Below, one piece after another: positions 1-64,000 of a DNA stretch of 64,000 nucleotides (positions are counted from its first letter, which is position 1; every line of letters begins with the position of its first letter). Origin of the DNA: Closterium sp. NIES-65 (taxonomy: Eukaryota > Streptophyta > Zygnematophyceae > Desmidiales > Closteriaceae); contig CANXME010002049.1 in the NCBI GenBank assembly GCA_948144175.1, forward strand, positions 1-64,000, in the 5' to 3' direction. The notes under the pieces were generated by a model. It was not told where the DNA came from. It did no database searches and worked only from the letters and a program-made list of their open reading frames with translations. The position numbers and the translations under genes were made by a program.

Positions 1-719
1 GGGCAAAGAAAAAGGTCGGTCGTACGGGTGCGTACGCGTTGGTGCATGTACGGTTATGTACATATGCGTCGCGTACGAGTGGTGTACGGTAGGTAGACGC
101 ACTACGTGCATGAAGGCAATACGTACGGATGCATACGTATGTCTACGCGCGTCTAGATTAAATAGGTAGGTACCAGACATGCGAGTATTCATGCATATAC
201 GCATGCGATGCCGCACGTTCCTTAATATTCAGCTCATTATTCCAGAGCTAATTTGTCATTGATTTGTTGACCTACATGCATAAGCTCCAGATTACACAAA
301 CATATTGTCAACTTACATGTGTAGCTTGTAAATCAGCAAATCTGTTCTGTTACTGACATGTGGAAAGCTGTAGTTTTGCAAGATACTGTTTTGCTGTTCT
401 CGTTTTGGGCACAGCTGACGAGCGAAACCTATTCGCGCTGCGAATTTGTCACTGTAAATCTGGCACATTCACTTTGGGTCGCGCTCGCTGTATCGGAGTG
501 TCGGACTGCATATACGCAGGCACCCAAACCGATCTTTCCCGACTTTGTCACTGCGCTGCCGACGTAGCACTGTGCAGAACGCTACTTCAGTACATCCACT
601 TTGCACCACGAACCCACGTTCGTGTCAGGGGGACCAAGCAGCCAGAAAGTGCACGAAACGTGATGTGAGTGGGCTGGGCTCACAATCGCTCACCTAACTC
701 CCACTCCCGTTTTTCAGAC
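1..719. other. Unit leader, no gene seen
   Basis: The first 160 bases are rich in degenerate CGTACG/GTACG and GCATAC motifs, a decayed short-period repeat. The rest is ordinary mixed sequence with no convincing long frame. A GTGAGT donor-like site near 664 and a TTTTTCAG acceptor at 712-719 suggest it could be the 5' leader of the plus-strand exon blocks that follow. The same leader lies at 17621-18338, 36624-37341 and 42163-42878. Confidence 0.5.
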
Positions 720-810
720 CTCGATCTTATCATCCGCCACTCTATCTCAACTCAACATCCGAGCCTCTCTTCTGATCGCCCTCCGCCATGGGGCATGGCA
801 TCACCATTTC
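720..810 (+). other. Exon-like block 1, begins after TTTTTCAG and ends at GTAAGC
   Basis: A 91-bp block between a polypyrimidine/CAG acceptor (712-719) and a GTAAGC donor (811). It holds a start codon in good context (GCCATGGGG at 788) followed by MGHGITI. Block 2 (891-977) is a clear duplicate. No protein family is recognised. It could be an alternative first exon or an untranslated exon. Corresponding copies begin at 18339, about 37342 and about 42880. Confidence 0.4.
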
Positions 811-890
811 GTAAGCCTGCTTTCTTAGTCGCAGTCACGCTATCGTAGTTTCGTTTTTCGTGATTTCGTTTGCTATTTTTTTTTTTCCAG

Positions 891-977
891 ATCTCGTTTC
901 AATCTCAGCCATTCTACTCAAGAGCGCAGCCTCTCTTTTGGATCGCCATCCGCCATGGGCCATGGCATTAGTATTTC
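891..977 (+). other. Exon-like block 2, duplicate of block 1
   Basis: An 87-bp block after a T-tract and CCAG (to 890). It contains GCCATGGGCCATGGCATTA, so the same MGHGI start, and ends at TTTC|GTAAGC (978). It lies 171 bp downstream of block 1 and reads as a tandem exon duplication. In units 2, 3 and 4 the donor is TTTCTTAAGC, so GT has become CT and the splice site is lost. Function unknown. Confidence 0.4.
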
Positions 978-1106
978 GTAAGCGCCGCTTTCTTACTCAC
1001 GTCTATCTCAGTCTTGTTTCCAGTAATTTCGTTTTCTTCGTAGATTCCCTCTTCTTAGCTCCGTTTGTTCCGATTTCTGCTTGTCCGTGTTCGTGCTGAC
1101 GTGTGC

Positions 1107-1226
1107 ATGGTCATGGCAGGCACGCTGCAGCCAGCACAAGCTCGTCATCTGCCGTTCCAGGAGCCAGCAGCAATGCGGCATTCCACATCCAAAAATCTGC
1201 CACCAAACATGGCGATTTCCGTTTAG
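1107..1226 (+). CDS. Short hypothetical ORF (39 aa), possible coding exon
   Basis: Reads MVMAGTLQPAQARHLPF... to TAG at 1224-1226. In units 2-4 the A-run near 1192 is one base shorter, which shifts the frame and lengthens the ORF (18689-18958, 37692-37961 and 43229-43498, each 89 aa). Such frame instability argues against a conserved protein. It follows acceptor-like TTCGTAG. I do not recognise it. Confidence 0.2.
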   Translation: MVMAGTLQPAQARHLPFQEPAAMRHSTSKNLPPNMAISV

Positions 1227-1445
1227 CTCCGCTTCAGGGCGCCGATGCCACGCCGCTGTCATGCCAATTGCCATGCCGCTGACACGCCAACGACAACGAC
1301 GGCGCTGCTCATGGCGCTTCTGGGGAACGTTGAGACATCCAGGCCACCCTCTCCCCTCCCCTTTCTGCCAAGGTACCAGTGCAGCGCTTGCCCATTTGAG
1401 CATGTCTCACCCACCCCCTCCCCTCTTTCCCCACTTCCCCCCTTC

Positions 1446-1586
1446 TGCCAGGTGCCTTCCCATGCCCTGCATGGTGCCTTCTCATGCCCTGCCCGGTAAA
1501 TTCTCATGCCCTGCATGGTGCCTTGGCATGCCCTGCCAGGTGCATTCGCATTCCCTGCATGGTGCCTTCTCATTTTCCTGCCAGGT
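1446..1586 (+). repeat. 22-bp minisatellite (CATGCCCTGC...GGTGCCTTCT type)
   Basis: About six tandem 22-bp units starting CATGCCCTGC. The variable middle gives CCAG|GTGCAT, CCCG|GTAAAT or CATG|GTGCCT, so each unit carries a 5' splice-site-like G|GT. The block ends in CCAG|GTACGG. Diverged copies lie at 3665-3800, 19063-19210, 22034-22170, 38078-38210, 43603-43750 and 48397-48530. Confidence 0.75.
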
Positions 1587-1692
1587 ACGGGGGTAAGGGG
1601 GTTTAGGGTGCTCCCCCCGCTCACTTGCCCTGCTCCCCCCCCGCTCACTTGCTCTGCTCCCCCACCCCAACTCCTCCCCTCCCCTTGCGCAG

Positions 1693-1881
1693 GTGCCAGT
1701 TTCTCCTGTCGCCAAGATGAAGATACTTTGCACAGGGAAGCAGATGCGTTGCCAGCTGCTTGTGTGGCCGTCCCTGTTCATCCATGCGCGGGACATGAGA
1801 GAGAACAAGGGAGAGAAACAGAAGCAGGAGGAGGGAGCGCAGCGCCATGCCATGCCGCATGGCCCACCAAACCAGCCCCAG
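1693..1881 (+). CDS. Candidate coding exon, 63 codons, frame-intact copy
   Basis: Starts right after a polypyrimidine tract and TTGCGCAG (to 1692) and ends at CCCCAG|GTGCG (donor 1882). It is 189 bp, phase 0 at both ends, and open throughout: VPVSPVAKMKIL, then a hydrophobic stretch with CQLLVWPSLFIHARDM, then a Lys/Glu/Gln-rich stretch. Copies at 19313-19500, 22276-22463, 43853-44040 and 48636-48823 are 188 bp because GGAAGCAG is GGAGCAG, which breaks the frame. The copy at 3904-4092 carries compensating indels. Family not recognised. It precedes the 40-bp array, which fills its downstream intron. Confidence 0.4.
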
Positions 1882-1890
1882 GTGCGTTGT

Positions 1891-3026
1891 GAGTCATTTG
1901 ACCAATCCCCTCCTCTGTCCCCTTTGTTTTGAGTCATTTGACCAATCCCCTCCTCTCTCCTCTTTGTTTTGAGTCATTTGACCAATCCCCTCCTCTCTCT
2001 CCCCTCTGTTTTGAGTCATTTGACCAATCCCCTCCTCTCTCCTCTTTGTTTTGAGTCATTTGACCAATCCCCTCCTCTCTTCCCCCCTGTTTTGGAGTCA
2101 TTTGACCAATCCCCTACTCTCTCCCTCTGTTTTGAGTCATTTGACCAATCCCCTCCTCTCCCCTCTTTGTTTTGAGTCATTTGACCAATCCCCTCCTCTC
2201 TTCCCCCTGTTTTGAGTCATTTGACCAATCCCCTACTCTCTTCCCTCTGTTTTGAGTCATTTGACCAATCCCCTCATCTCTCCTATTCGTTTTGAGTCAT
2301 TTAACCAATTCCCTCCTCTCTCCTCTTTGTTTCGAGTCATTTCACCAATTCCCTCCTCTCTCTCCTCTTTGTTTTGAGTCATTTGACCAATCCCCTCCTC
2401 TCTCCCCTCAGTTTTGAGTCATTTCACCAATCCCCTCCTCTCTCCTCTCTGTTTTGAGTCATTTGACCAATCCCCTCCTCTCTCCTATTTGTTTTGAGTC
2501 ATTTGTCCAATCCCCTCCTCTCTCCTATTTGTTTTGAGTCATTTGACCAATCCCCTCCTCTCTCTCTGTTTTGAGTCATTTCACCTATCCCCTCCTCTCT
2601 CCTCTTTGTTTCGACTCATTTGACCAATCCCCTCCTCTCTCCCCTCAGTTTTGAGTCTTTTCACCAATCCCCTCCTCTCTCCTCTTTGTTTTGAGTCATT
2701 TGACCAATCCCCTCGTCTCTCCCCTCTGTTTTGAATCATTTGACCAATCCCCTCCTATCTCCCCTCTGTTCTGAGTCATTTGACCAATCCCCTCTTCTCT
2801 CCCCTCTGTTTTGAGCCATTTGACCAATCCCCTCCTCTCTCTCTGTTTTGAGTCATTTCACCTATCCCCTCCTCTCTCCTCTTTGTTTCGACTCATTTGA
2901 CCAATCCCCTCCTCTCTCCCCTCAGTTTTGAGTCTTTTCACCAATCCCCTCCTCTCTCCTCTTTGTTTTGAGTCATTTGACCAATCCCCTCCTCTCTCCC
3001 CTCTGTTTCGAGTCATTTGACCAATG
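1891..3026 (+). repeat. 40-bp minisatellite, about 28 copies
   Basis: Tandem units with core TTTTGAGTCATTTGACCAAT followed by a C/T tract (CCCCTCCTCTCTCCTCT). It begins 10 bp after the splice donor of exon 1693-1881 and ends just before a CCCT tract and an acceptor, so it appears to fill one plus-strand intron. Units vary in the pyrimidine tail and occasionally in the core (TTTCACC for TTTGACC). The array has grown to about 47 units in unit 2 and about 92 in unit 4. Confidence 0.95.
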
Positions 3027-3086
3027 CCTCATCTCCCCTCCCCTCCCCTCTCCTCCCTCCCTCCCTCCCTCCCTCCCTCCCTCCCC
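3027..3086 (+). repeat. CCCT simple repeat / polypyrimidine tract
   Basis: CCCT-type simple repeat just upstream of CCGTGTTTCAG, acting as an exaggerated polypyrimidine tract. Also at 21400-21458 and about 47735-47787. Confidence 0.85.
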
Positions 3087-3095
3087 GTGTTTCAG

Positions 3096-3159
3096 CAGCT
3101 GCCAGCGGGGCGTGACAGTGCAGCACGGGGTGGGGCAAGCTGACGCGCACGCCCACGTG
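3096..3159 (+). CDS. Candidate coding exon (64 bp) between TTTCAG and GTAAGAG
   Basis: Flanked by acceptor CCGTGTTTCAG and donor CACGTG|GTAAGAG. One frame reads SCQRGVTVQHGVGQADAHAH. The frame in phase with exon 1693-1881 ends in TGA after 15 codons. The unit 4 copy (47793-47866) differs at a few sites, two of them synonymous in the SCQRG frame. The unit 2 copy starts at 21469. No family recognised, and the coding assignment is weak. Confidence 0.25.
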
Positions 3160-3903
3160 GTAAGAGTGAACCAGAACGATGCATGGATGTATGAACACAA
3201 AAGCAAAACAATGTACTAGGGCACATAAAAATCATGTGCCTTCTCATTCCCTCAAGGTGCCTTGCCGTTCCCTGCATGATGCCTTCTCATTCCTTGCATG
3301 ATGCCATTTTCCTCCCCTTTTCCAGCAGGTGCCAGTGCAAGGCATAATGTTTTGAGGTGTCACACTCAACACCTCCCCTCTGTCCTCCCGTTTCCAGCAG
3401 GTGCCAGTGTAGCGCATGTTGATTGAAGAGGTCTCACTCACCCCGTCCCCTCTTTCCATCCCAATATTTCCTGTTTGTTTGTTTGTTTGTCTGTTTCAGT
3501 TTGTTTTGCTTGCTTGTTTGTTGTTCCTGTGTGCATTCTTTGCTCAAGGGGAGACGTCCAAGCCACCCTCTCCCCTCCCCTTTCTGCCAGCTGCCAGTGC
3601 AGCGCCTGCCCATTTGAGCTTGTCTCACCCACCCCCTCCCCTCTTTTCCCACTTTACCCCTTCTGCCAGGTGCCTTCTCATGCCCTGCAAGGTGCCTTCG
3701 CATGTTGCACGGTGCCTTCACATGCCCTGCATGGTGCCTGTTCATGCCCTGGCTGGTGGGTTGCATTCCCTGCATGGTGACTTTCATTTCCTGCCAGGTA
3801 AGGGGGTAAGGGGGTTTAGGGTGCTCCCCCCGCTCACTTGCCCTGCTCCCCCCGCTCACTTGCTCTGCTCCCCCACCCCAACTCCTCCCCTCCCCTTGCG
3901 CAG

Positions 3904-4092
3904 GTGCCAGTTTCTCCTGTCGCCAAGATGAAGATACTTTGCACAGGGAGCAGATGCGTTGCCAGCTGCTTGTGCGGCCGTCCCTCATCATCCATGCGCG
4001 GGACATGAGAGAGAACAAGGGATGAGAAACAGAAGCAGGAGGAGGGAGCGCAGCGCCATGCCATGCTGCATGGCCCACCAAACCGGCCCCAG
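3904..4092 (+). pseudogene. Second copy of exon 1693-1881 in unit 1, compensated frame
   Basis: Same acceptor and donor as the first copy. It lost one base at GGAGCAG and gained one at GGGATGAGAAAC, so the middle is out of frame. The donor CCCCAG|GTGCG is kept. More decayed relatives with the CTCCTGTCGCCAAGA core follow at about 4277 and 4573, giving a graded series of copies. Confidence 0.5.
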
Positions 4093-4333
4093 GTGCGTTG
4101 TGAGTCGCCCCAGAGCATGCACTGCACACCTTGCCATATCCCTCACACCTGCCATCCCACCATGCCCTCACACCTCCTGCCATCCCCTCACTTGCCCTGC
4201 TCCCCCCGCTCACTTGCTCCGCTTCCCCTCTCCCCCACCCCCAACTCCCCCCCTCCCCTTGCGCAGGTGCCAGCTTCCCTCCTGTCGCCAAGACGAAGAC
4301 ACTTGGCTTGCAATGTGTAGAGTGGTAGGGATT

Positions 4334-4900
4334 GATGAATCTGATTACGTTAGGAACATAAATGTATGAGCCTGTTATTATATGTGCAGGGGGATGGGGG
4401 GAGTGCAGGTTTGGTTTGGGCCAGGTTTGGGATATGAAAGAGTGGCAGAAACGGAAACAGGGAGTAGATGTGTTGCCACCTGCTTGTGTTCAGCCATGCG
4501 CAGGGCAAGACATGAGGGAGAAGAAGAGAGAGAAACAGACGCACAAGGAGGGAGCGCATGTTCCATTTTCTCCTGTCGACAACACGAGGCTATTTGCTAC
4601 GACGCGTAGAGTGATAGATGACTTATAGATTTGATGACCTAGCGAATATGAATGTATGTGCTTGTTATTATATACGCAGGCGGGCAGAGAAAGGGGGGAG
4701 GGGTGAGGGAAAAGGGAGGGGAGTGGGGAGCAGAAGCAGAACAGAAGAGGGAGTGGTGGATGAGCTCTTGGCTCTCTGTGCTGTGCGCCCATCCCTGGTT
4801 GGCCATGCCATGCCATGCCCGGGAGGGATATGATAGATAGTAGGAAGCACAAAGTAGAAGCAGAAGCAGGAATGTGATATGACAGGGAGCAGATATGCAT
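4334..4900 (+). repeat. Diverged about 290-bp tandem module
   Basis: AATGTATGAGCCTGTTATTA at 4361 and AATGTATGTGCTTGTTATTA at 4651 start two copies 290 bp apart. Each runs through TATATxxGCAGG (acceptor-like) into a purine-rich block related to exon 1693-1881 (ATGAGxGAGAAxAAG...GAAACAGA). Equivalent pairs are at 22704-23270 and 49064-49630. The copies are clearly older than the macrosatellite duplication. Confidence 0.6.
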
Positions 4901-4934
4901 GGGCCATGCCCAGGGATTTCCAGGGCGGTTCGAG

Positions 4935-5040
4935 GGGGGCTGTGAGGGGCTGTGAGGAGAATTGGGGGGTAGGGGGGCCTTAGGGGGGCCTTGGGGGGGC
5001 TGTGGGGGGGTTTTTTCAGGATTTTAGGGGGGTTTTCTTC
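4935..5040 (+). other. G-tract cluster with G-quadruplex potential
   Basis: Many runs of four to seven G separated by short GCTGT/CCTT/ATT spacers on the plus strand (for example 4943-4948, 4974-4979, 4985-4990, 4995-5001, 5006-5012). Repeated at 23305-23410 and 49675-49765. No frame of interest. It separates the plus-strand exon-like blocks from the minus-strand part. Confidence 0.6.
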
Positions 5041-5610
5041 CCCTCTCTTGTACCCCATTTCTGCTTATTAACCAATCACAAGCAAGCTTTCTGCCATCAC
5101 CTTTCCGATTACGCTCATGTTGTCGCCTTGCCGCCTGAGGAGGGGGAGGGGAGTAAGGGGGGAAGGGAGAGGAGAGCAGAAGGGAGAGCAAGGGGGGATG
5201 AGAGAGACGATATGCGCTGCTTGTTTTGATTTGCACACAGAAGGAGAGTGTGAGAAGGAGAGTGAGAGAAGGAGGGTGTGAGAAGGAGAGTGTGAGAAGG
5301 AGTGCCATACAGTGAAGTACTCGGGTATCTTGGGCACTGCAAAGCAGAAGCGTTGCAAGGAATGTGATCAAGATGATCCAGGTGGTCCGGGGCCCTCCTC
5401 CTGAAATACGTATGTCAAGATGTTGACCAGAGTGGGAGCCAGGGCAGTGTATGTAAGGGGTGGTGTATGTAGGGGTGGGCAGGGCAGGTGCAAACGTAGG
5501 GGATAATGAGTGACAGAAACTGAAGGGAGAGTGAGAATTGAATCAAAGAGGGGGAGAAAGAAGAAAACTGGCACAAGTTCACTACAGGTAGGCAGGATAA
5601 GTGACCAGCA

Positions 5611-5801
5611 CAGGGGGGTGAAGTGACAAGGGCAGGGGGGTGAAGTGACAAGGGCAGGGGGGTGAAGTGACAAGGGCAGGGGGGTGAAGTGACAAGGGCA
5701 GGGGGGTGAAGTGACAAGGGCAGGGGGGTGAAGTGACAAGGGCAGGGGGGTGAAGTGACAAGGGCAGGGGGGTGAAGTGACAAGGGCAGGGGGGTGAAGT
5801 G
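5611..5801. repeat. 22-bp minisatellite (CAGGGGGGTGAAGTGACAAG), about 9 copies
   Basis: Near-perfect tandem 22-bp units. Three units equal 66 bp, which gives the spurious 22-residue protein period. Each unit has a six-G run. Unit 2 has an interrupted version at 23981-24210 and unit 4 has three copies at 50121-50180. Confidence 0.95.
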
Positions 5802-5818
5802 ATGAGACGTGCTTTCCT

Positions 5819-6106
5819 CACACCCACTGCCCCACACCCACTGCCCCACACCCACTGCCCCACACCCACTGCCCCACACCCACTGCCCCACACCCACTGC
5901 CTCACTCCCACTGCCCCACACCCACTGCCCCACACCCACTGCCCCACACCCACTGCCTCACACCCACTGCCCCACACCACTGCCCCACACCCACTGCCCC
6001 ACACCCACTGCCCCACACCCACTGCCCCACACCCACTGCCCCACACCCACTGCCCCACACCCACTGCCCCACACCCACTGCCCCACACCCACTACCCCAC
6101 ACCCAC
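5819..6106 (-). repeat. 14-bp minisatellite, about 20 copies, starting at a splice donor
   Basis: Tandem CACACCCACTGCCC units; on the minus strand GTGGGTGTGGGGCA. The high-coordinate end abuts the 3' end of TAN1-like exon C, whose donor reads CTCG|GTGGGTG. The array therefore looks like an expansion of the first bases of that intron. Same array in unit 2 at 24227-24515; absent from units 3 and 4. Confidence 0.95.
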
Positions 6107-6522
6107 CGAGTGGCTGACTGCTGGGTGGCCTTGGCATGCCGCAGCACCGCCTCTGCCAACTCACACGGCGACACCCTTCCCTGCTCTCCCCCTGCCTCCC
6201 CTTTCTCCCCCTCCCCTCCCTGTCCCTCCTTCTCCGGTTCCTTCTCTCCTCCTCCTGTAACCTCTTCCTCCTGCTCTTTCTCCTGCTCCTTTTCCCCGGC
6301 CTTATCCCCCTCCTTCCCCTCCTTGTCTCCTTCACCCTTCTCCTCCTCCTTTTCCCCTTCCTCCGTCTTCCCCACCTCCTCCTTCTCACCCTCCTCCTCC
6401 TTCTCCTCTCCCTCCTCCAACTGCTTTCCTCCCTTCTCTCCCTTCCCCCCCTTCCTGGCATCCTCTCTAATCCTCACGAACAGCAGTGCCTTGCACCCAG
6501 ACTCCACACTCACGAACCGAGG
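6107..6522 (-). pseudogene. THUMPD1/TAN1-like exon C (partial gene)
   Basis: Minus-strand exon from acceptor CCTCAG (6523-6525) to donor CTCG|GTGGGTG (6106/6107). It starts PRFVSVESGCKALLFVRI, matching the RRFQSVESGxNNVVFIRT signature of THUMPD1/TAN1, the THUMP-domain partner of the N4-acetylcytidine tRNA/rRNA acetyltransferase. A Glu/Lys/Gly-rich insert of about 100 residues follows, then LAEAVLRHAKATQQSATR, which aligns with the family's helix before the THUMP core. Phase 0 at its start agrees with exon B. The following THUMP exons (LRxLP region) were not found downstream, so this is a gene fragment. Confidence 0.7.
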
Positions 6523-6639
6523 CTGAGGGACGTCAAGGGGCGGGCGAATGGTAGGGGCAAGGGGAGGGAGAAAGACGAGTGGAGGGAGAAAGACGAGCGG
6601 AGGGAGAGGAGACGTGATTGGAAATTGCACTGAGCATTC

Positions 6640-7366
6640 TCACGAACAGCAGCGCCTTGCACCCAGAGTCCACACTCGCGAACCAAGGCTGTGGGATGTC
6701 GAGGGGAGGGCGAACAGCAGGGGCAAGGGGAGGGAGAAAGACGAGCAGAGAAAGGGGAGTGAGAGGGAGAGGGAGGGGTGATGATGGATCCTCAGAAACA
6801 GCGGCGCCTTGCACCTAGACTCCACACTCACAAACCGAGGCTGAGAGGGAAGGGGAGGGACAAGACGAGGGACAAAGGAAAAAAAAAAAACGTTTTTTCT
6901 CAAACAGCAGTGCCTTGCACCCAGACTCCACACTCACAAACCGAGGCTGAGGGATGTCAAGGGGCGGGCGAACAGGAGGGGCGAGGGGAGGGCAAACGGT
7001 AGGGGCAAGGGGAGGGAGAAAGACGATGGGAGAGAGAGGAGGAGCGATAAGGGTTTCCACTTAGCATTCTCGCAAACAGCGGCGCCTTGCAGCCAGCAAG
7101 AGTCCAAACAGCAGCGCCTTGCAGCCAGCGAGACTCCACACCCCGAAGTGAGACCAGGTGAGAGCGTTCAGTCAGGTGACTTTTGAGTCGACTCAAAAGT
7201 CACCAGGTGAGAGCGTTGAGGACAAGGGGAGGGACAAGACGAGGGGCAAGGGGAGGAAGAGGGAGGGAAAAGAGGATTGCGAGAGAGGGAAGTGATGGGT
7301 GTTTGTGCTGGGCATTTATGCGAACAGCAGCGCCTTGCACCCAGACTACACACTCATGAACCGAGG
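6640..7366 (-). repeat. Decayed copies ('echoes') of exon C 5' end in the B-C intron
   Basis: Cores related to the first 45 bp of exon C lie at 6640-6688, 6795-6840, 6901-6946, 7071-7138 (two short partials) and 7318-7366, all minus strand. Several keep CAG|CCTCGG at the start, the VSVESGCKALLF-type reading and a GTGAG after CTGTTC, so each could behave as a 45-bp mini-exon. They are embedded in GGGGCAAGGGGAGGGAGAAAGACGA-like purine-rich repeats. Same set at offset +18409 in unit 2. Confidence 0.7.
7175..7204. repeat. 30-bp perfect palindrome between direct repeats
   Basis: Perfect inverted repeat centred between 7189 and 7190, core TTTTGAGTCGACTCAAAA with GGTGAC/GTCACC ends. It lies between two copies of ACCAGGTGAGAGCGTT (7154-7169 and 7203-7218). 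Identical copy at 25584-25613. Confidence 0.95.
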
Positions 7367-7699
7367 CTGAGGGGCATGCCCAAGGAAGGGAGGGAGAAGA
7401 GAAAGGAGGGAACAAGGAGGCGAGGATGCACAAGGGGAACAAAACAGGGGCACCTGGTAGCCTGAGACGTCTCAAAACAGGGGCACCTGGTAGCCTGAGG
7501 TCACGATTGCAATCGAGCCTGGGGGACACAGGGAGAGGGAGGGATACGAGGGGAGGGAGTGGGAGGGAGATAAGGGGAGGGTGAAGGAACAACAAGGGGA
7601 AAGGAGGGAAAAGGCACCCACCTACCCATCCCACGCACCTGTGAGCCGCTGCAAAACACACACACCTGTTTCCTCAACCCCCTCTCCACACGCACGCAC

Positions 7700-7846
7700 C
7701 TGTTTCTTGAGTGCTGCCACTTCATTCGCCAGCAGCGCATCGATGGACGAACCCCCCTTCGCCTTCCCTGCAGATGCACCTTCCCCAGTCCGTGCCTCCC
7801 CCTCCCCCTCCCCCTGCGCCTTGCCAGCCTCCAGCTTGTCACACCA
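7700..7846 (-). pseudogene. THUMPD1/TAN1-like exon B (partial gene)
   Basis: 147 bp, phase 0 at both ends, from acceptor CACACACAG to donor AAGAAACAG|GTGCGTG. It reads WCDKLEAGKAQ, an acidic Gly/Glu linker, then SSIDALLANEVAALKKQ. This corresponds to the linker and the 'DVEAALKKEV' helix just before the RRFQSVESG motif in THUMPD1, so A-B-C order matches the family. The donor itself is echoed twice within the next 65 bp (GAGGAAACAG|GTGTGTG and CTCACAG|GTGCGTG). An unbroken frame suggests recent origin or residual constraint. Confidence 0.7.
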
Positions 7847-7879
7847 CTGTGTGTGGGGCAAACAGGGATAAAGCAACAT

Positions 7880-8340
7880 CATCTCAGGCAGATAAGCCCT
7901 CCCCAGCCGCCTTCCCCAGTGCTTGCCTCCCCCTCAGCCCGCACCTTCATGGGCACCAGATTGTCGCTCAACGGTGTGTGGGGCAAGCAGTGGAGATGGA
8001 AGGAGTAGGAACAACATCAGCTCAGTTAGAAAAGCCCTCCCCAGCCACCTTCCCCAGTGCTTGCCTCACCCTACCCGTTCCTCTGCGCCTTGCTGCCTCC
8101 AGCTTGTCACACCACTGTGTGTGGGGCGAACAGAGGAGAAAGCAACATCAGCTCAGTCAGATAAGCCCTCCCCAGCCACCTTCCCCAGTGCTTGCCTCCC
8201 CCTCAGCCCGCGCCTTCACGGGCACCAGCTTGCCGCCGCACAACGGCGTGTGGGGCAAGCAGGGGAGATGGAAGGAAGAAAAGCAAAAACAGCTCAGTCA
8301 GATAGGCCCTCCACAACCACTTTCCCCAGTGCTTGCCCAG
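7880..8340 (-). repeat. Decayed copies of exon B start in the A-B intron
   Basis: The CACACACAG/TGGTGTGACAAGCTGG junction of exon B recurs in degenerate form near 7955, 8101 and 8227, with a fifth fragment at about 8290-8340. Spacing alternates (122, 146, 126 bp), a dimeric 268-bp higher-order repeat. Between them lies the conserved filler GGGAAGGTGGCTGGGGAGGG. Confidence 0.65.
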
Positions 8341-8517
8341 TCATCTATCTACCTACCCTCCAGGTTCTATCGTTTGCCTGTGCGCCCCACTCACCTCCTT
8401 GCCACCTCACCTCATCAAGCTGATCCCCTGTGCATGTCACCTCACAAGCTGATCTCCTGATCACCTCTTACCACCCCCCCCACCCGTCCTCTCCCTCACT
8501 GTGTGCTCGTGCCTCAC

Positions 8518-8604
8518 CTCATCGAGCACGTTCACAATCTCCCGCCCGCACTCTCTCTCCCTGCCGGTCACACTCGACACCAGCCACCCCCTGCTGCCAT
8601 TCGC
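8518..8604 (-). pseudogene. THUMPD1/TAN1-like exon A (partial gene)
   Basis: Minus-strand exon ending GATGAG|GTGAGGC. It reads SRGWLVSSVTGRERECGREIVNVLDE at most, of which GRERECGREIVNVLDE matches the family's N-terminal 'GxxGxLxTCxxxxERxxxxEAxxLL' segment. The 5' boundary is uncertain (acceptor either CCTCAG near 8630 or GGCAG near 8596). The basic N-terminus expected upstream was not found. Phase 0 agrees with exon B. Confidence 0.6.
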
Positions 8605-8714
8605 GATAGGGCCCGCTCCCCCTCCACTCTGAGGCGCACGAGAGGGAGGCGCCGAAGAGGGAAGGAGGAGGATCAAAGGAACAATTTACTTTGTTTCGAC
8701 TCCAACAACAACAA

Positions 8715-8819
8715 GCCCGCACTCTCTCTCCCTGCTGGTCACACTCCACACCAGCCACCCCCTGTTGCCATTCGCGATGGGGCCCGCTCCCCCTCCACTC
8801 TGAGGCGCACGAGAGGGAG
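8715..8819 (-). repeat. Duplicate of exon A region (echo A1) and further fragment at 9160-9205
   Basis: 8715-8819 repeats 8544-8648 at an offset of 171 bp, including the NRGWLVWSVTSRERECG reading, but departs right where exon A continues to its donor. A shorter relative (AAAGRERECR) lies at 9160-9205. So exon A, like B and C, is preceded by truncated copies. Confidence 0.65.
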
Positions 8820-9040
8820 GAGCAGAAGGGGGAGGGGCACGAGGGGGAGGGGCGGAGCAGAAGGAGCAGAGGGGGGAGGAGCAGAAGACGGATGAGCAGA
8901 GGGGGGAGGAGAAGAATGGGGAGGAGGAGAAGGGGGAGGAGGAGAAATGGGGGAGGGGAGAAGGGTGAGGAGGAACAGCAGGTGGGGGCACAGAAGGGAG
9001 AGGAGGAGAGGAGCAGAAGGGGGGGGAGCAGAAGTAAGAA
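8820..9040 (+). repeat. Purine-rich GAGGAGCAGAAGGGG tract
   Basis: Degenerate 12-15-bp purine repeat on the plus strand (GGAGGAGCAGAAGGGGGAGG type), giving low-complexity frames on both strands. No gene. Copy at 27229-27449. Confidence 0.7.
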
Positions 9041-9230
9041 ACGGTTGCAAACCACCTCCAATCCCTCCCCCTGCCAGCCCCCTTGCTGCCATACATTCTG
9101 GGCGCCGCCTTCCCCCCATTCTGGATCATAGGGTTTAGGGTGAAGGAGCAAAGGAAGAAACAATCGATCCTTCACCTGCACTCTCGCTCCCTGCCTGCTG
9201 CTGCCCGCCGCCACTTCGAAAGAGGAGATC

Positions 9231-9345
9231 GAGGTTGGGGTTTTGGGTGCATGGGAGAGAGCGAGCAACAACAAAGGGTTTCGGGTTTTGGGTGCATGGG
9301 AGAGAGCGAGCAACAACCAAGAGTTTCGGGTTTTGGTTGCATGGC
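9231..9345 (+). repeat. 51-bp tandem repeat, about 2.3 copies
   Basis: GGTTTTGGGTGCATGGGAGA recurs at about 51-bp spacing, ending in GCGAGCAACAAC. Minor GGTTTAGGG-like text nearby is not telomeric. Copy at 27640-27754. Confidence 0.75.
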
Positions 9346-9469
9346 AACGGAGATTCGTGGGCCGGGATGTGGGAGGGAAGAGAGACGGCGGGGGTGGGGG
9401 GAGGGGAAGGGGGACAGCAGGGGTGGGGGGAGGGGAAGGGGGACAGCGGGCGACACGGGCCGGACGGGT

Positions 9470-9636
9470 GAGGACCAGAGGAGAGAGGCGACGGCGGGAA
9501 AATCCGCTCTGTGTAAGACCAAGTGCTCAAAGCGATATCAGGACCAGAGGGGAGAGGCGACAGCGGAAAAATCTGCTCTGTGTAAACCTAAGTGATCAAG
9601 GCGATCTGAGGACCAGAGGGGAGAGGCGGCGCCGTG
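9470..9636 (+). repeat. About 67-70-bp tandem repeat, 2.4 copies
   Basis: GAGGACCAGAGGGGAGAGGC recurs at 9470, about 9539 and about 9608, each followed (first two) by AAATCxGCTCTGTGTAA. Unit 2 copy at 27879-28045. Confidence 0.75.
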
Positions 9637-9639
9637 GGA

Positions 9640-10300
9640 GCACACGATGGGAGGAGGAGAAGAGAAGGGGGGAGGGAAGACGGAGGTGTGTGCGCGAGCG
9701 GGAGGAGAGGGCACGAAAGGAAAGGGGGGGAAGGGGTTGAAGAGGAAGGGCGGGAAGTGGGGCGGATCGGGCTGGTGAGCGCACGCCGCCGCGGAGATCA
9801 CAGCGGCGACGCCGCCAATCATAGCAGCGGCGACGCGCAACGGATGCTGCCGCGACTCGCGACCGAAACGCGACTGAACGCGCCTGCAGAATTGTCGCTG
9901 ATTATCGTCGTTATTCGTCTGTCAGCCAAGAAAAACATTGGTACACGCCTGCCGGGCGGTTTATGTTGACTAATGCGTCGCGACATAAGTTTAAAGGCTC
10001 ACAGCGTTCAGGTATCGCGACTTGTGCCGCTTCGATTTCCCCCGACCTCCATTACCGCTCCGATTGCCCTCCGCCTCGCGCTTTCCGCGACCCATGTGCG
10101 ATTGTATGGCCGTGGCTACCGATCAAACGAGGGAAACGGTCAGGGGCTGATGTTTACAACAATAATATATATTTCAACTTATACAAATTCTTCTCAGGAC
10201 CAGTAGCACAAACCTCCAATCATAGGTGATTAGCGGGGTTCAATGCCCGCCTGGTTCTTTTGTTTTATCCACCTCAAGGCTCCGTTTCCATTCAAATCTT
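9640..10300. other. Low-repeat stretch, no gene assigned
   Basis: This part of the module is less repetitive and has normal composition. It includes CGCGAC-rich DNA (9780-9880) and an AT-rich patch (10150-10195). A minus-strand frame opens MIGGVAAVISAAACAHQ at about 9822, which could be an N-terminal exon, but nothing supports it further. A TTTAAACTTAT patch at 9983-9993 on the minus strand is a weak TATA candidate. Same at offset +18409. Confidence 0.35.
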
Positions 10301-10302
10301 AT

Positions 10303-10480
10303 CTAAAGGTGTTTTCTTACTGCTCTGGGGCATTCTTCTTTCATATCATACTCGTCGTCGCATCCCTTCTTGTTGTAAGCCTTAACCATCTTGACTGGTT
10401 TTTTCCGGACGTGCTTGTCGTCTACACCTTCGTTGTGTTGCTTCGTTGGTGTAGGAGATTTTTCTTTACTGGCACACCTC
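10303..10480 (-). CDS. Possible terminal exon of unknown gene (Lys-rich, about 54 aa)
   Basis: Minus strand reads KEKSPTPTKQHNEGVDDKHV, then a Lys-rich stretch and ...ECPRAVRKHL before TAG. Its composition is unlike the flanking repeats and looks protein-like. It could be the last exon of a minus-strand gene whose upstream part lay in the 21-bp array region. Exact copy at 28712-28889; absent from units 3 and 4. No family recognised. Confidence 0.25.
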
Positions 10481-10610
10481 GACCACCACACTGGCACGCC
10501 CCATGCCCTGTCACCTCACCCATGTGCTCTACAGCAGGGCTACTGGCGTCACGCCCCACCACCAGCACCAGGCTATCAGCAGCGAGTCCAGCACCCACAC
10601 ACCCCGTGCC

Positions 10611-13600
10611 CTGCTCTGCTGCACCACTCACCTGCTCTGCTGCACCACTCACCTGCTCTGCCGCACCACTCACCTGCTCTGCTGCACCACTCACCTGCTC
10701 AGCCGCACCACTCACCTGCTCTGCTGCACCACTCACCTGCTCTGCCGCACCACTCACCTGCTCTGCCGCACCACTCACCTGCTCTGCCGCACCACTCACC
10801 TGCTCTGCCGCACCACTCACCTGCTCTGCCGCACCACTCACCTGCTCTGCCGCACCACCCACCTGCTCTGCCGCACCACCCACCTGCTCTGCCGCACCAC
10901 TCACCTGCTCTGCCGCACCACCCACCTGCTCTGCCGCACCACTCACCTGCTCTGCTGCACACTCACCTGCTCTGCCGCACCACTCACCTGCTCTGCCGCA
11001 CCACTCACCTGCTCTGCCGCACCACTCACCTGCTCTGCCGCACCACTCACCTGCTCTGCCGCACCACTCACCTGCTCTGCCGCACCACTCACCTGCTCTG
11101 CCGCACCACTGACCTGCTCTGCCGCACCACTCACCTGCTCTGCCGCACCACTCACCTGCTCTGCCGCACCACTCACCTGCTCTGCCGCACCACTCACCTG
11201 CTCTGCCGCACCACTCACCTGCTCTGCCGCACCACTCACCTGCTCTGCCGCACCACTCACCTGCTCTGCCGCACCACTCACCTGCTCTGCCGCACCACTC
11301 ACCTGCTCTGCCGCACCACTCACCTGCTCTGCCGCACCACTCACCTGCTCTGCCGCACCACTCACCTGCTCTGCCGCACCACTCACCTGCTCTGCCGCAC
11401 CACTCACCTGCTCTGCCGCACCACTCACCTGCTCTGCCGCACCCCGCACCACTCACCTGCTCTGCCGCACCACTCACCTGCTCTGCTGCACCACTCACCT
11501 GCTCTGCTGCACCACTCACCTGCTCTGCCGCACCACTCACCTGCTCTGCCGCACCACTCACCTGCTCTGCTGCACCACTCACCTGCTCTGCTGCACCACT
11601 CACCTGCTCTGCTGCACCACTCACCTGCTCTGCTGCACCACTCACCTGCTCTGCTGCACCACTCACCTGCTCTGCTGCACCACTCACCTGCTCTGCCGCA
11701 CCACTCACCTGCTCTGCCGCACCACTCACCTGCTCTGCCGCACCACTCACCTGCTCTGCCGCACCACTCACCTGCTCTGCCGCACCACTCACCTGCTCTG
11801 CCGCACCACTCACCTGCTCTGCCGCACCACTCACCTGCTCTGCCGCACCACTCACCTGCTCTGCTGCACCACTCACCTGCTCTGCCGCACCACTCACCTG
11901 CTCTGCCGCACCACTCACCTGCTCTGCCGCACCACTCACCTGCTCTGCCTGCACCACTCACCTGCTCTGCCTGCACCACTCACCTGCTCTGCCGCACCAC
12001 TCACCTGCTCTGCCGCACCACTCACCTGCTCTGCCGCACCACTCACCTGCTCTGCCGCACCACTCACCTGCTCTGCCGCACCACTCACCTGCTCTGCCGC
12101 ACCACTCACCTGCTCTGCCGCACCACTCACCTGCTCTGCCGCACCACTCACCTGCTCTGCCGCACCACTCACCTGCTCTGCCGCACCACTCACCTGCTCT
12201 GCCGCACCACTCACCTGCTCTGCCGCACCACTCACCTGCTCTGCCGCACCACTCACCTGCTCTGCCGCACCACTCACCTGCTCTGCCGCACCACTCACCT
12301 GCTCTGCCGCACCACTCACCTGCTCTGCCGCACCACTCACCTGCTCTGCCGCACCACTCACCTGCTCTGCCGCACCACTCACCTGCTCTGCCGCACCACT
12401 CACCTGCTCTGCCGCACCACTCACCTGCTCTGCCGCACCACTCACCTGCTCTGCCGCACCACTCACCTGCTCTGCCGCACCACTCACCTGCTCTGCCGCA
12501 CCACTCACCTGCTCTGCTGCACCACTCACCTGCTCTGCCGCACCACTCACCTGCTCTGCCGCACCACTCACCTGCTCTGCCGCACCACTCACCTGCTCTG
12601 CCGCACCACTCACCTGCTCTGCCGCACCACTCACCTGCTCTGCCGCACCACTCACCTGCTCTGCCGCACCACTCACCTGCTCTGCCGCACCACTCACCTG
12701 CTCTGCCGCACCACTCACCTGCTCTGCCTGCACCACTCACCTGCTCTGCCGCACCACTCACCTGCTCTGCCGCACCACTCACCTGCTCTGCCGCACCACT
12801 CACCTGCTCTGCCGCACCACTCACCTGCTCTGCCGCACCACTCACCTGCTCTGCCGCACCACTCACCTGCTCTGCCGCACCACTCACCTGCTCTGCTGCA
12901 CCACTCACCTGCTCTGCCGCACCACTCACCTGCTCTGCCGCACCACTCACCTGCTCTGCCGCACCACTCACCTGCTCTGCTGCACCACTCACCTGCTCTG
13001 CCGCACCACTCACCTGCTCTGCCGCACCACTCACCTGCTCTGCCGCACCACTCACCTGCTCTGCCGCACCACTCACCTGCTCTGCCGCACCACTCACCTG
13101 CTCTGCCGCACCACTCACCTGCTCTGCCGCACCACTCACCTGCTCTGCGCACCACTCACCTGCTCTGCCGCACCACTCACCTGCTCTGCCGCACCACTCA
13201 CCTGCTCTGCCGCACCACTCACCTGCTCTGCCGCACCACTCACCTGCTCTGCCGCACCACTCAACCTGCTCTGCCGCACCACTCACCTGCTCTGCCGCAC
13301 CACTCACCTGCTCTGCCGCACCACTCACCTGCTCTGCCGCACCACTCACCTGCTCTGCCGCACCACTCACCTGCTCTGCCGCACCACTCACCTGCTCTGC
13401 CGCACCACTCACCTGCTCTGCCGCACCACTCACCTGCTCTGCCGCACCACTCACCTGCTCTGCCGCACCACTCACCTGCTCTGCCGCACCACTCACCTGC
13501 TCTGCCGCACCACTCACCTGCTCTGCCGCACACTCACCTGCTCTGCCGCACCACTCACCTGCTCTGCCGCACCACTCACCTGCTCTGCCGCACCACTCAC

Positions 13601-16600
13601 CTGCTCTGCCGCACCACTCACCTGCTCTGCCGCACCACTCACCTGCTCTGCCGCACCACTCACCTGCTCTGCCGCACCACTCACCTGCTCTGCCGCACCA
13701 CTCACCTGCTCTGCTGCACCACTCACCTGCTCTGCCGCACCACTCACCTGCTCTGCCGCACCACTCACCTGCTCTGCCGCACCACTCACCTGCTCTGCCG
13801 CACCACTCACCTGCTCTGCCGCACCACTCACCTGCTCTGCCGCACCACTCACCTGCTCTGCCGCACCACTCACCTGCTCTGCCGCACCACTCACCTGCTC
13901 TGCCGCACCACTCACCTGCTCTGCCGCACCACTCACCTGCTCTGCCGCACCACTCACCTGCTCTGCCGCACCACTCACCTGCTCTGCCGCACCACTCACC
14001 TGCTCTGCCGCACCACTCACCTGCTCTGCCGCACCACTCACCTGCTCTGCCGCACCACTCACCTGCTCTGCCGCACCACTCACCTGCTCTGGCACCTGCC
14101 GCACCACTCACCTGCTCTGCCGCACCACTCACCTGCTCTGCCGCACCACTCACCTGCTCTGCCTGCACCACTCACCTGCTCTGCCGCACCACTCACCTGC
14201 TCTGCCGCACCACTCACCTGCTCTGCCGCACCACTCACCTGCTCTGCCGCACCACTCACCTGCTCTGCCGCACCACTCACCTGCTCTGCCACACCACTCA
14301 CCTGCTCTGCCGCACCACTCACCTGCTCTGCTGCACCACTCACCTGCTCTGCCGCACCATCTCACCTGCTCTGCCGCACCACTCACCTGCTCTGCCGCAC
14401 CACTCACCTGCTCTGCCGCACCACTCACCTGCTCTGCCGCACCACTCACCTGCTCTGCTGCACCACTCACCTGCTCTGCCGCACCACTCACCTGCTCTGC
14501 CGCACCACTCACCTGCTCTGCCGCACCACTCACCTGCTCTGCCGCACCACTCACCTGCTCTGCCGCACCACTCACCTGCTCTGCCGCACCACTCAGCTGC
14601 TCTGCCGCACCACTCACCTGCTCTGCTGCACCACTCACCTGCTCTGCTGCACCACTCACCTGCTCTGCCGCACCTACTCACCTGCTCTGCCGCACCACTC
14701 ACCTGCTCTGCCGCACCACTCACCTGCTCTGCCGCACCACTCACCTGCTCTGCCGCACCACTCACCTGCTCTGCCGCACCACTCACCTGCTCTGCCGCAC
14801 CACTCACCTGCTCTGCCGCACCACTCACCTGCTCTGCCGCACCACTCACCTGCTCTGCCGCACCACTCACCTGCTCTGCCGCACCACTCACCTGCTCTGC
14901 CGCACCACTCACCTGCTCTGCTGCACCACTCACCTGCTCTGCCGCACCACTCACCTGCTCTGCCGCACCACTCACCTGCTCTGCCGCACCACTCACCTGC
15001 TCTGCCGCACCACTCACCTGCTCTGCCGCACCACTCACCTGCTCTGCCGCACCACTCACCTGCTCTGCCGCACCACTCACCTGCTCTGCCGCACCACTCA
15101 CCTGCTCTGCCGCACCACTCACCTGCTCTGCCGCACCACTCACCTGCTCTGCCGCACCACTCACCTGCTCTGCCGCACCACTCACCTGCTCTGCCGCACC
15201 ACTCACCTGCTCTGCCGCACCACTCACCTGCTCTGCCGCACCACTCACCTGCTCTGCCGCACCACTCACCTGCTCTGCCGCACCACTCACCTGCTCTGCC
15301 GCACCACTCACCTGCTCTGCCGCACCACTCACCTGCTCTGCCGCACCACTCACCTGCTCTGCCGCACCACTCACCTGCTCTGCCGCACCACTCACCTGCT
15401 CTGCCGCACCACTCACCTGCTCTGCCGCACCACTCACCTGCTCTGCCGCACCACTCACCTGCTCTGCCGCACCACTCACCTGCTCTGCCGCACCACTCAC
15501 CTGCTCTGCCGCACCACTCACCTGCTCTGCCGCACCACTCACCTGCTCTGCCGCACCACTCACCTGCTCTGCCGCACCACTCACCTGCTCTGCCGCACCA
15601 CTCACCTGCTCTGCCGCACCACTCACCTGCTCTGCCGCACCACTCACCTGCTCTGCCGCACCACTCACCTGCTCTGCCGCACCACTCACCTGCTCTGCTG
15701 CACCACTCACCTGCTCTGCCGCACCACTCACCTGCTCTGCCGCACCACTCACCTGCTCTGCCGCACCACTCACCTGCTCTGCTGCACCACTCACCTGCTC
15801 TGCCGCACCACTCACCTGCTCTGCCGCACCACTCACCTGCTCTGCCGCACCACTCACCTGCTCTGCCGCACCACTCACCTGCTCTGCCGCACCACTCACC
15901 TGCTCTGCCGCACCACTCACCTGCTCTGCCGCACCACTCACCTGCTCTGCCGCACCACTCACCTGCTCTGCTGCACCACTCACCTGCTCTGCCGCACCAC
16001 TCACCTGCTCTGCCGCACCACTCACCTGCTCTGCCGCACCACTCACCTGCTCTGCCGCACCACTCACCTGCTCTGCCGCACCACTCACCTGCTCTGCCGC
16101 ACCACTCACCTGCTCTGCCGCACCACTCACCTGCTCTGCCGCACCACTCACCTGCTCTGCTGCACCACTCACCTGCTCTGCCGCACCACTCACCTGCTCT
16201 GCCGCACCACTCACCTGCTCTGCCGCACCACTCACCTGCTCTGCCGCACCACTCACCTGCTCTGCCTGCACCACCCACCTGCTCTGCCGCACCACCCACC
16301 TGCTCTGCCGCACCACTCACCCTGCTCTGCCGCACCACCCACCTGCTCTGCCGCACCACTCACCTGCTCTGCCGCACCACTCACCTGCTCTGCCGCACCA
16401 CCCACCTGCTCTGCCGCACCACTCACCTGCTCTGCCGCACCACCCACCTGCTCTGCCGCACCACTCACCTGCTCTGCCGCACCACACACCTGCTCTGCCG
16501 CACCACCCACCTGCTCTGCCGCACCACTCACCTGCTCTGCCGCACCACCCACCTGCTCTGCCGCACCACTCACCTGCTCTGCCGCACCACTCCACCTGCT

Positions 16601-17338
16601 CTGCCGCACCACTCACCTGCTCTGCCGCACCACTCACCTGCTCTGCTCTGCCGCACCACTCACCTGCTCTGCCGCACCACTCACCTGCTCTGCCGCACCA
16701 CTCACCTGCTCTGCCGCACCACCCACCTGCTCTGCCGCACCACTCACATGCTCTGCCGCACCACTCACCTGCTCTGCCGCACCACTCACCTGCTCTGCCG
16801 CACCACTCACCTGCTCTGCTGCACCACTCACCTGCTCTGCCGCACCACTCACCTGCTCTGCCGCACCACTCACCTGCTCTGCCGCACCACTCACCTGCTC
16901 TGCCGCACCACTCACCTGCTCTGCCGCACACTCACCTGCTCTGCCGCACCACTCACCTGCTCTGCCGCACCACTCACCTGCTCTGCCGCACCACTCACTG
17001 CTCTGCCGCACCACCTCACCTCTGCCGCACCACTCACCTGCTCTGCCGCACCACTCACCTGCTCTGCCGCACCACTCACCTGCTCTGCCGCACCACTCAC
17101 CTGCTCTGCCGCACCACTCACCTGCTCTGCCGCACCACTCACCTGCTCTGCCGCACCACTCACCTGCTCTGCCGCACCACTCACCTGCTCTGCCGCACCA
17201 CTCACCTGCTCTGCCGCACCACTCACCTGCTCTGCTGCACCACTCACCTGCTCTGCCGCACCACTCACCTGCTCTGCCGCACCACTCACCTGCTCTGCTG
17301 CACCACTCACCTGCTCTGCTGCACCACTCACCTGCTCT
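10611..17338 (-). repeat. 21-bp minisatellite, array 1, about 320 copies
   Basis: Tandem 21-bp units containing CTCTGCCGCACCACTCACC. Read on the minus strand each unit contains GAGCAG|GTGAGTGG, a near-consensus 5' splice site. Variants: TGC/CGC in the GCYGCAC position, CACCCAC, CACACAC and ACATG forms. None of the three plus frames contains a stop, so indels never close the plus ORF; on the minus strand two frames are open (GAAEQVS and GEWCGRA heptads) and the third has TGA in every unit. These long frames are therefore not evidence of genes. Confidence 0.97.
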
Positions 17339-17620
17339 CGGGCATCTCTGCACCCCCTAAACCTCCTTAACAACTGAGGCTCAACACCCTTTCTCTTCCT
17401 TGCACCTCCATCACTCCCTCTATGTCGCTCGCTGCCCTTCGTGTCTCTCTCTTTCTATCCCAGCCCAATGGTGGAAGTGAAGCTTGTCCCGGTCAGCATC
17501 CAACCAATCAATCTGTTGGCGTAACCACGGTGCTGAATGGCGAAAATCGGTCACACTTGACGATCAGTCGAGCAAGAGCGATTGTCCCCGGCGAGACGAT
17601 ATCAACGGCTCTCTTTGCGC
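17339..17620. other. Unit tail
   Basis: Starts CGGGCATCTCTGCACCCC directly after the last 21-bp unit. It includes a CTTTCTATCCCAG acceptor-like site (17449-17461) followed by a plus-strand open frame (17422-17715) that crosses into the next unit. No recognised product. Same tail at 36342-36623 and 41881-42162. Confidence 0.5.
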
Positions 17621-18338
17621 GGGCAAAGAAAAAGGTCGGTCGTACGAGTGCGTACGCGTTGGTGCATGTACGGTTATGTACATATGCGTCGCGTACGAGT
17701 GTGTACGGTAGGTAGACGCACTACGTGCATGAAGGCATACGTACGCATGCATACGTATGTCTACGCGCATCTAGGTTAAACAGGTAGGTACCAGACATGC
17801 GAGTATTCATGCGTATACGCATGCAGATGCGCACGTTCCTTAATATTCAGCTCATTATTCCAGAGCTAATTTGTCATTGATTTGTTGACCTACATGCATA
17901 AGCTCCAGATTACACAAATAGATTTGTCAACTAACATGTGTAGCTTGTAAATCAGCAACATCAATTCTGTTTACTGCCATGTGGAAAGCTGTAGTTTTGC
18001 AAGATACTGTTTTGCTGTTCTCGTTTTGGGCACAGCTAACGAGCGAAACCTATTCGCGCTGCGAATTTGTCACTGTAAATGCTGGCACATTCACTTTGGG
18101 TCGCACTCGCTGTATCGGAGTGTCGGACTGCATATACGCAGGGCACCCAAACCGACTTTCCGACTTTGTCACTGCGCTGCCGACGTAGCACTGTGCAGAA
18201 CGCTACTTCAGTACATCCACTTTGCACCACGAACCCACGTTCGTTCAGGGGGACCAAGCAAGCCAGAAAGTGCACGAAACGTGATGTGAGTGGGCTGGGC
18301 TCACAATCGCTCACCTAACTCCCACTCCCGTTTTTCAG

Positions 18339-18433
18339 ACCTCGATTCTTATCATCCGCCACTCTATCTCAACTCAACATCCGAGCCTCTCTTCTAGATC
18401 GCCCTCCGCCATGGGGCATGGCATCACCATTTC
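18339..18433 (+). other. Exon-like block 1, unit 2 copy (block 2 at about 18515-18602 has lost its donor)
   Basis: Same acceptor, ATGGGGCATGG and GTAAGCC as unit 1. The neighbouring block 2 ends TTTCTTAAGCC, so its splice donor is gone, as in units 3 and 4. Confidence 0.4.
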
Positions 18434-19312
18434 GTAAGCCTGCTTTCTTAGTCGCAGTCACGCTATCGTAGTTTCGTTTTTCGTGATTTCATTTGCTATT
18501 TTTTTTTTTTCCAGATCTCGTTTCAATCTCAAGCCATTCTACTCAAGAGCGCAGCCTCTCTTTTGGATCGCCATCCGCCATGGGCCATGGCATTAGTATT
18601 TCTTAAGCCCGCTTTCTTACTCACGCTATCTTCAGTCTTGTTTCCAGTAATTTCGTTTTCTTCGTAGATTCCCTCTTCTTAGCTCCGTTTGTTCCGATTT
18701 CTGCTTGTCCTTGTTCGTGCTGACGTGTGCATGGTCATGGCAGGCACGCTGCAGCCAGCACAAGCTCGTCATCTGCCGTTCCAGGAGCCAGCAGCAATGC
18801 GGCATTCCACATCCAAAATCTGCCACCAAACATGGCGATTTCCGTTTAGCTCCGCTTCAGGGCGCCGATGCCACGCCGCTGTCACGCCGCCGATTGCCAT
18901 GCCGCTGACACGCCAACGACAACGACGACGCTGCTCATGGCGCTCTGGGGAACGTTGAGACATCCAGGCCACCCTCACCCCTCCCCTTTCTGCCAGGTAC
19001 CAGTGCAGCGCTTGCCCATTTGAGCATGTCTCACCCACCCCCTCCCCTCTTTCCCCACTTCCCCCCTTCTGCCAGGTGCCTTCCCATGCCCTGCATGGTG
19101 CCTTCTCATGCCCTGCCCGGTAAATTCTCATGCCCTGCATGGTGCCTTGGCATGCCCTGCCAGGTGCATTCGCATTCCCTGCATGGTGACTTTCATTTCC
19201 TGCCAGGTAAGGGGGTAAGGGGGTTTAGGGTGCTCCCCCCGCTCACTTGCCCTGCTCCCCCCGCTCACTTGCTCTGCTCCCCCACCCCAACTCCTCCCCT
19301 CCCCTTGCGCAG

Positions 19313-19500
19313 GTGCCAGTTTCTCCTGTCGCCAAGATGAAGATACTTTGCACAGGGAGCAGCTGCGTTGCCAGCTGCTTGTGTGGCCGTCCCTGTTCAT
19401 CCATGCGCGGGACATGAGAGAGAACAAGGGAGAGAAACAGAAGCAGGAGGAGGGAGCGCAGCGCCATGCCATGCCGCATGGCCCACCAAACCAGCCCCGG
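19313..19500 (+). pseudogene. Exon 1693-1881 copy in unit 2, frameshifted
   Basis: 188 bp instead of 189. The missing A at GGAGCAG shifts the frame, and the donor is CCCCGG|GTGCG rather than CAG|GTGCG. Followed directly by the 40-bp array. Confidence 0.5.
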
Positions 19501-19509
19501 GTGCGTTGT

Positions 19510-21399
19510 GAGTCATTTGACCAATCCCCTCCTCTGTCCCCTTTGTTTTGAGTCATTTGACCAATCCCCTCCTCTCTCCTCTTTGTTTTGAGCCATTTGA
19601 CCAATCCCCTCCTCTCTCCCCTCTGTTTTGAGTCATTGACCAATCCCCTCCTCTCTCCTTTTGGTTTTGAGTCATTTGACCAATCCCCTCCTCTCTTCCC
19701 CCTGTTTTGAGTCATTTGACCAATCCCCTACTCTCTCCCCTCTGTTTTGAGTCATTTGACCAATCCCCTCCTCTCTCCTCTTTGTTTTGAGTCATTTCAC
19801 CAATCCCCTCCTCTCTCCCCTCAGTTTTGAGTCATTTCACCAATCCCCTCCTCTCTCCTCTCTGTTTTGAGTCATTTGACCAATCCCCTCCTCTCTCCTC
19901 TTTGTTTTGAGTCATTTGACCAATCCCCTCCTCTCTCCTCTCTGTTTTGAGTCATTTGACCAATCCCCTCCTCTCTCTCTGTTTTGAGTCATTTCACCTA
20001 TCCCCTCCTCTCTCCTCTTTGTTTTGACTCATTTGACCAATCCCCTCCTCTCTCCCCTCAGTTTTGAGTCTTTTCACCAATCCCCTCCTCTCTCCTCTTT
20101 GTTTTGAGTCATTTGACCAATCCCCTCCTCTCTCCCCTCTGTTTTGAATCATTTGACCAATCCCCTCCTATCTCCCCTCCGTTCTGAGTCAGTTGACCAA
20201 TCCCCTCTTCTCTCCCCTCTGTTTTGAGCCATTTGACCAATCCCCTCCTCTCTCCCCTTTGTTTTGAGTAATTTGACCAATACCTTCCTCTCTCCTCTTT
20301 GTTTTGAGTCATTTGACCAATCCCCTCCTCTCTCCCCTCTGTTTTGAGTCATTTGACCAATCCCCTCCTCTCTCCTCTTTGTTTTGAGTCATTTGACCAA
20401 TCCCCTCCTCTCTTCCCCTTTATTTTGAGCAATTTGACCAATCCCCTCCTCTCTTCCCCCTGTTTTGAGTCATTTGACCAATCCCCTACTCTCTCCCCTC
20501 TGTTTTGAGTCATTTGACCAATCCCCTCCTCTCTCCTCTTTGTTTTGAGTCATTTGACCAATCCCCTCCTCTCTTCCCCCTGTTTTGAGTCATTTGACCA
20601 ATCCCCTACTCTCTCCCCTCTGTTTTGAGTCATTTGACCAATCCCCTCATCTCTCCTATTCGTTTTGAGTCATTTAACCAATTCCCTCCTCTCTCCTCTT
20701 TGTTTCGAGTCATTTCACCAATCCCCTCCTCTCTCTCCTCTTTGTTTTGAGTCATTTGACCAATCCCCTCCTCTCTCCCCTCAGTTTTGAGTCATTTCAC
20801 CAATCCCCTCCTCTCTCCTCTCTGTTTTGAGTCATTTGACCAATCCCCTCCTCTCTCCTATTTGTTTTGAGTCATTTGTCCAATCCCCTCCTCTCTCCTA
20901 TTTGTTTTGAGTCATTTGACCAATCCCCTCCTCTCTCTCTGTTTTGAGTCATTTCACCTATCCCCTCCTCTCTCCTCTTTGTTTCGACTCATTTGACCAA
21001 TCCCCTCCTCTCTCCCCTCAGTTTTGAGTCTTTTCACCAATCCCCTCCTCTCTCCTCTTTGTTTTGAGTCATTTGACCAATCCCCTCGTCTCTCCCCTCT
21101 GTTTTGAATCATTTGACCAATCCCCTCCTATCTCCCCTCTGTTCTGAGTCATTTGACCAATCCCCTCTTCTCTCCCCTCTGTTTTGAGCCATTTGACCAA
21201 TCCCCTCCTCTCTCTCTGTTTTGAGTCATTTCACCTATCCCCTCCTCTCTCCTCTTTGTTTCGACTCATTTGACCAATCCCCTCCTCTCTCCCCTCAGTT
21301 TTGAGTCTTTTCACCAATCCCCTCCTCTCTCCTCTTTGTTTTGAGTCATTTGACCAATCCCCTCCTCTCTCCCCTCTGTTTCGAGTCATTTGACCAATG
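19510..21399 (+). repeat. 40-bp minisatellite, about 47 copies
   Basis: Same family and position as 1891-3026. The right end (from about 20640) matches the unit 1 array closely, while the left is shared with unit 4, so units 2 and 4 grew by internal duplication on the left. Confidence 0.95.
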
Positions 21400-22275
21400 C
21401 CTCATCTCCCCTCCCCTCCCCTCTCCTCCCTCCCTCCCTCCCTCCCTCCCTCCCTCCCCGTGTTTCAGCAGCTGCCAGCGGGGCGTGACAGTGCAGCACG
21501 GGGTGGGGCAAGCTGACGCGCACGCCCACGTGGTAAGAGTGAACCAGAACGATGCATGGATGTATGAACACAAAAGCAAAACAATGTACTAGGGCACATA
21601 AAAATCATGTGCCTTCTCATTCCCTCAAGGTGCCTTGCCGTTCCCTGCATGATGCCTTCTCATTCCTTGCATGATGCCATTTTCCTCCCCTTTCCAGCAG
21701 GTGCCAGTGCAAGGCATAATGTTTTGAGGTGTCACACTCAACACCTCCCCTCTGTCCTCCCGTTTCCAGCAGGTGCCAGTGTAGCGCATGTTGATTGAAG
21801 AGGTCTCACTCACCCCGTCCCCTCTTTCCATCCCAATATTTCCTGTTTGTTTGTTTGTTTGTCTGTTTCAGTTTGTTTTGCTTGCTTGTTTGTTGTTCCT
21901 GTGTGCATTCTTTGCTCAAGGGGAGACGTCCAAGCCACCCTCTCCCCTCCCCTTTCTGCCAGCTGCCAGTGCAGCGCCTGCCCATTTGAGCTTGTCTCAC
22001 CCACCCCCTCCCCTCTTTTCCCACTTTACCCCTTCTGCCAGGTGCCTTCTCATGCCCTGCAAGGTGCCTTCGCATGTTGCACGGTGCCTTCACATGCCCT
22101 GCATGGTGCCTGTTCATGCCCTGGCTGGTGGGTTGCATTCCCTGCATGGTGACTTTCATTTCCTGCCAGGTAAGGGGGTAAGGGGGTTTAGGGTGCTCCC
22201 CCCGCTCACTTGCCCTGCTCCCCCCGCTCACTTGCTCTGCTCCCCCACCCCAACTCCTCCCCTCCCCTTGCGCAG

Positions 22276-22463
22276 GTGCCAGTTTCTCCTGTCGCCAAGA
22301 TGAAGATACTTTGCACAGGGAGCAGATGCGTTGCCAGCTGCTTGTGCGGCCGTCCCTCATCATCCATGCGCGGGACATGAGAGAGAACAAGGGAGAGAAA
22401 CAGAAGCAGGAGGAGGGAGCGCAGCGCCATGCCATGCTGCATGGCCCACCAAACCGGCCCCAG
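22276..22463 (+). pseudogene. Second exon copy in unit 2, frameshifted
   Basis: Corresponds to 3904-4092 but has only the one-base deletion (188 bp). Acceptor and donor are kept. Further decayed relatives follow in the 290-bp module at 22704-23270. Confidence 0.45.
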
Positions 22464-23980
22464 GTGCGTTGTGAGTCGCCCCAGAGCATGCACTGCACAC
22501 CTTGCCATATCCCTCACACCTGCCATCCCACCATGCCCTCACACCTCCTGCCATCCCCTCACTTGCCCTGCTCCCCCCGCTCACTTGCTCCGCTTCCCCT
22601 CTCCCCCACCCCAACTCCCCCCCTCCCCTTGCGCAGGTGCCAGCTTCCCTCCTGTCGCCAAGACGAAGACACTTGGCTTGCAATGTGTAGAGTGGTAGGG
22701 ATTGATGAATCTGATTACGTTAGGAACATAAATGTATGAGCCTGTTATTATATGTGCAGGGGGATGGGGGGAGTGCAGGTTTGGTTTGGGCCAGGTTTGG
22801 GATATGAAAGAGTGGCAGAAACGGAAACAGGGAGTAGATGTGTTGCCACCTGCTTGTGTTCAGCCATGCGCAGGGCAAGACATGAGGGAGAAGAAGAGAG
22901 AGAAACAGACGCACAAGGAGGGAGCGCATGTTCCATTTTCTCCTGTCGACAACACGAGGCTATTTGCTACGACGCGTAGAGTGATAGATGACTTATAGAT
23001 TTGATGACCTAGCGAATATGAATGTATGTGCTTGTTATTATATACGCAGGCGGGCAGAGAAAGGGGGGAGGGGTGAGGGAAAAGGGAGGGGAGTGGGGAG
23101 CAGAAGCAGAACAGAAGAGGGAGTGGTGGATGAGCTCTTGGCTCTCTGTGCTGTGCGCCCATCCCTGGTTGGCCATGCCATGCCATGCCCGGGAGGGATA
23201 TGATAGATAGTAGGAAGCACAAAGTAGAAGCAGAAGCAGGAATGTGATATGACAGGGAGCAGATATGCATGGGCCATGCCCAGGGATTTCCAGGGCGGTT
23301 CGAGGGGGGCTGTGAGGGGCTGTGAGGAGAATTGGGGGGTAGGGGGGCCTTAGGGGGGCCTTGGGGGGGCTGTGGGGGGGTTTTTTCAGGATTTTAGGGG
23401 GGTTTTCTTCCCCTCTCTTGTACCCCATTTCTGCTTATTAACCAATCACAAGCAAGCTTTCTGCCATCACCTTTCCGATTACGCTCATGTTGTCGCCTTG
23501 CCGCCTGAGGAGGGGGAGGGGAGTAAGGGGGGAAGGGAGAGGAGAGCAGAAGGGAGAGCAAGGGGGGATGAGAGAGACGATATGCGCTGCTTGTTTTGAT
23601 TTGCACACAGAAGGAGAGTGTGAGAAGGAGAGTGAGAGAAGGAGGGTGTGAGAAGGAGAGTGTGAGAAGGAGTGCCATACAGTGAAGTACTCGGGTATCT
23701 TGGGCACTGCAAAGCAGAAGCGTTGCAAGGAATGTGATCAAGATGATCCAGGTGGTCCGGGGCCCTCCTCCTGAAATACGTATGTCAAGATGTTGACCAG
23801 AGTGGGAGCCAGGGCAGTGTATGTAAGGGGTGGTGTATGTAGGGGTGGGCAGGGCAGGTGCAAACGTAGGGGATAATGAGTGACAGAAACTGAAGGGAGA
23901 GTGAGAATTGAATCAAAGAGGGGGAGAAAGAAGAAAACTGGCACAAGTTCACTACAGGTAGGCAGGATAAGTGACCAGCA

Positions 23981-24210
23981 CAGGGGGGTGAAGTGACAAG
24001 GGCAGGGGGGTGAAGTGACAAGGGCAGGGGGGTGAAGTGACAAGGGCAGGGGGGTGAAGTCAAGAGAGTAGGGGGGAGAAGGGACAAGGGCAGGGGGGTG
24101 AAGTGACAAGGGCAGGGGGTGAGTGAAGGCAGGGGGTGAAGTGACAAGGGCAGGGGGGTGAAGTGACAAGGGCAGGGGGGTGAAGTGACAAGGGCAGGGG
24201 GGTGAAGTGA
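23981..24210. repeat. 22-bp minisatellite, unit 2
   Basis: Same family as 5611-5801 but with degenerate units at about 24060-24135, including GTCAAGAGAGTAGGGGGGAG. Confidence 0.9.
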
Positions 24211-24226
24211 TGAGACGTGCTTTCCT

Positions 24227-24515
24227 CACACCCACTGCCCCACACCCACTGCCCCACACCCACTGCCCCACACCCACTGCCCCACACCCACTGCCCCACA
24301 CCCACTGCCTCACTCCCACTGCCCCACACCCACTGCCCCACACCCACTGCCCCACACCCACTGCCTCACACCCACTGCCCCACACCCACTGCCCCACACC
24401 CACTGCCCCACACCCACTGCCCCACACCCACTGCCCCACACCCACTGCCCCACACCCACTGCCCCACACCCACTGCCCCACACCCACTGCCCCACACCCA
24501 CTACCCCACACCCAC
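24227..24515 (-). repeat. 14-bp minisatellite, unit 2
   Basis: Copy of 5819-6106, again abutting the exon C donor at 24516. Confidence 0.95.
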
Positions 24516-24931
24516 CGAGTGGCTGACTGCTGGGTGGCCTTGGCATGCCGCAGCACCGCCTCTGCCAACTCACACGGCGACACCCTTCCCTGCTCTCCCC
24601 CTGCCTCCCCTTTCTCCCCCTCCCCTCCCTGTCCCTCCTTCTCCGGTTCCTTCTCTCCTCCTCCTGTAACCTCTTCCTCCTGCTCTTTCTCCTGCTCCTT
24701 TTCCCCGGCCTTATCCCCCTCCTTCCCCTCCTTGTCTCCTTCACCCTTCTCCTCCTCCTTTTCCCCTTCCTCCGTCTTCCCCACCTCCTCCTTCTCACCC
24801 TCCTCCTCCTTCTCCTCTCCCTCCTCCAACTGCTTTCCTCCCTTCTCTCCCTTCCCCCCCTTCCTGGCATCCTCTCTAATCCTCACGAACAGCAGTGCCT
24901 TGCACCCAGACTCCACACTCACGAACCGAGG
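24516..24931 (-). pseudogene. THUMPD1/TAN1-like exon C, unit 2 copy
   Basis: Copy of 6107-6522 with no difference that I noticed, including the Glu/Lys-rich insert and both splice sites. Echo copies follow at 25049-25775. Confidence 0.7.
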
Positions 24932-25583
24932 CTGAGGGACGTCAAGGGGCGGGCGAATGGTAGGGGCAAGGGGAGGGAGAAAGACGAGTGGAGGGAGAAA
25001 GACGAGCGGAGGGAGAGGAGACGTGATTGGAAATTGCACTGAGCATTCTCACGAACAGCAGCGCCTTGCACCCAGAGTCCACACTCGCGAACCAAGGCTG
25101 TGGGATGTCGAGGGGAGGGCGAACAGCAGGGGCAAGGGGAGGGAGAAAGACGAGCAGAGAAAGGGGAGTGAGAGGGAGAGGGAGGGGTGATGATGGATCC
25201 TCAGAAACAGCGGCGCCTTGCACCTAGACTCCACACTCACAAACCGAGGCTGAGAGGGAAGGGGAGGGACAAGACGAGGGACAAAGGAAAAAAAAAAAAC
25301 GTTTTTTCTCAAACAGCAGTGCCTTGCACCCAGACTCCACACTCACAAACCGAGGCTGAGGGATGTCAAGGGGCGGGCGAACAGGAGGGGCGAGGGGAGG
25401 GCAAACGGTAGGGGCAAGGGGAGGGAGAAAGACGATGGGAGAGAGAGGAGGAGCGATAAGGGTTTCCACTTAGCATTCTCGCAAACAGCGGCGCCTTGCA
25501 GCCAGCAAGAGTCCAAACAGCAGCGCCTTGCAGCCAGCGAGACTCCACACCCCGAAGTGAGACCAGGTGAGAGCGTTCAGTCA

Positions 25584-25613
25584 GGTGACTTTTGAGTCGA
25601 CTCAAAAGTCACC
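25584..25613. repeat. 30-bp palindrome, unit 2 copy
   Basis: Same as 7175-7204, including flanking direct repeats. Confidence 0.95.
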
Positions 25614-26108
25614 AGGTGAGAGCGTTGAGGACAAGGGGAGGGACAAGACGAGGGGCAAGGGGAGGAAGAGGGAGGGAAAAGAGGATTGCGAGAGAGGGAA
25701 GTGATGGGTGTTTGTGCTGGGCATTTATGCGAACAGCAGCGCCTTGCACCCAGACTACACACTCATGAACCGAGGCTGAGGGGCATGCCCAAGGAAGGGA
25801 GGGAGAAGAGAAAGGAGGGAACAAGGAGGCGAGGATGCACAAGGGGAACAAAACAGGGGCACCTGGTAGCCTGAGACGTCTCAAAACAGGGGCACCTGGT
25901 AGCCTGAGGTCACGATTGCAATCGAGCCTGGGGGACACAGGGAGAGGGAGGGATACGAGGGGAGGGAGTGGGAGGGAGATAAGGGGAGGGTGAAGGAACA
26001 ACAAGGGGAAAGGAGGGAAAAGGCACCCACCTACCCATCCCACGCACCTGTGAGCCGCTGCAAAACACACACACCTGTTTCCTCAACCCCCTCTCCACAC
26101 GCACGCAC

Positions 26109-26255
26109 CTGTTTCTTGAGTGCTGCCACTTCATTCGCCAGCAGCGCATCGATGGACGAACCCCCCTTCGCCTTCCCTGCAGATGCACCTTCCCCAGTCC
26201 GTGCCTCCCCCTCCCCCTCCCCCTGCGCCTTGCCAGCCTCCAGCTTGTCACACCA
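26109..26255 (-). pseudogene. THUMPD1/TAN1-like exon B, unit 2 copy
   Basis: Copy of 7700-7846, open and phase 0. Decayed B copies follow at 26289-26749. Confidence 0.7.
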
Positions 26256-26926
26256 CTGTGTGTGGGGCAAACAGGGATAAAGCAACATCATCTCAGGCAG
26301 ATAAGCCCTCCCCAGCCGCCTTCCCCAGTGCTTGCCTCCCCCTCAGCCCGCACCTTCATGGGCACCAGATTGTCGCTCAACGGTGTGTGGGGCAAGCAGT
26401 GGAGATGGAAGGAGTAGGAACAACATCAGCTCAGTTAGAAAAGCCCTCCCCAGCCACCTTCCCCAGTGCTTGCCTCACCCTACCCGTTCCTCTGCGCCTT
26501 GCTGCCTCCAGCTTGTCACACCACTGTGTGTGGGGCGAACAGAGGAGAAAGCAACATCAGCTCAGTCAGATAAGCCCTCCCCAGCCACCTTCCCCAGTGC
26601 TTGCCTCCCCCTCAGCCCGCGCCTTCACGGGCACCAGCTTGCCGCCGCACAACGGCGTGTGGGGCAAGCAGGGGAGATGGAAGGAAGAAAAGCAAAAACA
26701 GCTCAGTCAGATAGGCCCTCCACAACCACTTTCCCCAGTGCTTGCCCAGTCATCTATCTACCTACCCTCCAGGTTCTATCGTTTGCCTGTGCGCCCCACT
26801 CACCTCCTTGCCACCTCACCTCATCAAGCTGATCCCCTGTGCATGTCACCTCACAAGCTGATCTCCTGATCACCTCTTACCACCCCCCCCACCCGTCCTC
26901 TCCCTCACTGTGTGCTCGTGCCTCAC

Positions 26927-27013
26927 CTCATCGAGCACGTTCACAATCTCCCGCCCGCACTCTCTCTCCCTGCCGGTCACACTCGACACCAGCCACCCCC
27001 TGCTGCCATTCGC
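26927..27013 (-). pseudogene. THUMPD1/TAN1-like exon A, unit 2 copy
   Basis: Copy of 8518-8604 with donor GAG|GTGAGGC. Its echo lies at 27124-27228. Confidence 0.6.
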
Positions 27014-28711
27014 GATAGGGCCCGCTCCCCCTCCACTCTGAGGCGCACGAGAGGGAGGCGCCGAAGAGGGAAGGAGGAGGATCAAAGGAACAATTTACTT
27101 TGTTTCGACTCCAACAACAACAAGCCCGCACTCTCTCTCCCTGCTGGTCACACTCCACACCAGCCACCCCCTGTTGCCATTCGCGATGGGGCCCGCTCCC
27201 CCTCCACTCTGAGGCGCACGAGAGGGAGGAGCAGAAGGGGGAGGGGCACGAGGGGGAGGGGCGGAGCAGAAGGAGCAGAGGGGGGAGGAGCAGAAGACGG
27301 ATGAGCAGAGGGGGGAGGAGAAGAATGGGGAGGAGGAGAAGGGGGAGGAGGAGAAATGGGGGAGGGGAGAAGGGTGAGGAGGAACAGCAGGTGGGGGCAC
27401 AGAAGGGAGAGGAGGAGAGGAGCAGAAGGGGGGGGAGCAGAAGTAAGAAACGGTTGCAAACCACCTCCAATCCCTCCCCCTGCCAGCCCCCTTGCTGCCA
27501 TACATTCTGGGCGCCGCCTTCCCCCCATTCTGGATCATAGGGTTTAGGGTGAAGGAGCAAAGGAAGAAACAATCGATCCTTCACCTGCACTCTCGCTCCC
27601 TGCCTGCTGCTGCCCGCCGCCACTTCGAAAGAGGAGATCGAGGTTGGGGTTTTGGGTGCATGGGAGAGAGCGAGCAACAACAAAGGGTTTCGGGTTTTGG
27701 GTGCATGGGAGAGAGCGAGCAACAACCAAGAGTTTCGGGTTTTGGTTGCATGGCAACGGAGATTCGTGGGCCGGGATGTGGGAGGGAAGAGAGACGGCGG
27801 GGGTGGGGGGAGGGGAAGGGGGACAGCAGGGGTGGGGGGAGGGGAAGGGGGACAGCGGGCGACACGGGCCGGACGGGTGAGGACCAGAGGAGAGAGGCGA
27901 CGGCGGGAAAATCCGCTCTGTGTAAGACCAAGTGCTCAAAGCGATATCAGGACCAGAGGGGAGAGGCGACAGCGGAAAAATCTGCTCTGTGTAAACCTAA
28001 GTGATCAAGGCGATCTGAGGACCAGAGGGGAGAGGCGGCGCCGTGGGAGCACACGATGGGAGGAGGAGAAGAGAAGGGGGGAGGGAAGACGGAGGTGTGT
28101 GCGCGAGCGGGAGGAGAGGGCACGAAAGGAAAGGGGGGGAAGGGGTTGAAGAGGAAGGGCGGGAAGTGGGGCGGATCGGGCTGGTGAGCGCACGCCGCCG
28201 CGGAGATCACAGCGGCGACGCCGCCAATCATAGCAGCGGCGACGCGCAACGGATGCTGCCGCGACTCGCGACCGAAACGCGACTGAACGCGCCTGCAGAA
28301 TTGTCGCTGATTATCGTCGTTATTCGTCTGTCAGCCAAGAAAAACATTGGTACACGCCTGCCGGGCGGTTTATGTTGACTAATGCGTCGCGACATAAGTT
28401 TAAAGGCTCACAGCGTTCAGGTATCGCGACTTGTGCCGCTTCGATTTCCCCCGACCTCCATTACCGCTCCGATTGCCCTCCGCCTCGCGCTTTCCGCGAC
28501 CCATGTGCGATTGTATGGCCGTGGCTACCGATCAAACGAGGGAAACGGTCAGGGGCTGATGTTTACAACAATAATATATATTTCAACTTATACAAATTCT
28601 TCTCAGGACCAGTAGCACAAACCTCCAATCATAGGTGATTAGCGGGGTTCAATGCCCGCCTGGTTCTTTTGTTTTATCCACCTCAAGGCTCCGTTTCCAT
28701 TCAAATCTTAT

Positions 28712-28889
28712 CTAAAGGTGTTTTCTTACTGCTCTGGGGCATTCTTCTTTCATATCATACTCGTCGTCGCATCCCTTCTTGTTGTAAGCCTTAACCATCT
28801 TGACTGGTTTTTTCCGGACGTGCTTGTCGTCTACACCTTCGTTGTGTTGCTTCGTTGGTGTAGGAGATTTTTCTTTACTGGCACACCTC
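28712..28889 (-). CDS. Possible terminal exon (Lys-rich), unit 2 copy
   Basis: Copy of 10303-10480. Persistence without visible change only reflects the recent duplication. Confidence 0.25.
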
Positions 28890-29019
28890 GACCACCACAC
28901 TGGCACGCCCCATGCCCTGTCACCTCACCCATGTGCTCTACAGCAGGGCTACTGGCGTCACGCCCCACCACCAGCACCAGGCTATCAGCAGCGAGTCCAG
29001 CACCCACACACCCCGTGCC

Positions 29020-32000
29020 CTGCTCTGCTGCACCACTCACCTGCTCTGCTGCACCACTCACCTGCTCTGCCGCACCACTCACCTGCTCTGCTGCACCACT
29101 CACCTGCTCAGCCGCACCACTCACCTGCTCTGCTGCACCACTCACCTGCTCTGCCGCACCACTCACCTGCTCTGCCGCACCACTCACCTGCTCTGCCGCA
29201 CCACTCACCTGCTCTGCCGCACCACTCACCTGCTCTGCCGCACCACTCACCTGCTCTGCCGCACCACCCACCTGCTCTGCCGCACCACCCACCTGCTCTG
29301 CCGCACCACTCACCTGCTCTGCCGCACCACCCACCTGCTCTGCCGCACCACTCACCTGCTCTGCTGCACCACTCACCTGCTCTGCCGCACCACTCACCTG
29401 CTCTGCCGCACCACTCACCTGCTCTGCCGCACCACTCACCTGCTCTGCCGCACCACTCACCTGCTCTGCCGCACCACTCACCTGCTCTGCCGCACCACTC
29501 ACCTGCTCTGGCCGCACCACTCACCTGCTCTGCCGCACCCACTCACCTGCTCTGCCGCACCACTCACCTGCTCTGCCGCACCACTCACCTGCTCTGCCGC
29601 ACCACTCACCTGCTCTGCCGCACCACTCACCTGCTCTGCCGCACCACTCACCTGCTCTGCCGCACCACTCACCTGCTCTGCCGCACCACTCACCTGCTCT
29701 GCCGCACCACTCACCTGCTCTGCCGCACCACTCACCTGCTCTGCCGCACCACTCACCTGCTCTGCCGCACCACTCACCTGCTCTGCCGCACCACTCACCT
29801 GCTCTGCCGCACCACTCACCTGCTCTGCCGCACCCCGCACTCACCCCTGCTCTGCCCGCACCACTCACCTGCTCTGCCGCACCACTCACCTGCTCTGCTG
29901 CCACCACTCACCTGCTCTGCCTGCACCACTCACCTGCTCTGCCGCACCACTCACCTGCTCTGCCGCACCACTCACCTGCTCTGCTGCACCACTCACCTGC
30001 TCTGCTGCACCACTCACCTGCTCTGCTGCACCACTCACCTGCTCTGCTGCACCACTCACCTGCTCTGCTGCACCACTCACCTGCTCTGCCGCACCACTCA
30101 CCTGCTCTGCCGCACCACTCACCTGCTCTGCCGCACCACTCACCTGCTCTGCCGCACCACTCACCTGCTCTGCCGCACCACTCACCTGCTCTGCCGCACC
30201 ACTCACCTGCTCTGCCGCACCACTCACCTGCTCTGCCGCACCACTCACCTGCTCTGCCTGCACCACTCACCTGCTCTGCCGCACCACTCACCTGCTCTGC
30301 CGCACCACTCACCTGCTCTGCCGCACCACTCACCTGCTCTGCTGCACCACTCACCTGCTCTGCCGCACCACTCACCTGCTCTGCCGCACCACTCACCTGC
30401 TCTGCCGCACCACTCACCTGCTCTGCCGCACCACTCACCTGCTCTGCCGCACCACTCACCTGCTCTGCCGCACCACTCACCTGCTCTGCCGCACCACTCA
30501 CCTGCTCTGCCGCACCACTCACCTGCTCTGCCGCACCACTCACCTGCTCTGCCGCACCACTCACCTGCTCTGCCGCACCACTCACCTGCTCTGCCGCACC
30601 ACCTCACCTGCTCTGCCGCACCACTCACCTGCTCTGCCGCACACTTCACCTGCTCTGCCGCCACCACTCACCTGCTCTGCCGCACCACTCACCTGCTCTG
30701 CCGCACCACTCACCTGCTCTGCCGCACCACTCACCTGCTCTGCCTGCACCACTCACCTGCTCTGCAGCACCACTCACCTGCTCTGCCGCACCACTCACCT
30801 GCTCTGCCGCACCACTCACCTGCTCTGCCCGCACCACTCACCTGCCTCTGCCGCACCACTCACCTGCTCTGCCGCACCACTCACCTGCTCTGCCGCACCA
30901 CTCACCTGCTCTGCCGCACCACTCACCTGCTCTGCCCGCACCACTCACCTGCTCTGCCTGCACCACTCACCTGCTCTGCCGCACACTCACCTGCTCTGCC
31001 TGCACCACTCACCTGCTCTGCCGCACCACTCACCTGCTCTGCCTGCACCACTCACCTGCTCTGCCGCACCACTCACCTGCTCTGCCGCACCACTCACCTG
31101 CTCCTGCCGCACCACTCACCTGCTCTGCCGCACCACTCACCTGCTCTGCCGCACCACTCACCTGCTCTGCCGCACCACTCACCTGCTCTGCCGCACCACT
31201 CACCTGCTCTGCTGCACCACATCACCTGCTCTGCCGCACCACTCACCTGCTCTGCCGCACCACTCACCTGCTCTGCCGCACCCACTCACCTGCTCTGCCG
31301 CACCACTCACCTGCTCTGCCGCACCACTCACCTGCTCTGCCGCACCACTCACCTGCTCTGCCGCACCACTCACCTGCTCTGCCGCACCACTCACCCTGCT
31401 CTGCCGCACCACTCACCTGCTCTGCCGCCACCACTCACCTGCTCTGCCGCACCACTCACCTGCTCTGCCGCACCACTCACCTGCTCTGCCGCACCACTCA
31501 CCTGCTCTGCCGCACCACTCACCTGCTCTGCCGCACCACTCACCTGCTCTGCCGCACCCACTCACCTGCTCTGCCGCACCCACTCACCAGCTCTGCCGCA
31601 CCACTCACCTGCTCTGCCGCACCACTCACCTGCTCTGCCCGCACCACCACCTGCTCTGCCGCACCACTCACCTGCTCTGCCGCACCACTCACCTGCTCTG
31701 CCGCACCACTCACCTGCTCTGCCGCACACTCCACCTGCTCTGCCGCACCACTCACCTGCTCTGCCGCACCACTCACCTGCTCTGCCGCACCACTCACCTG
31801 CTCTGCCGCACCACTCACCTGCTCTGCCGCACCACTCACCTGCTCTGCCGCACCACTCACCTGCTCTGCCGCACCACTCACCTGCTCTGCCGCACCACTC
31901 ACCTGCCGCACGCACTCACCTGCTCTGCGCACCACTCACCTGCTCTGCCGCACCACTCACCTGCTCTGCCGCACCACTCACCTGCTCTGCCGCACCACTC

Positions 32001-35000
32001 ACCTGCTCTGCCGCACCACTCACCTGCTCTGCCGGCACCACTCACCTGCTCTGCCGCACCACTCACCTGCTCTGCGCACCACTCACCTGCTCTGCCGCAC
32101 CACTCACCTGCTCTGCCGCACCACTCACCTCTATGCCGCACCACTACCTGCTCTGCCGCACCACTCACCTGCTCTGCCGCACCACTCACCAGCTCTGCCG
32201 CACCACTCACCTGCTCTGCCGCCACCACTCACCTTGCTCTGCCGCACCACTCACCTGCTCTGCCGCACCACTCACCTGCTCTGCCGCACCACTCACCTGC
32301 TCTGCCGCACCACTCACCTGCTCTGCCGCACCATCACCTGCTCTGCCGCACCACTCACCTGCTCTGCCGCACCACTCACCTGCTCTGCCGCACCACTCAC
32401 ATGCTCTGCCGCACCACTCACCTGCTCTGCCGCCACTCACTGCTCTGCAACCCCACTCACCTGCTCGTGCCCGCACCACTCACCTGCTCTCCCGCACCAC
32501 TCACCTGCTCTGCCGCACCACTCACCTGCTCTGCCGCACCACTCACCTGCTCTGCCGCACCACTCACCTGCTCTGCCGCACCACTCACCTGCTCTGCCGC
32601 ACCACTCACCTGCTCTGCCGCACCACCACCTGCTCTGCCGCACCACTCACCTGCTCTGCCGCACCACTCACCTGCTCTGCCGCACCACTCACCTGCTCTG
32701 CCGCACCACTCACCTGCTCTGCCGCACCACTCACCTGCTCTGCCGCACCACTCACCTGCTCTGCCGCACCACTCACCTGCTCTGCCGCACCACTCACCTG
32801 CTCTGCCGCACCACTCACCTGCTCTGCCGCACCACTCACCTGCTCTGCCGCACCACTCACCTGCTCTGCTGCACCACTCACCTGCTCTGCCGCACCACTC
32901 ACCTGCTCTGCCGCACCACTCACCTGCTCTGCCGCACCACTCACCTGCTCTGCCGCACCACTCACCTGCTCTGCCGCACCACTCACCTGCTCTGCCGCAC
33001 CACTCACCTGCTCTGCCGCACCACTCACCTGCTCTGCCGCACCACTCACCTGCTCTGCCGCACCACTCACCTGCTCTGCCGCACCACTCACCTGCTCTGC
33101 CGCACCACTCACCTGCTCTGCCGCACCACTCACCTGCTCTGCCGCACCACTCACCTGCTCTGCCGCACCACTCACCTGCTCTGCCGCACCACTCACCTGC
33201 TCTGCCGCACCACTCACCTGCTCTGCCGCACCACTCACCTGCTCTGCCGCACCACTCACCTGCTCTGCCGCACCACTCACCTGCTCTGCCGCACCACTCA
33301 CCTGCTCTGCCGCACCACTAACCTGCTCTGCCGCACCACTCACCTGCTCTGCCGCACCACTCACCTGCTCTGCCGCACCACTCACCTGCTCTGCCGCACC
33401 ACTCACCTGCTCTGCCGCACCACTCACCTGCTCTGCGCACCACTCACCTGCTCTGCTGCACCACTCACCTGCTCTGCCGCACCACTCACCTGCTCTGCCG
33501 CACCACTCACCTGCTCTGCCGCACCACTCACCTGCTCTGCCGCACCACTCACCTGCTCTGCCGCACCACTCACCTGCTCTGCCGCACCACTCACCTGCTC
33601 TGCCGCACCCATCACCTGCTCTGCCGCACCACTCACCTGCTCTGCCGCACCACTCACCTGCTCTGCCGCACCACTCACTCGCTCTGCCGCACCACTCACC
33701 TGCTCTGCCGCACCACCTCACTCTGCTCTGCTGCACCACTCACCTGCTCTGCCGCACCACTCACCTGCTCTGCCGCACCACTCACCTGCTCTGCCGCACC
33801 ACTCACCTGCTTCTGCCGCCACCACTCACCTGCTCTGCCGCACCACTCACCTGCTCTGCCGCACCACTCACCTGCTTCTGCCGCACCACTCACCTGCTCT
33901 GCCGCACCACTCACCTGCTCTGGCCGCACCACTCACCTGCTCTGCCGCACCACTCACCTGCTCTGCCGCAACCACTCACCTGCTCTGCCGCACCACTCAC
34001 CTGCTCTGCCTGCACCACTCACCTGCTCTGCCGCACCACTCACCTGCTCTGCCGCACCACTCACTCTGCTCTGCCGCACCACTCCACCTGCTCTGCCGCA
34101 CCACTCACCTGCTCTGCCGCACCACTCACCTGCTCTGCCGCACCACTCACCTGCTCTGCCGCACCACTCACCTGCTCTGCCGCACCACTCACCTGCTCTG
34201 CCGCACCACTCACCTGCTCTGCCGCACCACTCACCTGCTCTGCCGCACCACTCACCTGCTCTGCCGCACCACTCACCTGCTCTGCCGCACCACTCACCTG
34301 CTCTGCCGCACCACTCACCTGCTCTGCCGCACCACTCACCTGCTCTGCCGCACCACTCACCTGCTCTGCCGCACCACTCACCTGCTCTGCCGCACCACTC
34401 ACCTGCTCTGCCGCACCACTCACCTGCTCTGCCGCACCACTCACCTGCTCTGCCGCACCACTCACCTGCTCTGCCGCACCACTCACCTGCTCTGCTGCAC
34501 CACTCACCTGCTCTGCCGCACCACTCACCTGCTCTGCCGCACCACTCACCTGCTCTGCCGCACCACTCACCTGCTCTGCTGCACCACTCACCTGCTCTGC
34601 CGCACCACTCACCTGCTCTGCCGCACCACTCACCTGCTCTGCCGCACCACTCACCTGCTCTGCCGCACCACTCACCTGCTCTGCCGCACCACTCACCTGC
34701 TCTGCCGCACCACTCACCTGCTCTGCCGCACCACTCACCTGCTCTGCCGCACCACTCACCTGCTCTGCCTGCACCACTCACCTGCTCTGCCGCACCACTC
34801 ACCTGCTCTGCCGCACCACTCACCTGCTCTGCCGCACCACTCACCTGCTCTGCCGCACCACTCACCTGCTCTGCCGCACCACTCACCTGCTCTGCCGCAC
34901 CACTCACCTGCTCTGCCGCACCACTCACCTGCTCTGCCGCACCACTCACCTGCTCTGCCGCACCACTCACCTGCTCTGCCGCACCACCCACCTGCTCTGC

Positions 35001-36341
35001 CGCACCACTCACCTGCTCTGCCGCACCACTCACCTGCTCTGCCGCACCACTCACCTGCTCTGCCGCACCACTACACCTGCTCTGCCGCACCACTCACCTG
35101 CTCTGCCGCACCACTCACCTGCTCTGCCGCACCACCACTGCTCTGCCGCACCACTCACCTGCTCTGCCGCACCACTCACCTGCTCTGCCGCACCACCCAC
35201 CTGCTCTGCCGCACCACTCACCTGCTCTGCCGCACCACTCACCTGCTCTGCCGCACCACTCACCTGCTCTGCCGCACCACTCACCTGCTCTGCCGCACCA
35301 CTCACCTGCTCTGCCGCACCACTCACCTGCTCTGCCGCACCACTCACCTGCTCTGCCGCACCACTCACCTGCTCTGCCGCACCACTCACCTGCTCTGCCG
35401 CACCACTCACCTGCTCTGCCGCACCACTCACCTGCTCTGCCGCACCACTCACCTGCTCTGCCGCACCACTCACCTGCTCTGCCGCACCACTCACCTGCTC
35501 TGCCGCACCACTCACCTGCTCTGCCGCACCACTCACCTGCTCTGCCGCACCACTCACCTGCTCTGCCGCACCACTCACCTGCTCTGCCGCACCACTCACC
35601 TGCTCTGCCGCACCACTCACCTGCTCTGCCGCACCACTCACCTGCTCTGCCGCACCACTCACCTGCTCTGCCGCACCACTCACCTGCTCTGCCGCACCAC
35701 TCACCTGCTCTGCTGCACCACTCACCTGCTCTGCCGCACCACTCACCTGCTCTGCCGCACCACTCACCTGCTCTGCCGCACCACTCACCTGCTCTGCCGC
35801 ACCACTCACCTGCTCTGCCGCACCACTCACCTGCTCTGCCGCACCACTCACCTGCTCTGCCGCACCACTCACCTGCTCTGCCGCACCACTCACCTGCTCT
35901 GCCGCACCACTCACCTGCTCTGCCGCACCACTCACCTGCTCTGCCGCACCACTCACCTGCTCTGCCGCACCACTCACCTGCTCTGCCGCACCACTCACCT
36001 GCTCTGCCGCACCACTCACCTGCTCTGCCGCACCACTCACCTGCTCTGCCGCACCACTCACCTGCTCTGCCGCACCACTCACCTGCTCTGCCGCACCACT
36101 CACCTGCTCTGCCGCACCACTCACCTGCTCTGCCGCACCACTCACCTGCTCTGCCGCACCACTCACCTGCTCTGCCGCACCACTCACCTGCTCTGCCGCA
36201 CCACTCACCTGCTCTGCTGCACCACTCACCTGCTCTGCCGCACCACTCACCTGCTCTGCCGCACCACTCACCTGCTCTGCCGCACCACTCACCTGCTCTG
36301 CTGCACCACTCACCTGCTCTGCTGCACCACTCACCTGCTCT
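29020..36341 (-). repeat. 21-bp minisatellite, array 2, about 349 copies
   Basis: Same repeat as array 1, and the first 20 or so units share array 1's variant order. Between about 29510 and 34080 many units carry one-base indels (TGCCCGCACC, GCCACCACTC, CACTCGCTC and others), whereas 34090-36341 is almost regular. Confidence 0.96.
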
Positions 36342-38313
36342 CGGGCATCTCTGCACCCCCTAAACCTCCTTAACAACTGAGGCTCAACACCCTTTCTCTT
36401 CCTTGCACCTCCATCACTCCCTCTATGTCGCTCGCTGCCCTTCGTGTCTCTCTCTTTCTATCCCAGCCCAATGGTGGAAGTGAAGCTTGTCCCGGTCAGC
36501 ATCCAACCAATCAATCTGTTGGCGTAACCACGGTGCTGAATGGCGAAAATCGGTCACACTTGACGATCAGTCGAGCAAGAGCGATTGTCCCCGGCGAGAC
36601 GATATCAACGGCTCTCTTTGCGCGGGCAAAGAAAAAGGTCGGTCGTACGAGTGCGTACGCGTTGGTGCATGTACGGTTATGTACATATGCGTCGCGTACG
36701 AGTGTGTACGGTAGGTAGACGCACTACGTGCATGAAGGCATACGTACGCATGCATACGTATGTCTACGCGCATCTAGGTTAAACAGGTAGGTACCAGACA
36801 TGCGAGTATTCATGCGTATACGCATGCAGATGCGCACGTTCCTTAATATTCAGCTCATTATTCCAGAGCTAATTTGTCATTGATTTGTTGACCTACATGC
36901 ATAAGCTCCAGATTACACAAATAGATTTGTCAACTAACATGTGTAGCTTGTAAATCAGCAACATCAATTCTGTTTACTGCCATGTGGAAAGCTGTAGTTT
37001 TGCAAGATACTGTTTTGCTGTTCTCGTTTTGGGCACAGCTAACGAGCGAAACCTATTCGCGCTGCGAATTTGTCACTGTAAATGCTGGCACATTCACTTT
37101 GGGTCGCACTCGCTGTATCGGAGTGTCGGACTGCATATACGCAGGGCACCCAAACCGACTTTCCGACTTTGTCACTGCGCTGCCGACGTAGCACTGTGCA
37201 GAACGCTACTTCAGTACATCCACTTTGCACCACGAACCCACGTTCGTTCAGGGGACCAAGCAAGCCAGAAAGTGCACGAAACGTGATGTGAGTGGGCTGG
37301 GCTCACAATCGCTCACCTAACTCCCACTCCCGTTTTTCAGACCTCGATTCTTATCATCCGCCACTCTATCTCAACTCAACATCCGAGCCTCTCTTCTAGA
37401 TCGCCCTCCGCCATGGGGCATGGCATCACCATTTCGTAAGCCTGCTTTCTTAGTCGCAGTCACGCTATCGTAGTTTCGTTTTTCGTGATTTCATTTGCTA
37501 TTTTTTTTTTTTTCCAGATCTCGTTTCAATCTCAAGCCATTCTACTCAAGAGCGCAGCCTCTCTTTTGGATCGCCATCCGCCATGGGCCATGGCATTAGT
37601 ATTTCTTAAGCCCGCTTTCTTACTCACGCTATCTTCAGTCTTGTTTCCAGTAATTTCGTTTTCTTCGTAGATTCCCTCTTCTTAGCTCCGTTTGTTCCGA
37701 TTTCTGCTTGTCCTTGTTCGTGCTGACGTGTGCATGGTCATGGCAGGCACGCTGCAGCCAGCACAAGCTCGTCATCTGCCGTTCCAGGAGCCAGCAGCAA
37801 TGCGGCATTCCACATCCAAAATCTGCCACCAAACATGGCGATTTCCGTTTAGCTCCGCTTCAGGGCGCCGATGCCACGCCGCTGTCACGCCGCCGATTGC
37901 CATGCCGCTGACACGCCAACGACAACGACGACGCTGCTCATGGCGCTCTGGGGAACGTTGAGACATCCAGGCCACCCTCACCCCTCCCCTTTCTGCCAGG
38001 TACCAGTGCAGCGCTTGCCCATTTGAGCATGTCTCACCCACCCCCTCCCCTCTTTCCCCACTTCCCCCCTTCTGCCAGGTGCCTTCCCATGCCCTGCATG
38101 GTGCCTTCTCATGCCCTGCCCGGTAAATTCTCATGCCCTGCATGGTGCCTTGGCATGCCCTGCCAGGTGCATTCGCATTCCCTGCATGGTGACTTTCATT
38201 TCCTGCCAGGTAAGGGGGTAAGGGGTTTAGGGTGCTCCCCCCGCTCACTTGCCCTCTCCCCCCGCTCACTTGCTCTGCTCCCCCACCCCAACTCCTCCCC
38301 TCCCCTTGCGCAG

Positions 38314-38363
38314 GTGCCAGTTTCTCCTGTCGCCAAGATGAAGATACTTTGCACAGGGAGCAG
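38314..38363 (+). pseudogene. Truncated exon 1693-1881 copy, unit 3 deletion junction
   Basis: Starts normally after TTGCGCAG, runs 50 bp to ACAGGGAGCAG, then enters the 21-bp array. This is the left breakpoint of the unit 3 deletion. Confidence 0.85.
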
Positions 38364-41300
38364 CTCACCTGCTCTGCCGCACCACTCACCTGCTCTGCCG
38401 CACCACTCACCTGCTCTGCCGCACCACTCACCTGCTCTGCCGCACCACTCACCTGCTCTGCCGCACCACTCCCTGCTCTGCCGCACCACTCACCTGCTCT
38501 GCCGCACCACTCACCTGCTCTGCCGCACCACTCACCTGCTCTGCCGCACCACTCACCTGCTCTGCTGCACCACTCACCTGCTCTGCCGCACCACTCACCT
38601 GCTCTGCCGCACCACTCACCTGCTCTGCCGCACCACTCACCTGCTCTGCCGCACCACTCACCTGCTCTGCCGCACCACTCACCTGCTCTGACCACACCAC
38701 TCACCTGCTCTGCCGCACCACTCACCTGCTCTGCTGCACCACTCACCTGCTCTGCCGCACCTCTCACCTGCTCTGCCGCACCACTCACCTGCTCTGCCGC
38801 ACCACTCACCTGCTCTGCCGCACCACTCACCTGCTCTGCCGCACCACTCACCTGCTCTGCTCACCACTCACCTGCTCTGCCGCACCACTCACCTGCTCTG
38901 CCGCACCACTCACCTGCTCTGCCGCACCACTCACCTGCTCTGCCGCACCACTCACCTGCTCTGCCGCACCACTCACCTGCTCTGCCGCACCACTCAGCTG
39001 CTCTGCCGCACCACTCACCTGCTCTGCTGCACCACTCACCTGCTCTGCTGCACCACTCACCTGCTCTGCCGCACCACTCACCTGCTCTGCCGCACCACTC
39101 ACCTGCTCTGCCGCACCACTCACCTGCTCTGCCGCACCACTCACCTGCTCTGCCGCACCACTCACCTGCTCTGCCGCACCACTCACCTGCTCTGCCGCAC
39201 CACTCACCTGCTCTGCCGCACCACTCACACTGCTCTGCCGCACCACTCACCTGCTCTGCCGCACCACTCACCTGCTCTGCCGCACCACTCACCTGCTCTG
39301 CCGCACCACTCACCTGCTCTGCTGCACCACTCACCTGCTCTGCCGCACCACTCACCTGCTCTGCCGCACCACTCACCTGCTCTGCCGCACCACTCACCTG
39401 CTCTGCCGCACCACTCACCTGCTCTGCCGCACCACTCACCTGCTCTGCCGCACCACTCACCTGCTCTGCCGCACCACTCACCTGCTCTGCCGCACCACTC
39501 ACCTGCTCTGCCGCACCACTCACCTGCTCTGCCGCACCACTCACCTGCTCTGCTGCACCACTCACCTGCTCTGCCGCACCACTCACCTGCTCTGCCGCAC
39601 CACTCACCTGCTCTGCCGCACCACTCACCTGCTCTGCCGCACCACTCACCTGCTCTGCCGCACCACTCACCTGCTCTGCCGCACCACTCACCTGCTCTGC
39701 CGCACCACTCACCTGCTCTGCCGCACCACTCACCTGCTCTGCCGCACCACTCACCTGCTCTGCCGCACCACTCACCTGCTCTGCCGCACCACTCACCTGC
39801 TCTGCCGCACCACTCACCTGCTCTGCTGCACCACTCACCTGCTCTGCCGCACCACTCACCTGCTCTGCCGCACCACTCACCTGCTCTGCCGCACCACTCA
39901 CCTGCTCTGCCGCACCACTCACCTGCTCTGCCGCACCACTCACCTGCTCTGCCGCACCACTCACCTGCTCTGCCGCACCACTCACCTGCTCTGCCGCACC
40001 ACTCACCTGCTCTGCCGCACCACTCACCTGCTCTGCCGCACCACTCACCTGCTCTGCCGCACCACTCACCTGCTCTGCTGCACCACTCACCTGCTCTGCC
40101 GCACCACTCACCTGCTCTGCCGCACCACTCACCTGCTCTGCCGCACCACTCACCTGCTCTGCTGCACCACTCACCTGCTCTGCCGCACCACTCACCTGCT
40201 CTGCCGCACCACTCACCTGCTCTGCCGCACCACTCACCTGCTCTGCCGCACCACTCACCTGCTCTGCCGCACCACTCACCTGCTCTGCCGCACCACTCAC
40301 CTGCTCTGCCGCACCACTCACCTGCTCTGCCGCACCACTCACCTGCTCTGCTGCACCACTCACCTGCTCTGCCGCACCACTCACCTGCTCTGCCGCACCA
40401 CTCACCTGCTCTGCCGCACCACTCACCTGCTCTGCCGCACCACTCACCTGCTCTGCCGCACCACTCACCTGCTCTGCCGCACCACTCACCTGCTCTGCCG
40501 CACCACTCACCTGCTCTGCCGCACCACTCACCTGCTCTGCCGCACCACTCACCTGCTCTGCTGCACCACTCACCTGCTCTGCCGCACCACTCACCTGCTC
40601 TGCCGCACCACTCACCTGCTCTGCCGCACCACTCACCTGCTCTGCCGCACCACTCACCTGCTCTGCTGCACCACCCACCTGCTCTGCCGCACCACTCACC
40701 TGCTCTGCCGCACCACCCACCTGCTCTGCCGCACCACTCACCTGCTCTGCCGCACCACTCACCTGCTCTGCCGCACAACCCACCTGCTCTGCCGCACCAC
40801 TCACCTGCTCTGCCGCACCACCCACCTGCTCTGCCGCACCACTCACCTGCTCTGCCGCACCACACACCTGCTCTGCCGCACCACCCACCTGCTCTGCCGC
40901 ACCACTCACCTGCTCTGCCGCACCACCCACCTGCTCTGCCGCACCACTCACCTGCTCTGCCGCACCACTCACCTGCTCTGCCGCACCACCCACCTGCTCT
41001 GCCGCACCACTCACCTGCTCTGCCGCACCACTCACCTGCTCTGCCGCACCACCCACCTGCTCTGCCGCACCACTCACCTGCTCTGCCGCACCACTCACCT
41101 GCTCTGCCGCACCACTCACCTGCTCTGCCGCACCACCCACCTGCTCTGCCGCACCACTCACATGCTCTGCCGCACCACTCACCTGCTCTGCCGCACCACT
41201 CACCTGCTCTGCCGCACCACTCACCTGCTCTGCTGCACCACTCACCTGCTCTGCCGCACCACTCACCTGCTCTGCCGCACCACTCACCCTGCTCTGGGCC

Positions 41301-41880
41301 GGCACCACTCCCCTGCTCTGCCGCACCACTCACCTGCTCTGCCGCACCACTCACCTGCTCGCCGCACACTCACCTGCTCTGCCGCACCACTCACCTGCTC
41401 CTGCCGCACCACTCACCTGCTCTGCCGCACCACTCACCTGCTCTGCCGTCACCACTCACCTGCTCTGTTTCCGCACCACTCACCTGCTCTGCCAGCACCA
41501 CTCACCTTGCTCTGCCGCACCACTCACCTGCTCTCTGCCGCACCACTCACCTGCTCTGCCGCACCACTCACCTGCTCTGCCGCACCACTCACCTGCTCTG
41601 CCGCCACCACTCACCTGCTCTGCCGCACCACTCACCTGCTCTGCCGCACCACATCACCTGCTCTGTGCCGCACCACTCACCTGCTCTGGCCGCCACCACT
41701 CACCTGCTCTGCCGCACCACTCACCTGCTCTGCCGCACCACTCACCTGCTCTGCCGCACCACCACTCACCTGCTCTGCTGCACCACTCACCTGCTCTGCC
41801 GCACCACTCACCTGCTCTGCCGCACCACTCACCTGCTCTGCTGCACCACTCACTGCTCTGCTGCACCACTCACCTGCTCT
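38364..41880 (-). repeat. 21-bp minisatellite, array 3, about 167 copies
   Basis: Shares rare variants with the right half of array 1 in the same order: CAGCTG unit (14594 and 38994), followed by CG, TG, TG units; CACACAC unit (16483 and 40860); ACATG unit (16746 and 41160); and clusters of CACCCAC units. The last 600 bp (41284-41880) is indel-rich. Confidence 0.96.
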
Positions 41881-43852
41881 CGGGCATCTCTGCACCCCCT
41901 AAACCTCCTTAACAACTGAGGCTCAACACCCTTTCTCTTCCTTGCACCTCCATCACTCCCTCTATGTCGCTCGCTGCCCTTCGTGTCTCTCTCTTTCTAT
42001 CCCAGCCCAATGGTGGAAGTGAAGCTTGTCCCGGTCAGCATCCAACCAATCAATCTGTTGGCGTAACCACGGTGCTGAATGGCGAAAATCGGTCACACTT
42101 GACGATCAGTCGAGCAAGAGCGATTGTCCCCGGCGAGACGATATCAACGGCTCTCTTTGCGCGGCAAAGAAAAAGGTCGGTCGTACGAGTGCGTACGCGT
42201 TGGTGCATGTACGGTTATGTACATATGCGTCGCGTACGAGTGTGTACGGTAGGTAGACGCACTACGTGCATGAAGGCATACGTACGCATGCATACGTATG
42301 TCTACGCGCATCTAGGTTAAACAGGTAGGTACCAGACATGCGAGTATTCATGCGTATACGCATGCAGATGCGCACGTTCCTTAATATTCAGCTCATTATT
42401 CCAGAGCTAATTTGTCATTGATTTGTTGACCTACATGCATAAGCTCCAGATTACACAAATAGATTTGTCAACTAACATGTGTAGCTTGTAAATCAGCAAC
42501 ATCAATTCTGTTTACTGCCATGTGGAAAGCTGTAGTTTTGCAAGATACTGTTTTGCTGTTCTCGTTTTGGGCACAGCTAACGAGCGAAACCTATTCGCGC
42601 TGCGAATTTGTCACTGTAAATGCTGGCACATTCACTTTGGGTCGCACTCGCTGTATCGGAGTGTCGGACTGCATATACGCAGGGCACCCAAACCGACTTT
42701 CCGACTTTGTCACTGCGCTGCCGACGTAGCACTGTGCAGAACGCTACTTCAGTACATCCACTTTGCACCACGAACCCACGTTCGTTCAGGGGGACCAAGC
42801 AAGCCAGAAAGTGCACGAAACGTGATGTGAGTGGGCTGGGCTCACAATCGCTCACCTAACTCCCACTCCCGTTTTTCAGACCTCGATTCTTATCATCCGC
42901 CACTCTATCTCAACTCAACATCCGAGCCTCTCTTCTAGATCGCCCTCCGCCATGGGCATGGCATCACCATTTCGTAAGCCTGCTTTCTTAGTCGCAGTCA
43001 CGCTATCGTAGTTTCGTTTTTCGTGATTTCATTTGCTATTTTTTTTTTTTCCAGATCTCGTTTCAATCTCAAGCCATTCTACTCAAGAGCGCAGCCTCTC
43101 TTTTGGATCGCCATCCGCCATGGGCCATGGCATTAGTATTTCTTAAGCCCGCTTTCTTACTCACGCTATCTTCAGTCTTGTTTCCAGTAATTTCGTTTTC
43201 TTCGTAGATTCCCTCTTCTTAGCTCCGTTTGTTCCGATTTCTGCTTGTCCTTGTTCGTGCTGACGTGTGCATGGTCATGGCAGGCACGCTGCAGCCAGCA
43301 CAAGCTCGTCATCTGCCGTTCCAGGAGCCAGCAGCAATGCGGCATTCCACATCCAAAATCTGCCACCAAACATGGCGATTTCCGTTTAGCTCCGCTTCAG
43401 GGCGCCGATGCCACGCCGCTGTCACGCCGCCGATTGCCATGCCGCTGACACGCCAACGACAACGACGACGCTGCTCATGGCGCTCTGGGGAACGTTGAGA
43501 CATCCAGGCCACCCTCACCCCTCCCCTTTCTGCCAGGTACCAGTGCAGCGCTTGCCCATTTGAGCATGTCTCACCCACCCCCTCCCCTCTTTCCCCACTT
43601 CCCCCCTTCTGCCAGGTGCCTTCCCATGCCCTGCATGGTGCCTTCTCATGCCCTGCCCGGTAAATTCTCATGCCCTGCATGGTGCCTTGGCATGCCCTGC
43701 CAGGTGCATTCGCATTCCCTGCATGGTGACTTTCATTTCCTGCCAGGTAAGGGGGTAAGGGGGTTTAGGGTGCTCCCCCCGCTCACTTGCCCTGCTCCCC
43801 CCGCTCACTTGCTCTGCTCCCCCACCCCAACTCCTCCCCTCCCCTTGCGCAG

Positions 43853-44040
43853 GTGCCAGTTTCTCCTGTCGCCAAGATGAAGATACTTTGCACAGGGAGC
43901 AGCTGCGTTGCCAGCTGCTTGTGTGGCCGTCCCTGTTCATCCATGCGCGGGACATGAGAGAGAACAAGGGAGAGAAACAGAAGCAGGAGGAGGGAGCGCA
44001 GCGCCATGCCATGCCGCATGGCCCACCAAACCAGCCCCGG
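43853..44040 (+). pseudogene. Exon 1693-1881 copy in unit 4, frameshifted
   Basis: Matches the unit 2 copy (188 bp, CCCCGG|GTGCG). A second, diverged copy with CAG|GTGCG is at 48636-48823. Confidence 0.5.
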
Positions 44041-44049
44041 GTGCGTTGT

Positions 44050-47000
44050 GAGTCATTTGACCAATCCCCTCCTCTGTCCCCTTTGTTTTGAGTCATTTGA
44101 CCAATCCCCTCCTCTCTCCTCTTTGTTTTGAGCCATTTGACCAATCCCCTCCTCTCTCCCCTCTGTTTTGAGTCATTGACCAATCCCCTCCTCTCTCCTT
44201 TTGGTTTTGAGTCATTTGACCAATCCCCTCCTCTCTTCCCCCTGTTTTGAGTCATTTGACCAATCCCCTACTCTCTCCCCTCTGTTTTGAGTCATTTGAC
44301 CAATCCCCTCCTCTCTCCTCTTTGTTTTGAGTCATTTCACCAATCCCCTCCTCTCTCCCCTCAGTTTTGAGTCATTTCACCAATCCCCTCCTCTCTCCTC
44401 TCTGTTTTGAGTCATTTGACCAATCCCCTCCTCTCTCCTCTTTGTTTTGAGTCATTTGACCAATCCCCTCCTCTCTCCTCTCTGTTTTGAGTCATTTGAC
44501 CAATCCCCTCCTCTCTCTCTGTTTTGAGTCATTTCACCTATCCCCTCCTCTCTCCTCTTTGTTTTGACTCATTTGACCAATCCCCTCCTCTCTCCCCTCA
44601 GTTTTGAGTCTTTTCACCAATCCCCTCCTCTCTCCTCTTTGTTTTGAGTCATTTGACCAATCCCCTCCTCTCTCCCCTCTGTTTTGAATCATTTGACCAA
44701 TCCCCTCCTATCTCCCCTCCGTTCTGAGTCAGTTGACCAATCCCCTCTTCTCTCCCCTCTGTTTTGAGCCATTTGACCAATCCCCTCCTCTCTCCCCTTT
44801 GTTTTGAGTAATTTGACCAATACCTTCCTCTCTCCTCTTTGTTTTGAGTCATTTGACCAATCCCCTCCTCTCTCCCCTCTGTTTTGAGTCATTTGACCAA
44901 TCCCCTCCTCTCTCCTCTTTGTTTTGAGTCATTTGACCAATCCCCTCCTCTCTTCCCCTTTATTTTGAGCAATTTGACCAATCCCCTCCTCTCTTCCCCC
45001 TGTTTTGAGTCATTTGACCAATCCCCTACTCTCTCCCCTCTGTTTTGAGTCATTTGACCAATCCCCTCCTCTCTCCTCTTTGTTTTGAGTCATTTGACCA
45101 ATCCCCTCCTCTCTTCCCCCTGTTTTGAGTCATTTGACCAATCCCCTACTCTCTCCCCTCTGTTTTGAGTCATTTGACCAATCCCCTCATCTCTCCTATT
45201 CGTTTTGAGTCATTTAACCAATTCCCTCCTCTCTCCTCTTTGTTTCGAGTCATTTCACCAATCCCCTCCTCTCTCTCCTCTTTGTTTTGAGTCATTTGAC
45301 CAATCCCCTCCTCTCTCCCCTCAGTTTTGAGTCATTTCACCAATCCCCTCCTCTCTCCTCTCTGTTTTGAGTCATTTGACCAATCCCCTCCTCTCTCCTC
45401 TTTGTTTTGAGTCATTTGACCAATCCCCTCCTCTCTCCTCTCTGTTTTGAGTCATTTGACCAATCCCCTCCTCTCTCTCTGTTTTGAGTCATTTCACCTA
45501 TCCCCTCCTCTCTCCTCTTTGTTTTGACTCATTTGACCAATCCCCTCCTCTCTCCCCTCAGTTTTGAGTCTTTTCACCAATCCCCTCCTCTCTCCTCTTT
45601 GTTTTGAGTCATTTGACCAATCCCCTCCTCTCTCCTCTTTGTTTTGAGTCATTTGACCAATCCCCTCCTCTCTCCTCTTTGTTTTGAGTCATTTGACCAA
45701 TCCCCTCCTCTCTCCCCTCTGTTTTGAATCATTTGACTAATCCCCTCCTCTCTGCCCTCTGTTTTGAGTCATTTGACCAATCCCCTCTTCTCTCCCCTCG
45801 GTTTTGAGCCATTTGACCAATCCCCTCCTCTCTCCTCTTTGTTTTGAGTCATTTGACCAATCCCCTCCTCTCTCCTATTTGTTTTGAGTCATTGGACCAA
45901 TCCCCTCCTCTCTCTTTGTTTTGAGTCATTTCACCTATCCCCTCCTCTCTCCTCTTTGTTTTGACTCATTTGACCAATCCCCTCCTCTCTCCCCTCAGTT
46001 TTGAGTCTTTTCACCAATCCCCTCCTCTCTCCTCTTTGTTTTGAGTCATTTGACCAATCCCCTCCTCTCTCCCCTCTGTTTTGAATCATTTGACCAATCC
46101 CCTCCTATCTCCCCTCCGTTCTGAGTCATTTGACCAATCCCCTCTTCTCTCCCCTCTGTTTTGAGCCATTTGACCAATCCCCTCCTCTCTCCCCTTTGTT
46201 TTGAGTAATTTGACCAATACCTTCCTCTCTCCTCTTTGTTTTGAGTCATTTGACCAATCCCCTCCTCTCTCCCCTCTGTTTTGAGTCATTTGACCAATCC
46301 CCTCCTCTCTCCTCTTTGTTTTGAGTCATTTGACCAATCCCCTCCTCTCTTCCCCTCTGTTTTGAGCAATTTGACCAATCCCCTCTTCTCTCCTCTTTGT
46401 TTTGAGTCATTTGACCAATCCCCTCCTCTCTTCCCCCTGTTTTGAGTCATTTGACCAATCCCCTCCTCTCTCCTCTCTGTTTTGAGTCATTTGACCAATC
46501 CCCTCCTCTCTCCTCTTTGTTTTGAGTCATTTGACCAATCCCCTCCTCTCTCCCCTCTGTTTTGAATCATTTGACTAATCCCCTCCTCTCTGCCCTCTGT
46601 TTTGAGTCATTTGACCAATCCCCTCTTCTCTCCCCTCGGTTTTGAGCCATTTGACCAATCCCCTCCTCTCTCCTCTTTGTTTTGAGTCATTTGACCAATC
46701 CCCTCCTCTCTCCTATTTGTTTTGAGTCATTGGACCAATCCCCTCCTCTCTCTTTGTTTTGAGTCATTTCACCTATCCCCTCCTCTCTCCTCTTTGTTTT
46801 GACTCATTTGACCAATCCCCTCCTCTCTCCCCTCAGTTTTGAGTAATTTGACCAATCCCCTCCTCTCTCCTCTTTGTTTTGAGTCATTTGACCAATCCCC
46901 TCCTCTCTCATATTTGTTTTGAGTCATTTGACCAATCCCCTCCTCTCTCCTCTTTGTTTTGAGCCATTTGACCAATCCCCTCCTCTCTCCCCTCTGTTTT

Positions 47001-47730
47001 GAGTCATTGACCAATCCCCTCTTCTCTCCCCTCGGTTTTGAGCCATTTGACCAATCCCCTCCTCTCTCCTCTTTGTTTTGAGTCATTTGACCAATCCCCT
47101 CCTCTCTCCTATTTGTTTTGAGTCATTTGACCAATCCCCTCCTCTCTCTTTGTTTTGAGTCATTTTACCTATCCCCTCCTCTCTCCTCTTTGTTTTGACT
47201 CATTTGACCAATCCCCTCCTCTCTCCCCTCAGTTTTGAGTAATTTGACCAATCCCCTCCTCTCTCCTCTTTGTTTTTAGTCATTTGACCAATCCCCTCCT
47301 CTCTCCCCTCTGTTTTGAATCATTTGACCAATCCCCTCCTCTCTCCCCTCTGTTTTGAGTCATTTGACCAATCCCCTCTTCTCTCCCCTCTGTTTTGAGC
47401 CATTTGACCAATCCTTCTCTCTCCTCTTTGTTTTGAGTCATTTCACCAATCCCCTCCTCTCTCCCCTTTGTTTTGAGTCATTTGACCAATCCCCTCCTCT
47501 CTCCTCTTTGTTTTGAGCCATTTGACCAATCCCCTCCTCTCTCCCCTCTGTTTTGAGTCATTTGACCAATCCCCTCCTCTCTCCTCTTTGTTTTGAGTCA
47601 TTTGACCAATCCCCTCCTCTCTCCTATTTGTTTTGAGTCATTTAACCAATTCCCTCCTCTCTTCTCTTTGTTTTGAGTCATTTGACCAATCCCCTCCTCT
47701 CTCCCCTCTGTTTTGAGTCATTTGACCAAT
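44050..47730 (+). repeat. 40-bp minisatellite, about 92 copies
   Basis: Largest copy of the family. Blocks of about 1.4 kb inside it are near-duplicates (44649-44892 versus 46046-46289), so growth went through multi-unit duplications. It ends at the same CCCT tract and TTTCAG acceptor as units 1 and 2. Confidence 0.95.
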
Positions 47731-49795
47731 GCCTCATCTCCCCTCCCCTCCCCTCTCCTCCCTCCCTCCCTCCCTCCCTCCCTCCCCGTGTTTCAGCAGT
47801 TGCCAGCGGGGCGTGACAGTGGAGCACGGGGTGGGGCAGGCTGACGCGCACGCCCACGTGGTAAGAGCGAACCAGAACGATGCATGAATGTATGAACACA
47901 AAAGCAAAACAATGTACTAGGGCACATAAAAATCATGTGCCTTCTCATTCCCTCAAGGTGCCTTGCCGTTCCCTGCATGATGCCTTCTCATTCCTTGCAT
48001 GATGCCATTTTCCTCCCCTTTCCAGCAGGTGCCAGTGCAAGGCATAATGTTTTGAGGTGTCACACTCAACACCTCCCCTCTGTCCTCCCGTTTCCAGCAG
48101 GTGCCAGTGCAGCGCATGTTGATTGAAGAGGTCTCACTCACCCCGTCCCCTCTTTCCATCCCAAAATTTCCTGTTTGTTTGTTTGTTTGTTTGTTTGTTT
48201 TAGTTTGTTTTGCTTGCTTGTTTGTTGTTCCTGTGTGCATTCTTTGCTCAAGGGGGGGGTGTAAGGGGGCATGGGGAACTGTGAGACGTCCAAGCCACCC
48301 TCTCCCCTCCCCTTTCTGCCAGCTGCCAGTGCAGCGCCTGCCCATTTGAGCCTGTCTCACCCACCCCCTCCCCTCTTTCCCCACTTTCCCCCTTCTTCCA
48401 GGTGCCTTCTCATGCCCTGCAAGGTGCCTTCGCGTGTTGCACGGTGCCTTCACATGCCCTGCATGGTGCCTGTTCATGCCCTGGCTGGTGGGTTGCATTC
48501 CCTGCATGGTGACTTTCATTTCCTGCCAGGTAAGGGGGTAAGGGGGTTTAGGGTGCTCCCCCCGCTCACTTGCCCTGCTCCCCCCGCTCACTTGCTCTGC
48601 TCCCCCACCCCAACTCCTCCCCTCCCCTTGCGCAGGTGCCAGTTTCTCCTGTCGCCAAGATGAAGATACTTTGCACAGGGAGCAGATGCGTTGCCAGCTG
48701 CTTGTGTGGCCGTCCCTCATCATCCATGCGCGGGACATGAGAGAGAACAAGGGAGAGAAACAGAAGCAGGGGGAGGGAGCGCAGCGCCATGCCATGCCGC
48801 ATGGCCCACCAAACCAGCATCAGGTGCGTTGTGAGTCGCCCTAGAGCATGCACTGCACACCTTGCCATATCCCTCACACCTGCCATCCCACCATGCCCTC
48901 ACACCTCCTGCCATCCCCTCACTTGCCCTGCTCCCCCCGCTCACTTGCTCCGCTTCCCCTCTCCCCAACCCCAACTCCCCCCCTCCCCTTGCGCAGGTGC
49001 CAGCTTCCCTCCTGTCGCCAAGACGAAGACACTTGGCTTGCAATGTGTAGAGTGGTAGGGATTGATGAATCTGATTACGTTAGGAACATAAATGTATGTG
49101 CTTGTTAGTATATATGCAGGGGGAGGGGGGGAGTGCAGGTTTGGTTTGGGCCAGGTTTGGGATATGAAAGAGTGGCAGAAACGGAAACAGGGAGTAGATG
49201 CGTTGCCACCTGCTTGTGTTCAGCCATGCGCAGGGCATGACATGAGGGAGAAGAAGAGAGAGAAACAGACGCACAAGGAGGGAGCGCATGTGCCATTTTC
49301 TCCTGTCGACAACATGAGGCTATTTGCTACGACGCGTAGAGTGATAGATGACTTATAGATTTGATGACCTAGCGAATATGAATGTATGTGCTTGTTATTA
49401 TATACGCAGGCGGGCAGAGAAAGGGGGGAGGGGCGAGGGAAAAGGGAGGGGAGTGGGGAGCAGAAGCAGAACAGAAGAGGGAGTGGTGGATGAGCTCCTG
49501 GCTCTCTGTGCTGTGCGCCCCTCCCTGGTTGGCCATGCCATGCCATGCCATGCCATGCCATGCCCGGGAGGGAGATGATAGATAGGAAGCACAAAGTAGA
49601 AGCAGAAGCAGGAATGTGATATGACAGGGAGCAGATATGCATGGGCCATGCCCAGGGATTTCCAGGGCGGTTCGAGGGGGGCTGTGAGGGGCTGTGAGGA
49701 GAATTGGGGGGTAGGGGGGCCTTGGGGGGGCTGTGGGGGGTTTTTTTCAGGATTTTAGGGGGCTTTTCCCCTCTCTTGTACCCCATCTCTGCTTA

Positions 49796-49909
49796 TTAAT
49801 CAATCACAAGCAAGCTTTCTGCCATCACCCTTCCGACTACGCTCATGTTTTCGCCTTGCCGCCTGAGGGAGGGGGATCCAGATGATCCAGGTGGTCCGGG
49901 GCCGTCCTC
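49796..49909 (-). CDS. Possible last coding exon (37 aa) of unknown minus-strand gene
   Basis: After acceptor ACGTATTTCAG the minus strand reads EDGPGPPGSSGSPSLRRQG..., then MSVVGRVMAESLLVID and TAA. In units 1 and 2 the same sequence is split by about 230 bp of GAGAAGGAGAGTGTG-type repeat between the PPGSS and LRRQG parts (5068-5408; 23438-23778), which destroys the frame. Unit 4 thus keeps the compact form. No family recognised; it may be a 3' exon of the same minus-strand locus as the TAN1-like exons, but this is a guess. Confidence 0.3.
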   Translation of the reverse strand, partial: EDGPGPPGSSGSPSLRRQGENMSVVGRVMAESLLVID

Positions 49910-50120
49910 CTGAAATACGTATGTCAAGATGTTGACCAGAGTGGGAGCCAGGGCAGTGTATGTAAGGGGTGGTGTATGTAGGGGTGGGCAGGGCAGGTGC
50001 AAACGTAGGGGATAATGAGTGACAGAAACTGAAGGGAGAGTGAGAATTGAATCAAAGAGGGGGAGAAAGAAGAAAACTGGCACAAGTTCACTACAGGTAG
50101 GCAGGATAAGTGACCAGCAC

Positions 50121-50180
50121 AGGGGGGTGAAGTGACAAGGGCAGGGGGGTGAAGTGACAAGGGCAGGGGGGTGAAGTGAT
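50121..50180. repeat. 22-bp minisatellite, three copies, unit 4
   Basis: Short version of 5611-5801. The module leaves homology with units 1 and 2 a few bases later, after GAGACGTGCTTTCC. Confidence 0.9.
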
Positions 50181-50329
50181 GAGACGTGCTTTCCAAGGTC
50201 AAAACAAGGGCCCATTGCTGACCTACTAACACTCACCGACACGGCATGCCTCATGCGCCGACCTGTTGTGTGAAACCTGCCCCATCCTCACACCACACAT
50301 CAAATCAAGCACTAGACCAACACCCCCAT

Positions 50330-50708
50330 GCGCTCTCACACACCTCCTCTGCAGCAGGGCTACTGGCGTCACTACCCACCAGCAGCACAAGCAGCATGTT
50401 CAGGAGTCATCTCAAACCACACCTCAACACCAGACCAACACCCTCATGACCTGTCACCTCACTCGCTTCCCCTGCTGCACGGCTGCTGGCGTCACTCCCC
50501 ACCACCAGCACCAGCATCAGCATCAGCAGCAGCAGCATATCCAAGCACATGTGAGTGATTCGACTCAAAGCACAGCTCGACCACCACACTGGCACGCCCC
50601 ATGCCCTGTCACCTCACCCATGTGCTCTACAGCAGGGCTACTGGCGTCACGCCCCACCACCAGCACCAGGCTATCAGCAGCGAGTCCAGCACCCACACAC
50701 CCCGTGCC
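50330..50708 (-). repeat. Three diverged 130-150-bp modules with an exon-like core
   Basis: GGGCTACTGGCGTCAC-type cores at about 50357, 50486 and 50639. On the minus strand they read LVLLVGSDASSPAAEE, LVLVVGSDASSRAAGE and LVLVVGRDASSPAVEH, with several silent third-position changes. The first ends GAG|GTGTGTGAG, a possible donor. Only the third copy exists in units 1 and 2 (10503-10610, 28912-29019). Likely an old triplicated exon; family unknown. Confidence 0.4.
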
Positions 50709-51050
50709 CTGCTCTGCTGCACCACTCACCTGCTCTGCTGCACCACTCACCTGCTCTGCTGCACCACTCACCTGCTCTGCCGCACCACTCACCTGCTCTG
50801 CTGCACGACTCACCTGCTCTGCTGCACCACTCACCTGCTCTGCTGCACCACTCACCTGCTCTGCTGCACCACTCACCTGCTCTGCTGCACCACTCACGTG
50901 CTCTGCCGCACCACTCACCTGCTCTGCTGCACCACTCACCTGCTCTGCCGCACCACTCACCTGCTCTGCTGCACCACTCACCTGCTCTGCTGCACCACTC
51001 ACCTGCTCTGCTGCACCACTCACCTGCTCTGCTGCACCACTCACCTGCTC
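50709..51050 (-). repeat. 21-bp minisatellite, array 4, about 16 copies
   Basis: Thirteen of 16 units have the GCTGCAC form and three have GCCGCAC, the reverse of the other arrays. It ends without the usual CGGGCATCTC tail, running into CGCTTCCCAGCAGGAGCAGC. Confidence 0.95.
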
Positions 51051-51059
51051 CGCTTCCCA

Positions 51060-51226
51060 GCAGGAGCAGCTGCCGGGCTGGGGGAACACGGCCACATTGC
51101 TGCCCACCCACATAGCTCTGACGCATGGTGTTTTTGAGAATTCTCAAAAACACCCTGCAACATCAGGAGCAGCTGCTGGGGGAACCTGGCCACCTTGCTG
51201 CCCACCCACATAGTTCTGACGCATGG
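51060..51226. repeat. About 70-bp direct repeat split by a 28-bp perfect palindrome
   Basis: CAGGAGCAGCTGC...CATAGxTCTGACGCATGG occurs at 51060-51128 and 51164-51226. Between them 51127-51154 is a perfect palindrome with core TTTTTGAGAATTCTCAAAAA and GGTG/CACC ends. Confidence 0.9.
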
Positions 51227-51465
51227 ACCGGGTACGAAGCAATATAGATATGTGACCGAAGTGTCAGGGTGTAAACACATAGATGTATAAATATAAATAT
51301 GTATATAGATAGATTTATGTATGCATGTATATACATACACTCATACACTCAATGCAGACACACGCCTTCACACACGTGTTCGCATGAGCCCATGCTTCAT
51401 ACACTTGATGCATGACCGAGACACTCAGAGCTTCATACCAGACTTCGCATGGTCGTACTAAGCAA
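51227..51465. other. AT-rich transition sequence
   Basis: GTATATA/ATAGAT-type simple sequence (51270-51345), then unremarkable DNA. No gene. Confidence 0.5.
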
Positions 51466-51760
51466 GCACCTGAGAGACATTGGAGAGACACCTGGGATGG
51501 GCACCTGAGAGGGGAACCTGAGAGACACCTGAGAGGGGCAGCTGAAAGGGACAGCTGAGAGAAGCCTGAGAGGGACCCCCTGAGAAAATACCTGAGAGGG
51601 GCGCCTGAGAGACACCTGAGATGGGCGCCTGAGAAACACCTGAGTGGGGCACCTGAAAGGGGCACCCGAGATGGACACCTGAGATGGGCACCTGAGAGAC
51701 ACCTGAGAGGGTAACCTGAGAGTCACTTGAGAGGGGCGTCTGAGAGACACCTGAGAGGGA
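51466..51760 (-). repeat. 12-13-bp minisatellite, about 24 degenerate copies
   Basis: CACCTGAGAGGGG/CACCTGAGAGA units on the plus strand. On the minus strand the units read CTCTCAG|GTG, uniting an acceptor-like CTCTCAG with a following GTG. Low-complexity SQVSLRRP-type frames result. Confidence 0.85.
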
Positions 51761-52132
51761 CTCTCGGCCACCGGCGGTTGCTTTGGCTACCGTAGGGTTA
51801 CCCTACGTAACGTAAAAACGCTGCTTTGCATTGCCTACGCCGGGGTAGAGTAACGACGTCGGTATCGTTTGCTATCTGGACCGTGAGGGCAGGTGAATGC
51901 GACGGTGACCAACACGGTCTGCGACAGAATGCGAAGGATACATGGGCAGTGTACGACTGCATGCAACGGATACCTGGACGGTATGTGACTGAATGCTGAG
52001 CACGCGACCGCCCCCGTGCAGGGCGACGGAGAGAGACGACGTCATGACAACCGCATGGGAAAACGTCATCGTGAGCGGCAGAATTGCAGAAAAACACATA
52101 GGTCATTATTTTTGTGTCAAAGGTTGGTGACA
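51761..52132. other. Unique sequence before tRNA gene
   Basis: Includes weak 43-bp periodicity (GACTGCATGCAACGGATACC versus GACAGAATGCGAAGGATACA, 51910-52005). No gene recognised. Confidence 0.4.
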
Positions 52133-52204
52133 TCCGTTGTAGTCTAGTCGGTTAGGATACTCGGCTCTCACCCGAGAGACCCGGGTTCAAGTCCCGGCAA
52201 CGGA
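52133..52204 (+). tRNA. trnE-CUC: tRNA-Glu (anticodon CTC)
   Basis: 72-nt intronless tRNA. Acceptor stem TCCGTTG/CAACGGA, D-arm with GGTTAGG, anticodon stem CTCGG/CCGAG with loop CTCTCAC (anticodon CTC at 52167-52169), T-arm CCCGGGTTCAAGTCCCGG. It carries A- and B-box sequences and a TTTT Pol III terminator at 52227-52230. CCA is not encoded. The sequence closely resembles land-plant nuclear tRNA-Glu(CUC). It reads glutamate GAG codons. Confidence 0.97.
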
Positions 52205-52226
52205 ACGTCTCGTGTCTTGGAGCAAC

Positions 52227-52230
52227 TTTT
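52227..52230 (+). terminator. Pol III terminator of tRNA-Glu
   Basis: Four-T run 23 bases after the mature 3' end, followed by CCCCC. Confidence 0.7.
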
Positions 52231-52489
52231 CCCCCAATGGACTCTTTACAGGGGGCACATGTTTCCGGCCAAGCGTTTTTCCAGAAAGAAATGTTCGCCA
52301 CGATTTGCGAGAATCGTCCTGTAAACGGCCACTCTAACGTCTGAGATCATACGCGACGCGGCCCATTAAAGCAATGGTACAATTTGGGGGGGAAAGAGGC
52401 AAAGGTTACCAAGTTACCGGGATGGATGGTTACCGGGTTTGTGGTTGGGCATGGGAGGCAACAAATTTTTGCCCCAACCACTGCAGAGA
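52231..52489. other. Unique sequence, nothing recognised
   Basis: Mixed sequence with two GGTTACC(A/G)GG motifs (52404-52440). No gene, repeat or transposon end seen. Confidence 0.5.
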
Positions 52490-52676
52490 GTGGCGAGCAG
52501 GCCCCTAGATTCATTTTGAGGTAGTCTGACGCCTCAGAGTACACCCCTCTTCCTTGGCTGGCTTTCAGAGTTACCTTTTTTTTTTAGTCTGAAAATTCAG
52601 ACAAGCACAACTTTTTTTGTCTGAACTGTCAGAGTTGCTTCAAATTTTAAGATGTTCATGCAGTTTCATAACAGCA

Positions 52677-52808
52677 TGAGAAGAATAGAACGAGAATGAA
52701 ATGACTATGAACGAAGTGAGTACAAATAGGAAACCCTAATTGGGTTGTACCCCTCATGGGATACCCCACTATAGCCTACACAAATAAGTAAGCTACAATG
52801 TTCTGACA
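52677..52808 (-). repeat. Copia 3' LTR
   Basis: 132 bp, TGAGAAGAATAG...TTCTGACA in plus orientation. Differs from the other LTR by two C/T changes near the GTACCCCTCATGGG segment. Short for a copia LTR. Confidence 0.95.
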
Positions 52809-52818
52809 CACCCCCATA
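52809..52818 (-). other. Copia polypurine tract
   Basis: Minus strand reads CTATGGGGGTG directly before the 3' LTR, the expected plus-strand primer site. Confidence 0.6.
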
Positions 52819-53020
52819 GGCAAAGTGGGGGAGATCAAGGGGTCACAAGACCAGTCAAGCAAAGCAAAGCAAAGCTCAGGGTGGATCACAAAGTCACCAC
52901 ACATTCCGAGCACAAGTTCAAAGGCCAGAAGGCCAGTTCACATGCGAGATCACATATAGAGATATACAAGAGTCAAGCAAGCAAGAGCAAGAGTATATAT
53001 AGGCGAAGGTACAAGCAAGG

Positions 53021-56000
53021 TCAAGAAGTGAGCAAGTGAGGCAAGACAGGCACAAGACCCAGCTGCGTGCAGCAGCGCTGATGATCACAAGGCGCAAGTG
53101 CCTTGGTGAAGACATCAGCAGTGTTGGCCTCAGAGGCCACGTACGCAAGTCGCAACTGTCCACGTTGCTGTAGCTCACGAGCAAGAAAGTAGCAGAGAGC
53201 AATGTGCTTTGTCCTGTGCTCCAGTCGGTGCTCTCGACACAAGGCCAGCATGCCCTTGTTGTCTACGTACAGGACTGGAGGAGAACGAGGCGGCTCTCCA
53301 AGGTCGGTCAGCAGGTAGGTGAGCCAGCGAAGCTCCTGGGCAGCCATAGCCCCGGCGTAGATCTCAGCCTCACAACTGGAGCCGTGAACAGAAGACGAGC
53401 GGGTAGCCCGCCATGAAACAGAGCCGGAACCAAGGCTGAAGGTGTAACCCTGTGACGACCGCTGCGTAGCCTGGTCGTCAGCCCAAGAAGCGTCTGCGTG
53501 CGCAGTGAGGACCACTGGACTACGCCCTCCAAGCCCTAGCCCCATGCCCGACGTACTGCACAAGTAGCGCAACACCCTCTTCGCTGCACCCATCTGCTCT
53601 GGTCGGTGTCTCCCAGGAGCAACATAGCGTGCGAGAATGCTAAGAGGGTATGCAAGGTCAGGTCGTGTGCAGGTCATCAGGTACATGAGGCAGCCAACAA
53701 GCTCTGCATACGGGCCACTCGACTCTACGGACTCATCCGAAGGCAGAGCTGAGAGCGAGTGGCGAGTAGGCAGAGGAGTGGCCTGAGGCGAGGAGTACGT
53801 GAAGCCGAAGCGCTGAAGGACCTGCTGCACCATGTGTGACTGAGTCAGGGTAATGGTGCGGCGTGCTCTGTCCCGGGTGATCTGCAAGCCAAGGTACCTG
53901 CGCAGTTCACCCAGGTCAGTGCACGTGTGTCTCTTCTGCAGCTCGGACTTCACGTAGGCGAGTCCAGCAGTGTCAGCTGTGGCAAAGACCAAGTCGTCGA
54001 CGTACACGAGGATGTAGAACGGGGGCAGAGAGGTGTCAGCGGGTAGAAACAGCGACGGGTTTGCAGTGGAAGGAGCAAACCCAAGTGCCGCCAGCGCAGT
54101 CCTCAGTGTGTCGAGCCACTCACGCGGCGCCTGGCGGAGACCGTAGACTGGACGCCGGAGACTCCACTGGGTACCAGGAGGGAAAGACCCAGTGAAGCCA
54201 GGTGGGCGACGCAGCCAGATCTCCTCGTGCAGGCTGCCCTGCAAGAAAGCAGTGCTGAAGTCGAGAGAGTGTAGCTCGTAGTCACGGTGAGCAGCAACGT
54301 GCAGCAGTACCCGAAGAGTGGTCATCTTCGGGGTGGGGGAGAAGGTCTGAAAGTAGTCAACTCCCTGCCGGTGACTGAAGCCACGAGCCACGTAACGCGC
54401 CTTGAAGACAGGCGGAGAACCCGGCGGCCGCTTCACCCTGAAAATCCACATGCCACTGACGATGTTCGCCCCATGAGGGGGGACAGCGTCAACGTAGGTG
54501 CGTGTGGACTTCCAGGAAGCCATCTCTGCATCCATAGCTGCCTGCCACTAAGAGGAGTAGGGACCCTCTATCGCCTCCGCTTAAGAGCGCGGAGTCGGGA
54601 TGTCTAGTGCATCCGGGTCTCCCTCAGGGGTGAGCAGTACAGACGCGAGATGAGGTGAAGCGGCGGCCAGACACTGGAACTCCTCCTGCCTGTCCTCAAG
54701 GACGTCCGTCCTAAGGGCACACTCACCCCCGACGGACGGAGGACAAGTAGACTCAGACTCAGCAACAAGACTAGCAGCGTAGTCTAGACGACAGCGCGCA
54801 GCAAAGTGGACGAGCTCAGTAACAAGGGCAGACGCAGTAGAAGACTCGAAAGAAGGGTCAGTGACGGCAGTAGCAAGGAGACGCGTGACAGTAGGACTGG
54901 CAGCACGAAGAGAGTCCGACTCCGGGTCGGCAAGAGCGGGATGAGAGGAAGCAGGAGGAGAAGGCAAAGGGGCACGCAGAGGAGCAGTAGACGGACGCAG
55001 AGACATCCGGTGCGTGCTAGGGACAGGAGGAGGACGCTGACGCGAACCGCGACCACTAGTGCGCGCAGCACGAACAGGCGACGCAGGACGAGACGCAGGC
55101 TCACGACGCTCAGTAAGACCTCCAGTCGGACCAGCGTAGGGAGAAGGAGCACGCAAATGGGAGGCAGGCTGTAGCTGTGACTGTGACTGGACAGGCTGTG
55201 GACCCTCTAAGGGAGGAGGAAGAGGACCTGGAGAAGGTGTAAGACCAAGAACCTGCTGCAGGAGCGGAACGAAGTACGGTCGGGGCCACGTGGTGACGCC
55301 AGAAACAGCAGGGACAGCACTAGTTCCCCGAGCAGGAGTACCCGCTCCAGCAGCACCCCCAGCAGCACCTCCAGTAGCTCTAGAACCCCCAGCAGCACCT
55401 CCATTAGCCTCAGAATCTCCAGCAGCACCAGTAGCACTGCCAGTCGGACCGCCAGCGGTTGTCTCAGCGCCAACACGCTCAGCAGTACCAGCTCTAGGAG
55501 AACCCGCAGGCCCAGCAGCTCCAGTACTCCCAGTACGAGCACCTCCGTGAAGCACGGCAGCAGCACCCTCAGCAGCCGAAGAACCTCCAGCACCAGCAGC
55601 ACGCCTCCAGCGCCGGGCAAACCACTCACGCAGCTCCTGTGGGGAGAGTGGCTCTCAGCGAGACGAAGCACCCGGAGTACCTCCAGGCGAAGAACCTCCA
55701 GGCTCAGGACCCTCAGGCAAAGCACCTCCAGGCGTAGCACCTCCAGTCGCAGCACCCCAAGGCTCAGCACCTCCAGGCTCAGCAACCCCAGGCTCAGCAC
55801 CCCCAGGCTCAGCACCCCCAGGCTCAGCACCCTCAGACTCCGCACCCCCAAGCTCCGCACCCCCAGGCTCAGCACCCCCAGGCACAGCACCCTCAGTCAC
55901 AGCACCCCTAGGCTCAGCACCCACAGCAGCACCAGAGTCACTAGTGACCTCGACAGGCTCGACCGCGTCTACCTGGGACACACCTGAAGGGGCAGGACCC

Positions 56001-58373
56001 TGAGGGGGAAGGGGGTCTACCCGGGGGGGACCTGGTACCAAGAAGAGCGGGGGTGGGGGGAGGGACGGAGTGCGGTAGGGGAAGAGGCGGTAGTAGGGTA
56101 CCGACTCGTCGAACGTGACGTCCTGGGAGGACAGAACACGGCGAGAGGTGGGGTGGTAGAACTGCCACCCAGAGGCGTCGGGGGGGAACCCCAGGAAGAC
56201 GCAGGGAGCAGCGCGAGGGGACAGCTTGTCCGCAGACAAGTCGCGGACAAACGCCCGAGATCCCCAGACCCGGAATGCCGACGCATCGCGAACCTTCCCC
56301 GTCCACAACAGGGCTGGGGAGGTCTCCGGCCTGGAGACCCTGGGGTGGAGGTTGATCTGATGCGCCGCGTACCTGACCGCAAACAGCCACAGAAAATGGG
56401 GGGCAGCCGCATGCATCATAGACGTACGAGCGACGTCCATGACCATGCCAATGCGGCGCTCTGCAATCCCATTTTGCTGCGGTGAGTCCGGAAGCGTGAA
56501 GGTCTGACGGATGCCTCGCGCACGACAGTAGGCACGCAGGAGGCCAGAGGAGAACTCTCCGCCTCTGTCCGAGTGCAGACGCAACACAGGAAAGTCCGAG
56601 CCAAAGCTCTGCCTGAGCTGGAGACGAGCTGCGCGGATCCGGTCGATCAGCACCTCAGTGACATCACCCTTGCTGCGCAAGTGGAAGACTGTGGTGTAAC
56701 GCGACTAGTCGTCAACCACCAACAGGAAGTAGCGCTCGTGACCGAGTCCACGGACGCGGGCAGGGCCCCACACGTCCATGTGAAGCGTCTGTAACGGAGC
56801 CTCTGTCGGAGGAAACTGGGAGGAGCTAGGGGCAGCACGCTGGCGCCCCTTGACACAGGGGACACAGGCAGAGCCAGGGCCCTGAGGAAGGGGAGGGAGG
56901 GACCAGGGAAGACCAGACACAAGAAGACGGGAGGCCATGCCTCTGAGCCGAAGCAGAGAGGGGTGACCCAGGCGGTGGTGCCAGAGGAGAGTCTCGTGAG
57001 ACAGGCGACGACACGAACAGGGGGCAGACTCAGGACCAGACCTGGACGCTGCAGCAAACATCTGACCTGACGAGGGGACCCTACTAGACTCAGGAACTGG
57101 AGGAGAAGCAGTGGTCAGTGTGTACAGGCTCGCCCCTGGCTGACGTGTAAACGTAGCCAGGTGACGACCTGTGCTAGCCTCTGTGTAGTGCGTCACAAGC
57201 TGACGAGCAGGGGTGAACTGGTTGACTCCCGCATCCTGTAGGTCAGCACCACTCACCAAGTTCGTAGAGAACAAGTGGAGGTAGAGACCAGACAGGGTGC
57301 CAGAGGGAGCCACCGGATACGGGAGGACTGTGGAGAAGCGAGACAGAACAGGACCCCCAGAGGGGTCAGCCAGGGACACCGCAACCGGCCGACTAAGCGG
57401 CGTGAGTGTGGTGCGGTCCCTAAAGAAGGAGCGAGACGCTCCAGAGTCAAGGGTGAAGGTGTGGGAGGCCGAAGCCGACGCAGTACCTGAGAGCGCAGAC
57501 TCACTAGTACCTGAGAGAGCAGCCTCACCAGTACCTGAGAGCACAGACGCACTGGCACCTAGAGCAGAAGCCTCGCTGGCACCTAGAGCAGCAGTACCAA
57601 TGCCCGGGTCGGGCGGGAAACACCGGTAACAGTCACCCTCATCACTAATTGTCACAGCATACATGGCAGCAAGAATAGCATCAAAGTCAAGATCAAAGAT
57701 AGCTACACCAGCCCTAGACAGCTCTCCCCAGCGGGGGATCTCCGCGGCCTCCGGGAACTGCTGGCGCCAAGCGTCCGTCAGGCGGCCAAAGCAGCGTTGG
57801 GCGGTGTGGGTACCCCCACACTGCTCTCCAGCGCGGTCGCCAATGCGAAGAACGTAGGTGCAGGGACCAAAACCCCCACTACGCTTACGCTGTGTGTACC
57901 ACTCACGGAGCTGCTGAGGGGTGGGGACGTCGTGAGAACGCTGCTGCTGCTGGCGCTGACCACCCCCAGTGCTGCTCCGCAGCGAAGTGCCACTCTGACC
58001 ACCTCCACCACCGCCACCCCCGCCTCCGCCTCCACCGCCCCCGCCTCCGCCTCCACCGCCCCCGCCTCCGCCTCCACCGCCGCCGCCTCCGCCACCTCCG
58101 CTCCCACCGCCACCGCCGCCGCTACCCCCGCCTCCACTGCCGCCACTAGCACCCCCACCCCCGCCACCACCTCCACCGCCACCCCCACTCCCTCCGCCGC
58201 CTCCACCTCCACCTCCACCGTCGCCGCTGGCCCCACCCGCTCCCTTGCCCCCCTTGCCCTTGCTAGAGCGGCGTCTCCCGCTAGGGGCAGACGCCGCACC
58301 GGCCGACTCAAGACCAACGAGGTCGGCCGCAGCGGCAGAGGCGACAGAGGGCAGGAGAGGGGAAGGAGAACAC
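53021..58373 (-). pseudogene. Copia gag 3' part and pol (protease-integrase-RT-RNase H), four in-frame stops
   Basis: Single reading frame. In order: Ser/Gly-rich and poly-Gly gag tail (58373-57990); zinc-knuckle-like C...CGGTHTAQRC (about 57800-57870); protease DSGA (57434-57448); pre-integrase HHRLGHP (56961-56980) and CVPC (56853-56864); integrase D (56774), D (56567), E (56459), a DDE with 35 residues between the last two; Pro/Gly/Ala/Glu-rich spacer (55000-55970); RT with YVDD (53993-54004); RNase H with HADASW, CEAE, YVDN and TADVFTKA. Stops: TAG 56705-56707 (between integrase D1 and D2), TGA 55655-55657, TAA 54581-54583, TAG 54548-54550. Neighbouring residues in the family suggest former Tyr, Arg, Tyr and Gln codons. 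It ends LPHLLTS at 53021. Confidence 0.93.
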
Positions 58374-58631
58374 TGTCGAACTTAAAGTAGATTAAGTTGA
58401 AAGGTGAGGGGCCTAGGCTTAGTAGCCTAGGCCCTTAACTAGGTATCGAGCGGGTTTTCACCTAGGGTGAGTGTCGAGTGAGTTGTGAGAGAGAAATTGG
58501 AGAATGGGGTTTCACTATAGGATTCGAGATACATATAGCAAAGGAACACATGAAGGGGTGCACCACCTACAAATTTAATAACTACACTACAGCTAGAACT
58601 TCATGCAGTTATAATAAATATGATTTTGACA
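58374..58631 (-). repeat. TRIM-like element 3' LTR
   Basis: 258 bp. It includes a 10-bp inverted repeat GGGCCTAGGC/GCCTAGGCCC with a 6-nt loop (58409-58434). Confidence 0.95.
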
Positions 58632-58642
58632 TCCCCCCGTAA
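58632..58642 (-). other. TRIM-like element polypurine tract
   Basis: Minus strand TTACGGGGGGA immediately before the 3' LTR. Confidence 0.6.
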
Positions 58643-59416
58643 CTGCATGCAGGAATAGCTAAGTGTCGAGCACAACCTGCAGAGGTACACCAACGAGCAA
58701 TAAAACAAGCAACAGCAGGTACTGCAGGCGGGCTAACTTTGAAAGGTTACCCCCTCCATCTCCTCACCCTCCTCCTTCCCCTCCCCCACACTGCTGCAGA
58801 AGCAGCAGAGAAGGGGGGAAGAGAGGAGAGGTGGAGGGACGGCTGCTTGTTGCCTCACACCCGCCACCCCGGTACCACTCCCCCTGCTCACCCACATCCT
58901 CACACCCTCCCCCCCCAGCGGCAGCTGCAGCGGTGGGACTGAAAGAAGGAGGAGGGGAAGGGAGAGAGTTGACCCCACGCTCCAACACCCTCCACCCCCA
59001 TACCCTCCTCCCCACGGCTGCAGGGAGACAAGAGAAAGGGGGGGGTGGGAAGGAAGAAAGCCGCAGAGCGGCGAAGAGGCGTCGGTGCAGATGGGTCAGG
59101 GGCGGCAGCAGGGAGTGCAGGGGCGGAGAGGCCCGTCGCGGGCCAGTGCCACGGGGCGCACGACGGGTAGGATAAAAGGGCCCGATCGTGTGCCTCGGGG
59201 CACACGACGAGCAGGGCACCATCGTGTGCCACGGGGCGCACGATGGGCAGATAAAGGGCACCGTCACGTGCCACGGGGCGCGCGACGAGCAGGGTAGGAG
59301 TCACACGCCCGTGGGCGGGACAAAGTAAAACTAAAATCGTCACGCGCCCTAGGCGCGCGACCGGAAAATCTCAGCAGCGGAAGAGTAACGCGGGCCCACA
59401 GGCCAGGACGAAAACA

Positions 59417-59428
59417 GCTCTGATACCA
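59417..59428 (-). other. TRIM-like element primer binding site (tRNA-iMet)
   Basis: Minus strand TGGTATCAGAGC directly after the 5' LTR, the classic plant LTR-element match to the 3' end of initiator tRNA-Met. Confidence 0.9.
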
Positions 59429-59686
59429 TGTCGAACTTAAAGTAGATTAAGTTGAAAGGTGAGGGGCCTAGGCTTAGTAGCCTAGGCCCTTAACTAGGTA
59501 TCGAGCGGGTTTTCACCTAGGGTGAGTGTCGAGTGAGTTGTGAGAGAGAAATTGGAGAATGGGGTTTCACTATAGGATTCGAGATACATATAGCAAAGGA
59601 ACACATGAAGGGGTGCACCACCTACAAATTTAATAACTACACTACAGCTAGAACTTCATGCAGTTATAATAAATATGATTTTGACA
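59429..59686 (-). repeat. TRIM-like element 5' LTR
   Basis: 258 bp, appears identical to the 3' LTR. Confidence 0.95.
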
Positions 59687-60354
59687 AACACCCCTCAAAG
59701 ATGGGGGCGCGGGGGTCACCCCGAGAGGCTCCTACAGCGACTATGCTCTTCTCCGCCGCTAGGAGGGCCTTCTCGAGGCTGTCGACTATGAGGGTGGTGG
59801 GACAGACCGCGAGGAAGTGGTCCCGGACTACACGAAGGGAGTCAGGGAGGCGAGTGACTAAAAAGTAGAGAGTGATGTACATGGGGGGGGGGGTTCTAGG
59901 CGCAGAATTCAGCAAGAAGCGCAGCGCGGTAGCGAGTGTCACTAGTGCGGAGGTGCATAATGAGATCAGCGACAGTGGGAAAGGCGGCAAGGTCAGGGAA
60001 GAGGAAGGGGAGCATGAGGCGGCTCAGTGCAGCAGTGGCAGGGGAGGAGTAGCGCGCAACTACAGCGTCGTACAAGGTCTGGGCACTCTTGTACTGGCTA
60101 AAGTGCGCGCGCTCAGCAGTAGGCAGGTGGCGACGCACAGCAAGACGTGCAGGAGCATCGCGCGTGGCCCACTGTGAGCGAACAGTGGCGTCAGCATCAG
60201 CAGCAGTGGCACGGACGGCGCCAGAGGTGAGGTCAAAGAGAGAAAGACCGTCTGCCCTATCGCACTGTAAGAACAGCTGCAGGTCGTCGACCCAGACCTC
60301 AAAGTCAATGGCGCGACCCTCAGCGTCAAAAGCTAGGACACTAGGGGTAGCCAT
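59687..60354 (-). pseudogene. Copia gag N-terminal part, broken by stop, frameshift and TRIM insertion
   Basis: Starts MATPSVLAFDAEGRAIDFEV at 60354, with W and YDAVVARY motifs of copia-type gag (UBN2-like). TAG at 59896-59898 follows EFCA. It is followed at once by an 11-C run (59883-59893), after which the family sequence resumes in another frame (PPPMYITLYFLVTRLPDSLR). It runs to EGC, where the nested element entered. The gag resumes at 58373 with SPSPLLPSVASAAAADLVGL, so the insertion point is exact. Confidence 0.92.
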
Positions 60355-61404
60355 GACGACAGACTAGCAGTGCAAGCAGTGTGGGAAGGGGCACGCAGTA
60401 GCAGTGGAGCTGTGCTCACCAGACAGGACGGGTCGGGCAGCTCAGCAGCACAGCAACACGGCAACACAGCAGCTCTGCCGGCCCAGTAGCAACAGCAGCC
60501 CCACAGGACCAGCAGCTCGGCTCCTCAGGCAGCTCGAGCGGCTCGGGCGGCTCGGGCGGCTCGGGCGCTCAGCGGTACAGGTGGCTCGGGCGGCTCGGGC
60601 GGCAAAGGTGGCTCGGGCGGCTCGGCTCCTCAGCTGCGTAGGCGGCTCGGGCGGCTCGGGTGACGCGGGTGGCACGGGCGGCTCGAGCGTCGAAGGGCCG
60701 GGACAGCGTGGCTCGAGGGCGGCTGGGAGCGGGACCGGGGTGGGCGGCTCACGGGTGGCTCGGGGCCGGGATGGGCGGCTCACGGGCGGCGCACAGGCGG
60801 CTCACGGGCGGCTCACGGGTGGCTCGGGGCCGGGACGGACGGCTCACGGGCGGCTCACGGGCGGCTTACGGGCGGCTTACGGGTGGCTCACGGGCGGCTC
60901 ACGGGCGGCTCACGGGCGGCTCACGGGCGGCTCACGGGCGGCGCTTCGGGCGGCTACGGGCGGCGCACGGGCGGCTCACGGGCGGCTCACGGGCGGCGCT
61001 TCGGGCGGCTAAGGGCGGCGCACGGGCGGCACGTGGGCGGTTAAGGGCCTGGCAGGCGGCGCGCGGACGGCGCGTGGGCGGCCTGGGGCCTGGCGATCGG
61101 CGCGCGGGCTGCTTAGGGCAGCGCGCGGGCTGCTTAGGGCAGCGCTCGGGCTGCTTAGGGCGGCGCGCGGGCTGCTAAGGGCGGCGCGCGGGCTGCTAGG
61201 GGCGGCGCGCGGGCTGCACGGGGCCTGGACGGGCGGCGCGCTAGCGTCTAGGGCGGCGCGCTGGCGGCGTGAGGCCTGAACGGGCGGCGCGCGGGCGGCT
61301 AAGGGCCGGTCGACAGAGATAAGAGAGAGAGCCTGGAGCGCGCTCCGGGTAGAAAAAAAAGTTCGAAGTAGTGGTGGGCCCTAAGCACAGTTCCCACAGG
61401 GGAA
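60355..61404 (-). repeat. Copia leader with 9-, 12- and 21-bp GC-rich minisatellites
   Basis: Between PBS and gag start. Plus-strand GGCTCGGGC 9-mers (60536-60670), GCTCACGGGCGG 12-mers (about 60775-61015) and about 21-bp GCGCGCGGGCTGCTTAGGG units (about 61090-61220). These give RLTGGSRAAHG-type artefact frames on the plus strand. No coding potential is proposed. Confidence 0.8.
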
Positions 61405-61418
61405 CCTGCTCGATACCA
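61405..61418 (-). other. Copia primer binding site (tRNA-iMet-like)
   Basis: Minus strand TGGTATCGAGCAGG starting right after the 5' LTR, one base short of the canonical TGGTATCAGAGC. Confidence 0.8.
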
Positions 61419-61550
61419 TGAGAAGAATAGAACGAGAATGAAATGACTATGAACGAAGTGAGTACAAATAGGAAACCCTAATTGGGTTGTATCCCTTATG
61501 GGATACCCCACTATAGCCTACACAAATAAGTAAGCTACAATGTTCTGACA
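61419..61550 (-). repeat. Copia 5' LTR
   Basis: 132 bp, partner of 52677-52808. TSD CAGCA follows at 61551-61555. Confidence 0.95.
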
Positions 61551-61555
61551 CAGCA

Positions 61556-62490
61556 TAGTTATAATAGCATTGAACCTGATTATAGCATACCAACGCAATT
61601 GTGCGGCCAGAAATGGGGCACTCTGATTTGTCATTTTTGAAGAGTTAGGGCGGGTCAAACTTTGCACATTTTCGCAGAAAACCCCACTCAACCATCTCGT
61701 GTTTAAATAAGACCGCTCTGGATCAAGCTTAAACCTCTTTGAACCGCAATCGGACGTACTCTTTTGACCCACCCTTAGGAACACTGAGGAGTCAGGGTCG
61801 AGGTGTGGGCATCAGACAATGGCCTCGTGCAAGTGCCAAGTGTGGCAAGCTCACAATCATCTGACCTGGCAGCTCGGCACTTTTCTGTGCTGGGCGCACT
61901 GGCAGCAGCAAGAGTTTTCAACTGTGTACACCGTATGTGCGCGGAATATTTTCTCCTAAAGTTGCAGCTTTGAAATTTTGACTCGGTTTGGCAAGGGGAA
62001 ATGATGTGCGGTTCTGCTAAAGTACGAGACTCATATGTGACAAGGCTTTCATTTGCACCAATTCACTTTTCGACATGTGCGATTTGCTAAAATCGTTTTG
62101 GCCACGTGCGATTGGCTATCTAGTTTCACAATTAAAGGGTTTTTATAAGCCCCCAATAAATTCCACTCTCGTGATAGCGTCGACAAATTAGTGTATTCTG
62201 GTGCCCCTACTCGAGCAGTTTCATCCGGAGGAAAAGAAGTTTCGAGGAAGTTTCGTTCCGATAACCTTTCATTCATGCTGGCAGAAACCCCTCTATAACC
62301 GGTTTCATATTGGATCCTCGATACAAGTCTGGGGCTCAGCATGCATTATTATGACTACTCTGAAATTTCAGACTAGTCAGTTAAAAAAACTTTGAAAAAT
62401 CAGACAGGGTGCATAAAAAAAATATTTGAGTTCAGACTAGGTTAAAAAAAAAAATCTGAACGGACTCTGAAGCAGACTCCAAAGTCTGAT
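61556..62490. other. Interior of hAT-like element, right part
   Basis: AT-richer sequence (935 bp) with short frames on both strands and no transposase similarity. The last 140 bp carry repeated TCAGAC/TCTGA motifs and A/T runs. Confidence 0.5.
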
Positions 62491-62511
62491 ATCTAGGGCC
62501 CTGTTGGCGAG

Positions 62512-62659
62512 GTGTTCCCCCTGCCAGTAGTGCGCGAAGGAAACAGGTTTGGGAACTTGTAGGGACCACAGTGGAGTTTGTGTATCAAAACACAACTCAC
62601 TCGACAATAACCCAATTACAAAAGATGAGGGCCCACCATGACCTCTCATTAGCCTTAGG
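62512..62659. other. Spacer between two hAT-type elements
   Basis: No gene or repeat recognised. Confidence 0.4.
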
Positions 62660-64000
62660 TAAGGGCGAAAAACGAATAACCGAGTCGACGAGTAACTTAC
62701 ACGAGTATTTATTGTTGTAAAGAAAGTATTTGATCGAATACCATCGTTTTATACGAGTCGAATACGAGTTGAATGTTGCCGAATACGGTCGAATACAAGT
62801 CGAGTATCGAGTACGACCTTATAAACTTGGTATGCCTGTTTTAAATTTTAAAAAAAAAAAAGTTTTGCTACATTCAATCCTGTTATACAACTACAATTGT
62901 GCTAAACTTAGCACAGCATACAACAACAAGCAGATATCCTCAATAACAAATACTAAACTACCACTCCATGCATGTGAGCTCAAACCATGACACAAGACAC
63001 AAACATTCTTGCATCAAGGCTATGACGATAATCGGTGATGAGACGACGTGCAATGGAGAAGGCGCGTTCCGATTCGGCGGAAGTTGCTGGAATTGCAAGG
63101 TAGTGGTGTGCCATCTTTGCAACAATGGGGAATCTTGCACCATGCACTTTCTACCACATGTTGTAAGTTTGATATGTTGCCTTAGAGTCCATGCTCACCG
63201 TTTCTTCTTCAAGAAACTTGGCCATTTGCATGGTGGTGGATTGCCACATCCCATTGTCGCGGGAATAAAAGAGACCACCAAGCAGAGATGATGTGGAATA
63301 GAGGAAGTTGCTACTTGATCACGAAAGTCGTTATCTTCCACTTCCATGTTGCGCTTGTATGCTTCCCCATAACTGCTTCTATGAAAGTCTCATTGACCAC
63401 GCGTGTCGAAACATGCCTGGCAGACGAGTTTGCCCCCTCCGGATGAACCTTGGATCAAGGAGCGTTGCAACCGTGTACTTATCGGAAGAATAGTCGTAAT
63501 AGTCATTGAGCTTTGCAAGGCCATTCTAGCATGCTTCCAAGAACTCCCTACCGTCCATTGTCCACTCCTCCATCTTATCCATTAGAATGTTTATAAGTGG
63601 GATACATAAGGATACACTAGCCTAAGAACTCCCCTCTAAAACCGTGGTAGGTGAAATGGTGTTGGCGAGGACTTGAAGAGACTCCCATTCCCCGTTCTTC
63701 ATTTTGAGCTCTTGTTCCACATCCTCGGTTACTTCTCCCACCAATAAGGAATCGATCGCGGGTCGAAGGAGTAGCGCTCGATCAACTATGTTATGGTTGC
63801 TTCCCCATCTAGTCAGCGTATCCAAAGCAATGGAGTTGACATCAATGAAACCCTTCTTCTTGCAACGGTTTGCGAATTCCCCTTACACAAAGGGGATCTC
63901 TGAATGTGAACGGCAAATCCCCTAACCTTCTTGAGAGCCACATCTACCTTGCCATATTTCAAGAGTTGTTCAACAACAACGTTGAGAACATGTGCAAAGC
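62660..64000 (-). mobile_element. Second hAT element, partial (one end and 3' half of transposase)
   Basis: The probable terminus reads TAAGGGCGAAAAACGAATAA on the plus strand, followed by many CGAATAC/CGAGT motifs to 62820, like the ends and subterminal regions of plant hAT elements. The transposase remnant follows at 62980. The other end and target duplication lie outside the window, so the terminus is tentative. Confidence 0.55.
62980..64000 (-). pseudogene. hAT transposase, degenerate, C-terminal half
   Basis: Read from the window end: FAHVLNVVVEQLLKYGKVDV (the 'CxAHxLNL' region), a frameshift near 63880, TRWGSN...VDRALLLRPAIDSLL ('TRWNSTYxML' region), SSDKYTVATLLDPRF ('xxVLDPRYK'), FLEEE, then the dimerisation domain FPIVAKMAHHYLAIPATSAE with SERAFS, ending TGA at 62980-62982. 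Disruptions include TAG at 63624-63622, TAG at 63528-63526, TAG at 63153-63151 (where the family has the second W of WW) and frame changes at about 63300-63400. The start lies beyond the window. It carried out cut-and-paste transposition when intact. Confidence 0.85.

What the first reader, a model, noticed from the sequence alone, without database searches (positions are those of the whole stretch)
10611..17338. A minisatellite made of hundreds of tandem 5' splice sites
Every 21-bp unit reads CAG|GTGAGT on the minus strand, eight of nine positions of the sequence perfectly complementary to U1 snRNA. Arrays 1-4 together hold about 850 such sites, all in one orientation and the same as the TAN1-like exons. 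If transcribed from that strand, the RNA would be an unusually dense U1-binding platform and could titrate U1 or suppress nearby polyadenylation.
Basis: partly seen in the sequence, partly recalled or inferred. Interest (0 to 1): 0.7.

Follow-up and report, generated by a model that had tools for sequence, protein, structure and literature searches.

The report
Minisatellites built from copied splice sites
This stretch holds hundreds of head-to-tail copies of a strong splice-donor sequence, and smaller arrays of the same design sit across the ends of exons in some other genes of this genome, so it is most likely the overgrown descendant of a small duplication at an exon edge rather than a device for soaking up splicing factors.

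Summary
Four arrays of a 21-bp unit carry 848 units and 777 exact CAGGTGAGT sites, all on the minus strand. Four strong U1 genes fetched from the same genome begin ATACTTACCTG, which pairs with the unit. The unit occurs in 24,449 adjacent pairs genome-wide.

A U1 sponge has no support: donor positions are no better conserved than the rest of the unit, and Pfam found no gene beside the arrays in the parts scanned.

The wider finding concerns other genes. In four gene models from this genome, tandem arrays straddle 12 of 38 splice donors but 1 of 38 acceptors (Fisher p = 0.0014). Ending each exon at the first donor gives CSN4 and AP-2 alpha proteins with no gap at the ten array junctions tested. 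Tandem CAGGTGAGT outside the main family gave 751 places; two mutated words gave 37 and 24.

Best reading: a donor-straddling minisatellite, amplified and copied with its surrounding block, probably neutral. That this unit began at an exon end is inferred. RNA data are missing.

The parts
10610..17338 (-). Array A1: 319 units of 21 bp, 298 exact CAGGTGAGT sites
29019..36341 (-). Array A2: 347 units, 318 exact sites (TRF joins A2 and A3 in one row; split by site positions)
38375..41880 (-). Array A3: 166 units, 146 exact sites; its downstream (low-coordinate) end is cut off and joined to other block sequence near 38363
50708..51054 (-). Array A4: 16 units, 15 exact sites; shares the downstream flank of A1 and A2 but has another upstream flank
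1886..17338 (.). Segmental duplication copy containing A1; matches 20261-35753 at 98.6% over 15.5 kb
20261..35753 (.). Second copy of that block, containing most of A2
6500..7933 (-). TAN1-like peptide fragments, with several decayed copies of one exon-like piece; identification recalled, no Pfam domain found

Best explanation
The 21-bp repeat is most likely an overgrown donor-straddling minisatellite. Step 1 (outcome shown in other genes): a short tandem duplication copies the last bases of an exon, usually with its 5' splice site. Step 2 (inferred, supported by protein models): the first, upstream copy still ends the exon correctly, so all further copies fall into the intron and escape selection on the protein. 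A short duplication over an acceptor would instead put an extra AG upstream and lengthen the exon, which fits the rarity of arrays there. Step 3 (inferred): the array lengthens by slippage or unequal exchange, up to 32 copies in the AP-2 alpha gene. Step 4 (copying shown, cause inferred): this family ran away to hundreds of copies per array and was carried along by segmental duplication, three of its four arrays here lying in one repeated block. No function of the arrays is needed. That this particular unit began at an exon end is inferred from its kind, not shown.
For: The unit carries a full-consensus donor in one orientation in all four arrays. TRF arrays straddle 12 of 38 donors and 1 of 38 acceptors in four gene models: CSN4 4/13, AP-2 alpha 7/12, ADIP-like 1/9, kinase 0/4 (p = 0.0014, or 0.0027 without the two arrays that led to AP-2 alpha and ADIP). 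Random non-exonic placement predicts 1.24 and 1.07 straddled donors against 4 and 7 in CSN4 and AP-2 alpha, p = 0.017 and none of 20,000 simulations (the AP-2 alpha figure includes the array that led to the gene). CSN4 came from a random sample. Exons ended at the first donor give CSN4 with no gap over 390 residues against chain 9is6_D (E 1.4e-170; four array junctions) and AP-2 alpha with no gap at six of its seven array junctions, the seventh being the end of the model (E 2.3e-130; three gaps lie elsewhere). Non-family CAGGTGAGT pairs 12-41 bp apart: 751 places, of which the first 100 fall in 27 loci and 18 unit families. Mutated words: CAGCTGAGT 37 places, CAGGAGAGT 24 places. Block duplication.
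Against: No coding exon was recognised next to the window's arrays in the parts scanned, nor next to the C104 array. Three kinds of upstream flank are seen (A1, A4, L013), so the founding exon, if any, is not identified. The gene sample is small and uneven: one kinase gene shows 0 of 4 and the ADIP-like gene only the array that led to it. One CSN4 array is weak (17 bp x 2.3, score 56). In the random sample, units with a near-consensus donor were 5 of 90 against 1 of 90 in reversed controls, which is not decisive; 3 of the 5 are the CSN4 arrays and the other 2 look like retrotransposon coding repeats. Pair counts are swayed by single satellites: the backward control of one mutated word gave 7,107. 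In 4 of 10 arrays the first donor is weaker than a later one. No transcripts were available, so first-donor use is inferred.
Confidence: 0.58

Rival explanations
1. U1 platform: minus-strand RNA of the arrays binds many U1 particles, titrating U1 or suppressing nearby polyadenylation, and is kept for that reason.
For: Four strong U1 genes fetched begin ATACTTACCTG, pairing with the exact units (duplex -14.7 kcal/mol). 24,449 adjacent unit pairs exist. U1 bound downstream of a donor can aid exon definition (PMC4822034, abstract and passages).
Against: No RNA evidence. Donor positions differ from consensus in 0.72% of cells (0.39% without one common variant) against 0.31% elsewhere in the unit, so no sign of constraint. 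No gene found beside the arrays in the parts scanned. The RNA may also fold on itself, though not significantly more than shuffles (z -1.65).
Confidence: 0.1
2. Coincidence: an ordinary GC-rich minisatellite whose unit happens to contain a donor.
For: The genome is rich in minisatellites: 124 overlapping TRF rows in this window, many without a donor by eye. A 21-mer has roughly a 1 in 6,000 chance of holding a given 9-mer on either strand (own arithmetic), so among very many arrays some will. No exon was found beside this one.
Against: Many unit families elsewhere hold the same word in tandem, and words changed at +1 or +2 do so far less. Donor-straddling arrays are directly seen in genes.
Confidence: 0.25
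3. Coding repeat: 21 bp is seven codons, so the array encodes a heptapeptide-repeat protein.
For: Long plus-strand frames are open across A1 (2,332, 2,301 and 2,085 codons); two minus-strand frames of the unit are open (own reading).
Against: The plus-strand frames are open because the unit lacks stops on that strand; units of other lengths shift the frame repeatedly. The one Pfam hit over A4 (ice-binding beta roll) is on the repeat itself and looks like a low-complexity match.
Confidence: 0.04
4. Assembly effect: array lengths and single-base indels partly reflect long-read assembly of satellites.
For: Single-base insertions at scattered unit positions; 4 of 19 random stretches are tandem repeat nearly throughout, so the assembly holds much of such DNA.
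Against: The unit and its orientation recur in array contexts with different flanks, so the feature itself is real.
Confidence: 0.03

Closest known systems
Human CBS 31-bp VNTR at the exon 13-intron 13 boundary (PMC5188458 and PMC1395315, passages read)
   Same: A minisatellite lying across an exon-intron boundary, in a variable number of copies.
   Different: A single human locus in those sources; here 12 of 38 donors in four genes are straddled, and one family has run to hundreds of units. That each CBS unit carries the donor is recalled, not read.
Internal tandem repeats at exon-intron boundaries of human segmentally duplicated genes (PMC2812944, passages)
   Same: Minisatellites of about 30 bp, some at exon-intron boundaries, in segmental duplications, which can change splicing or form new introns.
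   Different: There about 4 copies on average and 27 intron modifications in human duplicated genes; here longer arrays, a donor-over-acceptor bias, and protein models that fit the first donor.
Intron gain by tandem genomic duplication of AGGT-containing exon segments (PMC3443670, passages; PMC4974935 seen in search listing only)
   Same: Short tandem duplications at sites resembling splice sites.
   Different: That model makes a new intron between two copies; here existing introns lengthen at their 5' end.
Excess of tandem repeats near intron ends in Chlamydomonas and Volvox (PMC3887541, passages)
   Same: Green algal genomes with tandem repeats near intron-exon junctions.
   Different: Reported as a U-shape at both ends, with GT/AC the abundant intron motif; the passages read do not describe units containing the donor.

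Membership tests
Donor-straddling minisatellite (CBS-VNTR-like) | Array crosses an exon-intron boundary and begins inside the exon | tested here: met
   For AP-2 alpha, CSN4 and ADIP-like genes: 12 of 38 donors, the kinase gene (0 of 4) included in the 38. Not for the window arrays, see next row.
Donor-straddling minisatellite (CBS-VNTR-like) | The window's own arrays adjoin a coding exon | tested here: inconclusive
   No Pfam domain in the flanks scanned: 1-9990, 17339-19500 and 48300-52900, both strands, apart from one hit on the repeat itself; three different upstream flanks.
Donor-straddling minisatellite (CBS-VNTR-like) | Unit contains a donor matching the organism's U1 | tested here: met
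   777 exact sites in 848 units; the four fetched of 10 U1 matches over the cut-off begin ATACTTACCTG.
Satellite / amplified minisatellite | Long homogeneous head-to-tail arrays at several places | tested here: met
U1 decoy RNA | Transcribed RNA that binds U1 | not testable with these tools
   No RNA data on hand.
Introner element | Dispersed element with its own splice sites and insertion marks | not tested
   No search for insertion marks was made; the arrays in genes are local copies of the neighbouring exon end, which does not suggest insertion.
Coding tandem repeat | Reading frame kept along the array | tested here: not met
   Site spacings of 20, 22, 23, 24 and 28 bp interrupt the 21-bp frame.

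The most novel reading that the evidence does not exclude
In this genome the 5' ends of introns act as a nursery for minisatellites, so that many introns begin with arrays of tandem donors, and these arrays are used: they give U1 many landing places just downstream of the working donor, which strengthens exon definition (a possibility raised in general terms in PMC4822034, passage) or suppresses premature polyadenylation in long, repeat-rich introns, with the 21-bp family as an extreme case that has left genes.
Probability: 0.1. Interest if true: 0.85.

Novelty: new variant of a known kind. Interest (0 to 1): 0.6.

Why it matters
If it holds genome-wide, a large share of introns in one genome begin with tandem copies of their own exon end and donor. 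That would be a natural experiment on how the spliceosome chooses among identical donors, a route by which introns grow, and a reason why duplications survive at donors but not at acceptors. It also gives a simple origin for a large satellite family.

Tried and rejected
U1 sponge: looked for constraint on the donor positions of the unit; none found. Coding repeat: rejected because of frame-shifting units. TAN1 context: Pfam scans of both strands of 1-9990 gave nothing; the resemblance stays a recollection. The Pfam hits LbR_Ice_bind over A4 and DUF3540 over the C104 array are on repeats and were set aside. Random genome sample: 19 of 20 stretches returned; conserved host genes were recognised in two (L025, L031), retrotransposon pieces in several; it did not settle unit enrichment, and single-word counts in it were too few to use. 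Not scanned with Pfam: 9991-17338 and 19501-48299 (mostly arrays and block copies) and the plus strand beyond 52900.

Left unfinished because the genome machine stayed busy: the repeat of the pair test with AAGGTGAGT and AAGCTGAGT, a TCP-1 family search for unselected genes, and the flanks of 12 further tandem-donor loci. Paper searches: nine used; the one for minisatellite with exon-intron junction and donor splice site found 0 papers. They cover one open library only.

Corrections of my own: I took a decayed downstream exon copy of AP-2 alpha as real; searches use the better upstream copy. One search has a wrong acceptor for AP-2 alpha exon 5, put right with no change in the array counts. 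The loci and families were typed by hand from the 100 places listed.

Full report
What is there. The window lies on contig C1751 (556,129 bases) of an 874-Mb assembly of 2,400 contigs. TRF finds a 21-bp array at 10610-17338. A wrap-around alignment gives 848 units in four arrays; 777 exact CAGGTGAGT lie on the minus strand and none on the plus strand. Arrays A1 to A3 lie in a tandemly repeated block: 1886-17338 matches 20261-35753 at 98.6%, and two further long matches tie A1, A2 and A3 together. A1, A2 and A3 share one upstream flank; A4 has another but shares the downstream flank of A1 and A2; the downstream end of A3 is cut off. U1 and CSN4 suggest a green-lineage eukaryote; this is recall and inference.

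U1. Rfam U1 matches 12 places, 10 over the cut-off. Five were fetched. The four over the cut-off begin ATACTTACCTG; the fifth, below it, begins ATTGTTATTTA and looks like a pseudogene. So the unit does pair with this genome's U1. That says what the sequence could bind, not that it is transcribed.

Spread. The exact pair CAGGTGAGTGGTGC[AG]GCAGAGCAGGTGAGT occurs 12,834 + 11,615 = 24,449 times, and 0 times read backwards. The looser pair with any 12 bases between occurs 25,996 times against 16 backwards. Contig C179 carries parts of the same block with shorter arrays, in one orientation in the places listed.

Constraint. Over 848 units, donor positions depart from consensus in 55 of 7,632 cells (30 without one common A-to-G variant) and the other positions, leaving out the G/A polymorphic one, in 29 of 9,328. 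The donor is not the best kept part of the unit.

Other loci. Among the first 100 places listed, three loci other than the main family appeared: C104, C106 and C136. C106 proved to be an AP-2 alpha gene and C136 an ADIP-like gene (Pfam; exons read by eye); in both the array crosses an exon end. At C104 no exon was recognised. A random stretch, L025, turned out to be a COP9 signalosome subunit 4 gene, and another, L031, a protein kinase gene (read by eye).

Architecture. In CSN4, exon ends such as ...CAGTACAAG|GTG (26 bp, 4.3 copies)...GGCGGCAA|GTGAGT (22 bp, 10.3) and ...GACCAG|GTGAGG (19 bp, 4.3) are repeated into the intron, and ...TATAAG|GTGCCA weakly (17 bp, 2.3). In AP-2 alpha the same is seen at ...CACCATG|GTATGC (21 bp, 32 copies)...ACACATG|GTGAGT (32 bp, 11.9)...GCGCTG|GTACGG (20 bp, 2.1)...GCCCTC|GTGAGT (79 bp, 6.5)...ATATCAG|GT (29 bp, 29.1)...CTGCAG|GT (21 bp, 4.8) and ...GTGAAG|GTGAGA (30 bp, 21). 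In the 29-bp case the unit is exon sequence only. The one straddled acceptor is that of AP-2 alpha exon 12 (104 bp, 3.3 copies). Across the four gene models 12 of 38 donors and 1 of 38 acceptors are straddled, p = 0.0014; leaving out the two arrays through which AP-2 alpha and ADIP were found, p = 0.0027. The spread is uneven: CSN4 4/13, AP-2 alpha 7/12, ADIP-like 1/9, kinase 0/4. Donors within a gene are not independent, so the p-values are a guide.

Which donor. Exons ended at the first donor of each array give a CSN4 protein that aligns without a gap over 390 residues to chain 9is6_D, across all four of its array junctions. The corrected AP-2 alpha model (445 residues) aligns to chain 9pwb_A with three gaps, none at the six array junctions inside the model; the seventh array is at its end and is untested. 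For several arrays later donors would break the frame; in the 21-bp (exon 2) and 30-bp AP-2 alpha arrays 28 of 28 and 18 of 19 later copies keep it, so there the frame alone does not exclude inner donors. For exon 2 the gapless match argues for the first; for the 30-bp array nothing here does. In 4 of 10 arrays a later donor fits the consensus better than the first, which makes RNA evidence important.

Genome-wide test. Tandem CAGGTGAGT outside the main family (two bases after the word not G, starts 12-41 bp apart) gave 751 places, 11 backwards. The first 100 cover 27 loci and 18 unit families after merging similar spacers. The same search with +1 changed to C gave 37 places in 3 families at 8 loci, and with +2 changed to A 24 places at 5 loci, 18 backwards (families and loci counted by eye). 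Against this: the backward control of the +1 word gave 7,107 places, so a single satellite can dominate a pair count; families are the safer measure. The background frequency of single donors was not measured well enough to correct for it. Several of the families share GCTTCAGGTGAGTT and may be related, so the number of independent origins is below 18. Whether these loci sit at exon ends was tested for two of them only (C104 no exon seen, C136 yes).

Reading. Short tandem duplications seem common in this genome: partial exon copies also lie in introns before acceptors, at longer spacing (seen by eye). At donors a short duplication leaves the upstream exon end intact, and everything after it becomes intron. 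That explains survival at donors and scarcity at acceptors without any function. The 21-bp family fits as one that expanded far and was copied with its block. The missing link is an exon next to it.

Known work. Boundary minisatellites are known at human CBS and in human duplicated genes; tandem repeats crowd intron ends in two green algae. In the nine paper searches listed in Tried and rejected, which cover one open library and of which I read listings and some passages, I saw no account of tandem donor arrays across many introns of one genome.

Noticed in passing
window 53024-54547, minus: Open frame with a copia-type reverse transcriptase domain (RVT_2, E 1.8e-47); flanking frames look like the rest of the element.
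   Followed up: no
window about 63004-63219, minus: hAT transposase dimerisation region (E 2.5e-14).
   Followed up: no
window 1886-3025, 19505-21398, 44045-47745: A 40-bp minisatellite with 28, 47 and 93 copies in three block copies, so copy number changes fast.
   Followed up: no
L015, L022, L027, L028: Four of 19 random 10-kb stretches are tandem repeat nearly throughout.
   Followed up: no
L010, L038, L039, L031: Decayed partial exon copies lie in introns next to the real exons, often upstream of an acceptor.
   Followed up: partly
C136:120286, C418:718877, C1492:857032: The same donor array word occurs on three contigs, so the assembly holds duplicated regions or separated haplotypes.
   Followed up: no
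L037: A weak U1 copy with a changed 5' end (ATTGTTATTTA), probably a pseudogene.
   Followed up: no
window 51466-51759: A second minisatellite (13 bp) that reads CTCAGGTG on the minus strand, close to A4.
   Followed up: no
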